DNA from: Candidatus Omnitrophota bacterium
GTDB taxonomy: Bacteria; Omnitrophota; Gorgyraeia; Duberdicusellales; 4484-171
DNA: 42,545 bases
Assembly (NCBI GenBank): GCA_028692655.1
Contig: JAQUWY010000013.1
Location: 1-42,545 of the forward strand
Direction: 5' to 3'
The notes beneath the pieces are model-generated. The model saw nothing but the letters and a program-made list of their open reading frames with translations. It was not told the origin of the DNA and did not search any database. This document shows positions 1 to 42,545 of the stretch, in pieces; within the stretch, counting starts at the first letter, position 1; each line of letters starts with the position of its first letter. The position numbers and the translations under genes are program-made.

Positions 1-119
1 TGGATATATTCATGTATTTAACCCTTAAAGAAGAAGGGCTTATTATAAATGGGGCTTTTGAGGATATGCCAACAGCAAAAGAGGAAAACGCTTCTTTAGA
101 GTTTGCGAATAATTCTTGA
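1..119 (+). CDS. C-terminal end of an unidentified protein (partial at window edge)
   Basis: Reading frame 3 is open from the first complete codon at base 3 to a TGA at 117-119, giving 38 residues that end in EFANNS. The other two forward frames close within about 30 bases, and the peptide has a normal acidic, protein-like composition, so it is probably the tail of a gene that starts outside the window. Nothing in it identifies a family. A weak hairpin (TTTCTT-TG-AAGAAA) lies just downstream and could help end transcription. The ORF track misses it because no start codon is inside the window. Confidence 0.45.
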   Translation, partial: DIFMYLTLKEEGLIINGAFEDMPTAKEENASLEFANNS

Positions 120-204
120 CAGTACTTAACGGTTTTCTTTGAAGAAATTGTTTTGCAAGATATCGAGAAAAGTTTTCTTTTGGGAAGATTTGCTTTTAGG
201 CTTC

Positions 205-320
205 GACATAATTTTGGCAGGCTAGCCTGCCAAGCCGTAGCTTTAGCGAAGGCTGGTGGAGGTGGCGGGAATCGTATGAAAACTGCTCGCAGAGCAGCGT
301 CCGAAGGACTCCTCTTTTCA
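205..320. repeat. Cluster of short palindromic repeats next to tmRNA
   Basis: This non-coding stretch is built from short inverted repeats. A perfect 16-bp palindrome, GGCAGGCTAGCCTGCC, lies at 216-231. It is followed by an imperfect hairpin (CCAAGCC ... GGCTGG) and then by a copy of the tmRNA 3' end. Two adjacent three-base-loop hairpins follow: CTGCTC-GCA-GAGCAG (283-297) and GTCC-GAA-GGAC (299-309). The 63-aa ORF at 153-344 is an artefact across these repeats. The arrangement resembles dispersed REP-like elements. Whether it is dispersed in this genome cannot be seen from one window. Confidence 0.6.
254..274 (-). repeat. Second copy of the tmRNA 3' end (possible att remnant)
   Basis: Bases 256-274 (GTGGAGGTGGCGGGAATCG) are identical over 19 bp to 397-415, the acceptor and T-arm 3' side of the tmRNA gene. 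Read on the minus strand, this copy continues CACCTCC-A-CCA, so it carries an encoded CCA that the intact gene lacks. Identity stops inside the T-loop, with no D-arm, anticodon arm or other tRNA parts nearby. This is the usual shape of an attachment-site repeat left by an element that targets tmRNA or tRNA 3' ends, but no integrase gene is in the window. Confidence 0.55.
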
Positions 321-397
321 TCCGATAATGTATTAGGCAATTAGGCGTTATGCAGGCCTGGGAGTTATAAATAAATGTTTAAAAATTGTACACTTAG

Positions 398-753
398 TGG
401 AGGTGGCGGGAATCGAACCCGCGTCCTCAAAAGCGTAACAAAAAACCTCTACATGCATAGCCTTATCTTTAATCTTTTTTTTAAGGGCTCCAAAAGGCGG
501 GATTCCTTAAAAAGCAGCCTTATATAGTTTCGAAACTAACTCCTAAGGCAAAAAGTAAGTTTCTATCCTCAAGTTTTAACCCTTATGGCTTCCGAGGCAG
601 AAGGCACAAGAGTCCTGCTTAGCTAATTGCGTGAGCAGGTGCTGTAACGAAAGGTGTTGCCTTTGTTTTTTTGTAGGCCCTCTTAACGCAGTGGTCTACC
701 CCCGCGGCATGCGCCTTTTTGCCTAACTTTTGAGTCGAAACCTTTTCACCCCC
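398..753 (-). ncRNA. ssrA: tmRNA (transfer-messenger RNA)
   Basis: The minus-strand 5' end reads GGGGGTGAAAAGGTTTCGAC and the 3' end reads GGTTCGATTCCCGCCACCTCCA. GGGGGTG pairs with CACCTCC to form a seven-base-pair acceptor stem, with A as discriminator; CCA is not encoded. The conserved GGCGCATGCCG block of the first pseudoknot region follows the 5' domain. About 12 nt after that pseudoknot is a GCA that fits as resume codon. The frame from it would give a tag ATPFVTAPAHAIS ending at a TAA inside the loop of the CCTGCT/AGCAGG hairpin. Length is about 356 nt, normal for a one-piece tmRNA that rescues stalled ribosomes with SmpB. The tag reading is tentative; the RNA identity is secure. Confidence 0.93.
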
Positions 754-932
754 TTAATGAGGCCAGCATTTTTTAAGCTCGAAGAGCGTAGAAAAAAATG
801 TTAAGCCGAGTTAATTTCGCCGAGATTACAATAAGCTTCCTTCGTAAATTTATTTTATATAAAGGCGAAGCGAAATCTACTCCTCAAACATATCATAAAC
901 TGCAGCTTTTGGCAAGAATAGTAAAAAAGGGC

Positions 933-960
933 TTGAATTTTTTAGAAGACGAGTTATTAT
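933..960 (+). promoter_or_regulatory. Possible sigma70-type promoter for the SurA-like gene
   Basis: TTGAAT (933-938) and TATTAT (955-960) are separated by 16 bases just before the gene at 968. The predicted transcription start would lie very close to the first ATG, which fits better if translation starts at the fourth codon (ATG at 977). The rest of 754-932 shows no gene; it holds an inverted pair ATTTCGC/GCGAAAT of unknown meaning and should contain the tmRNA promoter, which I could not place. Confidence 0.3.
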
Positions 961-967
961 AAGGCTT

Positions 968-2374
968 ATGTTAAATATGATACGAGACAAGCATGCGAAG
1001 CGAATCCTATGGGGGCTGCTCCTGGTGATTCTTCCGGCTTTTGTACTTTGGGGAGGGATTTCTTCTCTGAGGGGAAAGAAAAAGGCAAGAATAGGAACTA
1101 TAGCTAATAGGGAAATAACTTCTGCCCAGTTTAATGACTCTTTAAAAATGGCTCAGCTTTACTTACTGCTTTCGCCCGGAGACTCTAAAAAGATAAGCCG
1201 GGTAGAACTGGAAAATCTTGGGCTGGATTTTATGGTATTACTCTGGAAAGCTGAAAAAGATAATATCACGGCAAGCAACGAGGAAGTAGCAAACTATATT
1301 ATAAATGTTTTTTTTCAGGGAAAAAAGTTTGATAAAAGCAGTTATAACAATTTCCTCAAAATAATTTCACGCCGATACAACTTAAATCTTAGCCCCAGAA
1401 ACTTCGAAGAGTATATAAGAAAATTCATAATGATAGATAAATTATTTGCAAAATATGTCAATGTTGATATAAAAGATTCCGAAGTAAAAGAGCTCTATTT
1501 AAGAGACAACCAGAAAGCTAAAATAGCTTACCTGTTAATACCTTACAATAGATTCAAATTTGATTCCGGTGTAACTTCTGCAGAACTTGAAGAGTTTTAT
1601 GATGAGAATACTCAGCTATTCCATAAAGAACCTAAAGTTAATATAGCTTATTTGCTTATTGATGAAAAAGATTCTTTAGGCGACGAAACTCTGAAAAAAT
1701 TACCTAAAATTAAAACTCTACAGGATTTAGAAACTGAATTTCCAAATGGAATAAAGGAAACCGGCCTTATAGGAATCGATGATCCTATTGACGAAATAGG
1801 CTGGCAGCCAGAAATAAACAAAATCGCCTTCTCGTTAAAAATAAACGCCGCAAGCCCTCTGCTTCAAACGGAAAGGGGTTTACTTATTATAAGCAAAAAA
1901 GAAGAAATTGCGGGATTTACCCCTCCCTTATCCGACATCAAAAATGAAGTTAAGAATAAAATGCTTGAAAATATTTCCCATCGAGAAACAGAAAGATTTG
2001 CTTTAGCGGTCCTTGAAAAAATGAATACCGGAAAAACTAAGAATTTAAAGAAAATAGCCGTAAAAGAAAAAATTGAGTACAAAGAAACTGATTATTTCAA
2101 ATATTACGACTATATTGAAGGGCTGGGTTTAGAGCCCGATGTCAGCGAAATAGTTTTCTCTATGGATAAAGAGCAGATATACGAAAAACCTCTACTATTT
2201 GACAACGGAGCCTATATAATTCAGCTTATTGATATTCTTGATTTCAATGAGAAGGATTTTGAAAAGAAAAAACAAGCCTATATCGACGTAATTCTTAAGA
2301 GTAAAGTGATAGAAAGAAAAATCCGCTTCTTGGATGAGATACGCAAAGAAGCTCAGCTCCAAGCCGCATCGTAA
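968..2374 (+). CDS. Membrane-anchored SurA/PpiD-like periplasmic folding factor
   Basis: The 468-residue protein starts with a short basic segment and one hydrophobic anchor (about residues 13-32), followed by a lysine-rich stretch and then a long soluble part, the layout of PpiD. Residues about 40-190 resemble the SurA N-terminal chaperone domain. Residues about 210-310 resemble a parvulin domain, with the late-parvulin pattern of an IAFSLK-type helix, a proline-containing strand and a G-L-L-I-I strand, but the early catalytic strand is poorly conserved, so isomerase activity is doubtful. It probably assists folding of exported or outer-membrane proteins. It is the only complete plus-strand gene. 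An AAGG lies three bases before ATG 968, so ATG 977 is a possible alternative start. Confidence 0.7.
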   Translation: MLNMIRDKHAKRILWGLLLVILPAFVLWGGISSLRGKKKARIGTIANREITSAQFNDSLKMAQLYLLLSPGDSKKISRVELENLGLDFMVLLWKAEKDNITASNEEVANYIINVFFQGKKFDKSSYNNFLKIISRRYNLNLSPRNFEEYIRKFIMIDKLFAKYVNVDIKDSEVKELYLRDNQKAKIAYLLIPYNRFKFDSGVTSAELEEFYDENTQLFHKEPKVNIAYLLIDEKDSLGDETLKKLPKIKTLQDLETEFPNGIKETGLIGIDDPIDEIGWQPEINKIAFSLKINAASPLLQTERGLLIISKKEEIAGFTPPLSDIKNEVKNKMLENISHRETERFALAVLEKMNTGKTKNLKKIAVKEKIEYKETDYFKYYDYIEGLGLEPDVSEIVFSMDKEQIYEKPLLFDNGAYIIQLIDILDFNEKDFEKKKQAYIDVILKSKVIERKIRFLDEIRKEAQLQAAS

Positions 2375-2381
2375 ATACCCA

Positions 2382-2434
2382 TAAATAAAAATTACCCCGC
2401 TAAAAATAAACTACATTATTTCTAGAGGGGTAAT
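2382..2434 (-). terminator. Terminator after the ferredoxin gene
   Basis: ATTACCCC (2391-2398) pairs with GGGGTAAT (2427-2434) around a 28-base loop that contains an inner AAATAA/TTATTT pairing. On the minus strand the stem is followed by TTTTTATTT, as expected for a rho-independent terminator of the nifJ-ferredoxin transcript. It sits between convergent genes and may also slow plus-strand transcription, although the plus side lacks a T run. Confidence 0.55.
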
Positions 2435-2463
2435 GTTGTTGGAATATCTAAAATAATAATCTG

Positions 2464-2649
2464 TTATTCTACGATAATCGCATTAACCGGGCATTGCGAG
2501 GCAGTTTCGTTCATATCACAGCCTTCGGGAACTTGGCTGTTCTTTACTTTCGCTATACCGTCGTCTCCCAGTTCGAAAACTTCCGGGCAGGCGTTGACAC
2601 ACAAACCGCATCCTACACAAGCATTCTCATCAATTTTAACCTTGGCCAT
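2464..2649 (-). CDS. Single-cluster [4Fe-4S] ferredoxin
   Basis: This 61-residue protein carries low-potential electrons in the cytoplasm. Cys11, Cys14 and Cys17 (CVGCGLC) plus Cys53 (the CPVNAI motif) are placed to bind one [4Fe-4S] cluster. Cys21 and Cys44 are in the positions that form a disulfide or are left over in Thermotoga-type single-cluster ferredoxins. The start is fixed by a strong AAAGGAGG just upstream. It follows nifJ by about 60 bases on the same strand and is the likely electron acceptor of that enzyme. Length and motif spacing are typical for the family. Confidence 0.95.
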   Translation of the reverse strand: MAKVKIDENACVGCGLCVNACPEVFELGDDGIAKVKNSQVPEGCDMNETASQCPVNAIIVE

Positions 2650-2678
2650 TTTCCTCCTCCTTTCCTGAAATTACCTCA

Positions 2679-2684
2679 ATTATA
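2679..2684 (-). promoter_or_regulatory. Possible -10 box for the ferredoxin gene
   Basis: A perfect TATAAT (minus strand) lies about 30 bases before the ferredoxin start, between nifJ and the ferredoxin gene. No good -35 box is present 16-18 bases upstream. It may allow extra ferredoxin transcription independent of nifJ. Confidence 0.3.
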
Positions 2685-2711
2685 CACCCTACAAGTTAGC
2701 TTCCCTTTTGC

Positions 2712-5700
2712 TTATTTTGTATCTTTGCCGCACTCCATCTTCGCTAAATATTCATAAAGCCTATAGCGCCGGTTAACATCTTTTTGAGCAAGATCAAGAA
2801 GGCTTTTTGCGCGCCCTGGATCTATTGACTGAAGAGCCTTGAACCTATTTTCGTTATAGATATAATCCTCTAAAGAAATACTCGGCGCTTTGCTATCAAG
2901 CTGTAAAGGATTCTTGCCTTCTTTCACAAGATCGGGATTAAACCGGATTAAAGGCCAATCTCCGGAAAGCACTGCCTTTTTCTGTTCATCCATCCCCTTA
3001 GTCATATTAATACCATGAGCAATACAGTGAGTATAAGCTATAACTATAGAAGGCCCGTCGTAGCTTTCCGCCTCTATCATGGCCCGTATAACCTGCATGG
3101 GATTTGCTCCGAGAGCAACCCGCGCCACATATATATTGGAATAAGTCATGGCTAACATAGCTAAATCCTTCTTGGGCATAGCCTTACCCGCAGCTGCAAA
3201 TTTAGCTATAGCGGCCATTGGTGTAGCTTTAGACATTTGGCCCCCAGTGTTTGAATACACACCTGTATCTAATACAAGAACGTTTACGTTTTTGCCGGAG
3301 GCTAAAACATGGTCCAGGCCTCCATAGCCTATGTCATAAGCCCAGCCATCGCCCCCTAATATCCAAACGCTCTTTTTGACCAGATAGTCAGCAATAGTTT
3401 TGAGCTCCTGAGACATTTTATTCTCTTTTCCTGCGGCAAGAATTTGTTTTAGTTTAGAAACTCTCTGCCTTTGCGCCTCAATATCTTGATGAGTTTTTTG
3501 AACAGCGGTAATAATTTCTTCAAAGAATCCAGCTTGGCCCTTAAAATCTTTAATCTGAGACACTTCTTTGAGTAAAATTTTAGCTTTATCAGTTATTTGG
3601 TCAACGCTCAGGCGCATACCAAATCCAAATTCAGCATTATCTTCAAAAAGTGAGTTTGACCAGGCTGGCCCCCTGCCCTTACAGTCAACGCAATAAGGGG
3701 TCGCCGGCAAATTTCCGCCATAAATGGACGAGCAGCCGGTAGCGTTAGCAATCAAAGCCCTGTCACCAAATAATTGGCTCAGTAATTTAACATAAGGTGT
3801 TTCGCCGCAGCCGGCGCAGGCTCCGGAAAATTCAAACAGAGGCCTTAACAGCTGAGACCCTTTCACAGTATTAATACCAAAAGGAAGTTCCTCTATCTTT
3901 AAATCCGGTAAATCCAGAAAGAAATTGAAATTTTTACTTTCTGACTGGCGAATTTCAACCTGTGAAACCATATTTAGAGCTTTTTTTCCGGTAGGCTTAT
4001 TGTTTTGGTCTTTTTTAAAAGCCGGACATATGTTAACACAAGCCCCGCAGCCAGTACAATCTTCAGGCGCTACCTGGATAGACAAAAGCTTTTCCGTAAG
4101 GCCCGGGCCTTTGGCCAGAGTTGTTTTAAAAGTTTTAGGAGCATTCTTTAAGAGTTTCTCATCAAATATTTTCATCCTAATTGCTGCATGCGGGCAGACC
4201 AAGGAGCATTGGCCGCACTGAATACAAACTTGAGGGTCCCATTCCGGTATATGAGTGGCTACGTTTCTTTTCTCGAATTGAGAAGTAGCTGTAGGAAATG
4301 TCCCATCAACAGGAAAAGCAGAAACCGGAAGTTCATCGCCCTTGCCTTCTATAATTTTTGCAGTAACTTTCTTGACAAATTCCGGGGCATTTTCCGGAAC
4401 AACTTCCGGGCGTTTAAGGGTACTGGTGGCTTCTTTGGGCACCAACACTTCTTCTATGACCGCAAGAGTTCTGTCCACAGCTTCACAATTCATCTGAACA
4501 ATTTTCTCGCCCTTCTTGCCATAGGTTTTCTTGATAGCTTCTTTTATTGCCAAGATAGCCTTCTCTGCGGGAAGAACGTCAGTTATAGCAAAAAAAGCTG
4601 TCTGCATAATCGTATTGATGCGCGCTCCTAACCCCAGTTTAGCAGCAAGAGAAACAGCATCGATAACATAGAACTTAAGCTTCTTCTCAATGATCACTTT
4701 TTGAACATCAAAAGGCAGCCTGTTCCAAACCTCATCTTTACCATAAGGACTAGCCAGCAGAAAAGTTGCTTCTTTTTCCGCTAGATAAAGCAAGTCGTAC
4801 TTTTCAAGAAAAGAAAAATTATGGCAGGCTACGAAATTTGCCTGCTGAATAAGATATGTGCCTCTTATCGGAGCTTTACCAAAACGCAAATGAGACACAG
4901 TTTGGGAACCGGCCTTTTTAGAATCATAAACGAAATATCCCTGGACGTAGTTGTCCGTCAACTCACCTATTATCTTGATTGAATTTTTGTTAGCACCCAC
5001 GGTACCATCAGAGCCCAACCCGTAAAAAACTCCCCTAAAATTTTTTGGATTCTCAGTGATAAAATCAGTATCCGTAGAAAGGCTTGTGCTGGTTACGTCA
5101 TCATTAATGCCTACAGTAAAATGATTTTTAGGGTTACTAGAAGCTAAATTATCAAATACAGCTTTTACCATACAGGGGCTAAATTCTTTAGAGCCAAGCC
5201 CGTAACGGCCGCCTACTATTTTGGGCCAGGTTTTAAAACCAGTTATACCCCGTTCCATAGCTTCTCCTATAGCCGAACGCACATCTATATAAAGCGGTTC
5301 TCCTACTGCTCCCGGCTCTTTAGTGCGGTCTAGGACAGCTATTGCTTTTAAATTAGCAGGTAGAGCGGCAATAAAATCATCAATGGCAAACGGACGATAA
5401 AGCCTAATTTTAATTAACCCGACCTTTGCTCCCTGCTTATTAAGGAACTCAACCGCTTCCTGGACGGTTTCGGAGCCTGAGCCCATTATCACTATTACTC
5501 TTTCTGCTTCAGGGCTGCCAATATATTCAAAAGGCTTATAAACCCTCGATATTCGGCCGGAAAACCTGGCCATGACATCCTTTACGATTTCGGGAGTTTT
5601 TTGATAAAAACTATTTACAGTTTCTCTTTCTTGAAAGAAAACGTCAGGATTTTGAGAAGTGCCCTTCATAAACGGTTTATCAGGGTTAAGCCCTCTTTGG

Positions 5701-6311
5701 CGATGAGCTTCAACAAGCTCATCGTTAATTAAATATTTTATGTCATCAAAATCAAGAACCTCTATTTTTTGAATTTCATGAGAAGTTCTAAATCCGTCAT
5801 AAGCAAGTATAAAAGGTACACGAGCTTCAAGTGTTGCTTCCTGAGCAATCAAGGCCATGTCCATTACTTCCTGTACGCTTGAAGCAAATAATATCCCAAA
5901 CCCGGTTGAGCGGCAAGCCATAACATCTGAATGATCGCAGAATATAGAAAGCGCGTGCGTTGCTATAGTCCTGGCAGTTACATAAAAAACCGTAGGCGCC
6001 AATTCCCCGGCTATTTTAAACATATTAGGAATCATGAGAAGAAGCCCTTGGGAAGCAGTAAAGGTTGTGGTTAAACTGCCGGCAGTAAGTGCTCCGTGCA
6101 CTGCTCCGGAAGCTCCTCCCTCAGACTGCAATTCTGATACAAGCGGAACCTGGCCCCATATATTTTTAATTCCTTTAGCTGATTTTTCATCCGCCATTTC
6201 TCCTACACCGGAAGAAGGTGTGATAGGATATATAGCTATGACCTCATTGGCCGCATGCGCTATGTAAGCGGCAGCGGTATTGCCATCCATAGTAACTTTA
6301 TTTCTTGCCAT
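2712..6311 (-). CDS. nifJ: Pyruvate:ferredoxin (flavodoxin) oxidoreductase
   Basis: The 1199-residue single-chain enzyme converts pyruvate and CoA to acetyl-CoA, CO2 and reduced ferredoxin in anaerobic carbon metabolism. All expected parts are present in order: the N-terminal pyrimidine-binding domain with YPITPSS near residue 30; a transketolase C-terminal-like domain and the EKR/gamma region in the middle; two ferredoxin-type [4Fe-4S] sites (CIQCGQCSLVCP near 694 and CTGCGACVNICP near 754); the proximal-cluster cysteines in CAGCGETPYV near 830 and GCSS; the TPP/Mg site GDGWAYDIGYGG near 990 with DTGVYSNTGGQ; and a last ligand-type Cys near 1195. The RBS is AGGGGGAG. The ferredoxin gene follows directly. 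Confidence 0.97.
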   Translation of the reverse strand: MARNKVTMDGNTAAAYIAHAANEVIAIYPITPSSGVGEMADEKSAKGIKNIWGQVPLVSELQSEGGASGAVHGALTAGSLTTTFTASQGLLLMIPNMFKIAGELAPTVFYVTARTIATHALSIFCDHSDVMACRSTGFGILFASSVQEVMDMALIAQEATLEARVPFILAYDGFRTSHEIQKIEVLDFDDIKYLINDELVEAHRQRGLNPDKPFMKGTSQNPDVFFQERETVNSFYQKTPEIVKDVMARFSGRISRVYKPFEYIGSPEAERVIVIMGSGSETVQEAVEFLNKQGAKVGLIKIRLYRPFAIDDFIAALPANLKAIAVLDRTKEPGAVGEPLYIDVRSAIGEAMERGITGFKTWPKIVGGRYGLGSKEFSPCMVKAVFDNLASSNPKNHFTVGINDDVTSTSLSTDTDFITENPKNFRGVFYGLGSDGTVGANKNSIKIIGELTDNYVQGYFVYDSKKAGSQTVSHLRFGKAPIRGTYLIQQANFVACHNFSFLEKYDLLYLAEKEATFLLASPYGKDEVWNRLPFDVQKVIIEKKLKFYVIDAVSLAAKLGLGARINTIMQTAFFAITDVLPAEKAILAIKEAIKKTYGKKGEKIVQMNCEAVDRTLAVIEEVLVPKEATSTLKRPEVVPENAPEFVKKVTAKIIEGKGDELPVSAFPVDGTFPTATSQFEKRNVATHIPEWDPQVCIQCGQCSLVCPHAAIRMKIFDEKLLKNAPKTFKTTLAKGPGLTEKLLSIQVAPEDCTGCGACVNICPAFKKDQNNKPTGKKALNMVSQVEIRQSESKNFNFFLDLPDLKIEELPFGINTVKGSQLLRPLFEFSGACAGCGETPYVKLLSQLFGDRALIANATGCSSIYGGNLPATPYCVDCKGRGPAWSNSLFEDNAEFGFGMRLSVDQITDKAKILLKEVSQIKDFKGQAGFFEEIITAVQKTHQDIEAQRQRVSKLKQILAAGKENKMSQELKTIADYLVKKSVWILGGDGWAYDIGYGGLDHVLASGKNVNVLVLDTGVYSNTGGQMSKATPMAAIAKFAAAGKAMPKKDLAMLAMTYSNIYVARVALGANPMQVIRAMIEAESYDGPSIVIAYTHCIAHGINMTKGMDEQKKAVLSGDWPLIRFNPDLVKEGKNPLQLDSKAPSISLEDYIYNENRFKALQSIDPGRAKSLLDLAQKDVNRRYRLYEYLAKMECGKDTK

Positions 6312-6360
6312 TATTCTCCCCCTGACTTTTTCTATTAGAAACTACATTTTTTAAAGATAT

Positions 6361-6389
6361 CTTATAACATAAAAATAAAATCTATGCAA
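6361..6389 (-). promoter_or_regulatory. Possible promoter for nifJ
   Basis: On the minus strand TTGCAT is followed after exactly 17 bases by TATAAG, about 50 bases before the nifJ start. The -35 match is weak (TTG only), so this is a candidate. It overlaps the 3' end of the open frame without a start codon described next. Confidence 0.35.
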
Positions 6390-6394
6390 ACAAA

Positions 6395-6577
6395 TTATGC
6401 CGTCTTAAAAAAGGTCTCAAAAAAAGTCCATCTCAAAAAAGCCTTTATTTTATCCGGAAGCTCTTTGCGATGAAAAACAAGAGTATCTTCGGAGCCTATG
6501 TATTCAACCGAGACTAAGCCTGTTGAATGGGAAAAAAGTCCAATTATTATAAAGAATAAAAGTTTATAGCTGTTAAA
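6395..6577 (-). pseudogene. Open frame without start codon, possible gene remnant
   Basis: Between nifJ and the HD-GYP gene, the minus strand has a 60-codon frame bounded by two TAA stops. It contains no in-frame ATG or GTG near its beginning and no ribosome binding site. The peptide is protein-like: a hydrophobic beginning (LLFFIIIGLF), a middle with TGLVSVEYIGSEDTL, and a basic-aromatic tail. This composition is hard to explain as random AT-rich DNA, so it may be the end of a decayed gene or a small protein using a rare start. I do not recognise the family. The remaining bases of the 312-base gap are AT-rich, with no other structure seen apart from the nifJ promoter candidate. Confidence 0.3.
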
Positions 6578-6623
6578 TTATTTATTTCAACTATTTGTAT
6601 TCTGAACAGTTTACATCTTAATA

Positions 6624-7973
6624 TTAGCTATCTATCCAGAATTCTTTCCTGCCGTTTTTTCTAATCAGTTTAAAGGCTACATCAACAATTTCTGAATCAT
6701 AGCGGATATTCTTTCCTTCTTCCAGCTCCTGGCAGGCTTTTTTTAAACCCAAAGCAGCTCGGTAAGGCCTGTGGTGAGTCATCGCTTCCAAAACATCACT
6801 TACCGCCAATATCCTAGCCTCAACTAATATATTATTACCTTTTAAGCCTCTGGGGTATCCGGAACCATCCAGGCGCTCATGATGCTGGTATATTATTTCC
6901 GCCAAGGGAAAAGGAAATTTTATATCTTTTATCAAATTATAGCAATTTTTAACATGTTCCCGAATCAGGCTGTATTCCAAATCATGCAAGGTGCCTGCCT
7001 TATTAAGAATATCCAGGGGGATACTTATTTTGCCGAGATCATGCAATTCACCTGCGAGTTTTATTGCCAAGAGCCTATCTTCATTCCATCCCAGTGTCCT
7101 GGCAATTTCTTCAGCTATGCCAGCCACATGGCGGGTGTGGCTGAAAGTGTAGGGGTCCCTCATTTCTAATGCCTTGCCTAATACCTCCAAAGCGTTAATC
7201 ATCATTGAAACCCGCTGAGCCTCAAGGTTAGCGTGAGCGGTCATATCCCTGGTTATTCCCATGGTTCCCGTAATCCTGCCTAAACGATCATGCATAGGAA
7301 TTTTAGTCGTAATCACCTGGTTCCAGTCCCCGTTGGGAAGATTTGTCTTTTCTATCTTGCCTACAATGGGTTTGCCTGTATGTAAAACATAATTGTCATC
7401 CTCAAGCATTTGTTTGGCCTGCTCGTAAGGAAAAAAATCAAAGTCTGTTTTACCCAAAATCTCTTCTTCTCTTAAACCTGTCCCTGTAATATAGAACTTA
7501 TTTACTTTCATTATGCGGTTATTTTTATCTTTAAAATAAACAGCATCAGGGATATTATCAAGAAGATTTTTCAAGAAATCCCTCTCCATAAGCATAGAGT
7601 CTTGTATTGATTTTTTCGAAGATATGTCCTGAATTATGCCCTCAATACACTCAGTCCTATTCTTAGTAAACACGCAAGCTGCCGTAAGGCTCACGCATAA
7701 AGATTTGCCGCTTCTATGCTTAAAGCCAGCTTCAAAAAGTTTTATGTTTTTATTTCTCTGCAGTATTTTCAGGAAAATTTCTTTCTCGGCGGGATTCACA
7801 AATAAATCATCCAATGTTATTTTAAGAAAATCCCGGCGGGTAGCATATCCAAGCATACGATACAAAGAAAAATTTGCATCCGCGAACTTTTCACAGGGAA
7901 CAAGTTCGTAACGGAAAAGGCCTATTTCAAGGTTATCGGCTCCGACCTGAGTCAGGCAAAAATCGTCCGTCAT
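6624..7973 (-). CDS. PAS-PAS-HD-GYP protein, probable c-di-GMP phosphodiesterase
   Basis: The 449-residue cytoplasmic signalling protein has two PAS domains (about residues 10-125 and 130-255, the second with NIPDAVYFKDK and GKTDFDFFP) and a C-terminal HD-GYP domain. In the latter, the metal and catalytic residues are visible: a His in SHTRHVAG, HDLGK near 311, the HV of the next helix, and HHERLDGSGYP near 367 with the GYP triad. HD-GYP enzymes degrade cyclic di-GMP. Lying about 10 kb from a type IV pilus-like locus, it could affect surface behaviour, but no direct link is visible. There are no membrane segments and no receiver domain. The RBS is not obvious, so the start is less sure. Confidence 0.9.
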   Translation of the reverse strand: MTDDFCLTQVGADNLEIGLFRYELVPCEKFADANFSLYRMLGYATRRDFLKITLDDLFVNPAEKEIFLKILQRNKNIKLFEAGFKHRSGKSLCVSLTAACVFTKNRTECIEGIIQDISSKKSIQDSMLMERDFLKNLLDNIPDAVYFKDKNNRIMKVNKFYITGTGLREEEILGKTDFDFFPYEQAKQMLEDDNYVLHTGKPIVGKIEKTNLPNGDWNQVITTKIPMHDRLGRITGTMGITRDMTAHANLEAQRVSMMINALEVLGKALEMRDPYTFSHTRHVAGIAEEIARTLGWNEDRLLAIKLAGELHDLGKISIPLDILNKAGTLHDLEYSLIREHVKNCYNLIKDIKFPFPLAEIIYQHHERLDGSGYPRGLKGNNILVEARILAVSDVLEAMTHHRPYRAALGLKKACQELEEGKNIRYDSEIVDVAFKLIRKNGRKEFWIDS

Positions 7974-8038
7974 AAAATTTTTATTTCAATTAATCAATTC
8001 TAAATCTTGATTCTAAGTTTAAAAAATACTTTCATTAA

Positions 8039-8047
8039 ATTATATCA
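8039..8047 (-). promoter_or_regulatory. Extended -10 promoter for the HD-GYP gene
   Basis: The minus strand reads TGATATAAT, a perfect extended -10 element (TG-N-TATAAT), about 66 bases before the start codon. No convincing -35 box precedes it, which is tolerated by extended -10 promoters. The surrounding 7974-8163 stretch shows no gene. Confidence 0.45.
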
Positions 8048-8163
8048 CTCCTTATAGTAAAATCTACTGTAAAATGAGATACTTTTGATCTTTCACTTCG
8101 AAAACTTGGTTTCTCCCATAGCTGTTTACAATACCATTGGGCTAATGAGCTATGCCAATACAT

Positions 8164-8200
8164 AAAAAAATCCCCGCTCGATTAAAAGCGGGGATTTTTT
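8164..8200 (-). terminator. Rho-independent terminator of groES-groEL
   Basis: TCCCCGCT (8171-8178) pairs perfectly with AGCGGGGA (8187-8194) around an 8-base loop. Runs of A on the left and T on the right extend the stem and provide a T tract in both directions. It lies 18 bases after the groEL stop codon and may work bidirectionally. Confidence 0.9.
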
Positions 8201-8217
8201 ATTTTTCTTATAAACGA

Positions 8218-9873
<1,656 letters not shown>

Positions 9874-10161
9874 TTATGCTATAACACCCAAAACGTCTTC
9901 TTCTCTGACAATAAGGTATTCCTGCTCGTCAAGAGTAATTTCAGTTCCAGAATACTTTCCGTAAAGGACTTTATCCCCAACTTTTAAAGATAAAGGCACT
10001 ATTTTTCCATCGCTTCCCTTTTTGCCTTCGCCAACTGCGATAATCTCCCCTTCCTGGGGTTTTTCTTTAGCTGTATCCGGCAGGACTATTCCACCTTTTG
10101 TCTGATCCTTAGCCTCAAGCGGCTTAACTAACACTCTGTCACTTAACGGCTTAAACTTCAT
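9874..10161 (-). CDS. groS: Co-chaperonin GroES (10 kDa)
   Basis: The 95-residue lid of the GroEL chamber. It starts [16 protein letters not shown], contains the mobile loop region around [14 protein letters not shown], and ends [11 protein letters not shown], all typical. A strong AAAGGAGGTG precedes the ATG. It is the first gene of the heat-shock operon. Confidence 0.99.
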
Positions 10162-10242
10162 TAGACACCTCCTTTTACATTTACGGTTTATCTATGGGCT
10201 TAGGGAACTACACTTTATTCTGTTAGGTTTCGGATTAATCAA

Positions 10243-10269
10243 TTAGCAATCTATGGGTTAGAGTGCTAA
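10243..10269. promoter_or_regulatory. CIRCE operator (HrcA site) of groES-groEL
   Basis: TTAGCAATC-N9-GAGTGCTAA matches the CIRCE consensus TTAGCACTC-N9-GAGTGCTAA at 17 of 18 arm positions; the single change is C to A in the left arm. It lies 82 bases before groES and immediately after the -10 box, where HrcA repressor binding blocks transcription until heat or unfolded protein titrates the system. No hrcA gene is in the window. Confidence 0.9.
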
Positions 10270-10272
10270 ATT

Positions 10273-10300
10273 ATTTTACTCAGCAGTTTTGTATTGTCAA
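10273..10300 (-). promoter_or_regulatory. Sigma70-type promoter of groES-groEL
   Basis: On the minus strand a perfect TTGACA (10295-10300) is followed after 16 bases by TAAAAT (10273-10278, five of six matches). The CIRCE operator overlaps the expected transcription start, the classic arrangement for HrcA control. The remaining bases to 10437 show no gene. Confidence 0.75.
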
Positions 10301-10437
10301 GAAAATTTTTGATTTTTTTAATTCCTCGGCAGAGAATCAGGGCGAAAACCTTTTTTTCAATAAAGCCTCCACAATTCTTAGATATTTAAATAGCCCGACT
10401 TTCCCGGAAATCGTTAAGATTAGAGGCTGGTTAAGAT

Positions 10438-11154
10438 TTATCCGGCGCTTTCGCTAAGCAGCCAAAGGCCTTTAATTACAAGAAAAGGTTCATAAGTGTA
10501 AACAAAATTAAACTTAGGCATAATGAATGAGCCTTCTCCTCCGGTTACAACAATATTGTCTTTAGGTTTAATATTTAACTTTTTTTTATATTTTTTCACC
10601 AAACCGTTTATCATAAAAGCAAAGCCTTCCTCCAAGCCGCAGTTGATGCTATCTCTGGTATTCTGGGGAATGAGTTTTCTTGTTATTGAAAAATCAATAT
10701 GTCTGGGCAAAAGAGCGCAATTAGAAAAAGTCTTCAAGGTAGAGCCTATGCCCGGAAGAATTATACCCCCTTGATAATAACCTTTTTTGGAAATAATGTC
10801 TAACGTTATAGCTGTGCCAAAATCAAGCACCAGCCGTGCACCGGGAAATATTTTTTTCGCCGCGTAAGCTCCGACTAAACGATCCTGGCCAACTTGTTTT
10901 TTATCATAAAAAGATTTTATAGGTACTTTAATGTCCTTACCGACTATAAGCACGTTTTTTCTACCGGAGAAAAATCTGGTAATGCCGGGCACAACAGAAC
11001 AAACAACAAACACATCCCGGGAGTTTTTCTTGATAATATTGCGGATAGCCTCTTGTGTCACAGATGCAGTAGCCAAGTTGGCTATTTTTTTAACTCTGCC
11101 TTCTCTTATCCGGGCAAAATGCAGGCAAGTATTTCCAATATCAACTGCTATCAT
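10438..11154 (-). CDS. coaX: Type III pantothenate kinase
   Basis: The 238-residue ASKHA-fold kinase phosphorylates pantothenate in the first step of coenzyme A synthesis. It opens with the phosphate-binding motif MIAVDIGNT and has VVCSVVPG, then VGQDRLVGAYAAK, the LDFGTAITLD motif and GGIILPG, all family hallmarks. The start codon overlaps the birA stop by four bases (ATGA), so the two are translationally coupled. It is the last gene of the valS transcript. Biotin ligase and CoaX adjacency is common in many bacteria. Confidence 0.94.
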   Translation of the reverse strand: MIAVDIGNTCLHFARIREGRVKKIANLATASVTQEAIRNIIKKNSRDVFVVCSVVPGITRFFSGRKNVLIVGKDIKVPIKSFYDKKQVGQDRLVGAYAAKKIFPGARLVLDFGTAITLDIISKKGYYQGGIILPGIGSTLKTFSNCALLPRHIDFSITRKLIPQNTRDSINCGLEEGFAFMINGLVKKYKKKLNIKPKDNIVVTGGEGSFIMPKFNFVYTYEPFLVIKGLWLLSESAG

Positions 11155-11858
11155 TTGAACGCCACCATACTCTTTATAAGATTTCCGTTTATTGCAGTTT
11201 GGCCATTATCGGAAAAAAGTTCCCGTAAAAGGGGATAGTTGCCGCAGCTCTCATTGTTAAAAGTTTCCTTATCAAGAAGGTTTTCCGACTCCTTTAATAA
11301 CTGCCTTATATTACCTTTTTTAAATTCTTTGTAAATGCTTATTTCCTCTTTGACCAAGTCATTGAAAATTTTATCCTGCACCGGAAAAATTCCCGTCTCG
11401 CTGAATAAAGAGGTTGCCCCGGGCGGCAAATCTTTTTTATCACAAGAGATATTAATACCTACTCCAACAACGATAAAATCAGCACGCTTACTGCCGCTTC
11501 TGGCTTCAGCAAGCACTCCGGAAATCTTGCTGCGCCCTACAACAACGTCATTGGGCCATTTTATCCTGGCAGGAACAAAGCTCGATATCGACCTGGCAAT
11601 ACCCAGGGCAAAAAACAAAGGTAAAAGGCTGATGTCCGATAAAGAATTAGCCGGCCTTAACAGGAACGAAGCATAAATTCCTTTATTGGCCACAGAAATC
11701 CAACGGCGGCCAAGCCTTCCCTTTCCATTTGTCTGCGACGCAGCTCTGACCAAAAGAATTTCTTTTTCCCCTTTTAGCCCTAAGTCAAAGGCTGTGGAAT
11801 TTGTCGAATTTACCTCATCAAAGGTAATTATTTTTAAAGGAATTTTATCTGGCATCAT
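11151..11858 (-). CDS. birA: Biotin--[acetyl-CoA-carboxylase] ligase
   Basis: The 235-residue enzyme attaches biotin to biotin carboxyl carrier proteins. The catalytic domain is clear: STNSTA near the start, the biotinyl-AMP loop GKGRLGRRW, IKWPNDV, KISGVLAEA and VGVGINI. The N-terminal DNA-binding domain of E. coli-type BirA is absent, so this is a ligase only and not a repressor of biotin synthesis. The C-terminal domain is short and divergent. It overlaps uvrB by 14 bases upstream and coaX by four bases downstream. Confidence 0.92.
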   Translation of the reverse strand: MMPDKIPLKIITFDEVNSTNSTAFDLGLKGEKEILLVRAASQTNGKGRLGRRWISVANKGIYASFLLRPANSLSDISLLPLFFALGIARSISSFVPARIKWPNDVVVGRSKISGVLAEARSGSKRADFIVVGVGINISCDKKDLPPGATSLFSETGIFPVQDKIFNDLVKEEISIYKEFKKGNIRQLLKESENLLDKETFNNESCGNYPLLRELFSDNGQTAINGNLIKSMVAFK

Positions 11859-13824
11859 CCAAGGCCTTTTTTAAAATTTCTATTTTATCTCTCAGCTCAG
11901 CTGCCTTTTCAAATTGCAAATTCTTTGCAGCGGCAATCATCGCCTTCTCGAGTTCCGACAAAGCCTCTTGCAGTTGAGATTCTTTTTCTTTAATCTCCAG
12001 CCGCCTCTTTAGCAAAGAGTCTTGCGTCAAATATTTTTCCAGGCCTTCGCCAACAGCTTTAGCTATAGTCGCTGGAGTTATTCTATTAACTTTATTGTAC
12101 CGGAGCTGAATTTCTCTGCGTCTTGCGCTTTCATTTATAGCTTTCCTCATCGAGGCAGTGATACTATCTGCATACATGATAACATGCCCGTTAACATTGC
12201 GGGCACAACGGCCGGCTACCTGTATTAAGGACGTCGCGGAGCGCAAGAAACCTTCTTTATCCGCGTCCAGTATAACTACCAATGAAACCTCAGGCAAGTC
12301 TAGGCCCTCCCTTAAAAGATTTATTCCTACCAGAATATCAAACTTTCTCAAACGCAAATCTTTTAAAATCCTGGCCCTTTCTAAAGTCTCTACCTCCGAA
12401 TGAATATATTCAACTTTAAGCCCTTCATCCTTAAGGTATTCTGTTAATTGTTCGCTCATACGCTTGGTAAGAGTGGTTATAAGGACCCTTTCTCCTGAAG
12501 ATATCCTTTTGCGGCAGGCATCAACTAAATCATCGATTTGATTTTTTGCCGGGCGCACTTCTATCGGCGGGTCCAGGAGGCCTGTAGGCCGGATAATTTG
12601 CTCAATGACTTTATGATTGGATTTAGTCAGTTCAAAAGCTCCGGGGGTAGCTGAAACATATATTGCTTGTCCGCAAATATCCATAAATTCATCAAAGCGT
12701 AAAGGACGGTTATCCAGGCACGAAGGAAGCCTAAACCCGTATTGCACAAGAGTTTCTTTACGTGACTTATCTCCCATATACATTCCTCTCAGCTGAGGAA
12801 GAGTAACATGGCTTTCATCAATAACCGTAAGAAAACCTTTAGGAAAATAATCTATAAGACAATAAGGCCTGGCACCGGCCGGCCGGCCGCTTAAATGACG
12901 GGAATAATTTTCTATTCCATGGCAATAGCCGCACTCACGTAACATTTCTAAATCAAAAAGTGTACGCTGGCGAAGGCGTTGAGCTTCTAAAATTTTATTT
13001 TTATTTTCCAAATTACGGACCGTTTCCTCCAGTTCATGCCTAATCGTTTGCAGTGATTTTTCGATTTTTTCCCTGCCAATAACAAAGTGCTTGGCAGGAT
13101 AGAGATTAAGTACCTCAAGGCCGCTTATCTTCTTTCCACTGGCAAAATCGAATTCATACATCTTGTCTATCACAGAACCTAAGAATTCTATCCTTAGCGG
13201 TTGTTCCCGATAAGAAGGAAAGATATCCAGAGTATCTCCCTTAAGGCGGAAACTACCCCGCTTAAAGTCATAATCATTACGTTCGTATTGCAAGGCCGTT
13301 ATTTCCTTCAAAATGCCTTCTGCCGGCATATCGCTATTTAGAGAAATATTTAATGTTAAATTTTGATAATCCTGTGGAGCACCAAGATTGTAAATGCAGG
13401 ACACGGAAGCAACTACTATAACATCCCTGCGCATCATAAGAGAGCTGGTAGCTGACAGCCGCAACCGGTCAAGGCGTTCGTTTATTGAGGCGTCTTTTTC
13501 TATGTAGGTATCAGTCTGGGGAATGTAACTTTCCGGCTGATAATAATCGTAGTAGCTTACAAAATATTCAACCGCATTCTGAGGAAAAAAATCCTTAAAT
13601 TCCGAATAAAGCTGGCTGGCTAAAGTTTTATTGTGAGAAACAACAAGCACCGGCCGGTTAAGCTTCTCTATAGCACAAGCAAGGCTGAAAGTTTTTCCTG
13701 ACCCGGTAGCCCCCAGAAGAGTTATAGCTTGTTCGCCCTGATTCAAATATTGGACTATTTTCTTAATAGCCTGAGGCTGATCTCCGGTAGGCCTGAATTT
13801 ACTTACGAGTTTAAAACCATCCAT
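11845..13824 (-). CDS. uvrB: Excinuclease ABC subunit B
   Basis: The 659-residue DNA-damage recognition helicase of nucleotide excision repair. Walker A is GATGSGKT near residue 40; the damage-probing beta-hairpin YYDYYQPESYIP is present; DESHVTLPQLRGMY (DEAD-like), GINLLREGLDLPEV and a QVAGRCARN arginine motif follow. Canonical enzymes have a GRAARN form of the last motif, so AGRCARN is a slight variant. The C-terminal UVR motif for UvrC/UvrA contact is at about 625-655. It sits between nadC and birA; no clear RBS is visible, but the N-terminus aligns with family starts. Confidence 0.97.
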   Translation of the reverse strand: MDGFKLVSKFRPTGDQPQAIKKIVQYLNQGEQAITLLGATGSGKTFSLACAIEKLNRPVLVVSHNKTLASQLYSEFKDFFPQNAVEYFVSYYDYYQPESYIPQTDTYIEKDASINERLDRLRLSATSSLMMRRDVIVVASVSCIYNLGAPQDYQNLTLNISLNSDMPAEGILKEITALQYERNDYDFKRGSFRLKGDTLDIFPSYREQPLRIEFLGSVIDKMYEFDFASGKKISGLEVLNLYPAKHFVIGREKIEKSLQTIRHELEETVRNLENKNKILEAQRLRQRTLFDLEMLRECGYCHGIENYSRHLSGRPAGARPYCLIDYFPKGFLTVIDESHVTLPQLRGMYMGDKSRKETLVQYGFRLPSCLDNRPLRFDEFMDICGQAIYVSATPGAFELTKSNHKVIEQIIRPTGLLDPPIEVRPAKNQIDDLVDACRKRISSGERVLITTLTKRMSEQLTEYLKDEGLKVEYIHSEVETLERARILKDLRLRKFDILVGINLLREGLDLPEVSLVVILDADKEGFLRSATSLIQVAGRCARNVNGHVIMYADSITASMRKAINESARRREIQLRYNKVNRITPATIAKAVGEGLEKYLTQDSLLKRRLEIKEKESQLQEALSELEKAMIAAAKNLQFEKAAELRDKIEILKKALDDAR

Positions 13825-13853
13825 AGAAAATAATTTGCCTGCGTTAACGCCAG

Positions 13854-13875
13854 TTCCGGAAAATTTCCTCCGGAA
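13854..13875. other. Hairpin between nadC and uvrB
   Basis: TTCCGGA (13854-13860) pairs with TCCGGAA (13869-13875) around an eight-base loop, next to a GCGTTAACGC palindrome (13841-13850). No T run follows, so it is unlikely to be a strong terminator. It may protect or process the polycistronic mRNA. Confidence 0.4.
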
Positions 13876-13885
13876 TTTATCCGCG

Positions 13886-14767
13886 TTATTTAACCCTTAT
13901 CATTTCCAAGGAAAAATCAACCGCTGGCGGTGAATGAGTCAACATACCGGCAGATATAAAATCGACCCCTGAGCAGGCAATGGCAGAAACATTTTCGAAA
14001 TTAACGCCCCCTGAAGCTTCAAGCAAAACTTCCGGAAATTTCTTGTTACGAATATCTACGGCAGCCCTTAGAGAAGAAAGGGGGAAATTATCCAGAAGAA
14101 TGATATCGGGCTCATACTTTATAATCCCCTTAAACTCCCGTAGATTTTCTACTTCAATCTCGATTGGCAAAGAACTCATGCTTCTAAAGCGTTTTATCAG
14201 CTCCTCTACCTTCTCTTCGCACAGCTTATCTCCGGCTATACAGCCTGATGCCCGAAGATGGTTATCTTTTATGATTATGCCACTAAACAAAGAACTCCTG
14301 TGGTTACGCCCCCCTCCCACCGTTACGGCATATTTTTCCAAAACTCGCAAACCCGGAGTAGTCTTACGCGTATCCATTATTTTTACCCGGGTATTTTTTG
14401 CCTTTACGATCATCTTTTTCGTCGAAGTGGAAACTCCGGAAAGAAGCGCCAAAAAATTTAAGGCTACTCTTTCAGCCGCCAGAATACTGCATAAATTACC
14501 GCTGATACGGGCGATTCCCTCGTTCTTGCAAAAACTATCACCATCCTTTTTAAGCGGCTTAAAAACCAGAGAAGTATCTATTTGTAAAAAAGCTTCTTTG
14601 GCTACTTCTAAACCGCACAAAATTCCGGATTGCCGGGCGAGAATAACAGCCCTACCTTTGGAAGACGGCGGCAAAGCTATTGTGCTGGTTGTGTCCCTGC
14701 GGCCTATATCTTCCTGTAAAGCCCGGGCAACAATTTTTTTTATTTCGTTTGAAATTATTACCTTCAT
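13886..14767 (-). CDS. nadC: Nicotinate-nucleotide pyrophosphorylase (carboxylating)
   Basis: The enzyme converts quinolinate and PRPP to nicotinate mononucleotide, CO2 and pyrophosphate in NAD synthesis. Family motifs are ALQEDIGRRDTTS near the start, MDTRKTTPGLR, GGGRNHR, EIEVENL, DIILLDNF and LEASGGV, ending in SAGMLTHS. I chose ATG at 14767 (293 aa) because GAGGGG lies seven bases upstream. The ORF track extends to a TTG at 14803 that overlaps the valS stop and has poor RBS spacing. It follows valS closely. Confidence 0.93.
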   Translation of the reverse strand: MKVIISNEIKKIVARALQEDIGRRDTTSTIALPPSSKGRAVILARQSGILCGLEVAKEAFLQIDTSLVFKPLKKDGDSFCKNEGIARISGNLCSILAAERVALNFLALLSGVSTSTKKMIVKAKNTRVKIMDTRKTTPGLRVLEKYAVTVGGGRNHRSSLFSGIIIKDNHLRASGCIAGDKLCEEKVEELIKRFRSMSSLPIEIEVENLREFKGIIKYEPDIILLDNFPLSSLRAAVDIRNKKFPEVLLEASGGVNFENVSAIACSGVDFISAGMLTHSPPAVDFSLEMIRVK

Positions 14768-14795
14768 AAACAAACCCCTCAAAGAATAAATAGCT

Positions 14796-17570
14796 TCACT
14801 CAAAAGCTCCTTTCAATTTCAGGAGCCGTTGAAGCAATAGAGACGTATCTCTGAGTTTAGCCTTCTCCCTGTCGATAATATCGCTGGATGCGTTTTGGAT
14901 AAAGCCTTTATTCTCGAGTCGCGCCTTAGTTTCGGATAATACTGCCTCTAAGTTTACGACTTTTTTGCCTAAGGAAATAAGGAAATTATCCAAACTAACA
15001 TTATCCATAACTATGTTTAAAGCCCAGAACTTATTTTTATAGAGAACGCGGTTTAAGCCTTTACGGTATACAACCGATTTAAGCAGGGCTAAGCGCTCTA
15101 TCCAGCCCTGATTGCTATTCCAAAGCTTCAGCGCCTCAGGTGAACAATCGACTTCAATATCCACTTTCTTCTGCCCAAGCCCTAAGTCAGCTTTAATGTT
15201 TCTTACCTCTTTTATGGTGTCAAAAATTAATTCAATACCCATTGGTTTGCCGCAAGCGTGTTTTCCAATTTTCGGCCAATCCAAAGAGGCCAACATTCCC
15301 GACAAAGGCAGGCTTGTGTGCTTTTTTATAAGGTTAAAAACCTCTTCGCTTATAAAAGGCATAAACGGGTGCAATAATTTGATTGACTCTAAAAGCACAA
15401 AAACGGCCGCTTTGGCTTTAGAAAGGGTAAAATTGTCTTTGACTATCTCTATATACCAATCACAAAATGAGTGCCAAAAAAATTCATAGATCTTCTTTGC
15501 TGCTTCATTTAAAGAGTAGGTTTCCAAAGATTCCGTAACGCATTCTACAGCTAAAGAAAGCTCTCGCAATATCCATTCATCAACCTCATCCAATTCAGAG
15601 AATTTAAAATCTTCTACCTTAATGCCTTTCTCTTCAATTTTTAAAAAAACAAAACGAGTAGCATTCCAGATTTTATTGGAAAAATTTCTTCCCACAAGAA
15701 ATTTATCTTCTGACAAGTACACATCTGAACCGCTGGCGGCTAAAAGAATCAAAGAAAATCTTAAAGCGTCAGCTCCTACTTTATCAATGATATCCAAGGG
15801 ATCTATAACGTTGCCCAAGGATTTCGACATTTTTCTGCCGCTATTATCCCTTACCGTTCCGTGAATGCATACATCCCGGAAAGGTTCCTTGCCCATAAAT
15901 TCAAAGCCGGCCATAATCATCCTGGCAACCCAGAAAAAGATTATCTCCGGAGCAGTAATCAAAACATTGGTCGGATAAAAGTATTTTAACTCCTCTCTTT
16001 TCCTGCTTATATCTTGTGACTTGTGACTTTGCCCCCTTCGGGGAGGCTTCGCACTGACTTGTGACTTGTCAAACGGCCAGCCAAAAGTGGCAAAAGGCCA
16101 TAGCCATGAAGAAAACCAGGTATCAAGAACATCAGAGTCTTGGACGATATCCTGAGAACCGCAATGCGGACACTTTTGCGGCCTCTCCTCAGCCACAATA
16201 ACTCCTTTAGGGTGAAAATTATCGTTTGTAATTTGTGATTTATTATTTCTGCCCGGCTCTTCTTTACACTTCTTGCAATAATAGACAGGCAGACGGTGCC
16301 CCCACCATATCTGACGGGAAATACACCAATCCCGTATATTTTCCATCCAGTTTAAATACACTTTTTCCCAACGCTTAGGATTAAACTTTATCTTACCAGC
16401 TCTAACCGCTTTTATGGCCGGTTTCGCCAAAGGCTCCATCCGTACAAACCACTGCCGGGAAAGATAAGGTTCAACTACTGTATCACAGCGATAGCACCTG
16501 CTGACTGCATTCGTGTAGGGCTCTACTTTAAGGATCAAATCCTGATTTTTTAAAAATTCAACAATTTTTCCTCTGGCCTTAAACCTGTCCATACCTTTAT
16601 ATTCTCCGGCGTTTTCATTCATGGTAGCGTCAGGATTCATTACTACAATTGGTGAAAGATTGTGCCTGTTGGCCATTTCAAAATCATTAAGGTCATGAGC
16701 CGGAGTTATTTTTACCGCTCCTGTACCAAAATCAGGGTCAACAAAAGAATCAGATAAAACCGGAATCTCACGCTGCATTATCGGAAGCAGGAGCTTCTTG
16801 CCTATATAGGAAGCGAATCTTTTATCTTCCGGATTTACCGCAACAGCCACATCTCCAAGCATAGTTTCCGGCCGGGTTGTAGCCACCACTATATATTTAG
16901 TTTGCGTTGCCTGCACTGTGCCTGGCTTAAGGGTGCGGTTTGCAGCTTGTGATACTAAGGGATACTTTATATAATATAAATAGCCTTGAGCTTGCTGATA
17001 AGGTGCTTCTTCGTCAGATAAAGCAGTCTTACAGCGCGGGCACCAGTTAATTATATAGTAGCCGCGATATATAAGATTCTTATTCCAGAGAGAAACAAAA
17101 ACTTTTGTAACTGCCTTTGAGTAAGCTTCATCCATTGTGAAACGGGTTCTTTGCCAATCACAGCTTGCCCCAAGCCGCTTCAACTGATTAATAATCACCG
17201 AACCGTGCTGCTCTTTCCAATCCCAGAGACGCCTGGTGAATTCTTCTCTTCCCAGGTCTTCTTTTCGCAACCCCTCTTTAGCCAAGGCCTTCTCCACTAC
17301 ATTCTGAGTGGCGATTCCGGCATGATCGGTCCCCGGCATCCAGAGGGAGTCTTTAGCTCTCATACGATTAAATCTAATTAACACGTCTTGAATGGTATTA
17401 TTGAGGGCATGGCCCATATGTAATATTCCGGTTACATTGGGAGGCGGGATAACTATAGAAAAAGGCTTATGGCCCGGCCTGGAAACAGAATGAAAGTGCC
17501 CGCCCTGCAGCCAAGCGTTTAGTATCCTGGGCTCTATTTCTTGCGGATTGTATCTTGAAGCAATTTCCAT
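14796..17570 (-). CDS. valS: Valyl-tRNA synthetase with in-frame insertions
   Basis: This class I synthetase charges tRNA-Val. Present are PPPNVTGILHMGH (HIGH motif, residue about 52), the CPRC-type zinc knuckle, TTRPETMLGD in the editing domain, DVLDTWFSS, KMSKS near 578, and a C-terminal coiled-coil arm. The start is set at ATG 17570 because AAAGGTGG precedes it; the ORF-track start adds nine residues without an RBS. Compared with the usual sequence it has three extra segments at about residues 205-225, 436-453 and 500-522. The last two are translated low-complexity repeat DNA (see repeats). They sit in surface-loop positions between conserved blocks, and all catalytic motifs are intact, so the enzyme is probably active. 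It is the first gene of valS-nadC-uvrB-birA-coaX. Confidence 0.97.
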   Translation of the reverse strand: MEIASRYNPQEIEPRILNAWLQGGHFHSVSRPGHKPFSIVIPPPNVTGILHMGHALNNTIQDVLIRFNRMRAKDSLWMPGTDHAGIATQNVVEKALAKEGLRKEDLGREEFTRRLWDWKEQHGSVIINQLKRLGASCDWQRTRFTMDEAYSKAVTKVFVSLWNKNLIYRGYYIINWCPRCKTALSDEEAPYQQAQGYLYYIKYPLVSQAANRTLKPGTVQATQTKYIVVATTRPETMLGDVAVAVNPEDKRFASYIGKKLLLPIMQREIPVLSDSFVDPDFGTGAVKITPAHDLNDFEMANRHNLSPIVVMNPDATMNENAGEYKGMDRFKARGKIVEFLKNQDLILKVEPYTNAVSRCYRCDTVVEPYLSRQWFVRMEPLAKPAIKAVRAGKIKFNPKRWEKVYLNWMENIRDWCISRQIWWGHRLPVYYCKKCKEEPGRNNKSQITNDNFHPKGVIVAEERPQKCPHCGSQDIVQDSDVLDTWFSSWLWPFATFGWPFDKSQVSAKPPRRGQSHKSQDISRKREELKYFYPTNVLITAPEIIFFWVARMIMAGFEFMGKEPFRDVCIHGTVRDNSGRKMSKSLGNVIDPLDIIDKVGADALRFSLILLAASGSDVYLSEDKFLVGRNFSNKIWNATRFVFLKIEEKGIKVEDFKFSELDEVDEWILRELSLAVECVTESLETYSLNEAAKKIYEFFWHSFCDWYIEIVKDNFTLSKAKAAVFVLLESIKLLHPFMPFISEEVFNLIKKHTSLPLSGMLASLDWPKIGKHACGKPMGIELIFDTIKEVRNIKADLGLGQKKVDIEVDCSPEALKLWNSNQGWIERLALLKSVVYRKGLNRVLYKNKFWALNIVMDNVSLDNFLISLGKKVVNLEAVLSETKARLENKGFIQNASSDIIDREKAKLRDTSLLLQRLLKLKGAFE
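16011..16070 (-). repeat. Repeat/palindrome insertion inside valS (residues ~500-520)
   Basis: On the minus strand two CAAGTCACAAGTC-type direct repeats flank a small CCCC-GAA-GGGG hairpin. Together they are read in frame as KSQVSAKPPRRGQSHKSQ, between the conserved GWP and ELKYFYPT blocks, where other ValRS have only a few residues. The three-base GAA loop resembles the hairpins upstream of the tmRNA gene. Confidence 0.7.
16206..16262 (-). repeat. AT-rich repeat-like insertion inside valS (residues ~436-453)
   Basis: The minus strand reads AAATCACAAATTACAAA, translated as NKSQITN, in the middle of the CKKC...CPHC zinc-binding loop. It is similar in wording to the CAAGTCACAAG repeats 150 bases away and to the AAAAATCAAA flanks of the S23 gene. 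An extra segment of about 18 residues results. Confidence 0.55.
16896..16956 (-). repeat. Extra segment in the ValRS editing domain (residues ~205-225)
   Basis: Between IKYPL and the conserved YIVVATTRPETML block, this ValRS has about 20 additional residues (SQAANRTLKPGTVQATQTK). The DNA begins ATCACAAGCTGCAAACC, similar to the other two insertions, but the rest is less repetitive. It may be an older insertion that has drifted. Confidence 0.4.
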
Positions 17571-17608
17571 TTGTCCACCTTTGTTTATAGCTGCCAAGAA
17601 ATTAGGAA

Positions 17609-17637
17609 ATTATATAATAGGCAGGAAAAAATTACAA
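17609..17637 (-). promoter_or_regulatory. Sigma70-type promoter for the valS operon
   Basis: The minus strand has TTGTAA (17632-17637), a 17-base spacer and a perfect TATAAT (17609-17614), about 40 bases before the valS start. It separates the pilus genes upstream from the housekeeping genes downstream. No T-box leader is visible between promoter and valS; the leader is only about 30 bases. Confidence 0.6.
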
Positions 17638-17664
17638 TACAAATATTGGCTAAAAGCCTAGAAC

Positions 17665-18339
17665 TTATCTTGTCCTGGCAGGAGAAGGTTTCGCGGCCCC
17701 GGTAGTTTTCATAAGCTCAACTTTAGTTTTAGCCTTGTCGTTAACCGCAGTAAAAGAAGACAGGCCTAATTCAACATTCAAAAGACGAGGATCGTCGGCA
17801 TTTTTTTCTATTTCAAATTTTCTTATAACTAGTAAAGGCTCCGATGAAGGTATCTTTTCTAAAATCCTGACTAAATCGTCATAATAAGCGAAAAAAGTTA
17901 CATTGAAGCCTAACTGCTTAATCTTTGTGGTTCCCAGGTTAATCAACCCCTGCGTATTATTTTTATTATTTCTGTCAAAAGCGCTATCTTTTGAAACCTC
18001 CTCGGTTAAAGTTAATTTTCCAAAAGAGCCTTCCTGGCGGATAATGATCCCTGCTTTTTTCATACCCTCAGTAGGCATTATTTCAGCAAAAGTAATCTTG
18101 CGGTTGAAATCTTCATTCTGAAGATAAGGTTTATCCCGATAAAAACTTTTAAGCTTAGCCTTGGCCTGTGAAGCTTGGCCAAGCATATTATTTATATTTT
18201 TTATTTCTAATTTAACCCGCCTTCCATAGTTATAACAAAAAATATCCATTAAAAAAACCAAAAGACAAACAAATGCCAAAACGATAAACAAATTTTTCTT
18301 AAAAAAACCTTTTTTTGGTAAAGCCAGTTTTATCTTCAT
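17665..18339 (-). CDS. pilO: PilO/GspM-like inner-membrane assembly protein
   Basis: The 224-residue protein has a short basic cytoplasmic start, one membrane helix (about residues 17-34), a coiled-coil (about 40-65) and a periplasmic domain ending in a beta-rich segment, the bitopic layout of PilO and GspM. These proteins link the PilMN platform to the secretin. Sequence identity to the family is not obvious by eye, so the call rests mainly on topology, size and position directly after a PilM-PilN fusion, with a four-base ATGA overlap. The C-terminal tail is basic and Pro/Ala-rich. Confidence 0.65.
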   Translation of the reverse strand: MKIKLALPKKGFFKKNLFIVLAFVCLLVFLMDIFCYNYGRRVKLEIKNINNMLGQASQAKAKLKSFYRDKPYLQNEDFNRKITFAEIMPTEGMKKAGIIIRQEGSFGKLTLTEEVSKDSAFDRNNKNNTQGLINLGTTKIKQLGFNVTFFAYYDDLVRILEKIPSSEPLLVIRKFEIEKNADDPRLLNVELGLSSFTAVNDKAKTKVELMKTTGAAKPSPARTR

Positions 18340-19994
18340 TTCAATTCCAACTCAATTTCGAATTTACGTTTTTTCTTACCGGTAAAATTGTCACTTTGCA
18401 AATACAGCGGTTCTTCTTCCGAACCGGGACGCCTGAGTATAACCTCCGCAAACACCCCTGAACGGGAAAGTTTTTCCGTAAACAACTTAAGCTGATCTAC
18501 CGCATCTTCAAGCGTGGCATCAATTACGCCCGATAACTTTATATTCTTAAAGTCTTGGCCCTCTTTGGCTTGAGAAGCAGATCTTCTGCGGCGGCCGGAC
18601 TCCGAAGACGATGATTCGCTGGAGAATTCAAAAGTTTCTAAAGCTGTGTTTGAGGGGATGTATTTAGCGATAATTTCGAGCGACTTGGTCTTTGAGGAAC
18701 TGACTTCCTGCATTTTTTTGACAAAAGCCTCTTGAATCTTGATTTGTTTGTTAAGCGTATCAATATTCTTCTCGGCTTTCATAACAGTATCATATTCGGA
18801 CTTTGAAAATTTACTCTTTATAACCGAAAGACTACGGTTCAAAAACTGCAGCCTGACAAAAAGAACAAAAAATACAACCAAAAGAAACGCTGCAGCTACG
18901 CCAAGAATATTACCAGAAAAAATTCGAAATTGCCTAATCTTTTTTTCCTTTCTAGCTTCGGAAGGCAAAAAGTTCAACGCGGGCTGGCGGCTGTGCATAC
19001 TCAAAGCCATACCAAGAGCATTGGCAAAAACAGCACCTGTTCCAGTAAGCTCCTGGGAAGGAAGGTTATCCATTGAAACATTTTTAAGAGCGTTCATATT
19101 AAAAAGGTTTATCTTACCCCCGAGTTTTTTCTTGAGTAAATCGGCATACACCTCTATTTTAAATATACCTCCGCTGAACCAGATAGAATCAATGATTTTG
19201 CCGCCGGAAATTTCTTTATAATACGCAAAAGAACGCCTTATCTCTGATACAAGATAACTCCAACTTCCCGAAACGGAATCCTGAGATTCGTTCTTTAGGA
19301 ATTTAGCCTCGGCTTCTGCCTCATTAATATGCTCGTGCTTGGCTATCGCCTGGACAAAGTCACGTGAAGCAAAAAGAATGTTCCTCACTAAAGAAAGCTT
19401 ATTATTAGAAAAAATTACTAAAGTTGTATTTGCATAACCTATATCGATAAAACACCAGTCACGGGAAGCTTCCGGAAGGTAACCCGCAGCATAAGCGGCT
19501 AAATTTGAAGCAGTAGAACCTATAGAATCAGGGGTAATTCCTCGATTGGTAAAAAAGGAAAAATATTTAAACACCTCTCGTCGCATTGCCGCGGCAGCTA
19601 AAATTGACAGCTGGCCGGCCCCCTTACTCTTGTGTTCCTTAAGCGTAACGTAGCGCACGATATCCTCTTCTGCCGGAACCGGACGAATAACTCTTCTTGC
19701 TTCATTGACAACAGCTTTGTCAAAATCAGACCGAGACATAGGGGGGAGGTCAAAAACCGCATAATTAACAAAAGTTGAAGGCACTGATACGCCCACATCC
19801 GCGGCTTTAAGTTTCTGCAAGGAAACATTTTTGTGCAAACTTTCAAAGAAAACATCTTCATCGATAATACCGCTATTATCATAAGGGGTTCTAAAATACT
19901 TCAGGCTCAAGATTCTAAAAACCCCGCGGCTATGCGTAACCTCGGTTGTTTTCGTTAAATATGTCCCGATGTCTATGCTAATTGCAGGCTTCAT
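18336..19994 (-). CDS. PilM-PilN fusion protein of the pilus/secretion platform
   Basis: The 552-residue protein joins two components that are usually separate. Residues 1-340 are PilM-like, with the actin-fold phosphate motif SIDIGTYLTK at the start, SVPSTFVNYAVFDLPPM, and FIDIGYANTTLVIF. Residues about 353-375 form a single membrane helix, followed by a coiled-coil and a PilN-like periplasmic domain (IPSNTALETFEF, then a VEVILRRPG-like region). The join resembles GspL, which also combines both functions. It starts one base after the gspF stop, with AAGGTAGG as RBS, and overlaps the PilO gene by four bases. A Ser/Arg-rich linker (SSSESGRRRRSA) lies in the periplasmic part. Confidence 0.85.
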   Translation of the reverse strand: MKPAISIDIGTYLTKTTEVTHSRGVFRILSLKYFRTPYDNSGIIDEDVFFESLHKNVSLQKLKAADVGVSVPSTFVNYAVFDLPPMSRSDFDKAVVNEARRVIRPVPAEEDIVRYVTLKEHKSKGAGQLSILAAAAMRREVFKYFSFFTNRGITPDSIGSTASNLAAYAAGYLPEASRDWCFIDIGYANTTLVIFSNNKLSLVRNILFASRDFVQAIAKHEHINEAEAEAKFLKNESQDSVSGSWSYLVSEIRRSFAYYKEISGGKIIDSIWFSGGIFKIEVYADLLKKKLGGKINLFNMNALKNVSMDNLPSQELTGTGAVFANALGMALSMHSRQPALNFLPSEARKEKKIRQFRIFSGNILGVAAAFLLVVFFVLFVRLQFLNRSLSVIKSKFSKSEYDTVMKAEKNIDTLNKQIKIQEAFVKKMQEVSSSKTKSLEIIAKYIPSNTALETFEFSSESSSSESGRRRRSASQAKEGQDFKNIKLSGVIDATLEDAVDQLKLFTEKLSRSGVFAEVILRRPGSEEEPLYLQSDNFTGKKKRKFEIELELK

Positions 19995-19995
19995 T

Positions 19996-21195
19996 TTACC
20001 CTACCTTTTGAAACAATTGCGTAAGCGGCATAAAAACTACAAGAGCCAGAAACATTACAGATAACCCCAAGATAATAATAATCATCGGCTCTAAAATTGC
20101 AAAAATACCCTCTATCTTGCGAGGTGTTTCCTTGTCATAAAATTTACAGGTTTTAGTAAATCCTTCAGCCAAACTCCCTGAAGTTTCGCCCACATGAACC
20201 ATTCTAACCATAAAAGAAGGAAAAACATTAGTAGTTGCTAAAGCTGAAGAAAGTTCTCCGCCGGTAAAAACGCTCTTTTTGACCATTTCTACCGCTGACT
20301 CTAAAAATTTATTCGCTATAGTGCCTTTAACCATATCTAAAGTGGTAACTATCGGTATGCCATTAAATAAACACAAATATGTTGCCTGGGCAAAACGGGA
20401 AATTCCCAAATCATAGAACATCTCGCCAAAAATAGGAAGCCGTAATTTATACTTATCAAAAGAAAGCGCTGCCGCGTAATTTCTTTTAATAATTAATTTT
20501 ATCATAAATACCAGCAGAAAGATAGCCCCCAATATATAATACCAGGTTTTTCCTACAAACTTGCTAAAGCCCATAGCAAGCTGGGTAACAAGCGGCAGTT
20601 CTGTCCCAAAATCAGAAAATATTGTTTCAAACCTTGGCAACACAAATATCACTATAACCGCCAAAGCTCCAATCATTATTATAGATAAAATTATCGGGTA
20701 TATCGCAAGGCCTCGAATCCTGGCTTGTAAGTCTTGCTGCCATTCAAGGTAATCTGACATTTGTTCCAGAGCCGCGCCCAGCCTTCCGGTAGCTTCTCCC
20801 CCGGCAACCACCGCCTTGTACAATTCAGAAAAAACCTTAGGATATAACGCCAAGGCATCTCTCAGAGTTCCTCCGGCTTCAACAAAGCTTTTAATGCTTA
20901 CTAAAAGCGAAAGCATACGTATATCCGTGGTATCTCCAATTAAAGTAGTTAAGCCTTCAAGAAGCGGTATTCCGCCATTGAGCAGAGCCGCGAGATTGCG
21001 GGTAAAAAGCAAAACTTCTCTTTTCTTAAGGCAAAGATTTTTACCTCGGGTAATATTGCCGATTTCTTCAGCGGAAATAAAAATATAGCCCATGCGTGAA
21101 AGGTCATCTATCAGGATAGACTTGTCGCTGACAATGGAGAAACCTCTCACTTTCTTCCCGAATCTATCTCTTACTATGTATCTATATGCCGGCAT
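19996..21195 (-). CDS. GspF/PilC inner-membrane platform protein
   Basis: The 399-residue polytopic protein transmits ATPase motion to the growing pseudopilus. It has two repeated T2SSF domains (about 70-190 and 270-395) with the typical LLFTRNLAALLNGGIPLLEGL and GEATGRLGAALEQMSDYLE motifs in the first copy and VHVGETSGSLAEGFTKTCKFYD in the second. Hydrophobic segments are at about 162-185, 217-235 and 368-390. The RBS GAAGGAA precedes the ATG. It is followed immediately by the PilM-PilN fusion. Confidence 0.96.
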   Translation of the reverse strand: MPAYRYIVRDRFGKKVRGFSIVSDKSILIDDLSRMGYIFISAEEIGNITRGKNLCLKKREVLLFTRNLAALLNGGIPLLEGLTTLIGDTTDIRMLSLLVSIKSFVEAGGTLRDALALYPKVFSELYKAVVAGGEATGRLGAALEQMSDYLEWQQDLQARIRGLAIYPIILSIIMIGALAVIVIFVLPRFETIFSDFGTELPLVTQLAMGFSKFVGKTWYYILGAIFLLVFMIKLIIKRNYAAALSFDKYKLRLPIFGEMFYDLGISRFAQATYLCLFNGIPIVTTLDMVKGTIANKFLESAVEMVKKSVFTGGELSSALATTNVFPSFMVRMVHVGETSGSLAEGFTKTCKFYDKETPRKIEGIFAILEPMIIIILGLSVMFLALVVFMPLTQLFQKVG

Positions 21196-21278
21196 TTATT
21201 TCCTTCTCTGACAAAACCATTAAAAAATAAACTATATACTTTTTACTAGAAAACCAACCATAAGTCAATATCTATATG

Positions 21279-22616
21279 CTATTCTTCGCGCCAACTTCCT
21301 GGTTCTACAACCACGGCATCTCCTGTTATTATTGTAGCAGGAAACACAACAACTGAACGTGGCCTGCTAAACCCCGTTTTAGTCCATTCAATGGTCCCAT
21401 CGGCGCTCAATTTACTAACTCGATTTCCTGTATACTCAGCTACCCAGCACTCATCAGTATCAGGATTGACTGAGACAGAGGTCGGCCCACTTAGTCCGGT
21501 ACAAGTCCATTCAATGGTCCCATTGGCCCTCAATTTTCTAACTCGGTTTCCTGAATACTCAGCCACCCAGCACTCATTAGTGTTGGGATTGACTGAGACA
21601 GAAGCCGGCCTGGTAAACCCCGATCTAGTCCATTCAATGGTCCCATTGGCCCTCAATTTCCTAACTCGACCTCCCAAATACTCAGCCACCCAGCACTCAT
21701 TAGTGTTAGGATGGGTTGATACAGAGACCGGTCTGCTAAACCCCGTTTTAGTCCATTCAATGGTCCCATCGGCTTTCAATTTGCTAACTCGATTTCCGTT
21801 ATAATCAGCTACCCAGCACTCATTAGTGTTAGGATTGACTGAGACAGAGGCCGCCAAGTTAAAACCCGTTTGAGTCCATTCAATGGTCCCATCGGCTTTC
21901 AATTTGCTAACTCGATTTCCTGTATACTCAGCTACCCAGCACTCATTAGTGTTAGGATTGACTGAGACAGACTGCGGCCTGGTAAACCCAGCAACAGTCC
22001 ATTCGATAGTCCCATTGTCCCTCAACTTACTAACTCGTCCTTCTGAATCTTCAGTTACCCAGCACTCATTAGTATCAGGATTGACTGAGACAGAATATGG
22101 CTCGTTGAATCCGGTGTTAGTCCATTCAATGGTCCCATCGGCTTTCAACTTACTAACTCGATCTCCCTCAAACTCGGCTACCCAAGCTTCTTCCGATACT
22201 GTTGGCAATCCTGAATTGACCAAAATGGCAGAGATGCGCTTATGTGTATCGCCTACCCAGCCGTGGGAAACAATCAATAGTTTATCAAGAACAGCCGGGT
22301 TAGTGTCCTGGACTCCAACCCAATACTGGCCTTCGCCCAAGTCTTCAGTTTCATCTAAGCCAAGCTCGCCGCGATGGTTGATATTGTCACCATTTATATC
22401 CATAGTCCAATTATCCCAATCATTAGCAAGTTCAACTTTTGCCCGCTCTACGCCGGCTTTGGCTAACTGGTAGGCGTCAGCGCTTCTTTGTTGATAAAGG
22501 TTTACTTTCAAAGTTGTGGTTGTCTTAAAAATAATTGCTGAAGCCACACCGACGATTATCAGCAAAGCCAATACAACATAAAACAAAGTCTGGGTTTTTA
22601 TTTTTCTCGCACTCAT
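21279..22616 (-). CDS. PilX/GspK-like pilin fused to a seven-repeat beta-propeller
   Basis: The 445-residue protein has an N-terminal membrane helix (about 11-30) followed by the AYQLAKAGVERAKVEL pattern found in PilX/GspK-type minor pilins. A short linker domain runs to about residue 140. Residues 143-430 are seven tandem 41-residue repeats of the form ECWVAEY-GNRVSKL-ADGTIEWT-TGF-RP-SVSVNPNTN. Each has the length and NHL/YVTN-like pattern of one propeller blade, so seven would close a ring. Copies 2-7 each carry a Cys; copy 1 has Ala there. There is no classical GFTLIE cleavage site, as is usual for PilX-type genes with degenerate sites. It would display a propeller at the pilus or pseudopilus tip. 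It sits six bases after the GspJ-like gene. Confidence 0.85.
   Translation of the reverse strand: MSARKIKTQTLFYVVLALLIIVGVASAIIFKTTTTLKVNLYQQRSADAYQLAKAGVERAKVELANDWDNWTMDINGDNINHRGELGLDETEDLGEGQYWVGVQDTNPAVLDKLLIVSHGWVGDTHKRISAILVNSGLPTVSEEAWVAEFEGDRVSKLKADGTIEWTNTGFNEPYSVSVNPDTNECWVTEDSEGRVSKLRDNGTIEWTVAGFTRPQSVSVNPNTNECWVAEYTGNRVSKLKADGTIEWTQTGFNLAASVSVNPNTNECWVADYNGNRVSKLKADGTIEWTKTGFSRPVSVSTHPNTNECWVAEYLGGRVRKLRANGTIEWTRSGFTRPASVSVNPNTNECWVAEYSGNRVRKLRANGTIEWTCTGLSGPTSVSVNPDTDECWVAEYTGNRVSKLSADGTIEWTKTGFSRPRSVVVFPATIITGDAVVVEPGSWREE
21330..22190 (-). repeat. Seven tandem 123-bp repeats encoding propeller blades
   Basis: The DNA repeats with a 123-bp period, for example GTCCATTCAATGGTCCCAT and CACCCAGCACTCATTAGTGTT on the plus strand recur once per unit. 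Neighbouring units are highly similar at the DNA level, including third codon positions, which points to recent duplication or gene conversion. Copy number may vary between strains, and assembly collapse is possible. The plus-strand ORFs at 21391-22473 are shadows of this array. Confidence 0.92.
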
Positions 22617-22622
22617 TCTCTA

Positions 22623-23291
22623 TTAAGGTATATCATTTAAAGCTGTTACACTGGCTCTTAAAGTCTGAGTCTGGCTATTAGTTTGACCGGGATATTCTAC
22701 TGTAAGAATAACTTTAAAGTTCTGGTTAGTTAAATCATATTCAAAAATCGAGAAAGGGTCGGTGGTAACTGAATCAACAGGGTTGTCAACTACTCCCGCC
22801 CTAACCACCCCACTGCTATCGCGCACCTCCCGAAATAGCTCTTGACGATTAGCATTCGCTGTCTGCAAAGAAATTTCAAAGTCTGGATCACAAGTGTCAT
22901 CTACGCCGCGGTACAAAGCAGCACTGTCTCCGTAAACGGTAATTGGAACAACAGTAGTTTCAAAACCCCTCCAATACCAAACACAAGGGTCAATAGAGGT
23001 TATTCCATTATGATCAATATCACTTTGGAAAGTAACTGCGTCATAATCAGCAAAAGGAACAGGGCTAACTTCAAAACCAGCACCCCAACGAGCCTCATTA
23101 ATCATAAAATCTATTGCCCAGTTGGCATCTTGGAGAACTTTAGCTTTATCGACAAGTTTTGCTCCGGAACGGGTAGTATTAAATAAAATACTCCCAGTCG
23201 CTGCAATTACTATCGCGAAAATAGAAATAACAACCGCCGTTTCAGCCAGCGTAAGGGAAGTTTTTGCTTTAGTCTCTTTCATCATCATCAC
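22623..23291 (-). CDS. GspJ/PilW-like minor pseudopilin with unusual cleavage site
   Basis: The 222-residue protein has an N-terminal prepilin-like helix, LTLAETAVVISIFAIVIAATGSI, preceded by KTS. The +5 Glu is present, but position -1 is Ser instead of the near-invariant Gly and +1 is Leu instead of Phe. The rest is a beta-rich globular domain ending in a strand-rich region (FKVILTVEYPG), consistent with a GspJ/PilW minor pilin. The start lies inside a GTG-ATG-ATG-ATG run that overlaps the preceding gene by up to 23 bases, so the exact first Met is uncertain; MKETK is most plausible. Confidence 0.75.
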   Translation of the reverse strand: MMMMKETKAKTSLTLAETAVVISIFAIVIAATGSILFNTTRSGAKLVDKAKVLQDANWAIDFMINEARWGAGFEVSPVPFADYDAVTFQSDIDHNGITSIDPCVWYWRGFETTVVPITVYGDSAALYRGVDDTCDPDFEISLQTANANRQELFREVRDSSGVVRAGVVDNPVDSVTTDPFSIFEYDLTNQNFKVILTVEYPGQTNSQTQTLRASVTALNDIP

Positions 23292-24321
23292 TAGGACTCA
23301 TGCATCCTGGATCATCAGGAAAATCAATTAAACAATCTCCGTCATCGTCAAGATTGTTGCTGCAGCGCGGATACGGATTCCCGCAACATAACCTTCTGGT
23401 GTCGTAATTGTTGCCACCTAAAGAGGAGCAGGTACAGATAGCAACCCACGTTGCCCCATTCCACTTATACGCAGCATTATCACAGCAGTTTGCCATAGGA
23501 CCATAACGTTGATAACTTTGAACACTAGCAAACCCTATTACATTGCATGCGTGCAATCGAGAAACATTATCATCATTAAGCAAAAAATCACAATTTGCTC
23601 CCTGCCTGGAACAGTTGTACTTTTGATGACACTCAGGACCTGAATAGCGGTCGCTCACGGGATTATACTGCGGAAAAGCTGTAAAAGTGTGTTCGACTGC
23701 CTCATTGATTTCATAATCGTCGTAACAACTGGGTATATCAATCTGTTCATCTAACTCACAACAATTGCCATCTACGGCACAATCGCAAGGTTGCGGATTG
23801 CAGGCAGGGCCTCTAGATCCGCCTATCAAACTGGATACAGCTATACTCCCGTCATCAACTCCATCATTGTTGGAATCCCACCCGACTAGCACCCTGATTA
23901 AAGCCAGGTTCTCCGGCCGGTCAAAAGAATCCGGATTGGCGGCTTCATCCTCAATATCTCCGTCTTGATCAAGATCCCAGGAACCTTCAGTAAGCCGGTG
24001 AAAACTATTAAAAGGGTCACCAGAATCAGCTGGATTCAGGTTAAGCGTTCCGTAGTCTTCAGCTTCGAGTTCAATGAAGCCGGGATCAGAAGGATCATCA
24101 TATAACGGGTCAAAAAAAGGATCGCTCAAATCAAGAAGGGCTAAATCTTCTAATTTATCTTGAGCCAATTTATGAGCGGTCATTTTATAATTGGCAAGAC
24201 GGATAGTGAGAAAAGCTTTGCTTATCGCCGGCATAATTCCGGCAATAATAACAGCTAAAATAGTTATGGTTACGGCAATTTCAATAAGACTAAAACCCTT
24301 ACTTGCTCTAAATTTTAGCAT
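23269..24321 (-). CDS. Large prepilin with cysteine- and aspartate-rich C-terminus
   Basis: The 350-residue protein begins MLKFRASKGFSLIEIAVTITILAV, a canonical prepilin leader with cleavage after Gly and +5 Glu, resembling GspI/PilV types. The head domain is acidic with many Asp-rich turns such as DLDQDGDIEDE and DSNNDGVDDG, similar to calcium-binding DxDxDG loops. Residues from about 175 are rich in Cys (PCDCAVDGNCCELD, CNVIG, NCCDNAAY, CTCSS, LCCGNPYPRC). The tail has CSNNLDDDGDCLIDFPDDPGC, a pattern seen in many secreted repeat proteins. It is probably an extracellular, disulfide- and calcium-stabilised tip or adhesin subunit. The S23 cassette lies between it and gspH. Confidence 0.85.
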   Translation of the reverse strand: MLKFRASKGFSLIEIAVTITILAVIIAGIMPAISKAFLTIRLANYKMTAHKLAQDKLEDLALLDLSDPFFDPLYDDPSDPGFIELEAEDYGTLNLNPADSGDPFNSFHRLTEGSWDLDQDGDIEDEAANPDSFDRPENLALIRVLVGWDSNNDGVDDGSIAVSSLIGGSRGPACNPQPCDCAVDGNCCELDEQIDIPSCYDDYEINEAVEHTFTAFPQYNPVSDRYSGPECHQKYNCSRQGANCDFLLNDDNVSRLHACNVIGFASVQSYQRYGPMANCCDNAAYKWNGATWVAICTCSSLGGNNYDTRRLCCGNPYPRCSNNLDDDGDCLIDFPDDPGCMSPSDDDERD

Positions 24322-24341
24322 AGTTTACCCTGCTCGTTTAG

Positions 24342-24865
24342 CGTTTATCGGCTACGATGCCCTTATTAAACAAATGTAAAGATCAAAAATCAAATAGCAA
24401 AATTACAGTGTAAAATGCAAATACTTCAAAATCATTTTTTACCTTTGAGAGTTAAAATACTTGATGCAAAAATATTAGGAGACTCTTCAAGTTCTTTTAA
24501 AAACCAGGCTACTTCTTCGGATTTAGATCGTTTGGCATCACGGAGCAAGGAAAGCCAAATCTTACTTTCATTGGCTGATTTCAGTGAAATGGTAAAAAAG
24601 TTTGTAAATTCTTTTTTGCTGCTGGCTGACTGGCCTTCAACGTAATTTTCCAGGATACTTGTGCCACTTCTTAATAATTGATCGCCGATTTTTCTAGAAA
24701 CATTATCGTTAGGTAATCTGTCTAAAAACTCTGTAAGCGTTAAGGCAAAGTTATATAGCCTTTTTTTGAAGTTCTCTTTAAAATTATTAAATTTTGCATT
24801 TTGCATTGTCATTTTGATTTTTAATTTAAATTCATACGGGCTTCATTACCCTGACCGATAAACGT
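24342..24865. repeat. Nested inverted repeats bounding the S23 gene
   Basis: Three inverted pairs surround the S23 gene. CGTTTATCGG (24342-24351) faces CCGATAAACG (24855-24864); AAAAATCAAA (24385-24394) faces TTTGATTTTT (24813-24822); AAAATGCAAA (24412-24421) faces TTTGCATTTT (24793-24802). A further motif, ATACGGGCTTCATTACC (24834-24850), recurs with two changes near 37414. The unit fits exactly in the gap between gspH and the next pilin. This looks like a small mobilisable cassette, but no target-site duplication was identified. Confidence 0.55.
24432..24812 (-). CDS. Four-helix-bundle protein (23S rRNA-intervening-sequence S23 family)
   Basis: The 126-residue protein matches the small four-helix-bundle family found in 23S rRNA intervening sequences and scattered through genomes of uncultivated bacteria: an aromatic first helix, IGDQLLRSGTSILENYVEGQSASSKKEF in the middle, and FTISLKSANESKIWLSLLRD in the third helix. 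Function is unknown. It is unrelated to pili, interrupts the run of pilin genes and is flanked by inverted AT-rich repeats, suggesting insertion as a small cassette. The first or third codon (MTMQ) could be the start. Confidence 0.9.
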   Translation of the reverse strand: MTMQNAKFNNFKENFKKRLYNFALTLTEFLDRLPNDNVSRKIGDQLLRSGTSILENYVEGQSASSKKEFTNFFTISLKSANESKIWLSLLRDAKRSKSEEVAWFLKELEESPNIFASSILTLKGKK

Positions 24866-24877
24866 ATCTTTTAATCT

Positions 24878-25369
24878 TCACAAACGCTCCCAGCTAATAT
24901 GCCCGGTTAAACTACGGATAGTTATGTTGGCTCTCGCTCCCCGGCGCCAAAGCTCAATCACCAAAGGATCTGCTATTGCACTATTCAACCCTCCGGAAAC
25001 ATGGTTAAAACTAAATTCAGTGGTTCCGGGAGCGCTCTGTAAAACAAGGCCATCAACATCTATCTTCTTCCTGCCCACGATACTATCCGGTTCAATTCCG
25101 TCGGGATCAATTTTAAAAATTGTATAGCTGCCATCAAGAGTAGTGTCGCCATCAACATCAAAATTTATCAAATAATCATGGCGAGTTGCCCTGGCCATTG
25201 CCCTGACCCAGGACAAATCTCCTGCCAATTTTTGAGTTTGAGTTTCAAGGTACCGAGAAGAAACTACAGAGAAGGAAACACCTATGGTGACTGAAATCAG
25301 AGCAATGATCGCCGTTACAATCATTATTTCAATAAGAGTAAAACCTTTTTTAAAATTCAAAGTTTTCAT
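24878..25369 (-). CDS. GspH/FimT-like pseudopilin
   Basis: The 163-residue protein has the canonical prepilin leader KKGFTLIEIMIVTAIIALISV and then a GspH/FimT-type domain: a helix leading to LAGDLSWVRAMARATRHDYLINFD, beta strands, and a C-terminal INITIRSLTGHISWE-like ending, where a terminal strand of this type is common to FimT/GspH. It would be a minor pilin of the initiation complex. Its start overlaps the preceding TPR-like gene by four bases (ATGA). Confidence 0.9.
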   Translation of the reverse strand: MKTLNFKKGFTLIEIMIVTAIIALISVTIGVSFSVVSSRYLETQTQKLAGDLSWVRAMARATRHDYLINFDVDGDTTLDGSYTIFKIDPDGIEPDSIVGRKKIDVDGLVLQSAPGTTEFSFNHVSGGLNSAIADPLVIELWRRGARANITIRSLTGHISWERL

Positions 25370-26277
25370 TGTTTACAACTCGAACAACCCTTTGCCGGCT
25401 CAGCCTCATTGGGTTTATTCCTGCCGGCTTCAGCGCCTTGGCTAAAACTACTCATTATCTTCCCCGACTTAGCATCAAGGTAATACCCTCCTCCGAAAGG
25501 GTCCTTGGGTATTAACTCTATCAACCCCTCCTCTGCCAGCTCATTCAAATCTTTGGGCAGGCGGCCATAGTTTTTAGAAAATTCCCTTACCTTTTCCTCA
25601 AGCATAACTATATTGCTCAACCATTCAATTTTAAGTTTTATCCAATCTAATTGTTGGGGATCGGTAACTGAAGCTTCAAGCCCCTTTAAATACAGAAGCC
25701 CCATGCCGGCTTTACCGGCCCGATAGTAAAGCATTGGCTGATTGCTCTTTAGATAATTTGGTGCTCCCGGTAAAATTGAAGCCTGCTGATAAAATTGAGC
25801 AGCGCTAAGATAATCTCCCAATTGATAATAATTAAAACCTATCCAATAAGGTATCTCCCATTTCAAAGGATTAAGGCGCAAGCCGGACTCTAAAAACTTT
25901 ATACCGGTAGATAAACTTTCCTTGTCCTGAGTCATTACCACTCCTCCAAAAAAATAGGCCTGTAGCAATTCAGGGTTTAATGTTATTGCGGCTTCAAAAT
26001 TTTTCTGAACCCAGTAAACTTTATCTGAGTAGGAAGGGAAATTATCGGTAATAGCCAAAATACCTTTTATGTAGTAGGCATCGGCCAAAACTTGGCGAAA
26101 GCCTCCTTGAATGAGCTCTAAATACTTAGTATTGGGCACAAAATAGGTATATTTTTCATAGGAAAAAGAAAAGTGCTCTAAGCGCCGGGAGGTAAAAACG
26201 AGCGCGGCCAAACAGCAGGGAATCAGGAGCCCTATCAGTACTCTTTCTTTTGAAAGACAAAAAGGTTTATCAGCCAT
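25366..26277 (-). CDS. TPR-like membrane-anchored protein of unknown function
   Basis: The 303-residue protein has one N-terminal membrane segment (about 13-29) and then helical repeats resembling TPRs (for example FEAAITLNPELLQAYFFGG, LESGLRLNPLKWEIPYWIGFNYYQLGDYLSAAQFYQQA). The C-terminal part has a segment with LPKDLNELAEEGLIELIPKDPFGGGYYLD, which resembles the end of many GspG-type pilin heads, and a final CSSC. It lies between an ABC transporter pair and gspH, overlapping both, so it is translated with them. It may be a scaffold for pilus assembly. The 5' end overlaps the permease gene by 43 bases and no RBS is clear. Confidence 0.7.
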   Translation of the reverse strand: MADKPFCLSKERVLIGLLIPCCLAALVFTSRRLEHFSFSYEKYTYFVPNTKYLELIQGGFRQVLADAYYIKGILAITDNFPSYSDKVYWVQKNFEAAITLNPELLQAYFFGGVVMTQDKESLSTGIKFLESGLRLNPLKWEIPYWIGFNYYQLGDYLSAAQFYQQASILPGAPNYLKSNQPMLYYRAGKAGMGLLYLKGLEASVTDPQQLDWIKLKIEWLSNIVMLEEKVREFSKNYGRLPKDLNELAEEGLIELIPKDPFGGGYYLDAKSGKIMSSFSQGAEAGRNKPNEAEPAKGCSSCKQ

Positions 26278-26996
26278 ACAATAAAAATATAAACCAAACT
26301 ATACAAAGTTATCCAAATAAAATATCCCGCCGTAGGAAGCCCTGAGTAGAAAATCTTATTGTTAATTTCGAATTTATCAGCATTGGGAAGGATAAAATAT
26401 ATTGCCCGCAAAAGCTTTTTTTGTAACATTCCTCCATAAGCATTTGTAATTGCCAAAGCGCTTGGCAAAGCTTCACTGCTTAAATAAACGAACAAAGCCG
26501 CCAAAAGAGCTACGGTGCTTGATGAAAATAAAGTTGAAAACAAAGAGGCAATGCAGACAATAATCAGCATTTTTAAAAAAATCGGATATAACGCCGCTAA
26601 AATCAGCGGTAAAAACTTTCCATAAAAAGTTGATATAAGGCAAAAGGCCGCACCGGCAAAAACAAGGTAAAAAAAAGACAAGGCAGCGTATCCCAGAATT
26701 TTTCCGGTTACTACCTCTAAAGGCGTAAAATTTGAAAGATATACCTGGATTATGCGGCTCTCTTTCTCCCGGAAAAACCCGAAAATAAAACTAAAGGTTA
26801 CCAGGACAACCGCAGTCAACTCAATCCCAATTATTCCGGCATCCTGCAAAACCTTCAAGGAATATCCAACGGAAAGCTTACCCAAAAAAGCGCAAAACCC
26901 CAGATAAAAGAAAAAGAAAAAAATAACCCCGAAAAAAAATTTATCCCGCGCGGCTTCCTTAAAATTAAGCAACGCCAGAGAAAAGATTTTCTTCAT
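26235..26996 (-). CDS. ABC-2 type transporter permease
   Basis: The 253-residue membrane protein has six predicted hydrophobic segments, beginning near residues 22-40 after an amphipathic N-terminus (LALLNFKEAARDKFF), and the pattern of ABC-2 permeases. The start overlaps the stop codon of the ATPase gene by four bases, so it is the partner permease. The substrate is unknown. Position inside the pilus run suggests a role in surface assembly or in exporting something used by it, but simple neighbourhood cannot prove that. Confidence 0.88.
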   Translation of the reverse strand: MKKIFSLALLNFKEAARDKFFFGVIFFFFFYLGFCAFLGKLSVGYSLKVLQDAGIIGIELTAVVLVTFSFIFGFFREKESRIIQVYLSNFTPLEVVTGKILGYAALSFFYLVFAGAAFCLISTFYGKFLPLILAALYPIFLKMLIIVCIASLFSTLFSSSTVALLAALFVYLSSEALPSALAITNAYGGMLQKKLLRAIYFILPNADKFEINNKIFYSGLPTAGYFIWITLYSLVYIFIVWLINLFVFQKKEY

Positions 26997-27703
26997 GCTC
27001 CTCCAATTTCTTTTAAAAAAGCCTCTTCAAGTGATTTTGCCTTATGTTTATCAAGCAAATCGCTAACCACGGAGATAGTTTTAATCACGCCTGAATGGAT
27101 AACTCCCACCCGCGAGCACAACCCTTGCATTTGTGAAAGGATATGTGAAGAAAAAAATATGGTTTTTCCCTCTTTATTCAGCCTGTGAAGAAGCTCCAAT
27201 ACCTGTGCCTGGCCCAAAGGGTCAAGCCCAAGGGTAGGCTCATCTAAAACAAGTACTTCCGGCCCTTTAAGAAGACAAACTGCCAGGCCAAGCCGCTGAA
27301 TCATCCCCCGGGAGTATGCCTTTATATACTTATTCCGGTGTTCGCTTAAACCCACCTGCTCCAATAAACCATAAACGGCCTTTGATTTTAAGCCTAAACC
27401 CCAGCCTAATATCGAAAGAAACTCTATTGCCTTGAGATTTTTGGGAGGAAGAAAATTTTCCGGTAAGAAACCAAACTGGCTGTGTATATCGCTGAAAGAA
27501 CGCTTCCTGCCTTGGAATTTAACTTTTCCGGAATCGATATTGATAAGCCCTAAAAGTGCTCTGATAAGGGTGGTTTTTCCGGCGCCGTTTACTCCAAGAA
27601 GCCCGAATATTTCACCTGAGTAAATATCTAAATCAATACCCCTTAAAACTTTTGTTTTTCCAAAGCTTTTTTCTATTCCTTGTAAAGTAATAATCTTAGT
27701 CAT
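26993..27703 (-). CDS. ABC transporter ATP-binding protein
   Basis: The 236-residue ATPase has Walker A GVNGAGKTT (about 38-46), a Q-loop near GFLPENFLPP, the signature YSRGMIQRLGLAV, Walker B VLVLDEPTLGLDP and a switch His in FFSSHIL. It is of the ABC-2 exporter type and pairs with the next gene (four-base overlap). It is the first gene after the terminator that ends the major-pilin unit, so this group may have its own promoter in 27704-27796, where I did not find a convincing one. Confidence 0.95.
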   Translation of the reverse strand: MTKIITLQGIEKSFGKTKVLRGIDLDIYSGEIFGLLGVNGAGKTTLIRALLGLINIDSGKVKFQGRKRSFSDIHSQFGFLPENFLPPKNLKAIEFLSILGWGLGLKSKAVYGLLEQVGLSEHRNKYIKAYSRGMIQRLGLAVCLLKGPEVLVLDEPTLGLDPLGQAQVLELLHRLNKEGKTIFFSSHILSQMQGLCSRVGVIHSGVIKTISVVSDLLDKHKAKSLEEAFLKEIGGA

Positions 27704-27796
27704 TTCGTTTAATTTCCAGTATTATAGTGTATACGTATTATTATAGCCTGATCTTAAATGACAGTCAATTCTATTTTAGGCAAGGAGCTTGTTAAA

Positions 27797-27840
27797 TAAA
27801 AAAATACCCCCCTCTAATAAACTTTAAAGGGGGGTATTTT
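27797..27840 (-). terminator. Strong rho-independent terminator after the pilin gene
   Basis: A perfect 13-bp stem, AAAATACCCCCCT (27801-27813) with AGGGGGGTATTTT (27828-27840), has a 14-base loop and T runs on both sides. It lies ten bases after the stop of the major pilin-like gene. It divides the locus into an upstream unit (regulator to pilins) and a downstream unit (ABC genes to PilO), and would let pilin mRNA be made in excess. Confidence 0.9.
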
Positions 27841-27850
27841 AATAAAAATA

Positions 27851-28393
27851 TTAGTCAGATGAAATTAACATATCCAGTTCAACAAGGGCCAAAGAATCAT
27901 CATAGCGAACCTGGCCTACTGCTGCGTCAGCTGTCCCATCTAAAGCTAAGTCTATTTTTTCAGCCGAAGCAACAGGAACCGGGCCGGCAGCTGCTCGCGC
28001 TTGAGCTGTAGCCAGAGCTAAGTAACGAGCGTTAACCGCTGTACCCGCATCATCATCCCAATCAATTAGAGCGTCATTGCGGTATGCGTATATCCCGCCA
28101 AAACGGGTAGTCGAAGGCCAAGTTTCAAGATAAGGCCCATCCCACATAGTTATAGTACCACCGGCACAATCATCATCAGCTAAAAATGCCTCTTCACAGC
28201 CATCATCCGGCCAAATTGCAGCATCAGTATAAATAGCTAAAGCTGCCGTTTTTATACTTTTGTAATCCGCCATAGTAGCCGAACGATTCGCTTTCTCAAT
28301 AGCTTTAAAAGCATTGGGAGCGATAATTGCCGCCAAAACCGCTATAATGGCAATAACAACAATCAGCTCAATCAGCGTAAAACCCTTTCTCAT
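27851..28393 (-). CDS. Type IV pilin / GspG-like major pseudopilin
   Basis: The mature protein begins at the canonical leader MRKG-FTLIELIVVIAIIAVLAAIIAP. I place the start at ATG 28393 (180 aa) because GAGGAGGTG lies directly upstream; the ORF track extends 26 residues further without support. After the helix come a GspG-like AMADYKSIKTAALAIYTD-type segment and an acidic Cys-containing loop (GCEEAFLADDDCAGG), then YRNDALIDWDDD. The strong RBS and the adjacent terminator suggest high expression. Confidence 0.92.
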   Translation of the reverse strand: MRKGFTLIELIVVIAIIAVLAAIIAPNAFKAIEKANRSATMADYKSIKTAALAIYTDAAIWPDDGCEEAFLADDDCAGGTITMWDGPYLETWPSTTRFGGIYAYRNDALIDWDDDAGTAVNARYLALATAQARAAAGPVPVASAEKIDLALDGTADAAVGQVRYDDSLALVELDMLISSD

Positions 28394-28428
28394 CCGCACC
28401 TCCTCAATTTTCCCCTGACACCAAGCCA

Positions 28429-28444
28429 GAAGAATTGATTCTTC
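28429..28444. other. Hairpin in the pilin leader region
   Basis: GAAGAAT (28429-28435) and ATTCTTC (28438-28444) form a perfect inverted repeat about 35 bases before the pilin start. The gap 28394-28546 also holds AAACC-GAAA-GGTTT, a GNRA-loop hairpin after the previous pilin gene. Such structures may stabilise pilin mRNA or cap the upstream mRNA end. No clear promoter was identified in the gap. Confidence 0.4.
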
Positions 28445-28546
28445 ACCAACCAAAGATCGGCAAAAAACCATAATACTATTTTCAAATTACCCAATCTATG
28501 TTTAAACCTTTCGGTTTGAGTATTCGCCTTTTTATAGTATCGCTAC

Positions 28547-29173
28547 CTATGGTGACCCTATTTCCGGAAGTGCAATCACATAATACGAACGGTAACCGGC
28601 ATTATTAAGCATCGTACCGTTCCTGCAAGTATCACGGTGTAATTCAATCGTGTTTGTTTCATTCTGATTAAACCCTAAAACAGCAAGTGTAACGCGCTCT
28701 GCCGCCGGCACTCCTCCTGTACAAGCAACCGGATCAGTCGGCCAATCAATGACATGGTTGGGATCGTAGGCGTAAAAAAACTCATCACCACGGCTATTAT
28801 ACAAAGGGTCGCGAGGAATCGGCCCGTTTATATATCTACGAACAGCCCGGTCAAACGCCCCATCAACACGATTGGCAACACTGCACCTGCCGGAACTTGA
28901 CTGTTGTCCGCGAGCCCCAATACATTCTCCAACCCAATCAAAACTTGGATTACCTCCAGGGAAAAGCACAGCATTGTCACCCGGGCCGGGATAATGGCCG
29001 TTATCATCATAAAAACCTTCAACTGCTAAAGTTAAAACCTGCATATCAGAAACCCGCTTGGCATCGCGGGATTTCTTTAAAAAGTGTTCAACATTGGGCA
29101 CAGCAATACTTGCGATAACAGCAATTAAGGCAATCACCACGGAAACCTCAATCAGGGTAAAAGATTTTTTCAT
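28547..29173 (-). CDS. Type IV pilin-like protein with Ser at the cleavage site
   Basis: The 208-residue protein begins MKKS-FTLIEVSVVIALIAVIASIAVP, a pilin helix with Ser in place of Gly at position -1. The start at ATG 29173 has GGGAG eight bases upstream; the longer ORF-track version starts at a TTG. After the helix is the GspG-like RDAKRVSDMQVLTLAVEGFYDDNGHYPG, followed by a large head with four or more Cys (GECIGARG, GRCSV, ACTGG, DTCRNG). It is the first pilin gene after gspE. Confidence 0.88.
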   Translation of the reverse strand: MKKSFTLIEVSVVIALIAVIASIAVPNVEHFLKKSRDAKRVSDMQVLTLAVEGFYDDNGHYPGPGDNAVLFPGGNPSFDWVGECIGARGQQSSSGRCSVANRVDGAFDRAVRRYINGPIPRDPLYNSRGDEFFYAYDPNHVIDWPTDPVACTGGVPAAERVTLAVLGFNQNETNTIELHRDTCRNGTMLNNAGYRSYYVIALPEIGSP

Positions 29174-29212
29174 AAATTCAACTCCCTGTTTCAACCCAAA
29201 CTATTTTAAAAA

Positions 29213-30907
29213 CTAAAGTTCTATATCCTGAGTTACCCTGAACACTTCCTCGGCAGTGGTAACTCCGGATAACAGCTTCTCTATTGCTGCCTCACGCAAA
29301 ACAACCAGGCCGTTATTACGGGCAGCAGCGCGTATCTGGTTAGCTGAGGCTTTTTCTAAAACTAATCTTTGAATCGCCTGGCTATTATCCAACAGTTCAT
29401 AAATACCGATTCTTCCCCGGTAACCGGTGTTATTACACAGCTTACACCCTTTACCCTTAAACAACTTTACAGAACCAGAGCCTTCTCTGTCAATGCCTAA
29501 AGCTTTGAGTAATCCTGCTTCAGGAACATATTCTTGCCGGCATTTATCACAAATTTTTCGCACCAGCCGCTGGGCAAGCACGCCCAATAGAGAACTTGAA
29601 ACCAAAAAAGGTTCAACCCCCATATCAACAAGGCGGGTAAACGCTGAAGGAGCATCATTGGTATGCAAAGTAGAAAGGACAAGGTGCCCGGTTAAAGCGG
29701 CTTGAACTGCTATCTCAGCAGTTTCTAAATCCCTGATTTCACCCACCATTATTATGTCGGGGTCCTGGCGCAAAAAACTTCTTAAAGCGCTGGCAAAAGT
29801 AAGGCCAATTTGCGGGTTAACATTTACCTGGCGCATACCATGGAACTGATATTCTACGGGATCTTCTACAGTCATAATATTTACATCTTCTTTATTTAGT
29901 TTCTGAAGGACAGAATAAAGAGTGGTTGTTTTACCGCTTCCTGTAGGCCCGGTAACAAGAATAATTCCATAGGGGGAAGTAAACATATTCTGAAACGTCT
30001 CTAAGCTGTTTCTGGGAAAACCCAGGGATTCTAAGCCTAAAGTCAAACCGGTTTTATCAAGCACTCTTAAAACGACATTTTCTCCGTAGACCGTGGGGCA
30101 AGTTGAAACCCTGAAATCTATATCTCTGCCTTCAACCCGCATGCGTATCCGCCCGTCCTGAGGCAGGCGTTTCTCGGATATATCAAGGCTGGCCAAAATC
30201 TTTATCCGGGAAGTAACAGCACCCTGTAACAGCTTGGGCAAGACATATTGTTTGCGCATAATCCCATCCAGCCGGTATCTTATATTTACGATAGTTTTTT
30301 CAGGTTCAATGTGTATATCGGAAACTTTATCGTGAACAGCTTGGGAAATAATCAAATTTACCAGCTTCAATATATTGAGTTCCTGCTTCTGATCCCCCTT
30401 AAGCAGTTTATCCTTATCCACAGTAGAAATGATCGCTTCTACCGTTCCGGAAACCTGATAATGCTGTTCTATGGCCCAGAAAATATCAGACTCGGTAGCA
30501 GCAAGAGTTTTTATCTGCAAGCCTGTCTGCCGACGTAATTGGTCTATGACCATCACGTCGTTAGGATTCGCCATAGCCACTGAAAGTACATTTTCGGAAC
30601 GAAATAACGGCATACTTTTAAATTTTTTTGCTTCATCTTCCGGAATAAGAGAAAGAATCTTAGGTTCAATAACATAATCAGCAAGGCTTACTGTTTCAAT
30701 CTCCATTTGGTTAGCCAAAGCAGTATTTATCTTTTCAGCACTGGCCCAGCCTCGCTCAATAAGTATTTCTCCCAGGCGCTGGCCGGTAATTTTCTGGTCA
30801 GCCAGGGCCTGGCGCAAAATGCCCTCAGTAATTATTTTCTGCTCGATGAGTATCTCACCAAGCATCTTTTTTCCTTGTGGAACTTGGGGCTTATTGTCTT
30901 CAGGCAT
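29213..30907 (-). CDS. GspE/PilB assembly ATPase
   Basis: The 564-residue hexameric motor powers pilus or pseudopilus extension. An MshEN/T2SSE N-terminal domain (about 25-150) precedes the ATPase core with Walker A GPTGSGKTTT near 319, the Asp box EDPVEYQ, Walker B DPDIIMVGEIRD, a His box LSTLHTNDA and a CDKC...CKLC zinc module at about 449-489 ending in GYRGRIGIYE. MshEN domains often bind cyclic di-GMP, so control by the second messenger is plausible. RBS is AAAGGAG. No PilT-type retraction ATPase is in the window. Confidence 0.97.
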   Translation of the reverse strand: MPEDNKPQVPQGKKMLGEILIEQKIITEGILRQALADQKITGQRLGEILIERGWASAEKINTALANQMEIETVSLADYVIEPKILSLIPEDEAKKFKSMPLFRSENVLSVAMANPNDVMVIDQLRRQTGLQIKTLAATESDIFWAIEQHYQVSGTVEAIISTVDKDKLLKGDQKQELNILKLVNLIISQAVHDKVSDIHIEPEKTIVNIRYRLDGIMRKQYVLPKLLQGAVTSRIKILASLDISEKRLPQDGRIRMRVEGRDIDFRVSTCPTVYGENVVLRVLDKTGLTLGLESLGFPRNSLETFQNMFTSPYGIILVTGPTGSGKTTTLYSVLQKLNKEDVNIMTVEDPVEYQFHGMRQVNVNPQIGLTFASALRSFLRQDPDIIMVGEIRDLETAEIAVQAALTGHLVLSTLHTNDAPSAFTRLVDMGVEPFLVSSSLLGVLAQRLVRKICDKCRQEYVPEAGLLKALGIDREGSGSVKLFKGKGCKLCNNTGYRGRIGIYELLDNSQAIQRLVLEKASANQIRAAARNNGLVVLREAAIEKLLSGVTTAEEVFRVTQDIEL

Positions 30908-30943
30908 CTATCTCTTCTCCTTTGAAAAAAACATTTCTATTTT

Positions 30944-33208
30944 TTATTCGTATGAATCAAGAATTTTGCGTATTTCTTTTTTTCGTTCTTTCTGATAACG
31001 CTCTTGAGCAGCTTCTTTAGAGTGTTTCATTATTGTCGAAATTTTACTAATATACTTTTCTGTGCTCAGGTAACCCGGTCTTAAACCTTGTATCTGTTGA
31101 AATTTATTAAGCGCCTGAGGGTAATTTTTCTCCTTATAAAGCGATATTGCCAATCTGTACATAGAGGTTAACTGTTCTCTTGACGCCTGCCTTTGCTCTT
31201 TCTCTTGGCGGTTAAGATAGGCTTCTTTTTGTTTTTCCATAATCTTCGGAATAACCTCTAAATAATGGCTTGTGCTCAAATACCCCGGTTTCATGCTTTG
31301 TACTTCCTGGAACTTAACCAAAGCCTGCGGGTAATTCTTTTCCTTATAAAGTGATATTGCCAACTTGTATACCGAAGCAAGCCGTTCTTTAAAAGCTTGT
31401 TTTTGTTCTTTTTCCTGTTTAGCTAAAGAGGCCGATTTTTGTTTTTCTATCAACTCCGGAATTATTTTTAAGTAGTGAGATGTGCTTAGATAATCCGGCT
31501 CCAGGCTTTGCACTTCCTGGAACTTAACCAAAGCCTGTGGGTAATTCTTTTCCCTATAAAGTGATATTGCCAGCTTATATACCGAAGCAAGCCGTTCTCT
31601 GAAGGCGTCTTCTTTGGCTTTATCTTGCCTGAGAAGCTTGGCTTTTTCCTGGCTTTGAGCAAGTTGCTTTTCCCTTTCAATCATCTGGGGTATTAGTTTA
31701 AGATAGTGCGCAGTGCCTAAATAGCCGGAAGAGAGCGCCTGGACTTCCTGGAATTTTTTATAGGCTTCTGAATACTTTTTTTCCTGATAAAGTGTGAGAG
31801 CAGCGTCATAGAGCTGTCTGACTTCTTTTTTTTCGATTAATTTTACAGTCTCAGATTCTTGAACTTTCTCAGCATTCATTTGAGCCGGAATCCTGAATTC
31901 AAGGAACTCCCTTGCTTCTTTGTGGTTTGGATCAAGCGCTAATATTTCAGCAAACAGCCTGCGCGCTGTTTCCATATCGCCTCCGGAATAACAGTATAAA
32001 GCCTCGCCATACAAAGCGTTTACCTTGTCACTTAAAGTTTGCTGCTTGAGTTCTTTCTGCGCGGCTTCTTCTTTTTTCGTTTCTTCGGCTTTTTTTTCTT
32101 GCTCTACCTGTTCTGCAGTTGGTATATCACGTAAGGGCTTTAATTTTAAATCTGTTTCTTTTCCGGAAACCTCAGCCGTAACTCTTTTATCCTGAGAGGT
32201 AACATAGTCAATTTCCTGAGATGTGATTACAGTGGGTGAAACGAATATGACAAGCTCGGTTTTTAAATACTGCGTCTTCTTACTTTTAAAGAGATACCCT
32301 AGGTAAGGTATATCTCCCAATAAAGGAATCTTAGTTTCACCTTCAATGGCTTTATTTTTAATTAGGCCCCCGATAATCAAAGTCTGCTTGTTACCTACAA
32401 CCACCTTTGTTCTGGCCTGGCGCGTTTCGATAATCGGAATAGTATAAGCAATATCTTCGGCGCCCGGAGTCCTGACAGTAAGGGTATAATCACTGGTCTT
32501 TTCGCTCACCTCCGGCTGTATGTCCATGCTGATTTTACCGTTTTCACTTATTGTCGGGGTCACCTTAAGAATAATGCCGGCATCCTCAAAATTAACAGTC
32601 CAGCCGACATCGGTCCCGCCTTCAGTGGTTGAAACCTCAGGCTCAGCCCAGGGATACCTTTCTATTACCCTGATTTCCGCTTCGCAGTTATTGACAGTGG
32701 TAATACTGGGCGCTGAAAGTATATCGGTATCATACTGGTTAGCCAAGGCCTGCATAACCACGTTTATATTGTCATTGGCAATAGTAAGAGTAAAGGGTGT
32801 CTCGGAAGCTGTAGTTGTATTAGGAGGATAATACGTTGACTTGTAAGGTATCGCTTCGGTAATACCGTCTGTAGGTGCTACAGAATACATATTAAAATCG
32901 CCAATTTTTAAACCGCCTTTATTGGCAAAAAGAGTCCAGTTAACGCCTAAACTGCTTTCTCCCTCAAGCTTGACTTCAACAACCCTTGCTTCTATATGGA
33001 CTTGTTGAGGGGAAACATCAACCATGGCCAAATACTCTTCCACCTTTTGTATATTTTCGGGATAATCAATGATCATGAGGGAATTTGGCTCATCTCCAAA
33101 CAAAACCTCACCATCTCCGGAGAGCAGTTTTTTTACATTAGAGATACTCTCTCCGTAAACCGGAAAAGCAAGCATAAGGCATATTATTGTAGAAATTATT
33201 TTCCTCAC
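30944..33208 (-). CDS. Secretin pore protein with C-terminal TPR array
   Basis: I place the start at GTG 33208 (754 aa) because AAAGGAGGG precedes it, giving a signal peptide MRKIISTIICLMLAFPVYG. An N1-type segment (NSLMIIDYPENIQKVEEYL) follows, then the secretin core (about 50-340) with VHIEARVVEV, ILSAPSITTVNNCEAEI, PTISENGKISMDIQPEVSE, RTKVVVGNKQTLIIGGL and a GDIPYLGYLFKSK ending. After a Lys/Glu-rich linker, residues about 400-754 form a TPR-like array. Typical secretins end soon after the core, so this long extension is unusual. The N0 domain is missing here and is supplied by the preceding gene. It forms the outer-membrane channel. Confidence 0.9.
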   Translation of the reverse strand: MRKIISTIICLMLAFPVYGESISNVKKLLSGDGEVLFGDEPNSLMIIDYPENIQKVEEYLAMVDVSPQQVHIEARVVEVKLEGESSLGVNWTLFANKGGLKIGDFNMYSVAPTDGITEAIPYKSTYYPPNTTTASETPFTLTIANDNINVVMQALANQYDTDILSAPSITTVNNCEAEIRVIERYPWAEPEVSTTEGGTDVGWTVNFEDAGIILKVTPTISENGKISMDIQPEVSEKTSDYTLTVRTPGAEDIAYTIPIIETRQARTKVVVGNKQTLIIGGLIKNKAIEGETKIPLLGDIPYLGYLFKSKKTQYLKTELVIFVSPTVITSQEIDYVTSQDKRVTAEVSGKETDLKLKPLRDIPTAEQVEQEKKAEETKKEEAAQKELKQQTLSDKVNALYGEALYCYSGGDMETARRLFAEILALDPNHKEAREFLEFRIPAQMNAEKVQESETVKLIEKKEVRQLYDAALTLYQEKKYSEAYKKFQEVQALSSGYLGTAHYLKLIPQMIEREKQLAQSQEKAKLLRQDKAKEDAFRERLASVYKLAISLYREKNYPQALVKFQEVQSLEPDYLSTSHYLKIIPELIEKQKSASLAKQEKEQKQAFKERLASVYKLAISLYKEKNYPQALVKFQEVQSMKPGYLSTSHYLEVIPKIMEKQKEAYLNRQEKEQRQASREQLTSMYRLAISLYKEKNYPQALNKFQQIQGLRPGYLSTEKYISKISTIMKHSKEAAQERYQKERKKEIRKILDSYE
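30960..31825 (-). repeat. Tandem 210-bp TPR-encoding repeats in the secretin gene
   Basis: Three units repeat with an exact 210-bp period (for example TATAAAG-GATATTGCCA at about 31136, 31346 and 31556), with a fourth, more divergent and slightly longer unit. Each encodes a 70-residue block: SVYKLAISLY-EKNYPQALVKFQEVQS, then a YLSTSHYLK helix and a Lys/Gln-rich coiled segment. High DNA similarity suggests recent expansion. Confidence 0.88.
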
Positions 33209-33255
33209 AGGCCCTCCTTTATATTTTTTACACAATCAAACGGCTCTTATTGCGT

Positions 33256-34077
33256 TTAATTACCGCTAGTTGGAGCGTCACCGATAGTGTCAGTATCGCC
33301 TAAGGTAAATTCAGGCTCCTCTTCTTTCTGATCTTCGACTATTATTTCCTTAGAACTTATATATTTAAGCTTAAACACCCTGCTTGTCATTCTTCCGTCA
33401 ACCGCCTGAATAAAATTTTCTACCTTATTGACATTATCAGGATAATCAATAACCATTATAATATTTCTTTGCCTGCCCAGAAGGATTTTTCCAATAGGAG
33501 AAAGAAGGTCATAAATGTTCGCCGTTGCTGTTGAAGAACCATCTCCGGAATCTTGAGAAGAAACCGGATTCTCGCCCGAGGTATAAGACGATGCAGCCAC
33601 GCCTTTTAAAAAACTTTCCGCGTTTATGTGCTTAAAGGCAATGGTTTTAGTAATAAGATTAGGCTTTACAACAACAACCCCTTTGTTTTTCTCTAAACTT
33701 AAACCGTACATATTAGCTATATTTTCAAGCGCGTCATCAAGAGAAAGGTTAGTGAAACTGGCAGTAATCTCGCCTTCAACGCGCTCGTCAACCAATATAT
33801 TGAAATCATAGTCGTGGGCTATTAAACGGAAAAAATCCGCAAGCTCAGCATTCCTTAGCTCAATAGAATATTGTGGTTGGTCACCTTCAAGGCGTTTAAC
33901 TTCAATTAAAGGCAGCTTTTCAGCAGTACCATCTGCAGTAATTTTACTATCTGCAGAAGTGCTTTTTTTAGTGCTTGAAGCGGGACTGCCGCTGATTCCG
34001 GAACTGTTTTGAGAAAAAACCGGAATTGTTAAAATGGCCGCTAAACCAAACAAAAAAATTACTCGTAAAATATTCAT
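33256..34077 (-). CDS. Separate secretin N-domain protein (N0-N1)
   Basis: The 273-residue protein has its own signal peptide (MNILRVIFLFGLAAILTIPVFS) and a Ser/Thr linker. A secretin N0/STN domain follows (YSIELRNAELADFFRLIAHDYDFNILVDERVEG and LSLDDALENIANMYGLSLE). Next comes an N1-type domain ending in RNIIMVIDYPDNVNKVENFIQAVDG, and an acidic C-terminus. It stops before any pore-forming core. The same N1 motif opens the next gene, so the two together resemble one PilQ/GspD split with a duplicated junction. The ATG overlaps the metalloprotease gene by four bases. It could act as a periplasmic collar for the secretin. Confidence 0.85.
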   Translation of the reverse strand: MNILRVIFLFGLAAILTIPVFSQNSSGISGSPASSTKKSTSADSKITADGTAEKLPLIEVKRLEGDQPQYSIELRNAELADFFRLIAHDYDFNILVDERVEGEITASFTNLSLDDALENIANMYGLSLEKNKGVVVVKPNLITKTIAFKHINAESFLKGVAASSYTSGENPVSSQDSGDGSSTATANIYDLLSPIGKILLGRQRNIIMVIDYPDNVNKVENFIQAVDGRMTSRVFKLKYISSKEIIVEDQKEEEPEFTLGDTDTIGDAPTSGN

Positions 34078-36047
34078 ACGCCACCTCTCCCTATGTTAAA
34101 ACTTATTTCTCCCATAATTTCCGTTATTTCCCCTTCGTCAATACCTTGAGCCCAAACAGCCAAGGAATAATTAGAAAAAATCTTATAAGAAAACTTACTT
34201 GTATCTTTCCCGTAAAGCAGGACGCCTTTTCCGCTTTCCGATTTTATCTCACTATACTTTTCTTTATCCAGAAACGCTTTAAATGTGTCCGCAAATTCTT
34301 TAGCATCTTTGGGGCTGTCCCATTTTACGGCAAACACGACTATTTTACTCTTAGCCGATTCATTTTCACAAACAATAGCCGAATCATTCTCCCAGCCAAT
34401 ACTTCCTGCATGAGCATACTTACTGTCAAGGGCTTTACTTAAAAATAGGAAATTAACATACTCTCCCAGGCGTGTAGAGTAGCTTTTTTTCCATCCTTTA
34501 GGTAAAGATACCTGTAAAGTTTCTTTGCTTTTATCTGAAACCAAATCGCCCAAGTCGGCAGTAAGCCTCATAACATATTCTTGAGGATGCATAACTTCCT
34601 CAGAAGTCCTGGGATATTTCTTATACAAAGCGTCCAGCTTCTTCCAATCCCAATCATAACTCTGGAGGCAGAGTTGTATTAACCTGGCGCCATAACCATA
34701 AGCATTATAAAACAATTTATCCCTAATATAAGCATTTCCAATAACCCCTTTCTCCACCAAAGAAGTTATATCCTGCCAATCTCTCAGAGTTTCATCATCT
34801 TTACGCAGTAAATACTCCAGCTGAACATCAGAAGCCTCACCTTCAATCATACACCGTAAAGCCATGGAAGCGTCAAAATCGCCTTTCATTTTCTGCTTGA
34901 GATTTGAAAGATTAAGTTTTTTATCCTGGAAAGCATGGACAGCCTCATGAGCACAGACAATTTCGGCAAAAGAAGGCTGGATATCATCTCTTATGAAAAT
35001 AGCTTTTTCATCAGGAACATACATACCTAAAACTAAAGCCGCGTCTGTACTGTTAAAGATAATATCACGGTAATCAGCTTCTTCAGGAATAAGCCCCAGG
35101 CATTTCATAATCAGGCCTTCATTCTCTATATCCTCCTCACTATAATAGCGGGAAATTTCCTGAAGCATTAGCTCTCGCATACGGTTTGATTTAACAAATT
35201 CAACTTTAACGTCTTTTATATCCGAAGCCTTCCAGCCCCGGATATCGGCAACCTCGCTTATCACAGTGCTGATTTTATCCTTTAAAGCTGCTTTTTCCTC
35301 CTGTGCTTCTTTAATGATTTCTTCCGGAGCTTCAAGAGAAGCCAAAGAATCATAACCCGTATACCCAATTTCCTGAACCCAAACTTTACCGCCGACGTTG
35401 CCTTCTATTCTCTGTTTTACAGGCAAAAAATCTTCCTTGCTAATCCAGACAGTTGCTCCAAGCGCGCCTGCTAACCCCCAGGACTTAAACATACCTTTTT
35501 CGTATCTATAGCTAATCCGGTAGCAATCATGCCCATTTTTATTTTCTTCTCCTTCAAGCAATAACCCCTTAAGATCGACAGACTGAGCATTAATAAAAAG
35601 GAGGCTTTTCATAAAATCATATTTAAATTTTTCCCGGGTGCGCTTTTCTTCTATATCCAGAGCTTTGTTCTCCCAAACTTTATCTTCAGAATCCCAGCTG
35701 AAAGGCACCCCGTCTATACGATAAGACTGCACCCAAAAAGAAGAAGAAAAGTTTTCCTCAGCAGCCAAACCATAAAAAGAAAAACTTCCTCTGCCGACAA
35801 TCTTCTGGTCACTGTAATCCTGAAATATATTTTCAAACACCGCCTTGGCATGAAACCCTTCACCCTGCTGCCATTGTTCAGTTTTTACTGTCACTGCTTT
35901 TGTACCGTATAAAGCGGCTTGAGACTTTTGCAGAATCCTATAGGGAGAAATCTTTCCTTTATAGTATATGCTCTCGGCTGACAAATCCAAAGTGACACAA
36001 GCAAATGTCAGCAATAAAAATAACTTTGTGATATCTCTGGCTCTCAT
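34074..36047 (-). CDS. Secreted LolA-like and zinc-metalloprotease-like protein
   Basis: The 657-residue exported protein has a signal peptide (RARDITKLFLLLTFACVTLDLSA), then a beta-rich domain (about 30-235) resembling LolA/outer-membrane lipoprotein-sorting folds (YRISYRYEKG, GATVWISKEDFLPVKQRIEG). Residues about 250-480 hold a gluzincin-type site, CAHEAVHAFQDKKLNL near 364 followed by CMIEGEASDVQLEY near 402, matching predicted peptidases with HExxHALQD and EGEA motifs. A C-terminal beta domain finishes it. HEXXH plus a downstream Glu fits zinc binding. It lies between the GspC-like gene and the secretin gene, so it may mature or clear pilin or secretin proteins, or be a cargo. Confidence 0.75.
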   Translation of the reverse strand: MRARDITKLFLLLTFACVTLDLSAESIYYKGKISPYRILQKSQAALYGTKAVTVKTEQWQQGEGFHAKAVFENIFQDYSDQKIVGRGSFSFYGLAAEENFSSSFWVQSYRIDGVPFSWDSEDKVWENKALDIEEKRTREKFKYDFMKSLLFINAQSVDLKGLLLEGEENKNGHDCYRISYRYEKGMFKSWGLAGALGATVWISKEDFLPVKQRIEGNVGGKVWVQEIGYTGYDSLASLEAPEEIIKEAQEEKAALKDKISTVISEVADIRGWKASDIKDVKVEFVKSNRMRELMLQEISRYYSEEDIENEGLIMKCLGLIPEEADYRDIIFNSTDAALVLGMYVPDEKAIFIRDDIQPSFAEIVCAHEAVHAFQDKKLNLSNLKQKMKGDFDASMALRCMIEGEASDVQLEYLLRKDDETLRDWQDITSLVEKGVIGNAYIRDKLFYNAYGYGARLIQLCLQSYDWDWKKLDALYKKYPRTSEEVMHPQEYVMRLTADLGDLVSDKSKETLQVSLPKGWKKSYSTRLGEYVNFLFLSKALDSKYAHAGSIGWENDSAIVCENESAKSKIVVFAVKWDSPKDAKEFADTFKAFLDKEKYSEIKSESGKGVLLYGKDTSKFSYKIFSNYSLAVWAQGIDEGEITEIMGEISFNIGRGGV

Positions 36048-36050
36048 CTG

Positions 36051-36494
36051 TTAAAAATCACCCTCATTGGTATCAAAAAAACCTTTACCGCAACTTTCGC
36101 CGCTGCAAGGAACTGACTCTCGTGAAGAAGCTATTTTATCCAAAGAAACTACATATTCGTTTCCTAAAGTGTCCTGTAGTATTACTTCTTCGGTATCTAT
36201 CTGAATAACTTCCTTATTATCAATAACATCGCCTTTTCTGACGACCTTCCCATTTATAACAACAGCTGCCTGGCCTTGAGAATGCAAAATAGCAGTAACC
36301 TTAAGATAATCAATTTTGCCTCTGGCTTTCTCTTTTTTGAACCCTTGTTCTTCTCCCCAGCTAAGAAAGGGGCTGTCATAGCCTTTACCGGCAACACCGG
36401 TATCTCCCGTTTCAGAAAAACAAGTTAAAGAGTAGAAACCGGCAACTTCCAGAATAATAAAAAAAAATAAAAGTATTAAACACGTTTTTTTCAT
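36051..36494 (-). CDS. GspC/PilP/GspB-like periplasmic coupling protein
   Basis: The 147-residue protein has an N-terminal membrane segment (about 5-26) and a small periplasmic domain, LKVTAILHSQGQAAVVINGKVVRKGDVIDNKEVIQIDTEEVILQD, with the pattern of the HR/PilP domain (an INGKVV-type turn, then a strand ending in VxL). Such proteins contact the secretin N0 domain and connect it to the inner-membrane platform. The C-terminus has two Cys (VPCSGESCG). It sits two bases after the regulator gene and two bases before the metalloprotease gene, as expected for a co-translated operon. Confidence 0.75.
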   Translation of the reverse strand: MKKTCLILLFFFIILEVAGFYSLTCFSETGDTGVAGKGYDSPFLSWGEEQGFKKEKARGKIDYLKVTAILHSQGQAAVVINGKVVRKGDVIDNKEVIQIDTEEVILQDTLGNEYVVSLDKIASSRESVPCSGESCGKGFFDTNEGDF

Positions 36495-36495
36495 A

Positions 36496-36681
36496 CTAAC
36501 CTATACCAAGTATTTTCTTTAAGGCTTTCATATCCTTAACAGTATACTGCCGCCAATGGTTTATGGGATTGCGTTTAGGCTTGGGGAAGATATTCCGCGA
36601 CTCATATCGAATAATGGTCTGCTTCGATATCCCTAATTCTTTGGCAATCTCATCAACCGTAAAATAATTGTTTTTTGCCAT
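36496..36681 (-). CDS. Small BldC/MerR-like DNA-binding regulator
   Basis: The 61-residue protein is little more than a winged helix-turn-helix of the MerR/BldC or excisionase type: YFTVDEIAKELGISKQTIIRYESRNIFPKPKRNPINHWRQYTVKDMKALKKI. It lacks the effector domain of normal MerR proteins. AGAGGTAG precedes the ATG. It is the first gene of the pilus run and follows a region of 10-bp direct repeats, so it probably regulates its own operon. Small BldC-like proteins are known to bind arrays of direct repeats cooperatively. Confidence 0.88.
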   Translation of the reverse strand: MAKNNYFTVDEIAKELGISKQTIIRYESRNIFPKPKRNPINHWRQYTVKDMKALKKILGIG

Positions 36682-36710
36682 AAACTACCTCTTTTAGCTT
36701 CTTATCGTCC

Positions 36711-36770
36711 TTTTATGTATTTGATACCTTTTGATATACTTTAATACACTTAGATATAAGTTAGTGTACA
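36711..36770. promoter_or_regulatory. Ladder of 10-bp direct repeats, probable operator
   Basis: Consecutive 10-base blocks from 36721 read TTGATACCTT, TTGATATACT, TTAATACACT, TAGATATAAG and TTAGTGTACA; 36711-36720 is a weaker sixth copy. The period is one DNA helical turn, so a protein binding each block would line up on one DNA face. It lies 30-90 bases before the small BldC-like gene, covering the likely transcription start, as expected for autoregulation. Confidence 0.6.
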
Positions 36771-36792
36771 TCAGAGGCATTACCCTTGTCAA
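36769..36792 (-). promoter_or_regulatory. Possible promoter of the pilus operon (-35 region)
   Basis: The minus strand has a perfect TTGACA (36787-36792). A poor -10 candidate, TACACT, lies 18 bases further down and overlaps the last direct repeat. The weak -10 is compatible with control by an activator or repressor bound to the repeats. The remaining bases 36793-36911 show no gene. Confidence 0.35.
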
Positions 36793-36911
36793 TAATTATT
36801 TTTGGTTTTTTTTAAGAATTTTCAAGATATGGGGTATAGAAAAAGCAGGCCCAATATGTGGTAGAAAAGAATACCTGAAGGTAAAAAGCTGTTCTGTGAA
36901 TAAGCAGAGTT

Positions 36912-37325
36912 TCAGCCGCAAACTTTAATTAGGACTCTTTTAGGGCGGCAGCCGTCAAATTCTCCATAGAAAATCTGCTCCCACGGCCCAAGATCAAGGC
37001 TCCCAGCAGTAATAGCAACGAGCACCTCCCTTCCCATGATTGTGCGCATAAGATGAGCTTGTGCGTTATCTTCACCGGATAGGTTATGATGATAAGTCTC
37101 CAGCGGCCCCGGCACAAGCTTGGCTAACCAGGCTTTAAAATCATTTTTCAGGCCAGGCTCTTCATCATTAACAAATACAGATGCTGTTATATGCATAGCG
37201 TTTATGAGGCATATGCCGTCTTTTATCCCGCTTTTTTTCACAACACTGGAAATACGCTCAGTGATATTTATAAACTCTACTTTCTTCTTAGTAGAAAAAG
37301 TTAAATATTCAGTATATGTTTTCAT
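36912..37325 (-). CDS. yjbQ: YjbQ family protein (UPF0047)
   Basis: The 137-residue protein matches the small trimeric YjbQ/UPF0047 family, with [51 protein letters not shown] and [17 protein letters not shown], including the conserved His-rich metal site. Members have weak thiamine-phosphate synthase activity in E. coli; the real role is uncertain. It is not linked to the FAH gene, from which it is separated by a 100-base repeat-rich gap. Confidence 0.92.
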
Positions 37326-37346
37326 AGATTTTTTGACTATCGTCTT

Positions 37347-37430
37347 ACGTTTATCGGTTATGATTCCCGTTTCGTTATTCGGTTAAGCTTATCGTAACCG
37401 TAACTCCTCAACGATACGGGCTTTGTTACC
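37347..37430. repeat. Dispersed repeat between yjbQ and the FAH gene
   Basis: ACGTTTATCGGT (37347-37358) and ATACGGGCTTTGTTACC (37414-37430) both recur next to the S23 cassette, as ACCGATAAACGT (24854-24865) and ATACGGGCTTCATTACC (24834-24850, two differences). Between them are several CGTAACCGTAAC/GGTTACG-type short repeats. It is an intergenic repeat family member rather than a gene. Confidence 0.55.
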
Positions 37431-38193
37431 GTAACCTCGAAGCACAAACATAGTTCTCCAATGTACCGACTCCCTCTATCTTCACCTCGATAGTATCGCC
37501 AGGCCGCATTGGGCCCACTCCTGAAGGAGTTCCGGTAGATATAACATCTCCCGGCAATAATGTCATAATATTTGATATAAAAGAGATTATCTGCTGTAAA
37601 GAAAAAATAAAATTTTTTGTGGAAGAATTCTGCTTCAGTTTACCATTTAGGTAAAGCTGCACTTTAATATCCGAACAATCAATATCAGTCTCAACCCACG
37701 GGCCTAAAGGCGCAAACCCGTCAAACGATTTAGCTCTTGTCCATTGCCCATCACGCGTTTGTAAGTCCCTGGCAGTAATGTCATTTAAACAGGTATACCC
37801 CAAGATATACTTAAGGCTTTTAGCCTCACTTACATTTTTAGTTTTTCTTTTAATCACAACTGCCAGCTCAGCTTCGTAATCAAGCCTCTTAACTCCTTTT
37901 GGATAAACCACTCTGCCCCCGGGGTTGCTAAGCGCTGTGGCCGGTTTTAAAAAAATAACCGGCTCTTTTGGAATCTTCATGCTTAACTCTTTTGCATGAT
38001 CCCTGTAGTTAAGCCCCACCAGGACTATCTTACCGGGATTAGCCGGTGCAAGTAATTTACACTTCCTAAAATCTACGGTTTCACCAGAAAATTTTATGCC
38101 TTCGTAAGGGCATCCTTCCATGATTTTAATTCTTTCTCCCGCAACAGCACCCCAGGCTTGCCTATTTTTATATAAAAAATTCACTATTTTCAC
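37426..38193 (-). CDS. Fumarylacetoacetate hydrolase family protein
   Basis: The 255-residue protein has the FAH C-terminal fold with metal-binding residues in DYEAELAVV and the NDITARDLQ motif, GLNYRDHAKE near the start, DGFAPLGPWVE and LLPGDVISTGTPSGVG. Related enzymes hydrolyse or decarboxylate acylpyruvates such as oxaloacetate or homoprotocatechuate intermediates; the substrate cannot be decided here. It overlaps the aroA stop by four bases, so it is translated with it. Confidence 0.92.
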   Translation of the reverse strand: MKIVNFLYKNRQAWGAVAGERIKIMEGCPYEGIKFSGETVDFRKCKLLAPANPGKIVLVGLNYRDHAKELSMKIPKEPVIFLKPATALSNPGGRVVYPKGVKRLDYEAELAVVIKRKTKNVSEAKSLKYILGYTCLNDITARDLQTRDGQWTRAKSFDGFAPLGPWVETDIDCSDIKVQLYLNGKLKQNSSTKNFIFSLQQIISFISNIMTLLPGDVISTGTPSGVGPMRPGDTIEVKIEGVGTLENYVCASRLR

Positions 38194-39557
38194 TTCCTAC
38201 TCCTTAAAGATTTCAATAAAGAAATAAAATCAGGAAATGACTTTTTTATACAGGATATTTCATCAATAGAGCAATTACCCAAAACCGAACCCAGAACAAC
38301 TGCGCTCATCGCAGTCCTATGATCACCAAAACTTTTAAAAAGAATTTCCCTCTTACAGTTAAAGCCCCCTTTTATGCAAATAGAATTTTCCGGGGTTATT
38401 GAAACCTTAATACCGGCTTGACGTAAATTGTATAGAATAGCTGCCATGCGGTCAGTTTCTTTTACCTTAAGTTCGCTAACCCCCTCTATCAAGGTTTTAC
38501 CTTTGGCTGCTGCGGCTGCTACGCACAGTATAGGAATTTCATCTATCATCAAAGGTATTTCGTCAGAGGCAACAGTAACTCCTGAAAGGCTTGAGGCCTT
38601 TACTGTTAGATTGCCCCTGGGTTCCCTACCTTCTCCGGATTCCAAAATAACTTCTTTTATATCGGCTCCCATCCTTTTTAAAACATTTAATAACCCTAAC
38701 CGGGTAGGATTAAGATTAATATCCTTAAGCATGATTTCAGAATCCTTCAGTAACAAACCCAAAACAATAAAGAAAGCTGCAGAAGAAAAATCTGAAGGAA
38801 TAGATAGCTCCCCCGGCGACACTAGCTTAGAAGCCGGGTAACAAAAAATCTCCCTTGCTCCTGTCTCCTTCTTCCCTTTTGCCTTTACCGTTTCTTTTAC
38901 TTCCACCTTTGCCTTAAACAATTTCAACATTCTTTCAGTATGATCGCGGCAAGCACAAGGTTCGTTTATCATAGTGGGCCCGTCAGCATACAAAGCCGCC
39001 AGCATAACAGCTGATTTAACCTGCGCGCTGGCTACCGGCAATTCATATTCGATTCCCTCGAGTTTGCCTTTTGCCGGAAATATCGACAGCGGCGGATAGG
39101 CAGTATCAGCAGAATTTCGGCTGGAGTTTCTTGGGGCAGAACCGGTTATTCGCGCCCCCATTTTATTCAAAGGCTCTATTACTCTTGCCATAGGCCGCCG
39201 CCTCAGAGAGGTTGAACCGTCAAATATCGAGGTAAATTTCTGAGCTGACAACAAGCCGCTCAGAATTCTCATAGTAGTCCCAGACTCATTAGCGTAAAGT
39301 TCAACCGGTTTATTTAAAGCAAATTGCATCCCTTTTCCTTTAACTACCAGCGAGCCAAAATCACGGTAAACTTTAACTCCCAGTTTTTTAAGGCAGCTTA
39401 CTGTGGCGTCTGTATCACTGCAGTTAAGGAAATTCTTTATTTCAGTAATACCTTCACACACCGAAGCAAGAATTACCGCCCGATGGGATATGGACTTATC
39501 TGCCGGAATATTTACAGTTCCAACAGCATTTTTTAAAGCTTCTATTTTACAGCTCAT
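38190..39557 (-). CDS. aroA: 3-phosphoshikimate 1-carboxyvinyltransferase (EPSP synthase)
   Basis: The 455-residue enzyme makes EPSP from shikimate-3-phosphate and PEP in the aromatic amino acid pathway. Clear motifs are PADKSISHRAVILAS, NESGTTMRILSGLLSAQ, SLRRRPMARVIEPLNKMGA, YELPVASAQVKSAVM, PSDFSSAAFF, DEIPILCVAAAAAKG and ELKVKETDRM. It is about 25-30 residues longer than usual because of two extra segments, one after GARITG and one before the LSIPSDFSS block. Both fall between conserved motifs. Confidence 0.96.
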   Translation of the reverse strand: MSCKIEALKNAVGTVNIPADKSISHRAVILASVCEGITEIKNFLNCSDTDATVSCLKKLGVKVYRDFGSLVVKGKGMQFALNKPVELYANESGTTMRILSGLLSAQKFTSIFDGSTSLRRRPMARVIEPLNKMGARITGSAPRNSSRNSADTAYPPLSIFPAKGKLEGIEYELPVASAQVKSAVMLAALYADGPTMINEPCACRDHTERMLKLFKAKVEVKETVKAKGKKETGAREIFCYPASKLVSPGELSIPSDFSSAAFFIVLGLLLKDSEIMLKDINLNPTRLGLLNVLKRMGADIKEVILESGEGREPRGNLTVKASSLSGVTVASDEIPLMIDEIPILCVAAAAAKGKTLIEGVSELKVKETDRMAAILYNLRQAGIKVSITPENSICIKGGFNCKREILFKSFGDHRTAMSAVVLGSVLGNCSIDEISCIKKSFPDFISLLKSLRSRK

Positions 39558-39588
39558 AAATTATATATTAGCATAGTTTTTCCAAACC

Positions 39589-40479
39589 TCAAATGTGTTC
39601 TCTGATGAAAGCGTCAAACCTTTCCGGCACGGGAACGGAAAACTTAATCAGCTCTTTGTTGCGGGGGTGATAAAAGCTCAAAGTTTTAGCGTGAAGCAAG
39701 AGCTCTTTACTGTCATCCTTAACTCCATATTTTTTATCTCCGACAATGGGATAACCCATAAATTTAAGATGAACCCTAAGCTGGTGCATCCTTCCGGTAG
39801 CCGGCCGAAGAAGCAGGTAGGCGGCCCCTTCCATCCGGCGTAAAACCTCAACCTTAGTGTATGCTTTTTTTGAACTTAGAAAACTCACGCGCATTTTAAG
39901 CCGGTTCTTAGAATCTCGGCTCAAAGGTAAGTCTATATCAAACTTATCCTTTTCTATTTTACCCCAAACGCAGGCAACATACTCTTTTTTTACTTTCCGG
40001 CTCTTAAACTGCTCTATGAGGCTGTTATGGCTGTAATCATTTTTTGCCAAAACCATTACCCCGCTAGTTTCTTTGTCTAACCTATGGACAACCCCCGGGC
40101 GTAATGAGCCCCGGCAGCTGAGTTGTTTTTTTAAATAAATAAGGGCATTCACTAAGGTTTTATAATAATGCTCTTGAGGAGGGTGGACCACAAGCCCGGA
40201 AGGCTTAAACAATACTATGATATCTTCGTCTTCGTAAAGGATATTTATTTTTCTTTTGAACGGCTTAAGCTGGTTGTCTTCTTGTAGAAATGCAATTTCG
40301 ATTCGTTGCCCGGGCTTCAAAGAAAAACTAGGCTTTCGTTTTACACCATCAACCACAACTCCTTCACCGGAAATAATCGCGTTAATTTTCGACCTGGAAA
40401 TATTCTCCAGATTTTTGGCCAGAAATTTATCCAACCGCATACCTTGAGAATCTGTGGAAACAATTAGCTCTTTTTTCAT
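39589..40479 (-). CDS. RluA family (RluD-like) rRNA pseudouridine synthase
   Basis: The 296-residue enzyme has an N-terminal S4 RNA-binding domain (about 12-60, RLDKFLAKNLENISRSKINAII) and a catalytic domain with GVVHRLDKETSGVMVLAK (the catalytic Asp is in HRLDKxTSG) and the GRMHQLRVHL motif. It most resembles RluD, which modifies helix 69 of 23S rRNA, but RluC-type specificity is not excluded. Location after lspA matches the common lspA-rluD pairing. Confidence 0.93.
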   Translation of the reverse strand: MKKELIVSTDSQGMRLDKFLAKNLENISRSKINAIISGEGVVVDGVKRKPSFSLKPGQRIEIAFLQEDNQLKPFKRKINILYEDEDIIVLFKPSGLVVHPPQEHYYKTLVNALIYLKKQLSCRGSLRPGVVHRLDKETSGVMVLAKNDYSHNSLIEQFKSRKVKKEYVACVWGKIEKDKFDIDLPLSRDSKNRLKMRVSFLSSKKAYTKVEVLRRMEGAAYLLLRPATGRMHQLRVHLKFMGYPIVGDKKYGVKDDSKELLLHAKTLSFYHPRNKELIKFSVPVPERFDAFIREHI

Positions 40480-40552
40480 TATGTTTACCTCTCAATAATG
40501 CCGCTAAGGTAATTTTTTTACAATGGTAGCTTCGGATAAAACATGAGCTTAG

Positions 40553-41005
40553 TTACTGGGAGGAGCCGGCTGGAGGTTTTTTAAAAGAATATATAAAAAG
40601 TAGAATCGCACCACAAGTGATACAGGTATCGGACAAATTAAAAACCGGCCATACCCTGAAATCAATATAATCAACCACAAATCCTAAAAAAACCCTGTCG
40701 TAAAGATTAGAAAGCGCACCGCCCAATATCAAGCCGCAAGAAACGGAGGTAACTAAACTGCGCCTTATCTCTTTTTTAACCATAAACATAAAAAGAACGA
40801 CAAAAACTATTCCAACATAAATCAACAAGTTGTTTCTTCCGTTGAGTATCCCGAAAGCCGCCCCTTTATTAAAAACTACGGTAATATGAAATATTTTATT
40901 GATAACAGGAAAGGATTGATATGCAAAGTTACTGCACAGGTAACTCTTGATAAAAAAATCAGCTAGAAATACGCTTAGAGCAATAAGCCATACTACCCCA
41001 TACAC
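40553..41005 (-). CDS. lspA: Lipoprotein signal peptidase (signal peptidase II)
   Basis: The aspartic protease cleaves signal peptides of prolipoproteins in the inner membrane. It has four membrane segments, the catalytic Asp residues in NLYDRV and FNLSDT, and VFNKGAAFG in the first loop. I place the start at GTG 41005 (150 aa): it overlaps the stop of the DksA-like gene as TAGTG and has GAGGA upstream, while the ORF-track version adds 12 Ala/Gly-rich residues. The usual GN before LxDR is SN here. Confidence 0.94.
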   Translation of the reverse strand: MYGVVWLIALSVFLADFFIKSYLCSNFAYQSFPVINKIFHITVVFNKGAAFGILNGRNNLLIYVGIVFVVLFMFMVKKEIRRSLVTSVSCGLILGGALSNLYDRVFLGFVVDYIDFRVWPVFNLSDTCITCGAILLFIYSFKKPPAGSSQ

Positions 41006-41421
41006 TATTGCCGATCCTCTTGCTCCCGCTGCTCCTGGCACTTTTTAGTATATTTAGCATAAGGAATAGCATTAAGGCGGGTTTTAGCAATAGGCTTGCC
41101 TGACATTTGACAGATTCCGTATGTACCGTCTTCAATTCTTTTTAAAGCCTCATCTATCTCCATAATCGTCTTGCGTTCATTAGAAACAAGGCCAAGGTTA
41201 AAATCTCGCTCGTAATTATCAGTAGCGACATCAGCCATGTGAAGGCCATAGCCGGAAAAATCCCCTGAAACGTCTTTCTGGGTCTTCATAAGAGTATCTT
41301 CGGATATGTCTTTCATCTGGCGCATAATATCATCTTTTAAATCAAGTAATTTTTCCTTATAGGCCTCAAGTTCCTTTTTTACAAACCGCCTTTTAACCTG
41401 TTTTTTAGAAGTTTTTTTCAT
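41005..41421 (-). CDS. DksA/TraR family protein with incomplete zinc site
   Basis: The start is set at ATG 41421 (138 aa) because AAAGGAGG precedes it and it overlaps the ileS stop by four bases (ATGA). The coiled-coil part (KKELEAYKEKLLDLKDDIMRQMKDI) is followed by the DksA-type C-terminus, RIEDGTYGICQMSGKPIAKTRLNAIPYAKYTKKCQEQ. The usual C-x2-C ... C-x2-C zinc finger keeps only one Cys of each pair (second position Ser, first of the last pair Thr). It is therefore probably a zinc-independent fold. DksA-type proteins bind RNA polymerase and adjust transcription with ppGpp, but this family has other uses. Confidence 0.9.
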   Translation of the reverse strand: MKKTSKKQVKRRFVKKELEAYKEKLLDLKDDIMRQMKDISEDTLMKTQKDVSGDFSGYGLHMADVATDNYERDFNLGLVSNERKTIMEIDEALKRIEDGTYGICQMSGKPIAKTRLNAIPYAKYTKKCQEQREQEDRQ

Positions 41422-42545
41422 TTTTCGTCCTCCTTTAACGCTGTGATACATCTGGAGCATATCTCCGGGTGCTGGCTGTTCTCGCCCACAGTTCTCGACC
41501 TGTTCCAGCAACGTAAACATTTGTTGCCTTCAGCTTTATCCACACGAATACTGGCTGTGCCTTTTTCTATCGCGACCGAAGACACAATAAATACTTCTTT
41601 TAACGCCTCTTTGCAAGAATTAAAAAATTCGTAATCTTCGGCCGGAAAACATAAAAAAACACAGGCTTCCAAAGAACTGCCGATAAGGCCGCTTTCTCTT
41701 TTCTTCTCTATCTCCTTCAGGACACTGCTTCGCAAAGATAAAATTTTTTCCCATTTTTTGATAAGGCTTTCATCCAGCAGGCCGGAAAAAAAATTCTCTT
41801 CAAAATGAGTAATAAAAATTGATTTTTCTTTGTTTTCGGCATTCAACCAATTAGCGTAAGCCTCTTCAGCCGTAAAAGCTAAAATAGGAGCGATCAATTT
41901 AAGCAAAACACTTAAGGTCTGGTAAAGAACGAATTGCCCGCTGCGCCGGGACAAGGAATTTTGTGGACAAGTATATAGTCTATCTTTAAGGATGTCAAGA
42001 TAAAAAGAGCTCAAATCCAAGTTGCAAAAAGCAAAAAGTTTCTGGCAGGCTTTATAGAAACTATATTCTTCATAAAGGGCGGTTGTTTCTTTATAAAGCT
42101 GTGCGGCTTTAGCCAGCATAAATCTGTCAACTTCCATCAGGCTGTCAACAGTTACGGAAACATCCGAGGGCCTGAAGTCATCAATATTACCTAATATAAA
42201 CCTTATGGTATTACGCACTTTACGGTACATATCCACTAATTGCTTTACTATATCTTCTGAAATCTTGATGTCTTCCCGGTAGTCAGTGTAAGCGGCCCAA
42301 AGACGCAGAATTTCAGCCCCGTATTTTCTAATAATATCCTGGGGAGAGATTACATTCCCCAGGGATTTAGACATTTTTCTGCCATCTGCGTCAACAACAA
42401 ACCCGTGAGTCAATATTGATTTAAAAGGGGTGCGTTTCTCTTTAGCCATGGAAAGAGTGAGCGAGGTCTGGAACCACCCCCTATGCTGATCGCTGCCTTC
42501 TAAATATAAATCCGACGGGAAACTAAGCTGAGGATTGTTTTCCAA
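41418..42545 (-). CDS. ileS: Isoleucyl-tRNA synthetase, C-terminal part (partial)
   Basis: The frame is open to the window edge, so only the last 375 residues or so of a roughly 900-residue enzyme are visible. It starts inside the catalytic domain (LYLEGSDQHRGWFQTSL), has the KMSKS motif (DADGRKMSKSLGNV) near residue 58, then the anticodon-binding helical domain (FMLAKAAQLY, EYSFYKACQKLFAFCNLDLSSFYLDILKDRLY) and a C-terminal zinc finger CLRCWN...ICSRC. The stop overlaps the DksA-like start by four bases. The ORF-track Met is an internal TTG codon, not a true start. Confidence 0.95.
   Translation of the reverse strand: MENNPQLSFPSDLYLEGSDQHRGWFQTSLTLSMAKEKRTPFKSILTHGFVVDADGRKMSKSLGNVISPQDIIRKYGAEILRLWAAYTDYREDIKISEDIVKQLVDMYRKVRNTIRFILGNIDDFRPSDVSVTVDSLMEVDRFMLAKAAQLYKETTALYEEYSFYKACQKLFAFCNLDLSSFYLDILKDRLYTCPQNSLSRRSGQFVLYQTLSVLLKLIAPILAFTAEEAYANWLNAENKEKSIFITHFEENFFSGLLDESLIKKWEKILSLRSSVLKEIEKKRESGLIGSSLEACVFLCFPAEDYEFFNSCKEALKEVFIVSSVAIEKGTASIRVDKAEGNKCLRCWNRSRTVGENSQHPEICSRCITALKEDEK

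Follow-up and report, generated by a model that had tools for sequence, protein, structure and literature searches.

What is the role of a gene that joins a pilin-like N-terminus to a run of seven repeats and lies within a pilus operon? This question was addressed for a Candidatus Omnitrophota bacterium using a window of 42,545 nucleotides, which is the whole stretch of DNA that was analysed. The ORF at 21279–22616 on the minus strand starts with ATG and encodes 445 residues, in which a pilin-like N-terminal domain comes first, then an unbroken series of seven repeats of 41 residues each, and last a short tail at the C-terminus. The gene is present in a single copy in the genome (1.65 Mb, 62 contigs, of which the window is C35), and its parts were delimited as follows.

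21279..22616, minus strand: K-position (PilX/GspK-like) modular minor pilin, whole gene, assigned from the ORF, its operon place and short orthologues
22206..22616, minus strand: N-terminal pilin module, residues 1–137, from alignment with short K pilins and the model
21327..22187, minus strand: seven contiguous 41-residue (123-bp) repeats
21336..22196, minus strand: seven-blade propeller, residues 141–427, 28 strands, from Pfam, AlphaFold2 and Foldseek
21282..21335, minus strand: C-terminal tail, residues 428–445, ending GSWREE, from alignment with short K pilins

The gene occupies the K position of a minor-pilin operon

The operon around the propeller gene is of the type IV pilus/type II secretion kind, with HIJK, GspF and PilM, and the propeller gene takes the K (PilX/GspK) place in it. 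The minus-strand order is secretin parts, PilB/GspE ATPase, two pilins, ABC transporter, TPR protein, H, an S23-type gene, I, J, K, GspF, PilM and a PilN-like gene, and the components were assigned as given below.

33256..34077, minus strand: secretin N-domain protein (STN 5.9e-7)
30944..33235, minus strand: secretin with C-terminal TPR repeats (Secretin 1.9e-45)
29213..30907, minus strand: PilB/GspE assembly ATPase (T2SSE 3.5e-139, PilB 1.8e-190)
28547..29194, minus strand: pilin (N_methyl)
27851..28471, minus strand: pilin (N_methyl)
24878..25369, minus strand: H-position minor pseudopilin (GspH-like)
23269..24321, minus strand: I-position minor pilin, 350 aa (N_methyl 1.6e-5; NF033662 below cut-off)
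22623..23291, minus strand: J-position minor pilin (GspJ/PilW-like) with no passenger, at the same place as its orthologues
19996..21195, minus strand: GspF/PilC platform protein (T2SSF 1.1e-46)
18336..19994, minus strand: PilM (PilM_2 3.7e-17)
17665..18339, minus strand: probable PilN/PilO-like membrane protein, from its position and N-terminal hydrophobic segment

Judged by its length, PilM probably contains a fused PilN-like part. The PilN/PilO-like protein and the J pilin gave no match in Pfam. The H and I pilins have ordinary cleavage sites and the J pilin has Ser at −1 of its apparent site. The I pilin is 350 aa long, whereas its short relatives have ~126–176 aa, and it carries a Cys-rich C-terminal passenger with an acidic double-disulfide-like motif at the end. 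Elsewhere in the genome, a prepilin peptidase and two copies of PilT over the cut-off were found, and PilT would fit a retractable pilus.

Several other features of the locus were noted. A long TPR array is fused to the secretin (30944–33235), and the secretin N-domains are encoded by a separate gene (33256–34077). The region 26235–27703 on the minus strand places an ABC transporter ATPase, a permease and a TPR protein within the pilus operon, as is also the case in the sister-genus genome G006. Between the H and I genes lies an ORF of the four-helix 23S_rRNA_IVP (S23) family (24432–24812, minus strand). This ORF is missing in G006, where H and I overlap, and therefore looks like an insertion; as the genome gave no reverse transcriptase match, it is unlikely to be an accessory protein of a diversity-generating retroelement. 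A second minor-pilin cluster in the same genome as the window, on contig C33 (L067:4829–9095), contains two sets of I/J/K-like pilins, and its K members carry other C-terminal passengers.

The seven repeats form a closed propeller in the model

Tandem Repeats Finder reported an array with a 123-bp period, 6.7 copies and a score of 967. The 41-aa units begin at residues 144, 185, 226, 267, 308, 349 and 390 with zero spacer between them. The preliminary description had spoken of seven nearly identical 41-residue repeats; the number and length were correct, and the near-identity was overstated, as the units are 59–78% identical in protein and 67–88% in DNA (mean blade identity ~70%). These values indicate fairly recent duplicates that fall short of near-identity. 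The genome being a draft, the array might have collapsed during assembly; against this, the repeats differ by 12–33% in DNA and their count suits a ring.

Pfam matched the propeller to Vgb_lyase (2.8e-22) and NHL (1.1e-12), and the best solved relatives by sequence were virginiamycin B lyases (2z2n/2z2p, E about 1e-14). The propeller is thus of the NHL/virginiamycin-B-lyase lineage. AlphaFold2, run on the single sequence with no alignment, gave a pLDDT of 90–97 over residues 141–420 (about 95) and exactly 28 strands (7 × 4) between residues 141 and 427. When this model was compared with the PDB by Foldseek, 1569 matches below 0.001 were obtained, among them the designed seven-blade propeller v31WRAP-T (7bid), with a target-normalised TM of 0.93 and an rmsd of 1.5 Å in a superposition spanning 293 alignment columns on a target of 286 residues. 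This similarity to a closed designed propeller indicates that the modelled ring is closed. The closed seven-blade propeller expected earlier, for which structure prediction had been named as the check, was therefore recovered. The strand count suggests that closure is probably of the velcro type, as blade 1 does not have its innermost N-terminal strand and the last strand (419–427) would supply one.

The BC and DA loops form one face of a propeller. All five of the most variable repeat columns fall in or beside these loops, and mean entropy was 0.95 for the columns near the two loops against 0.35 for the rest, a modest asymmetry (Mann-Whitney p 0.03) under a face assignment of our own. The dN/dS values were below 1 on both faces (0.64 for the variable face and 0.25 for the other), and thus no positive selection was seen on either. 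A diversity-generating retroelement was rejected, as a reverse transcriptase was looked for in the genome and not found and the variable columns have no adenine-only pattern. A defence system was also rejected, given that PADLOC returned no match.

The propeller lies between the pilin module and a conserved tail

The pilin-like nature of the N-terminus, as first described, was upheld by the K position in the operon, the likeness to short K pilins and a modelled helix of 62 residues. This hydrophobic alpha-1 helix spans residues 3–64 and is followed by a beta hairpin, in a pilin-module model of low confidence at residues 32–140. The pilin assignment is thus based on synteny, on the sequence common to short K pilins and on the helix, and not on Pfam. 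PilX_N (PF14341) did not match the query and matched 3 of the 10 aligned relatives (best 3.2e-8), a pilin profile gave no match to the query N-terminus alone, and the T2SSK/GspK model gave none in Pfam or NCBIfam.

When five short K pilins were aligned with two propeller-bearing proteins from which the propeller had been removed, the helix at the N-terminus proved to be common to them, together with a motif resembling AG.E.AK and the end (S/T)W(R/Q)(Q/E/K). The SW(R/Q)-type ending is common to short propeller-free K pilins, in which it reads SWRQK, TWRQT, SWQEQ or SWQEF. Because propeller-free K pilins have the same C-terminal end, the propeller has the pilin domain on one side and a conserved tail on the other.

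Glycine is the normal residue just before the cut in a prepilin peptidase site. The site in this protein is KTQ/TLFYVV, with Gln at −1 instead of Gly, and a cut after this Gln would give a mature K pilin that starts with T-L-F-Y-V and has no Glu at +5. The same Gln at −1 was found in all six other same-order K pilins aligned, the short orthologues among them, and other members have Gly, Ala or Ser there. As Gly is missing at −1, processing and entry into the filament are not assured.

Propeller-bearing minor pilins recur in Omnitrophota

The order I-J-K-F is the same in six relatives (G003, G036, G007, G013, G011 and G031), in which the K pilin has 140–175 aa and no propeller; H was detected in some of them, and PilM wherever the locus extended far enough. 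Across 384 Omnitrophota genomes, propeller-bearing minor pilins were found in at least four, namely this one, G006, G028 and G252. When the Vgb_lyase profile was used for another scan, zero pilin fusions were added among proteins with a readable N-terminus, and the proteins that it found mostly look like secreted or lipoprotein forms. The closest relative of the propeller is encoded by a Candidatus Omnitrophota MAG (JAHKAJ010000024.1).

A search for the same fusion in related genomes had been suggested earlier, and the sister genus of the same family (G006, locus L021) was found to carry propeller repeats at the identical K site, in a protein of 749 aa with 14 repeats. This protein was modelled poorly (mean pLDDT 53), so its reading as "2 × 7" is taken from the repeat count. 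The blades of the two proteins have a mean identity of 44%, whereas G006 blades 10–13 reach 63–75%, suggesting that the two arrays have some of their blades in common, while the rest have diverged or arisen by renewed amplification. The other propeller carriers are a 439-aa K-type pilin with seven NHL-like repeats in a PilT...PilM operon of G028 and a J-type pilin with an NHL propeller in G252, where K is plain.

The I and J pilins of G006 also have large passengers. The passenger of its I pilin (L021:3051–4433) is glycine-rich with runs of GGGGG. The acidic Cys-rich double-disulfide-like motif is on I here (23269–24321) and on J in G006 (L021:4453–5997), which suggests that modules move among the tip subunits. 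In G028, a 781-aa J-type pilin (L065:3690–6035) with a repetitive passenger resembling a parallel beta-helix adjoins the propeller-bearing K. Separately, a 4340-aa ORF at L022 (G243:C6) encodes a giant propeller-bearing protein, in which over a dozen repeats of the YVTN/NHL type were counted.

Comparison with known systems

The preliminary description knew of no standard family with this exact fusion. A similar protein has, in fact, been published, namely PilX2 of Nanosynbacter lyticus TM7x (Saccharibacteria), a PilX-type minor pilin whose C-terminal part is a seven-blade propeller. Deletion of PilX2 lowers host binding in this host-associated ultrasmall bacterium (PMC12206443). PilX2 likewise has a non-canonical signal peptide, with no PilD signal peptide predicted (PMC12206443), whereas its propeller is of the RCC1 type as compared to NHL/Vgb here, and the phylum differs.

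In Streptococcus sanguinis, PilB (vWA) and PilC (lectin) are also modules grafted on a small pilin of the tip complex (PMC8179133, PMC9934059); the modules differ from a propeller that precedes a conserved tail, and PilB has the canonical Gly at −1 in contrast to Gln here. GspK of type II secretion shares the K position and the absence of Glu5, and its pilin module also has an additional domain built in (PMC8179133), but this insert is an alpha domain. The tip adhesin PilC/PilY1 also brings a propeller to the end of the pilus, together with minor pilins (PMC7541494, PMC8179133), but it is a separate non-pilin protein. Its domain PF05567 did not match the propeller-pilin protein, nor did it match anything in the genome, although the control genomes were equally silent.

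As for the propeller itself, virginiamycin B lyase (2z2n/2z2p) has the same seven-blade lineage and repeat length; it has a catalytic histidine that is absent here, and the protein studied here differs from it also by its pilin N-terminus. Recent amplification of blades is known in all major propeller lineages, and such freshly amplified propellers likewise consist of highly similar, recently duplicated blades (PMC9218822, PMC6805158); in principle they do not differ from this one except in the carrier protein. No report of an NHL-pilin fusion was found in the literature searched. Thus, the exact combination of an NHL-type propeller with a K pilin is unreported as far as we searched, while the approach is already known.

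A proposed tip pilin for attachment or recognition

We consider it fairly likely that the protein is a modular tip pilin that displays its propeller for attachment or recognition. The pilin module would fill the K position of an H-I-J-K minor-pilin complex that initiates a type IV pilus or pseudopilus. Its N-terminal helix would insert the K pilin and leave the closed propeller exposed at the far end of the filament, where one propeller face would bind a partner cell, polymer or surface, and PilT retraction would then pull on the bound propeller. The analysis showed the fusion, a ring that closes in a confident model, the operon position, the placement before the tail, propellers on the K or J pilin of four pilus operons in Omnitrophota, and PilT and a prepilin peptidase elsewhere in the genome; incorporation into the filament, location at the tip and binding as the function are inferred.

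In type IV filaments, the tip is the site assigned to the K subunit, which lacks Glu5 (PMC9934059). Pilins of modular build occur widely, with 264 architectures (PMC8179133), and those at the tip bind ligands of the host, as in S. sanguinis (PMC8179133, PMC9934059). The present protein resembles such modular type IV pilins in that a hydrophobic alpha-1 helix is joined to a domain type with uses outside pili and the gene is surrounded by pilus genes. Omnitrophota commonly have type-4a pili, and host-dependent traits have been proposed for them (PMC10066038). Together with PilX2, these precedents make attachment or recognition at the tip the best-supported mechanism. The missing catalytic histidine and, weakly, the greater variation near one propeller face also speak for it. 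Nanosynbacter PilX2 and the host dependence proposed for Omnitrophota suggest, by analogy, that the likeliest ligand would be the surface of another microbe.

The main alternative, which appears unlikely, is the tip of a pseudopilus in type II-like secretion, modelled on a proposal for the GspI-J-K tip: the propeller would bind periplasmic exoproteins and the complex would push them through the secretin. The H-I-J-K gene order, the GspF-like platform and the secretin agree with such a system, as does the fact that GspK too is of modular build and carries an inserted domain (PMC8179133). However, PilM, the PilB/MshE-type ATPase and PilT elsewhere in the genome favour a type IV pilus, no T2SSK domain was found, and the propeller recurs in the PilT/PilM operon of G028.

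The operon comparison bears on a further and clearly less probable alternative, in which a PilY1-like propeller would mainly stabilise and prime the tip complex, with binding being secondary. The operon is present in six relatives whose K has no propeller, which argues that the propeller is not generally needed for assembly. PilY1, which has a C-terminal propeller, primes assembly along with minor pilins (PMC7541494, PMC8179133). The fusion could replace PilY1, which was unmatched in the genome in a search that was likewise silent in its control genomes.

It is very doubtful that the helix remains uncleaved and holds the protein in the inner membrane with a periplasmic propeller. Gln in place of Gly at −1 would agree with this; yet the same Gln occurs in the passenger-free short K pilins of related operons, Gly, Ala or Ser is found at −1 of other members, and the ordinary sites of H and I and the prepilin peptidase also speak against an uncleaved helix. 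Least probable of all is a virginiamycin-B-lyase-like or lactonase-like enzyme carried on the pilus. Vgb lyases gave the best matches among both profiles and PDB sequences, but Val381 stands where the lyase has its catalytic His270, a single His is present in the whole propeller and the NCBIfam lyase score is 73 against a cut-off of 600 bits; lyase function was therefore rejected.

Implications for Omnitrophota

A modular tip pilin for attachment or recognition would extend propeller-bearing tip pilins from Saccharibacteria to another mostly uncultured and probably host-dependent phylum. The propeller lineage is unrelated to that of Saccharibacteria, which suggests repeated invention of the solution seen in PilY1. 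How the tip complex may tolerate bulky modules is hinted at by the conserved C-terminal tail that follows the insert. We tentatively raise the possibility, with limited confidence, that the Omnitrophota tip trio I-J-K could be an interchangeable display platform, in which different minor pilins carry propellers (7, then 14 blades), solenoid-like repetitive modules and Cys-rich modules, those on K being followed by a conserved docking tail, and in which blade duplication might regenerate the binding face and so allow rapidly changeable partner recognition without PilY1. These proteins are named as candidate attachment proteins for Omnitrophota.
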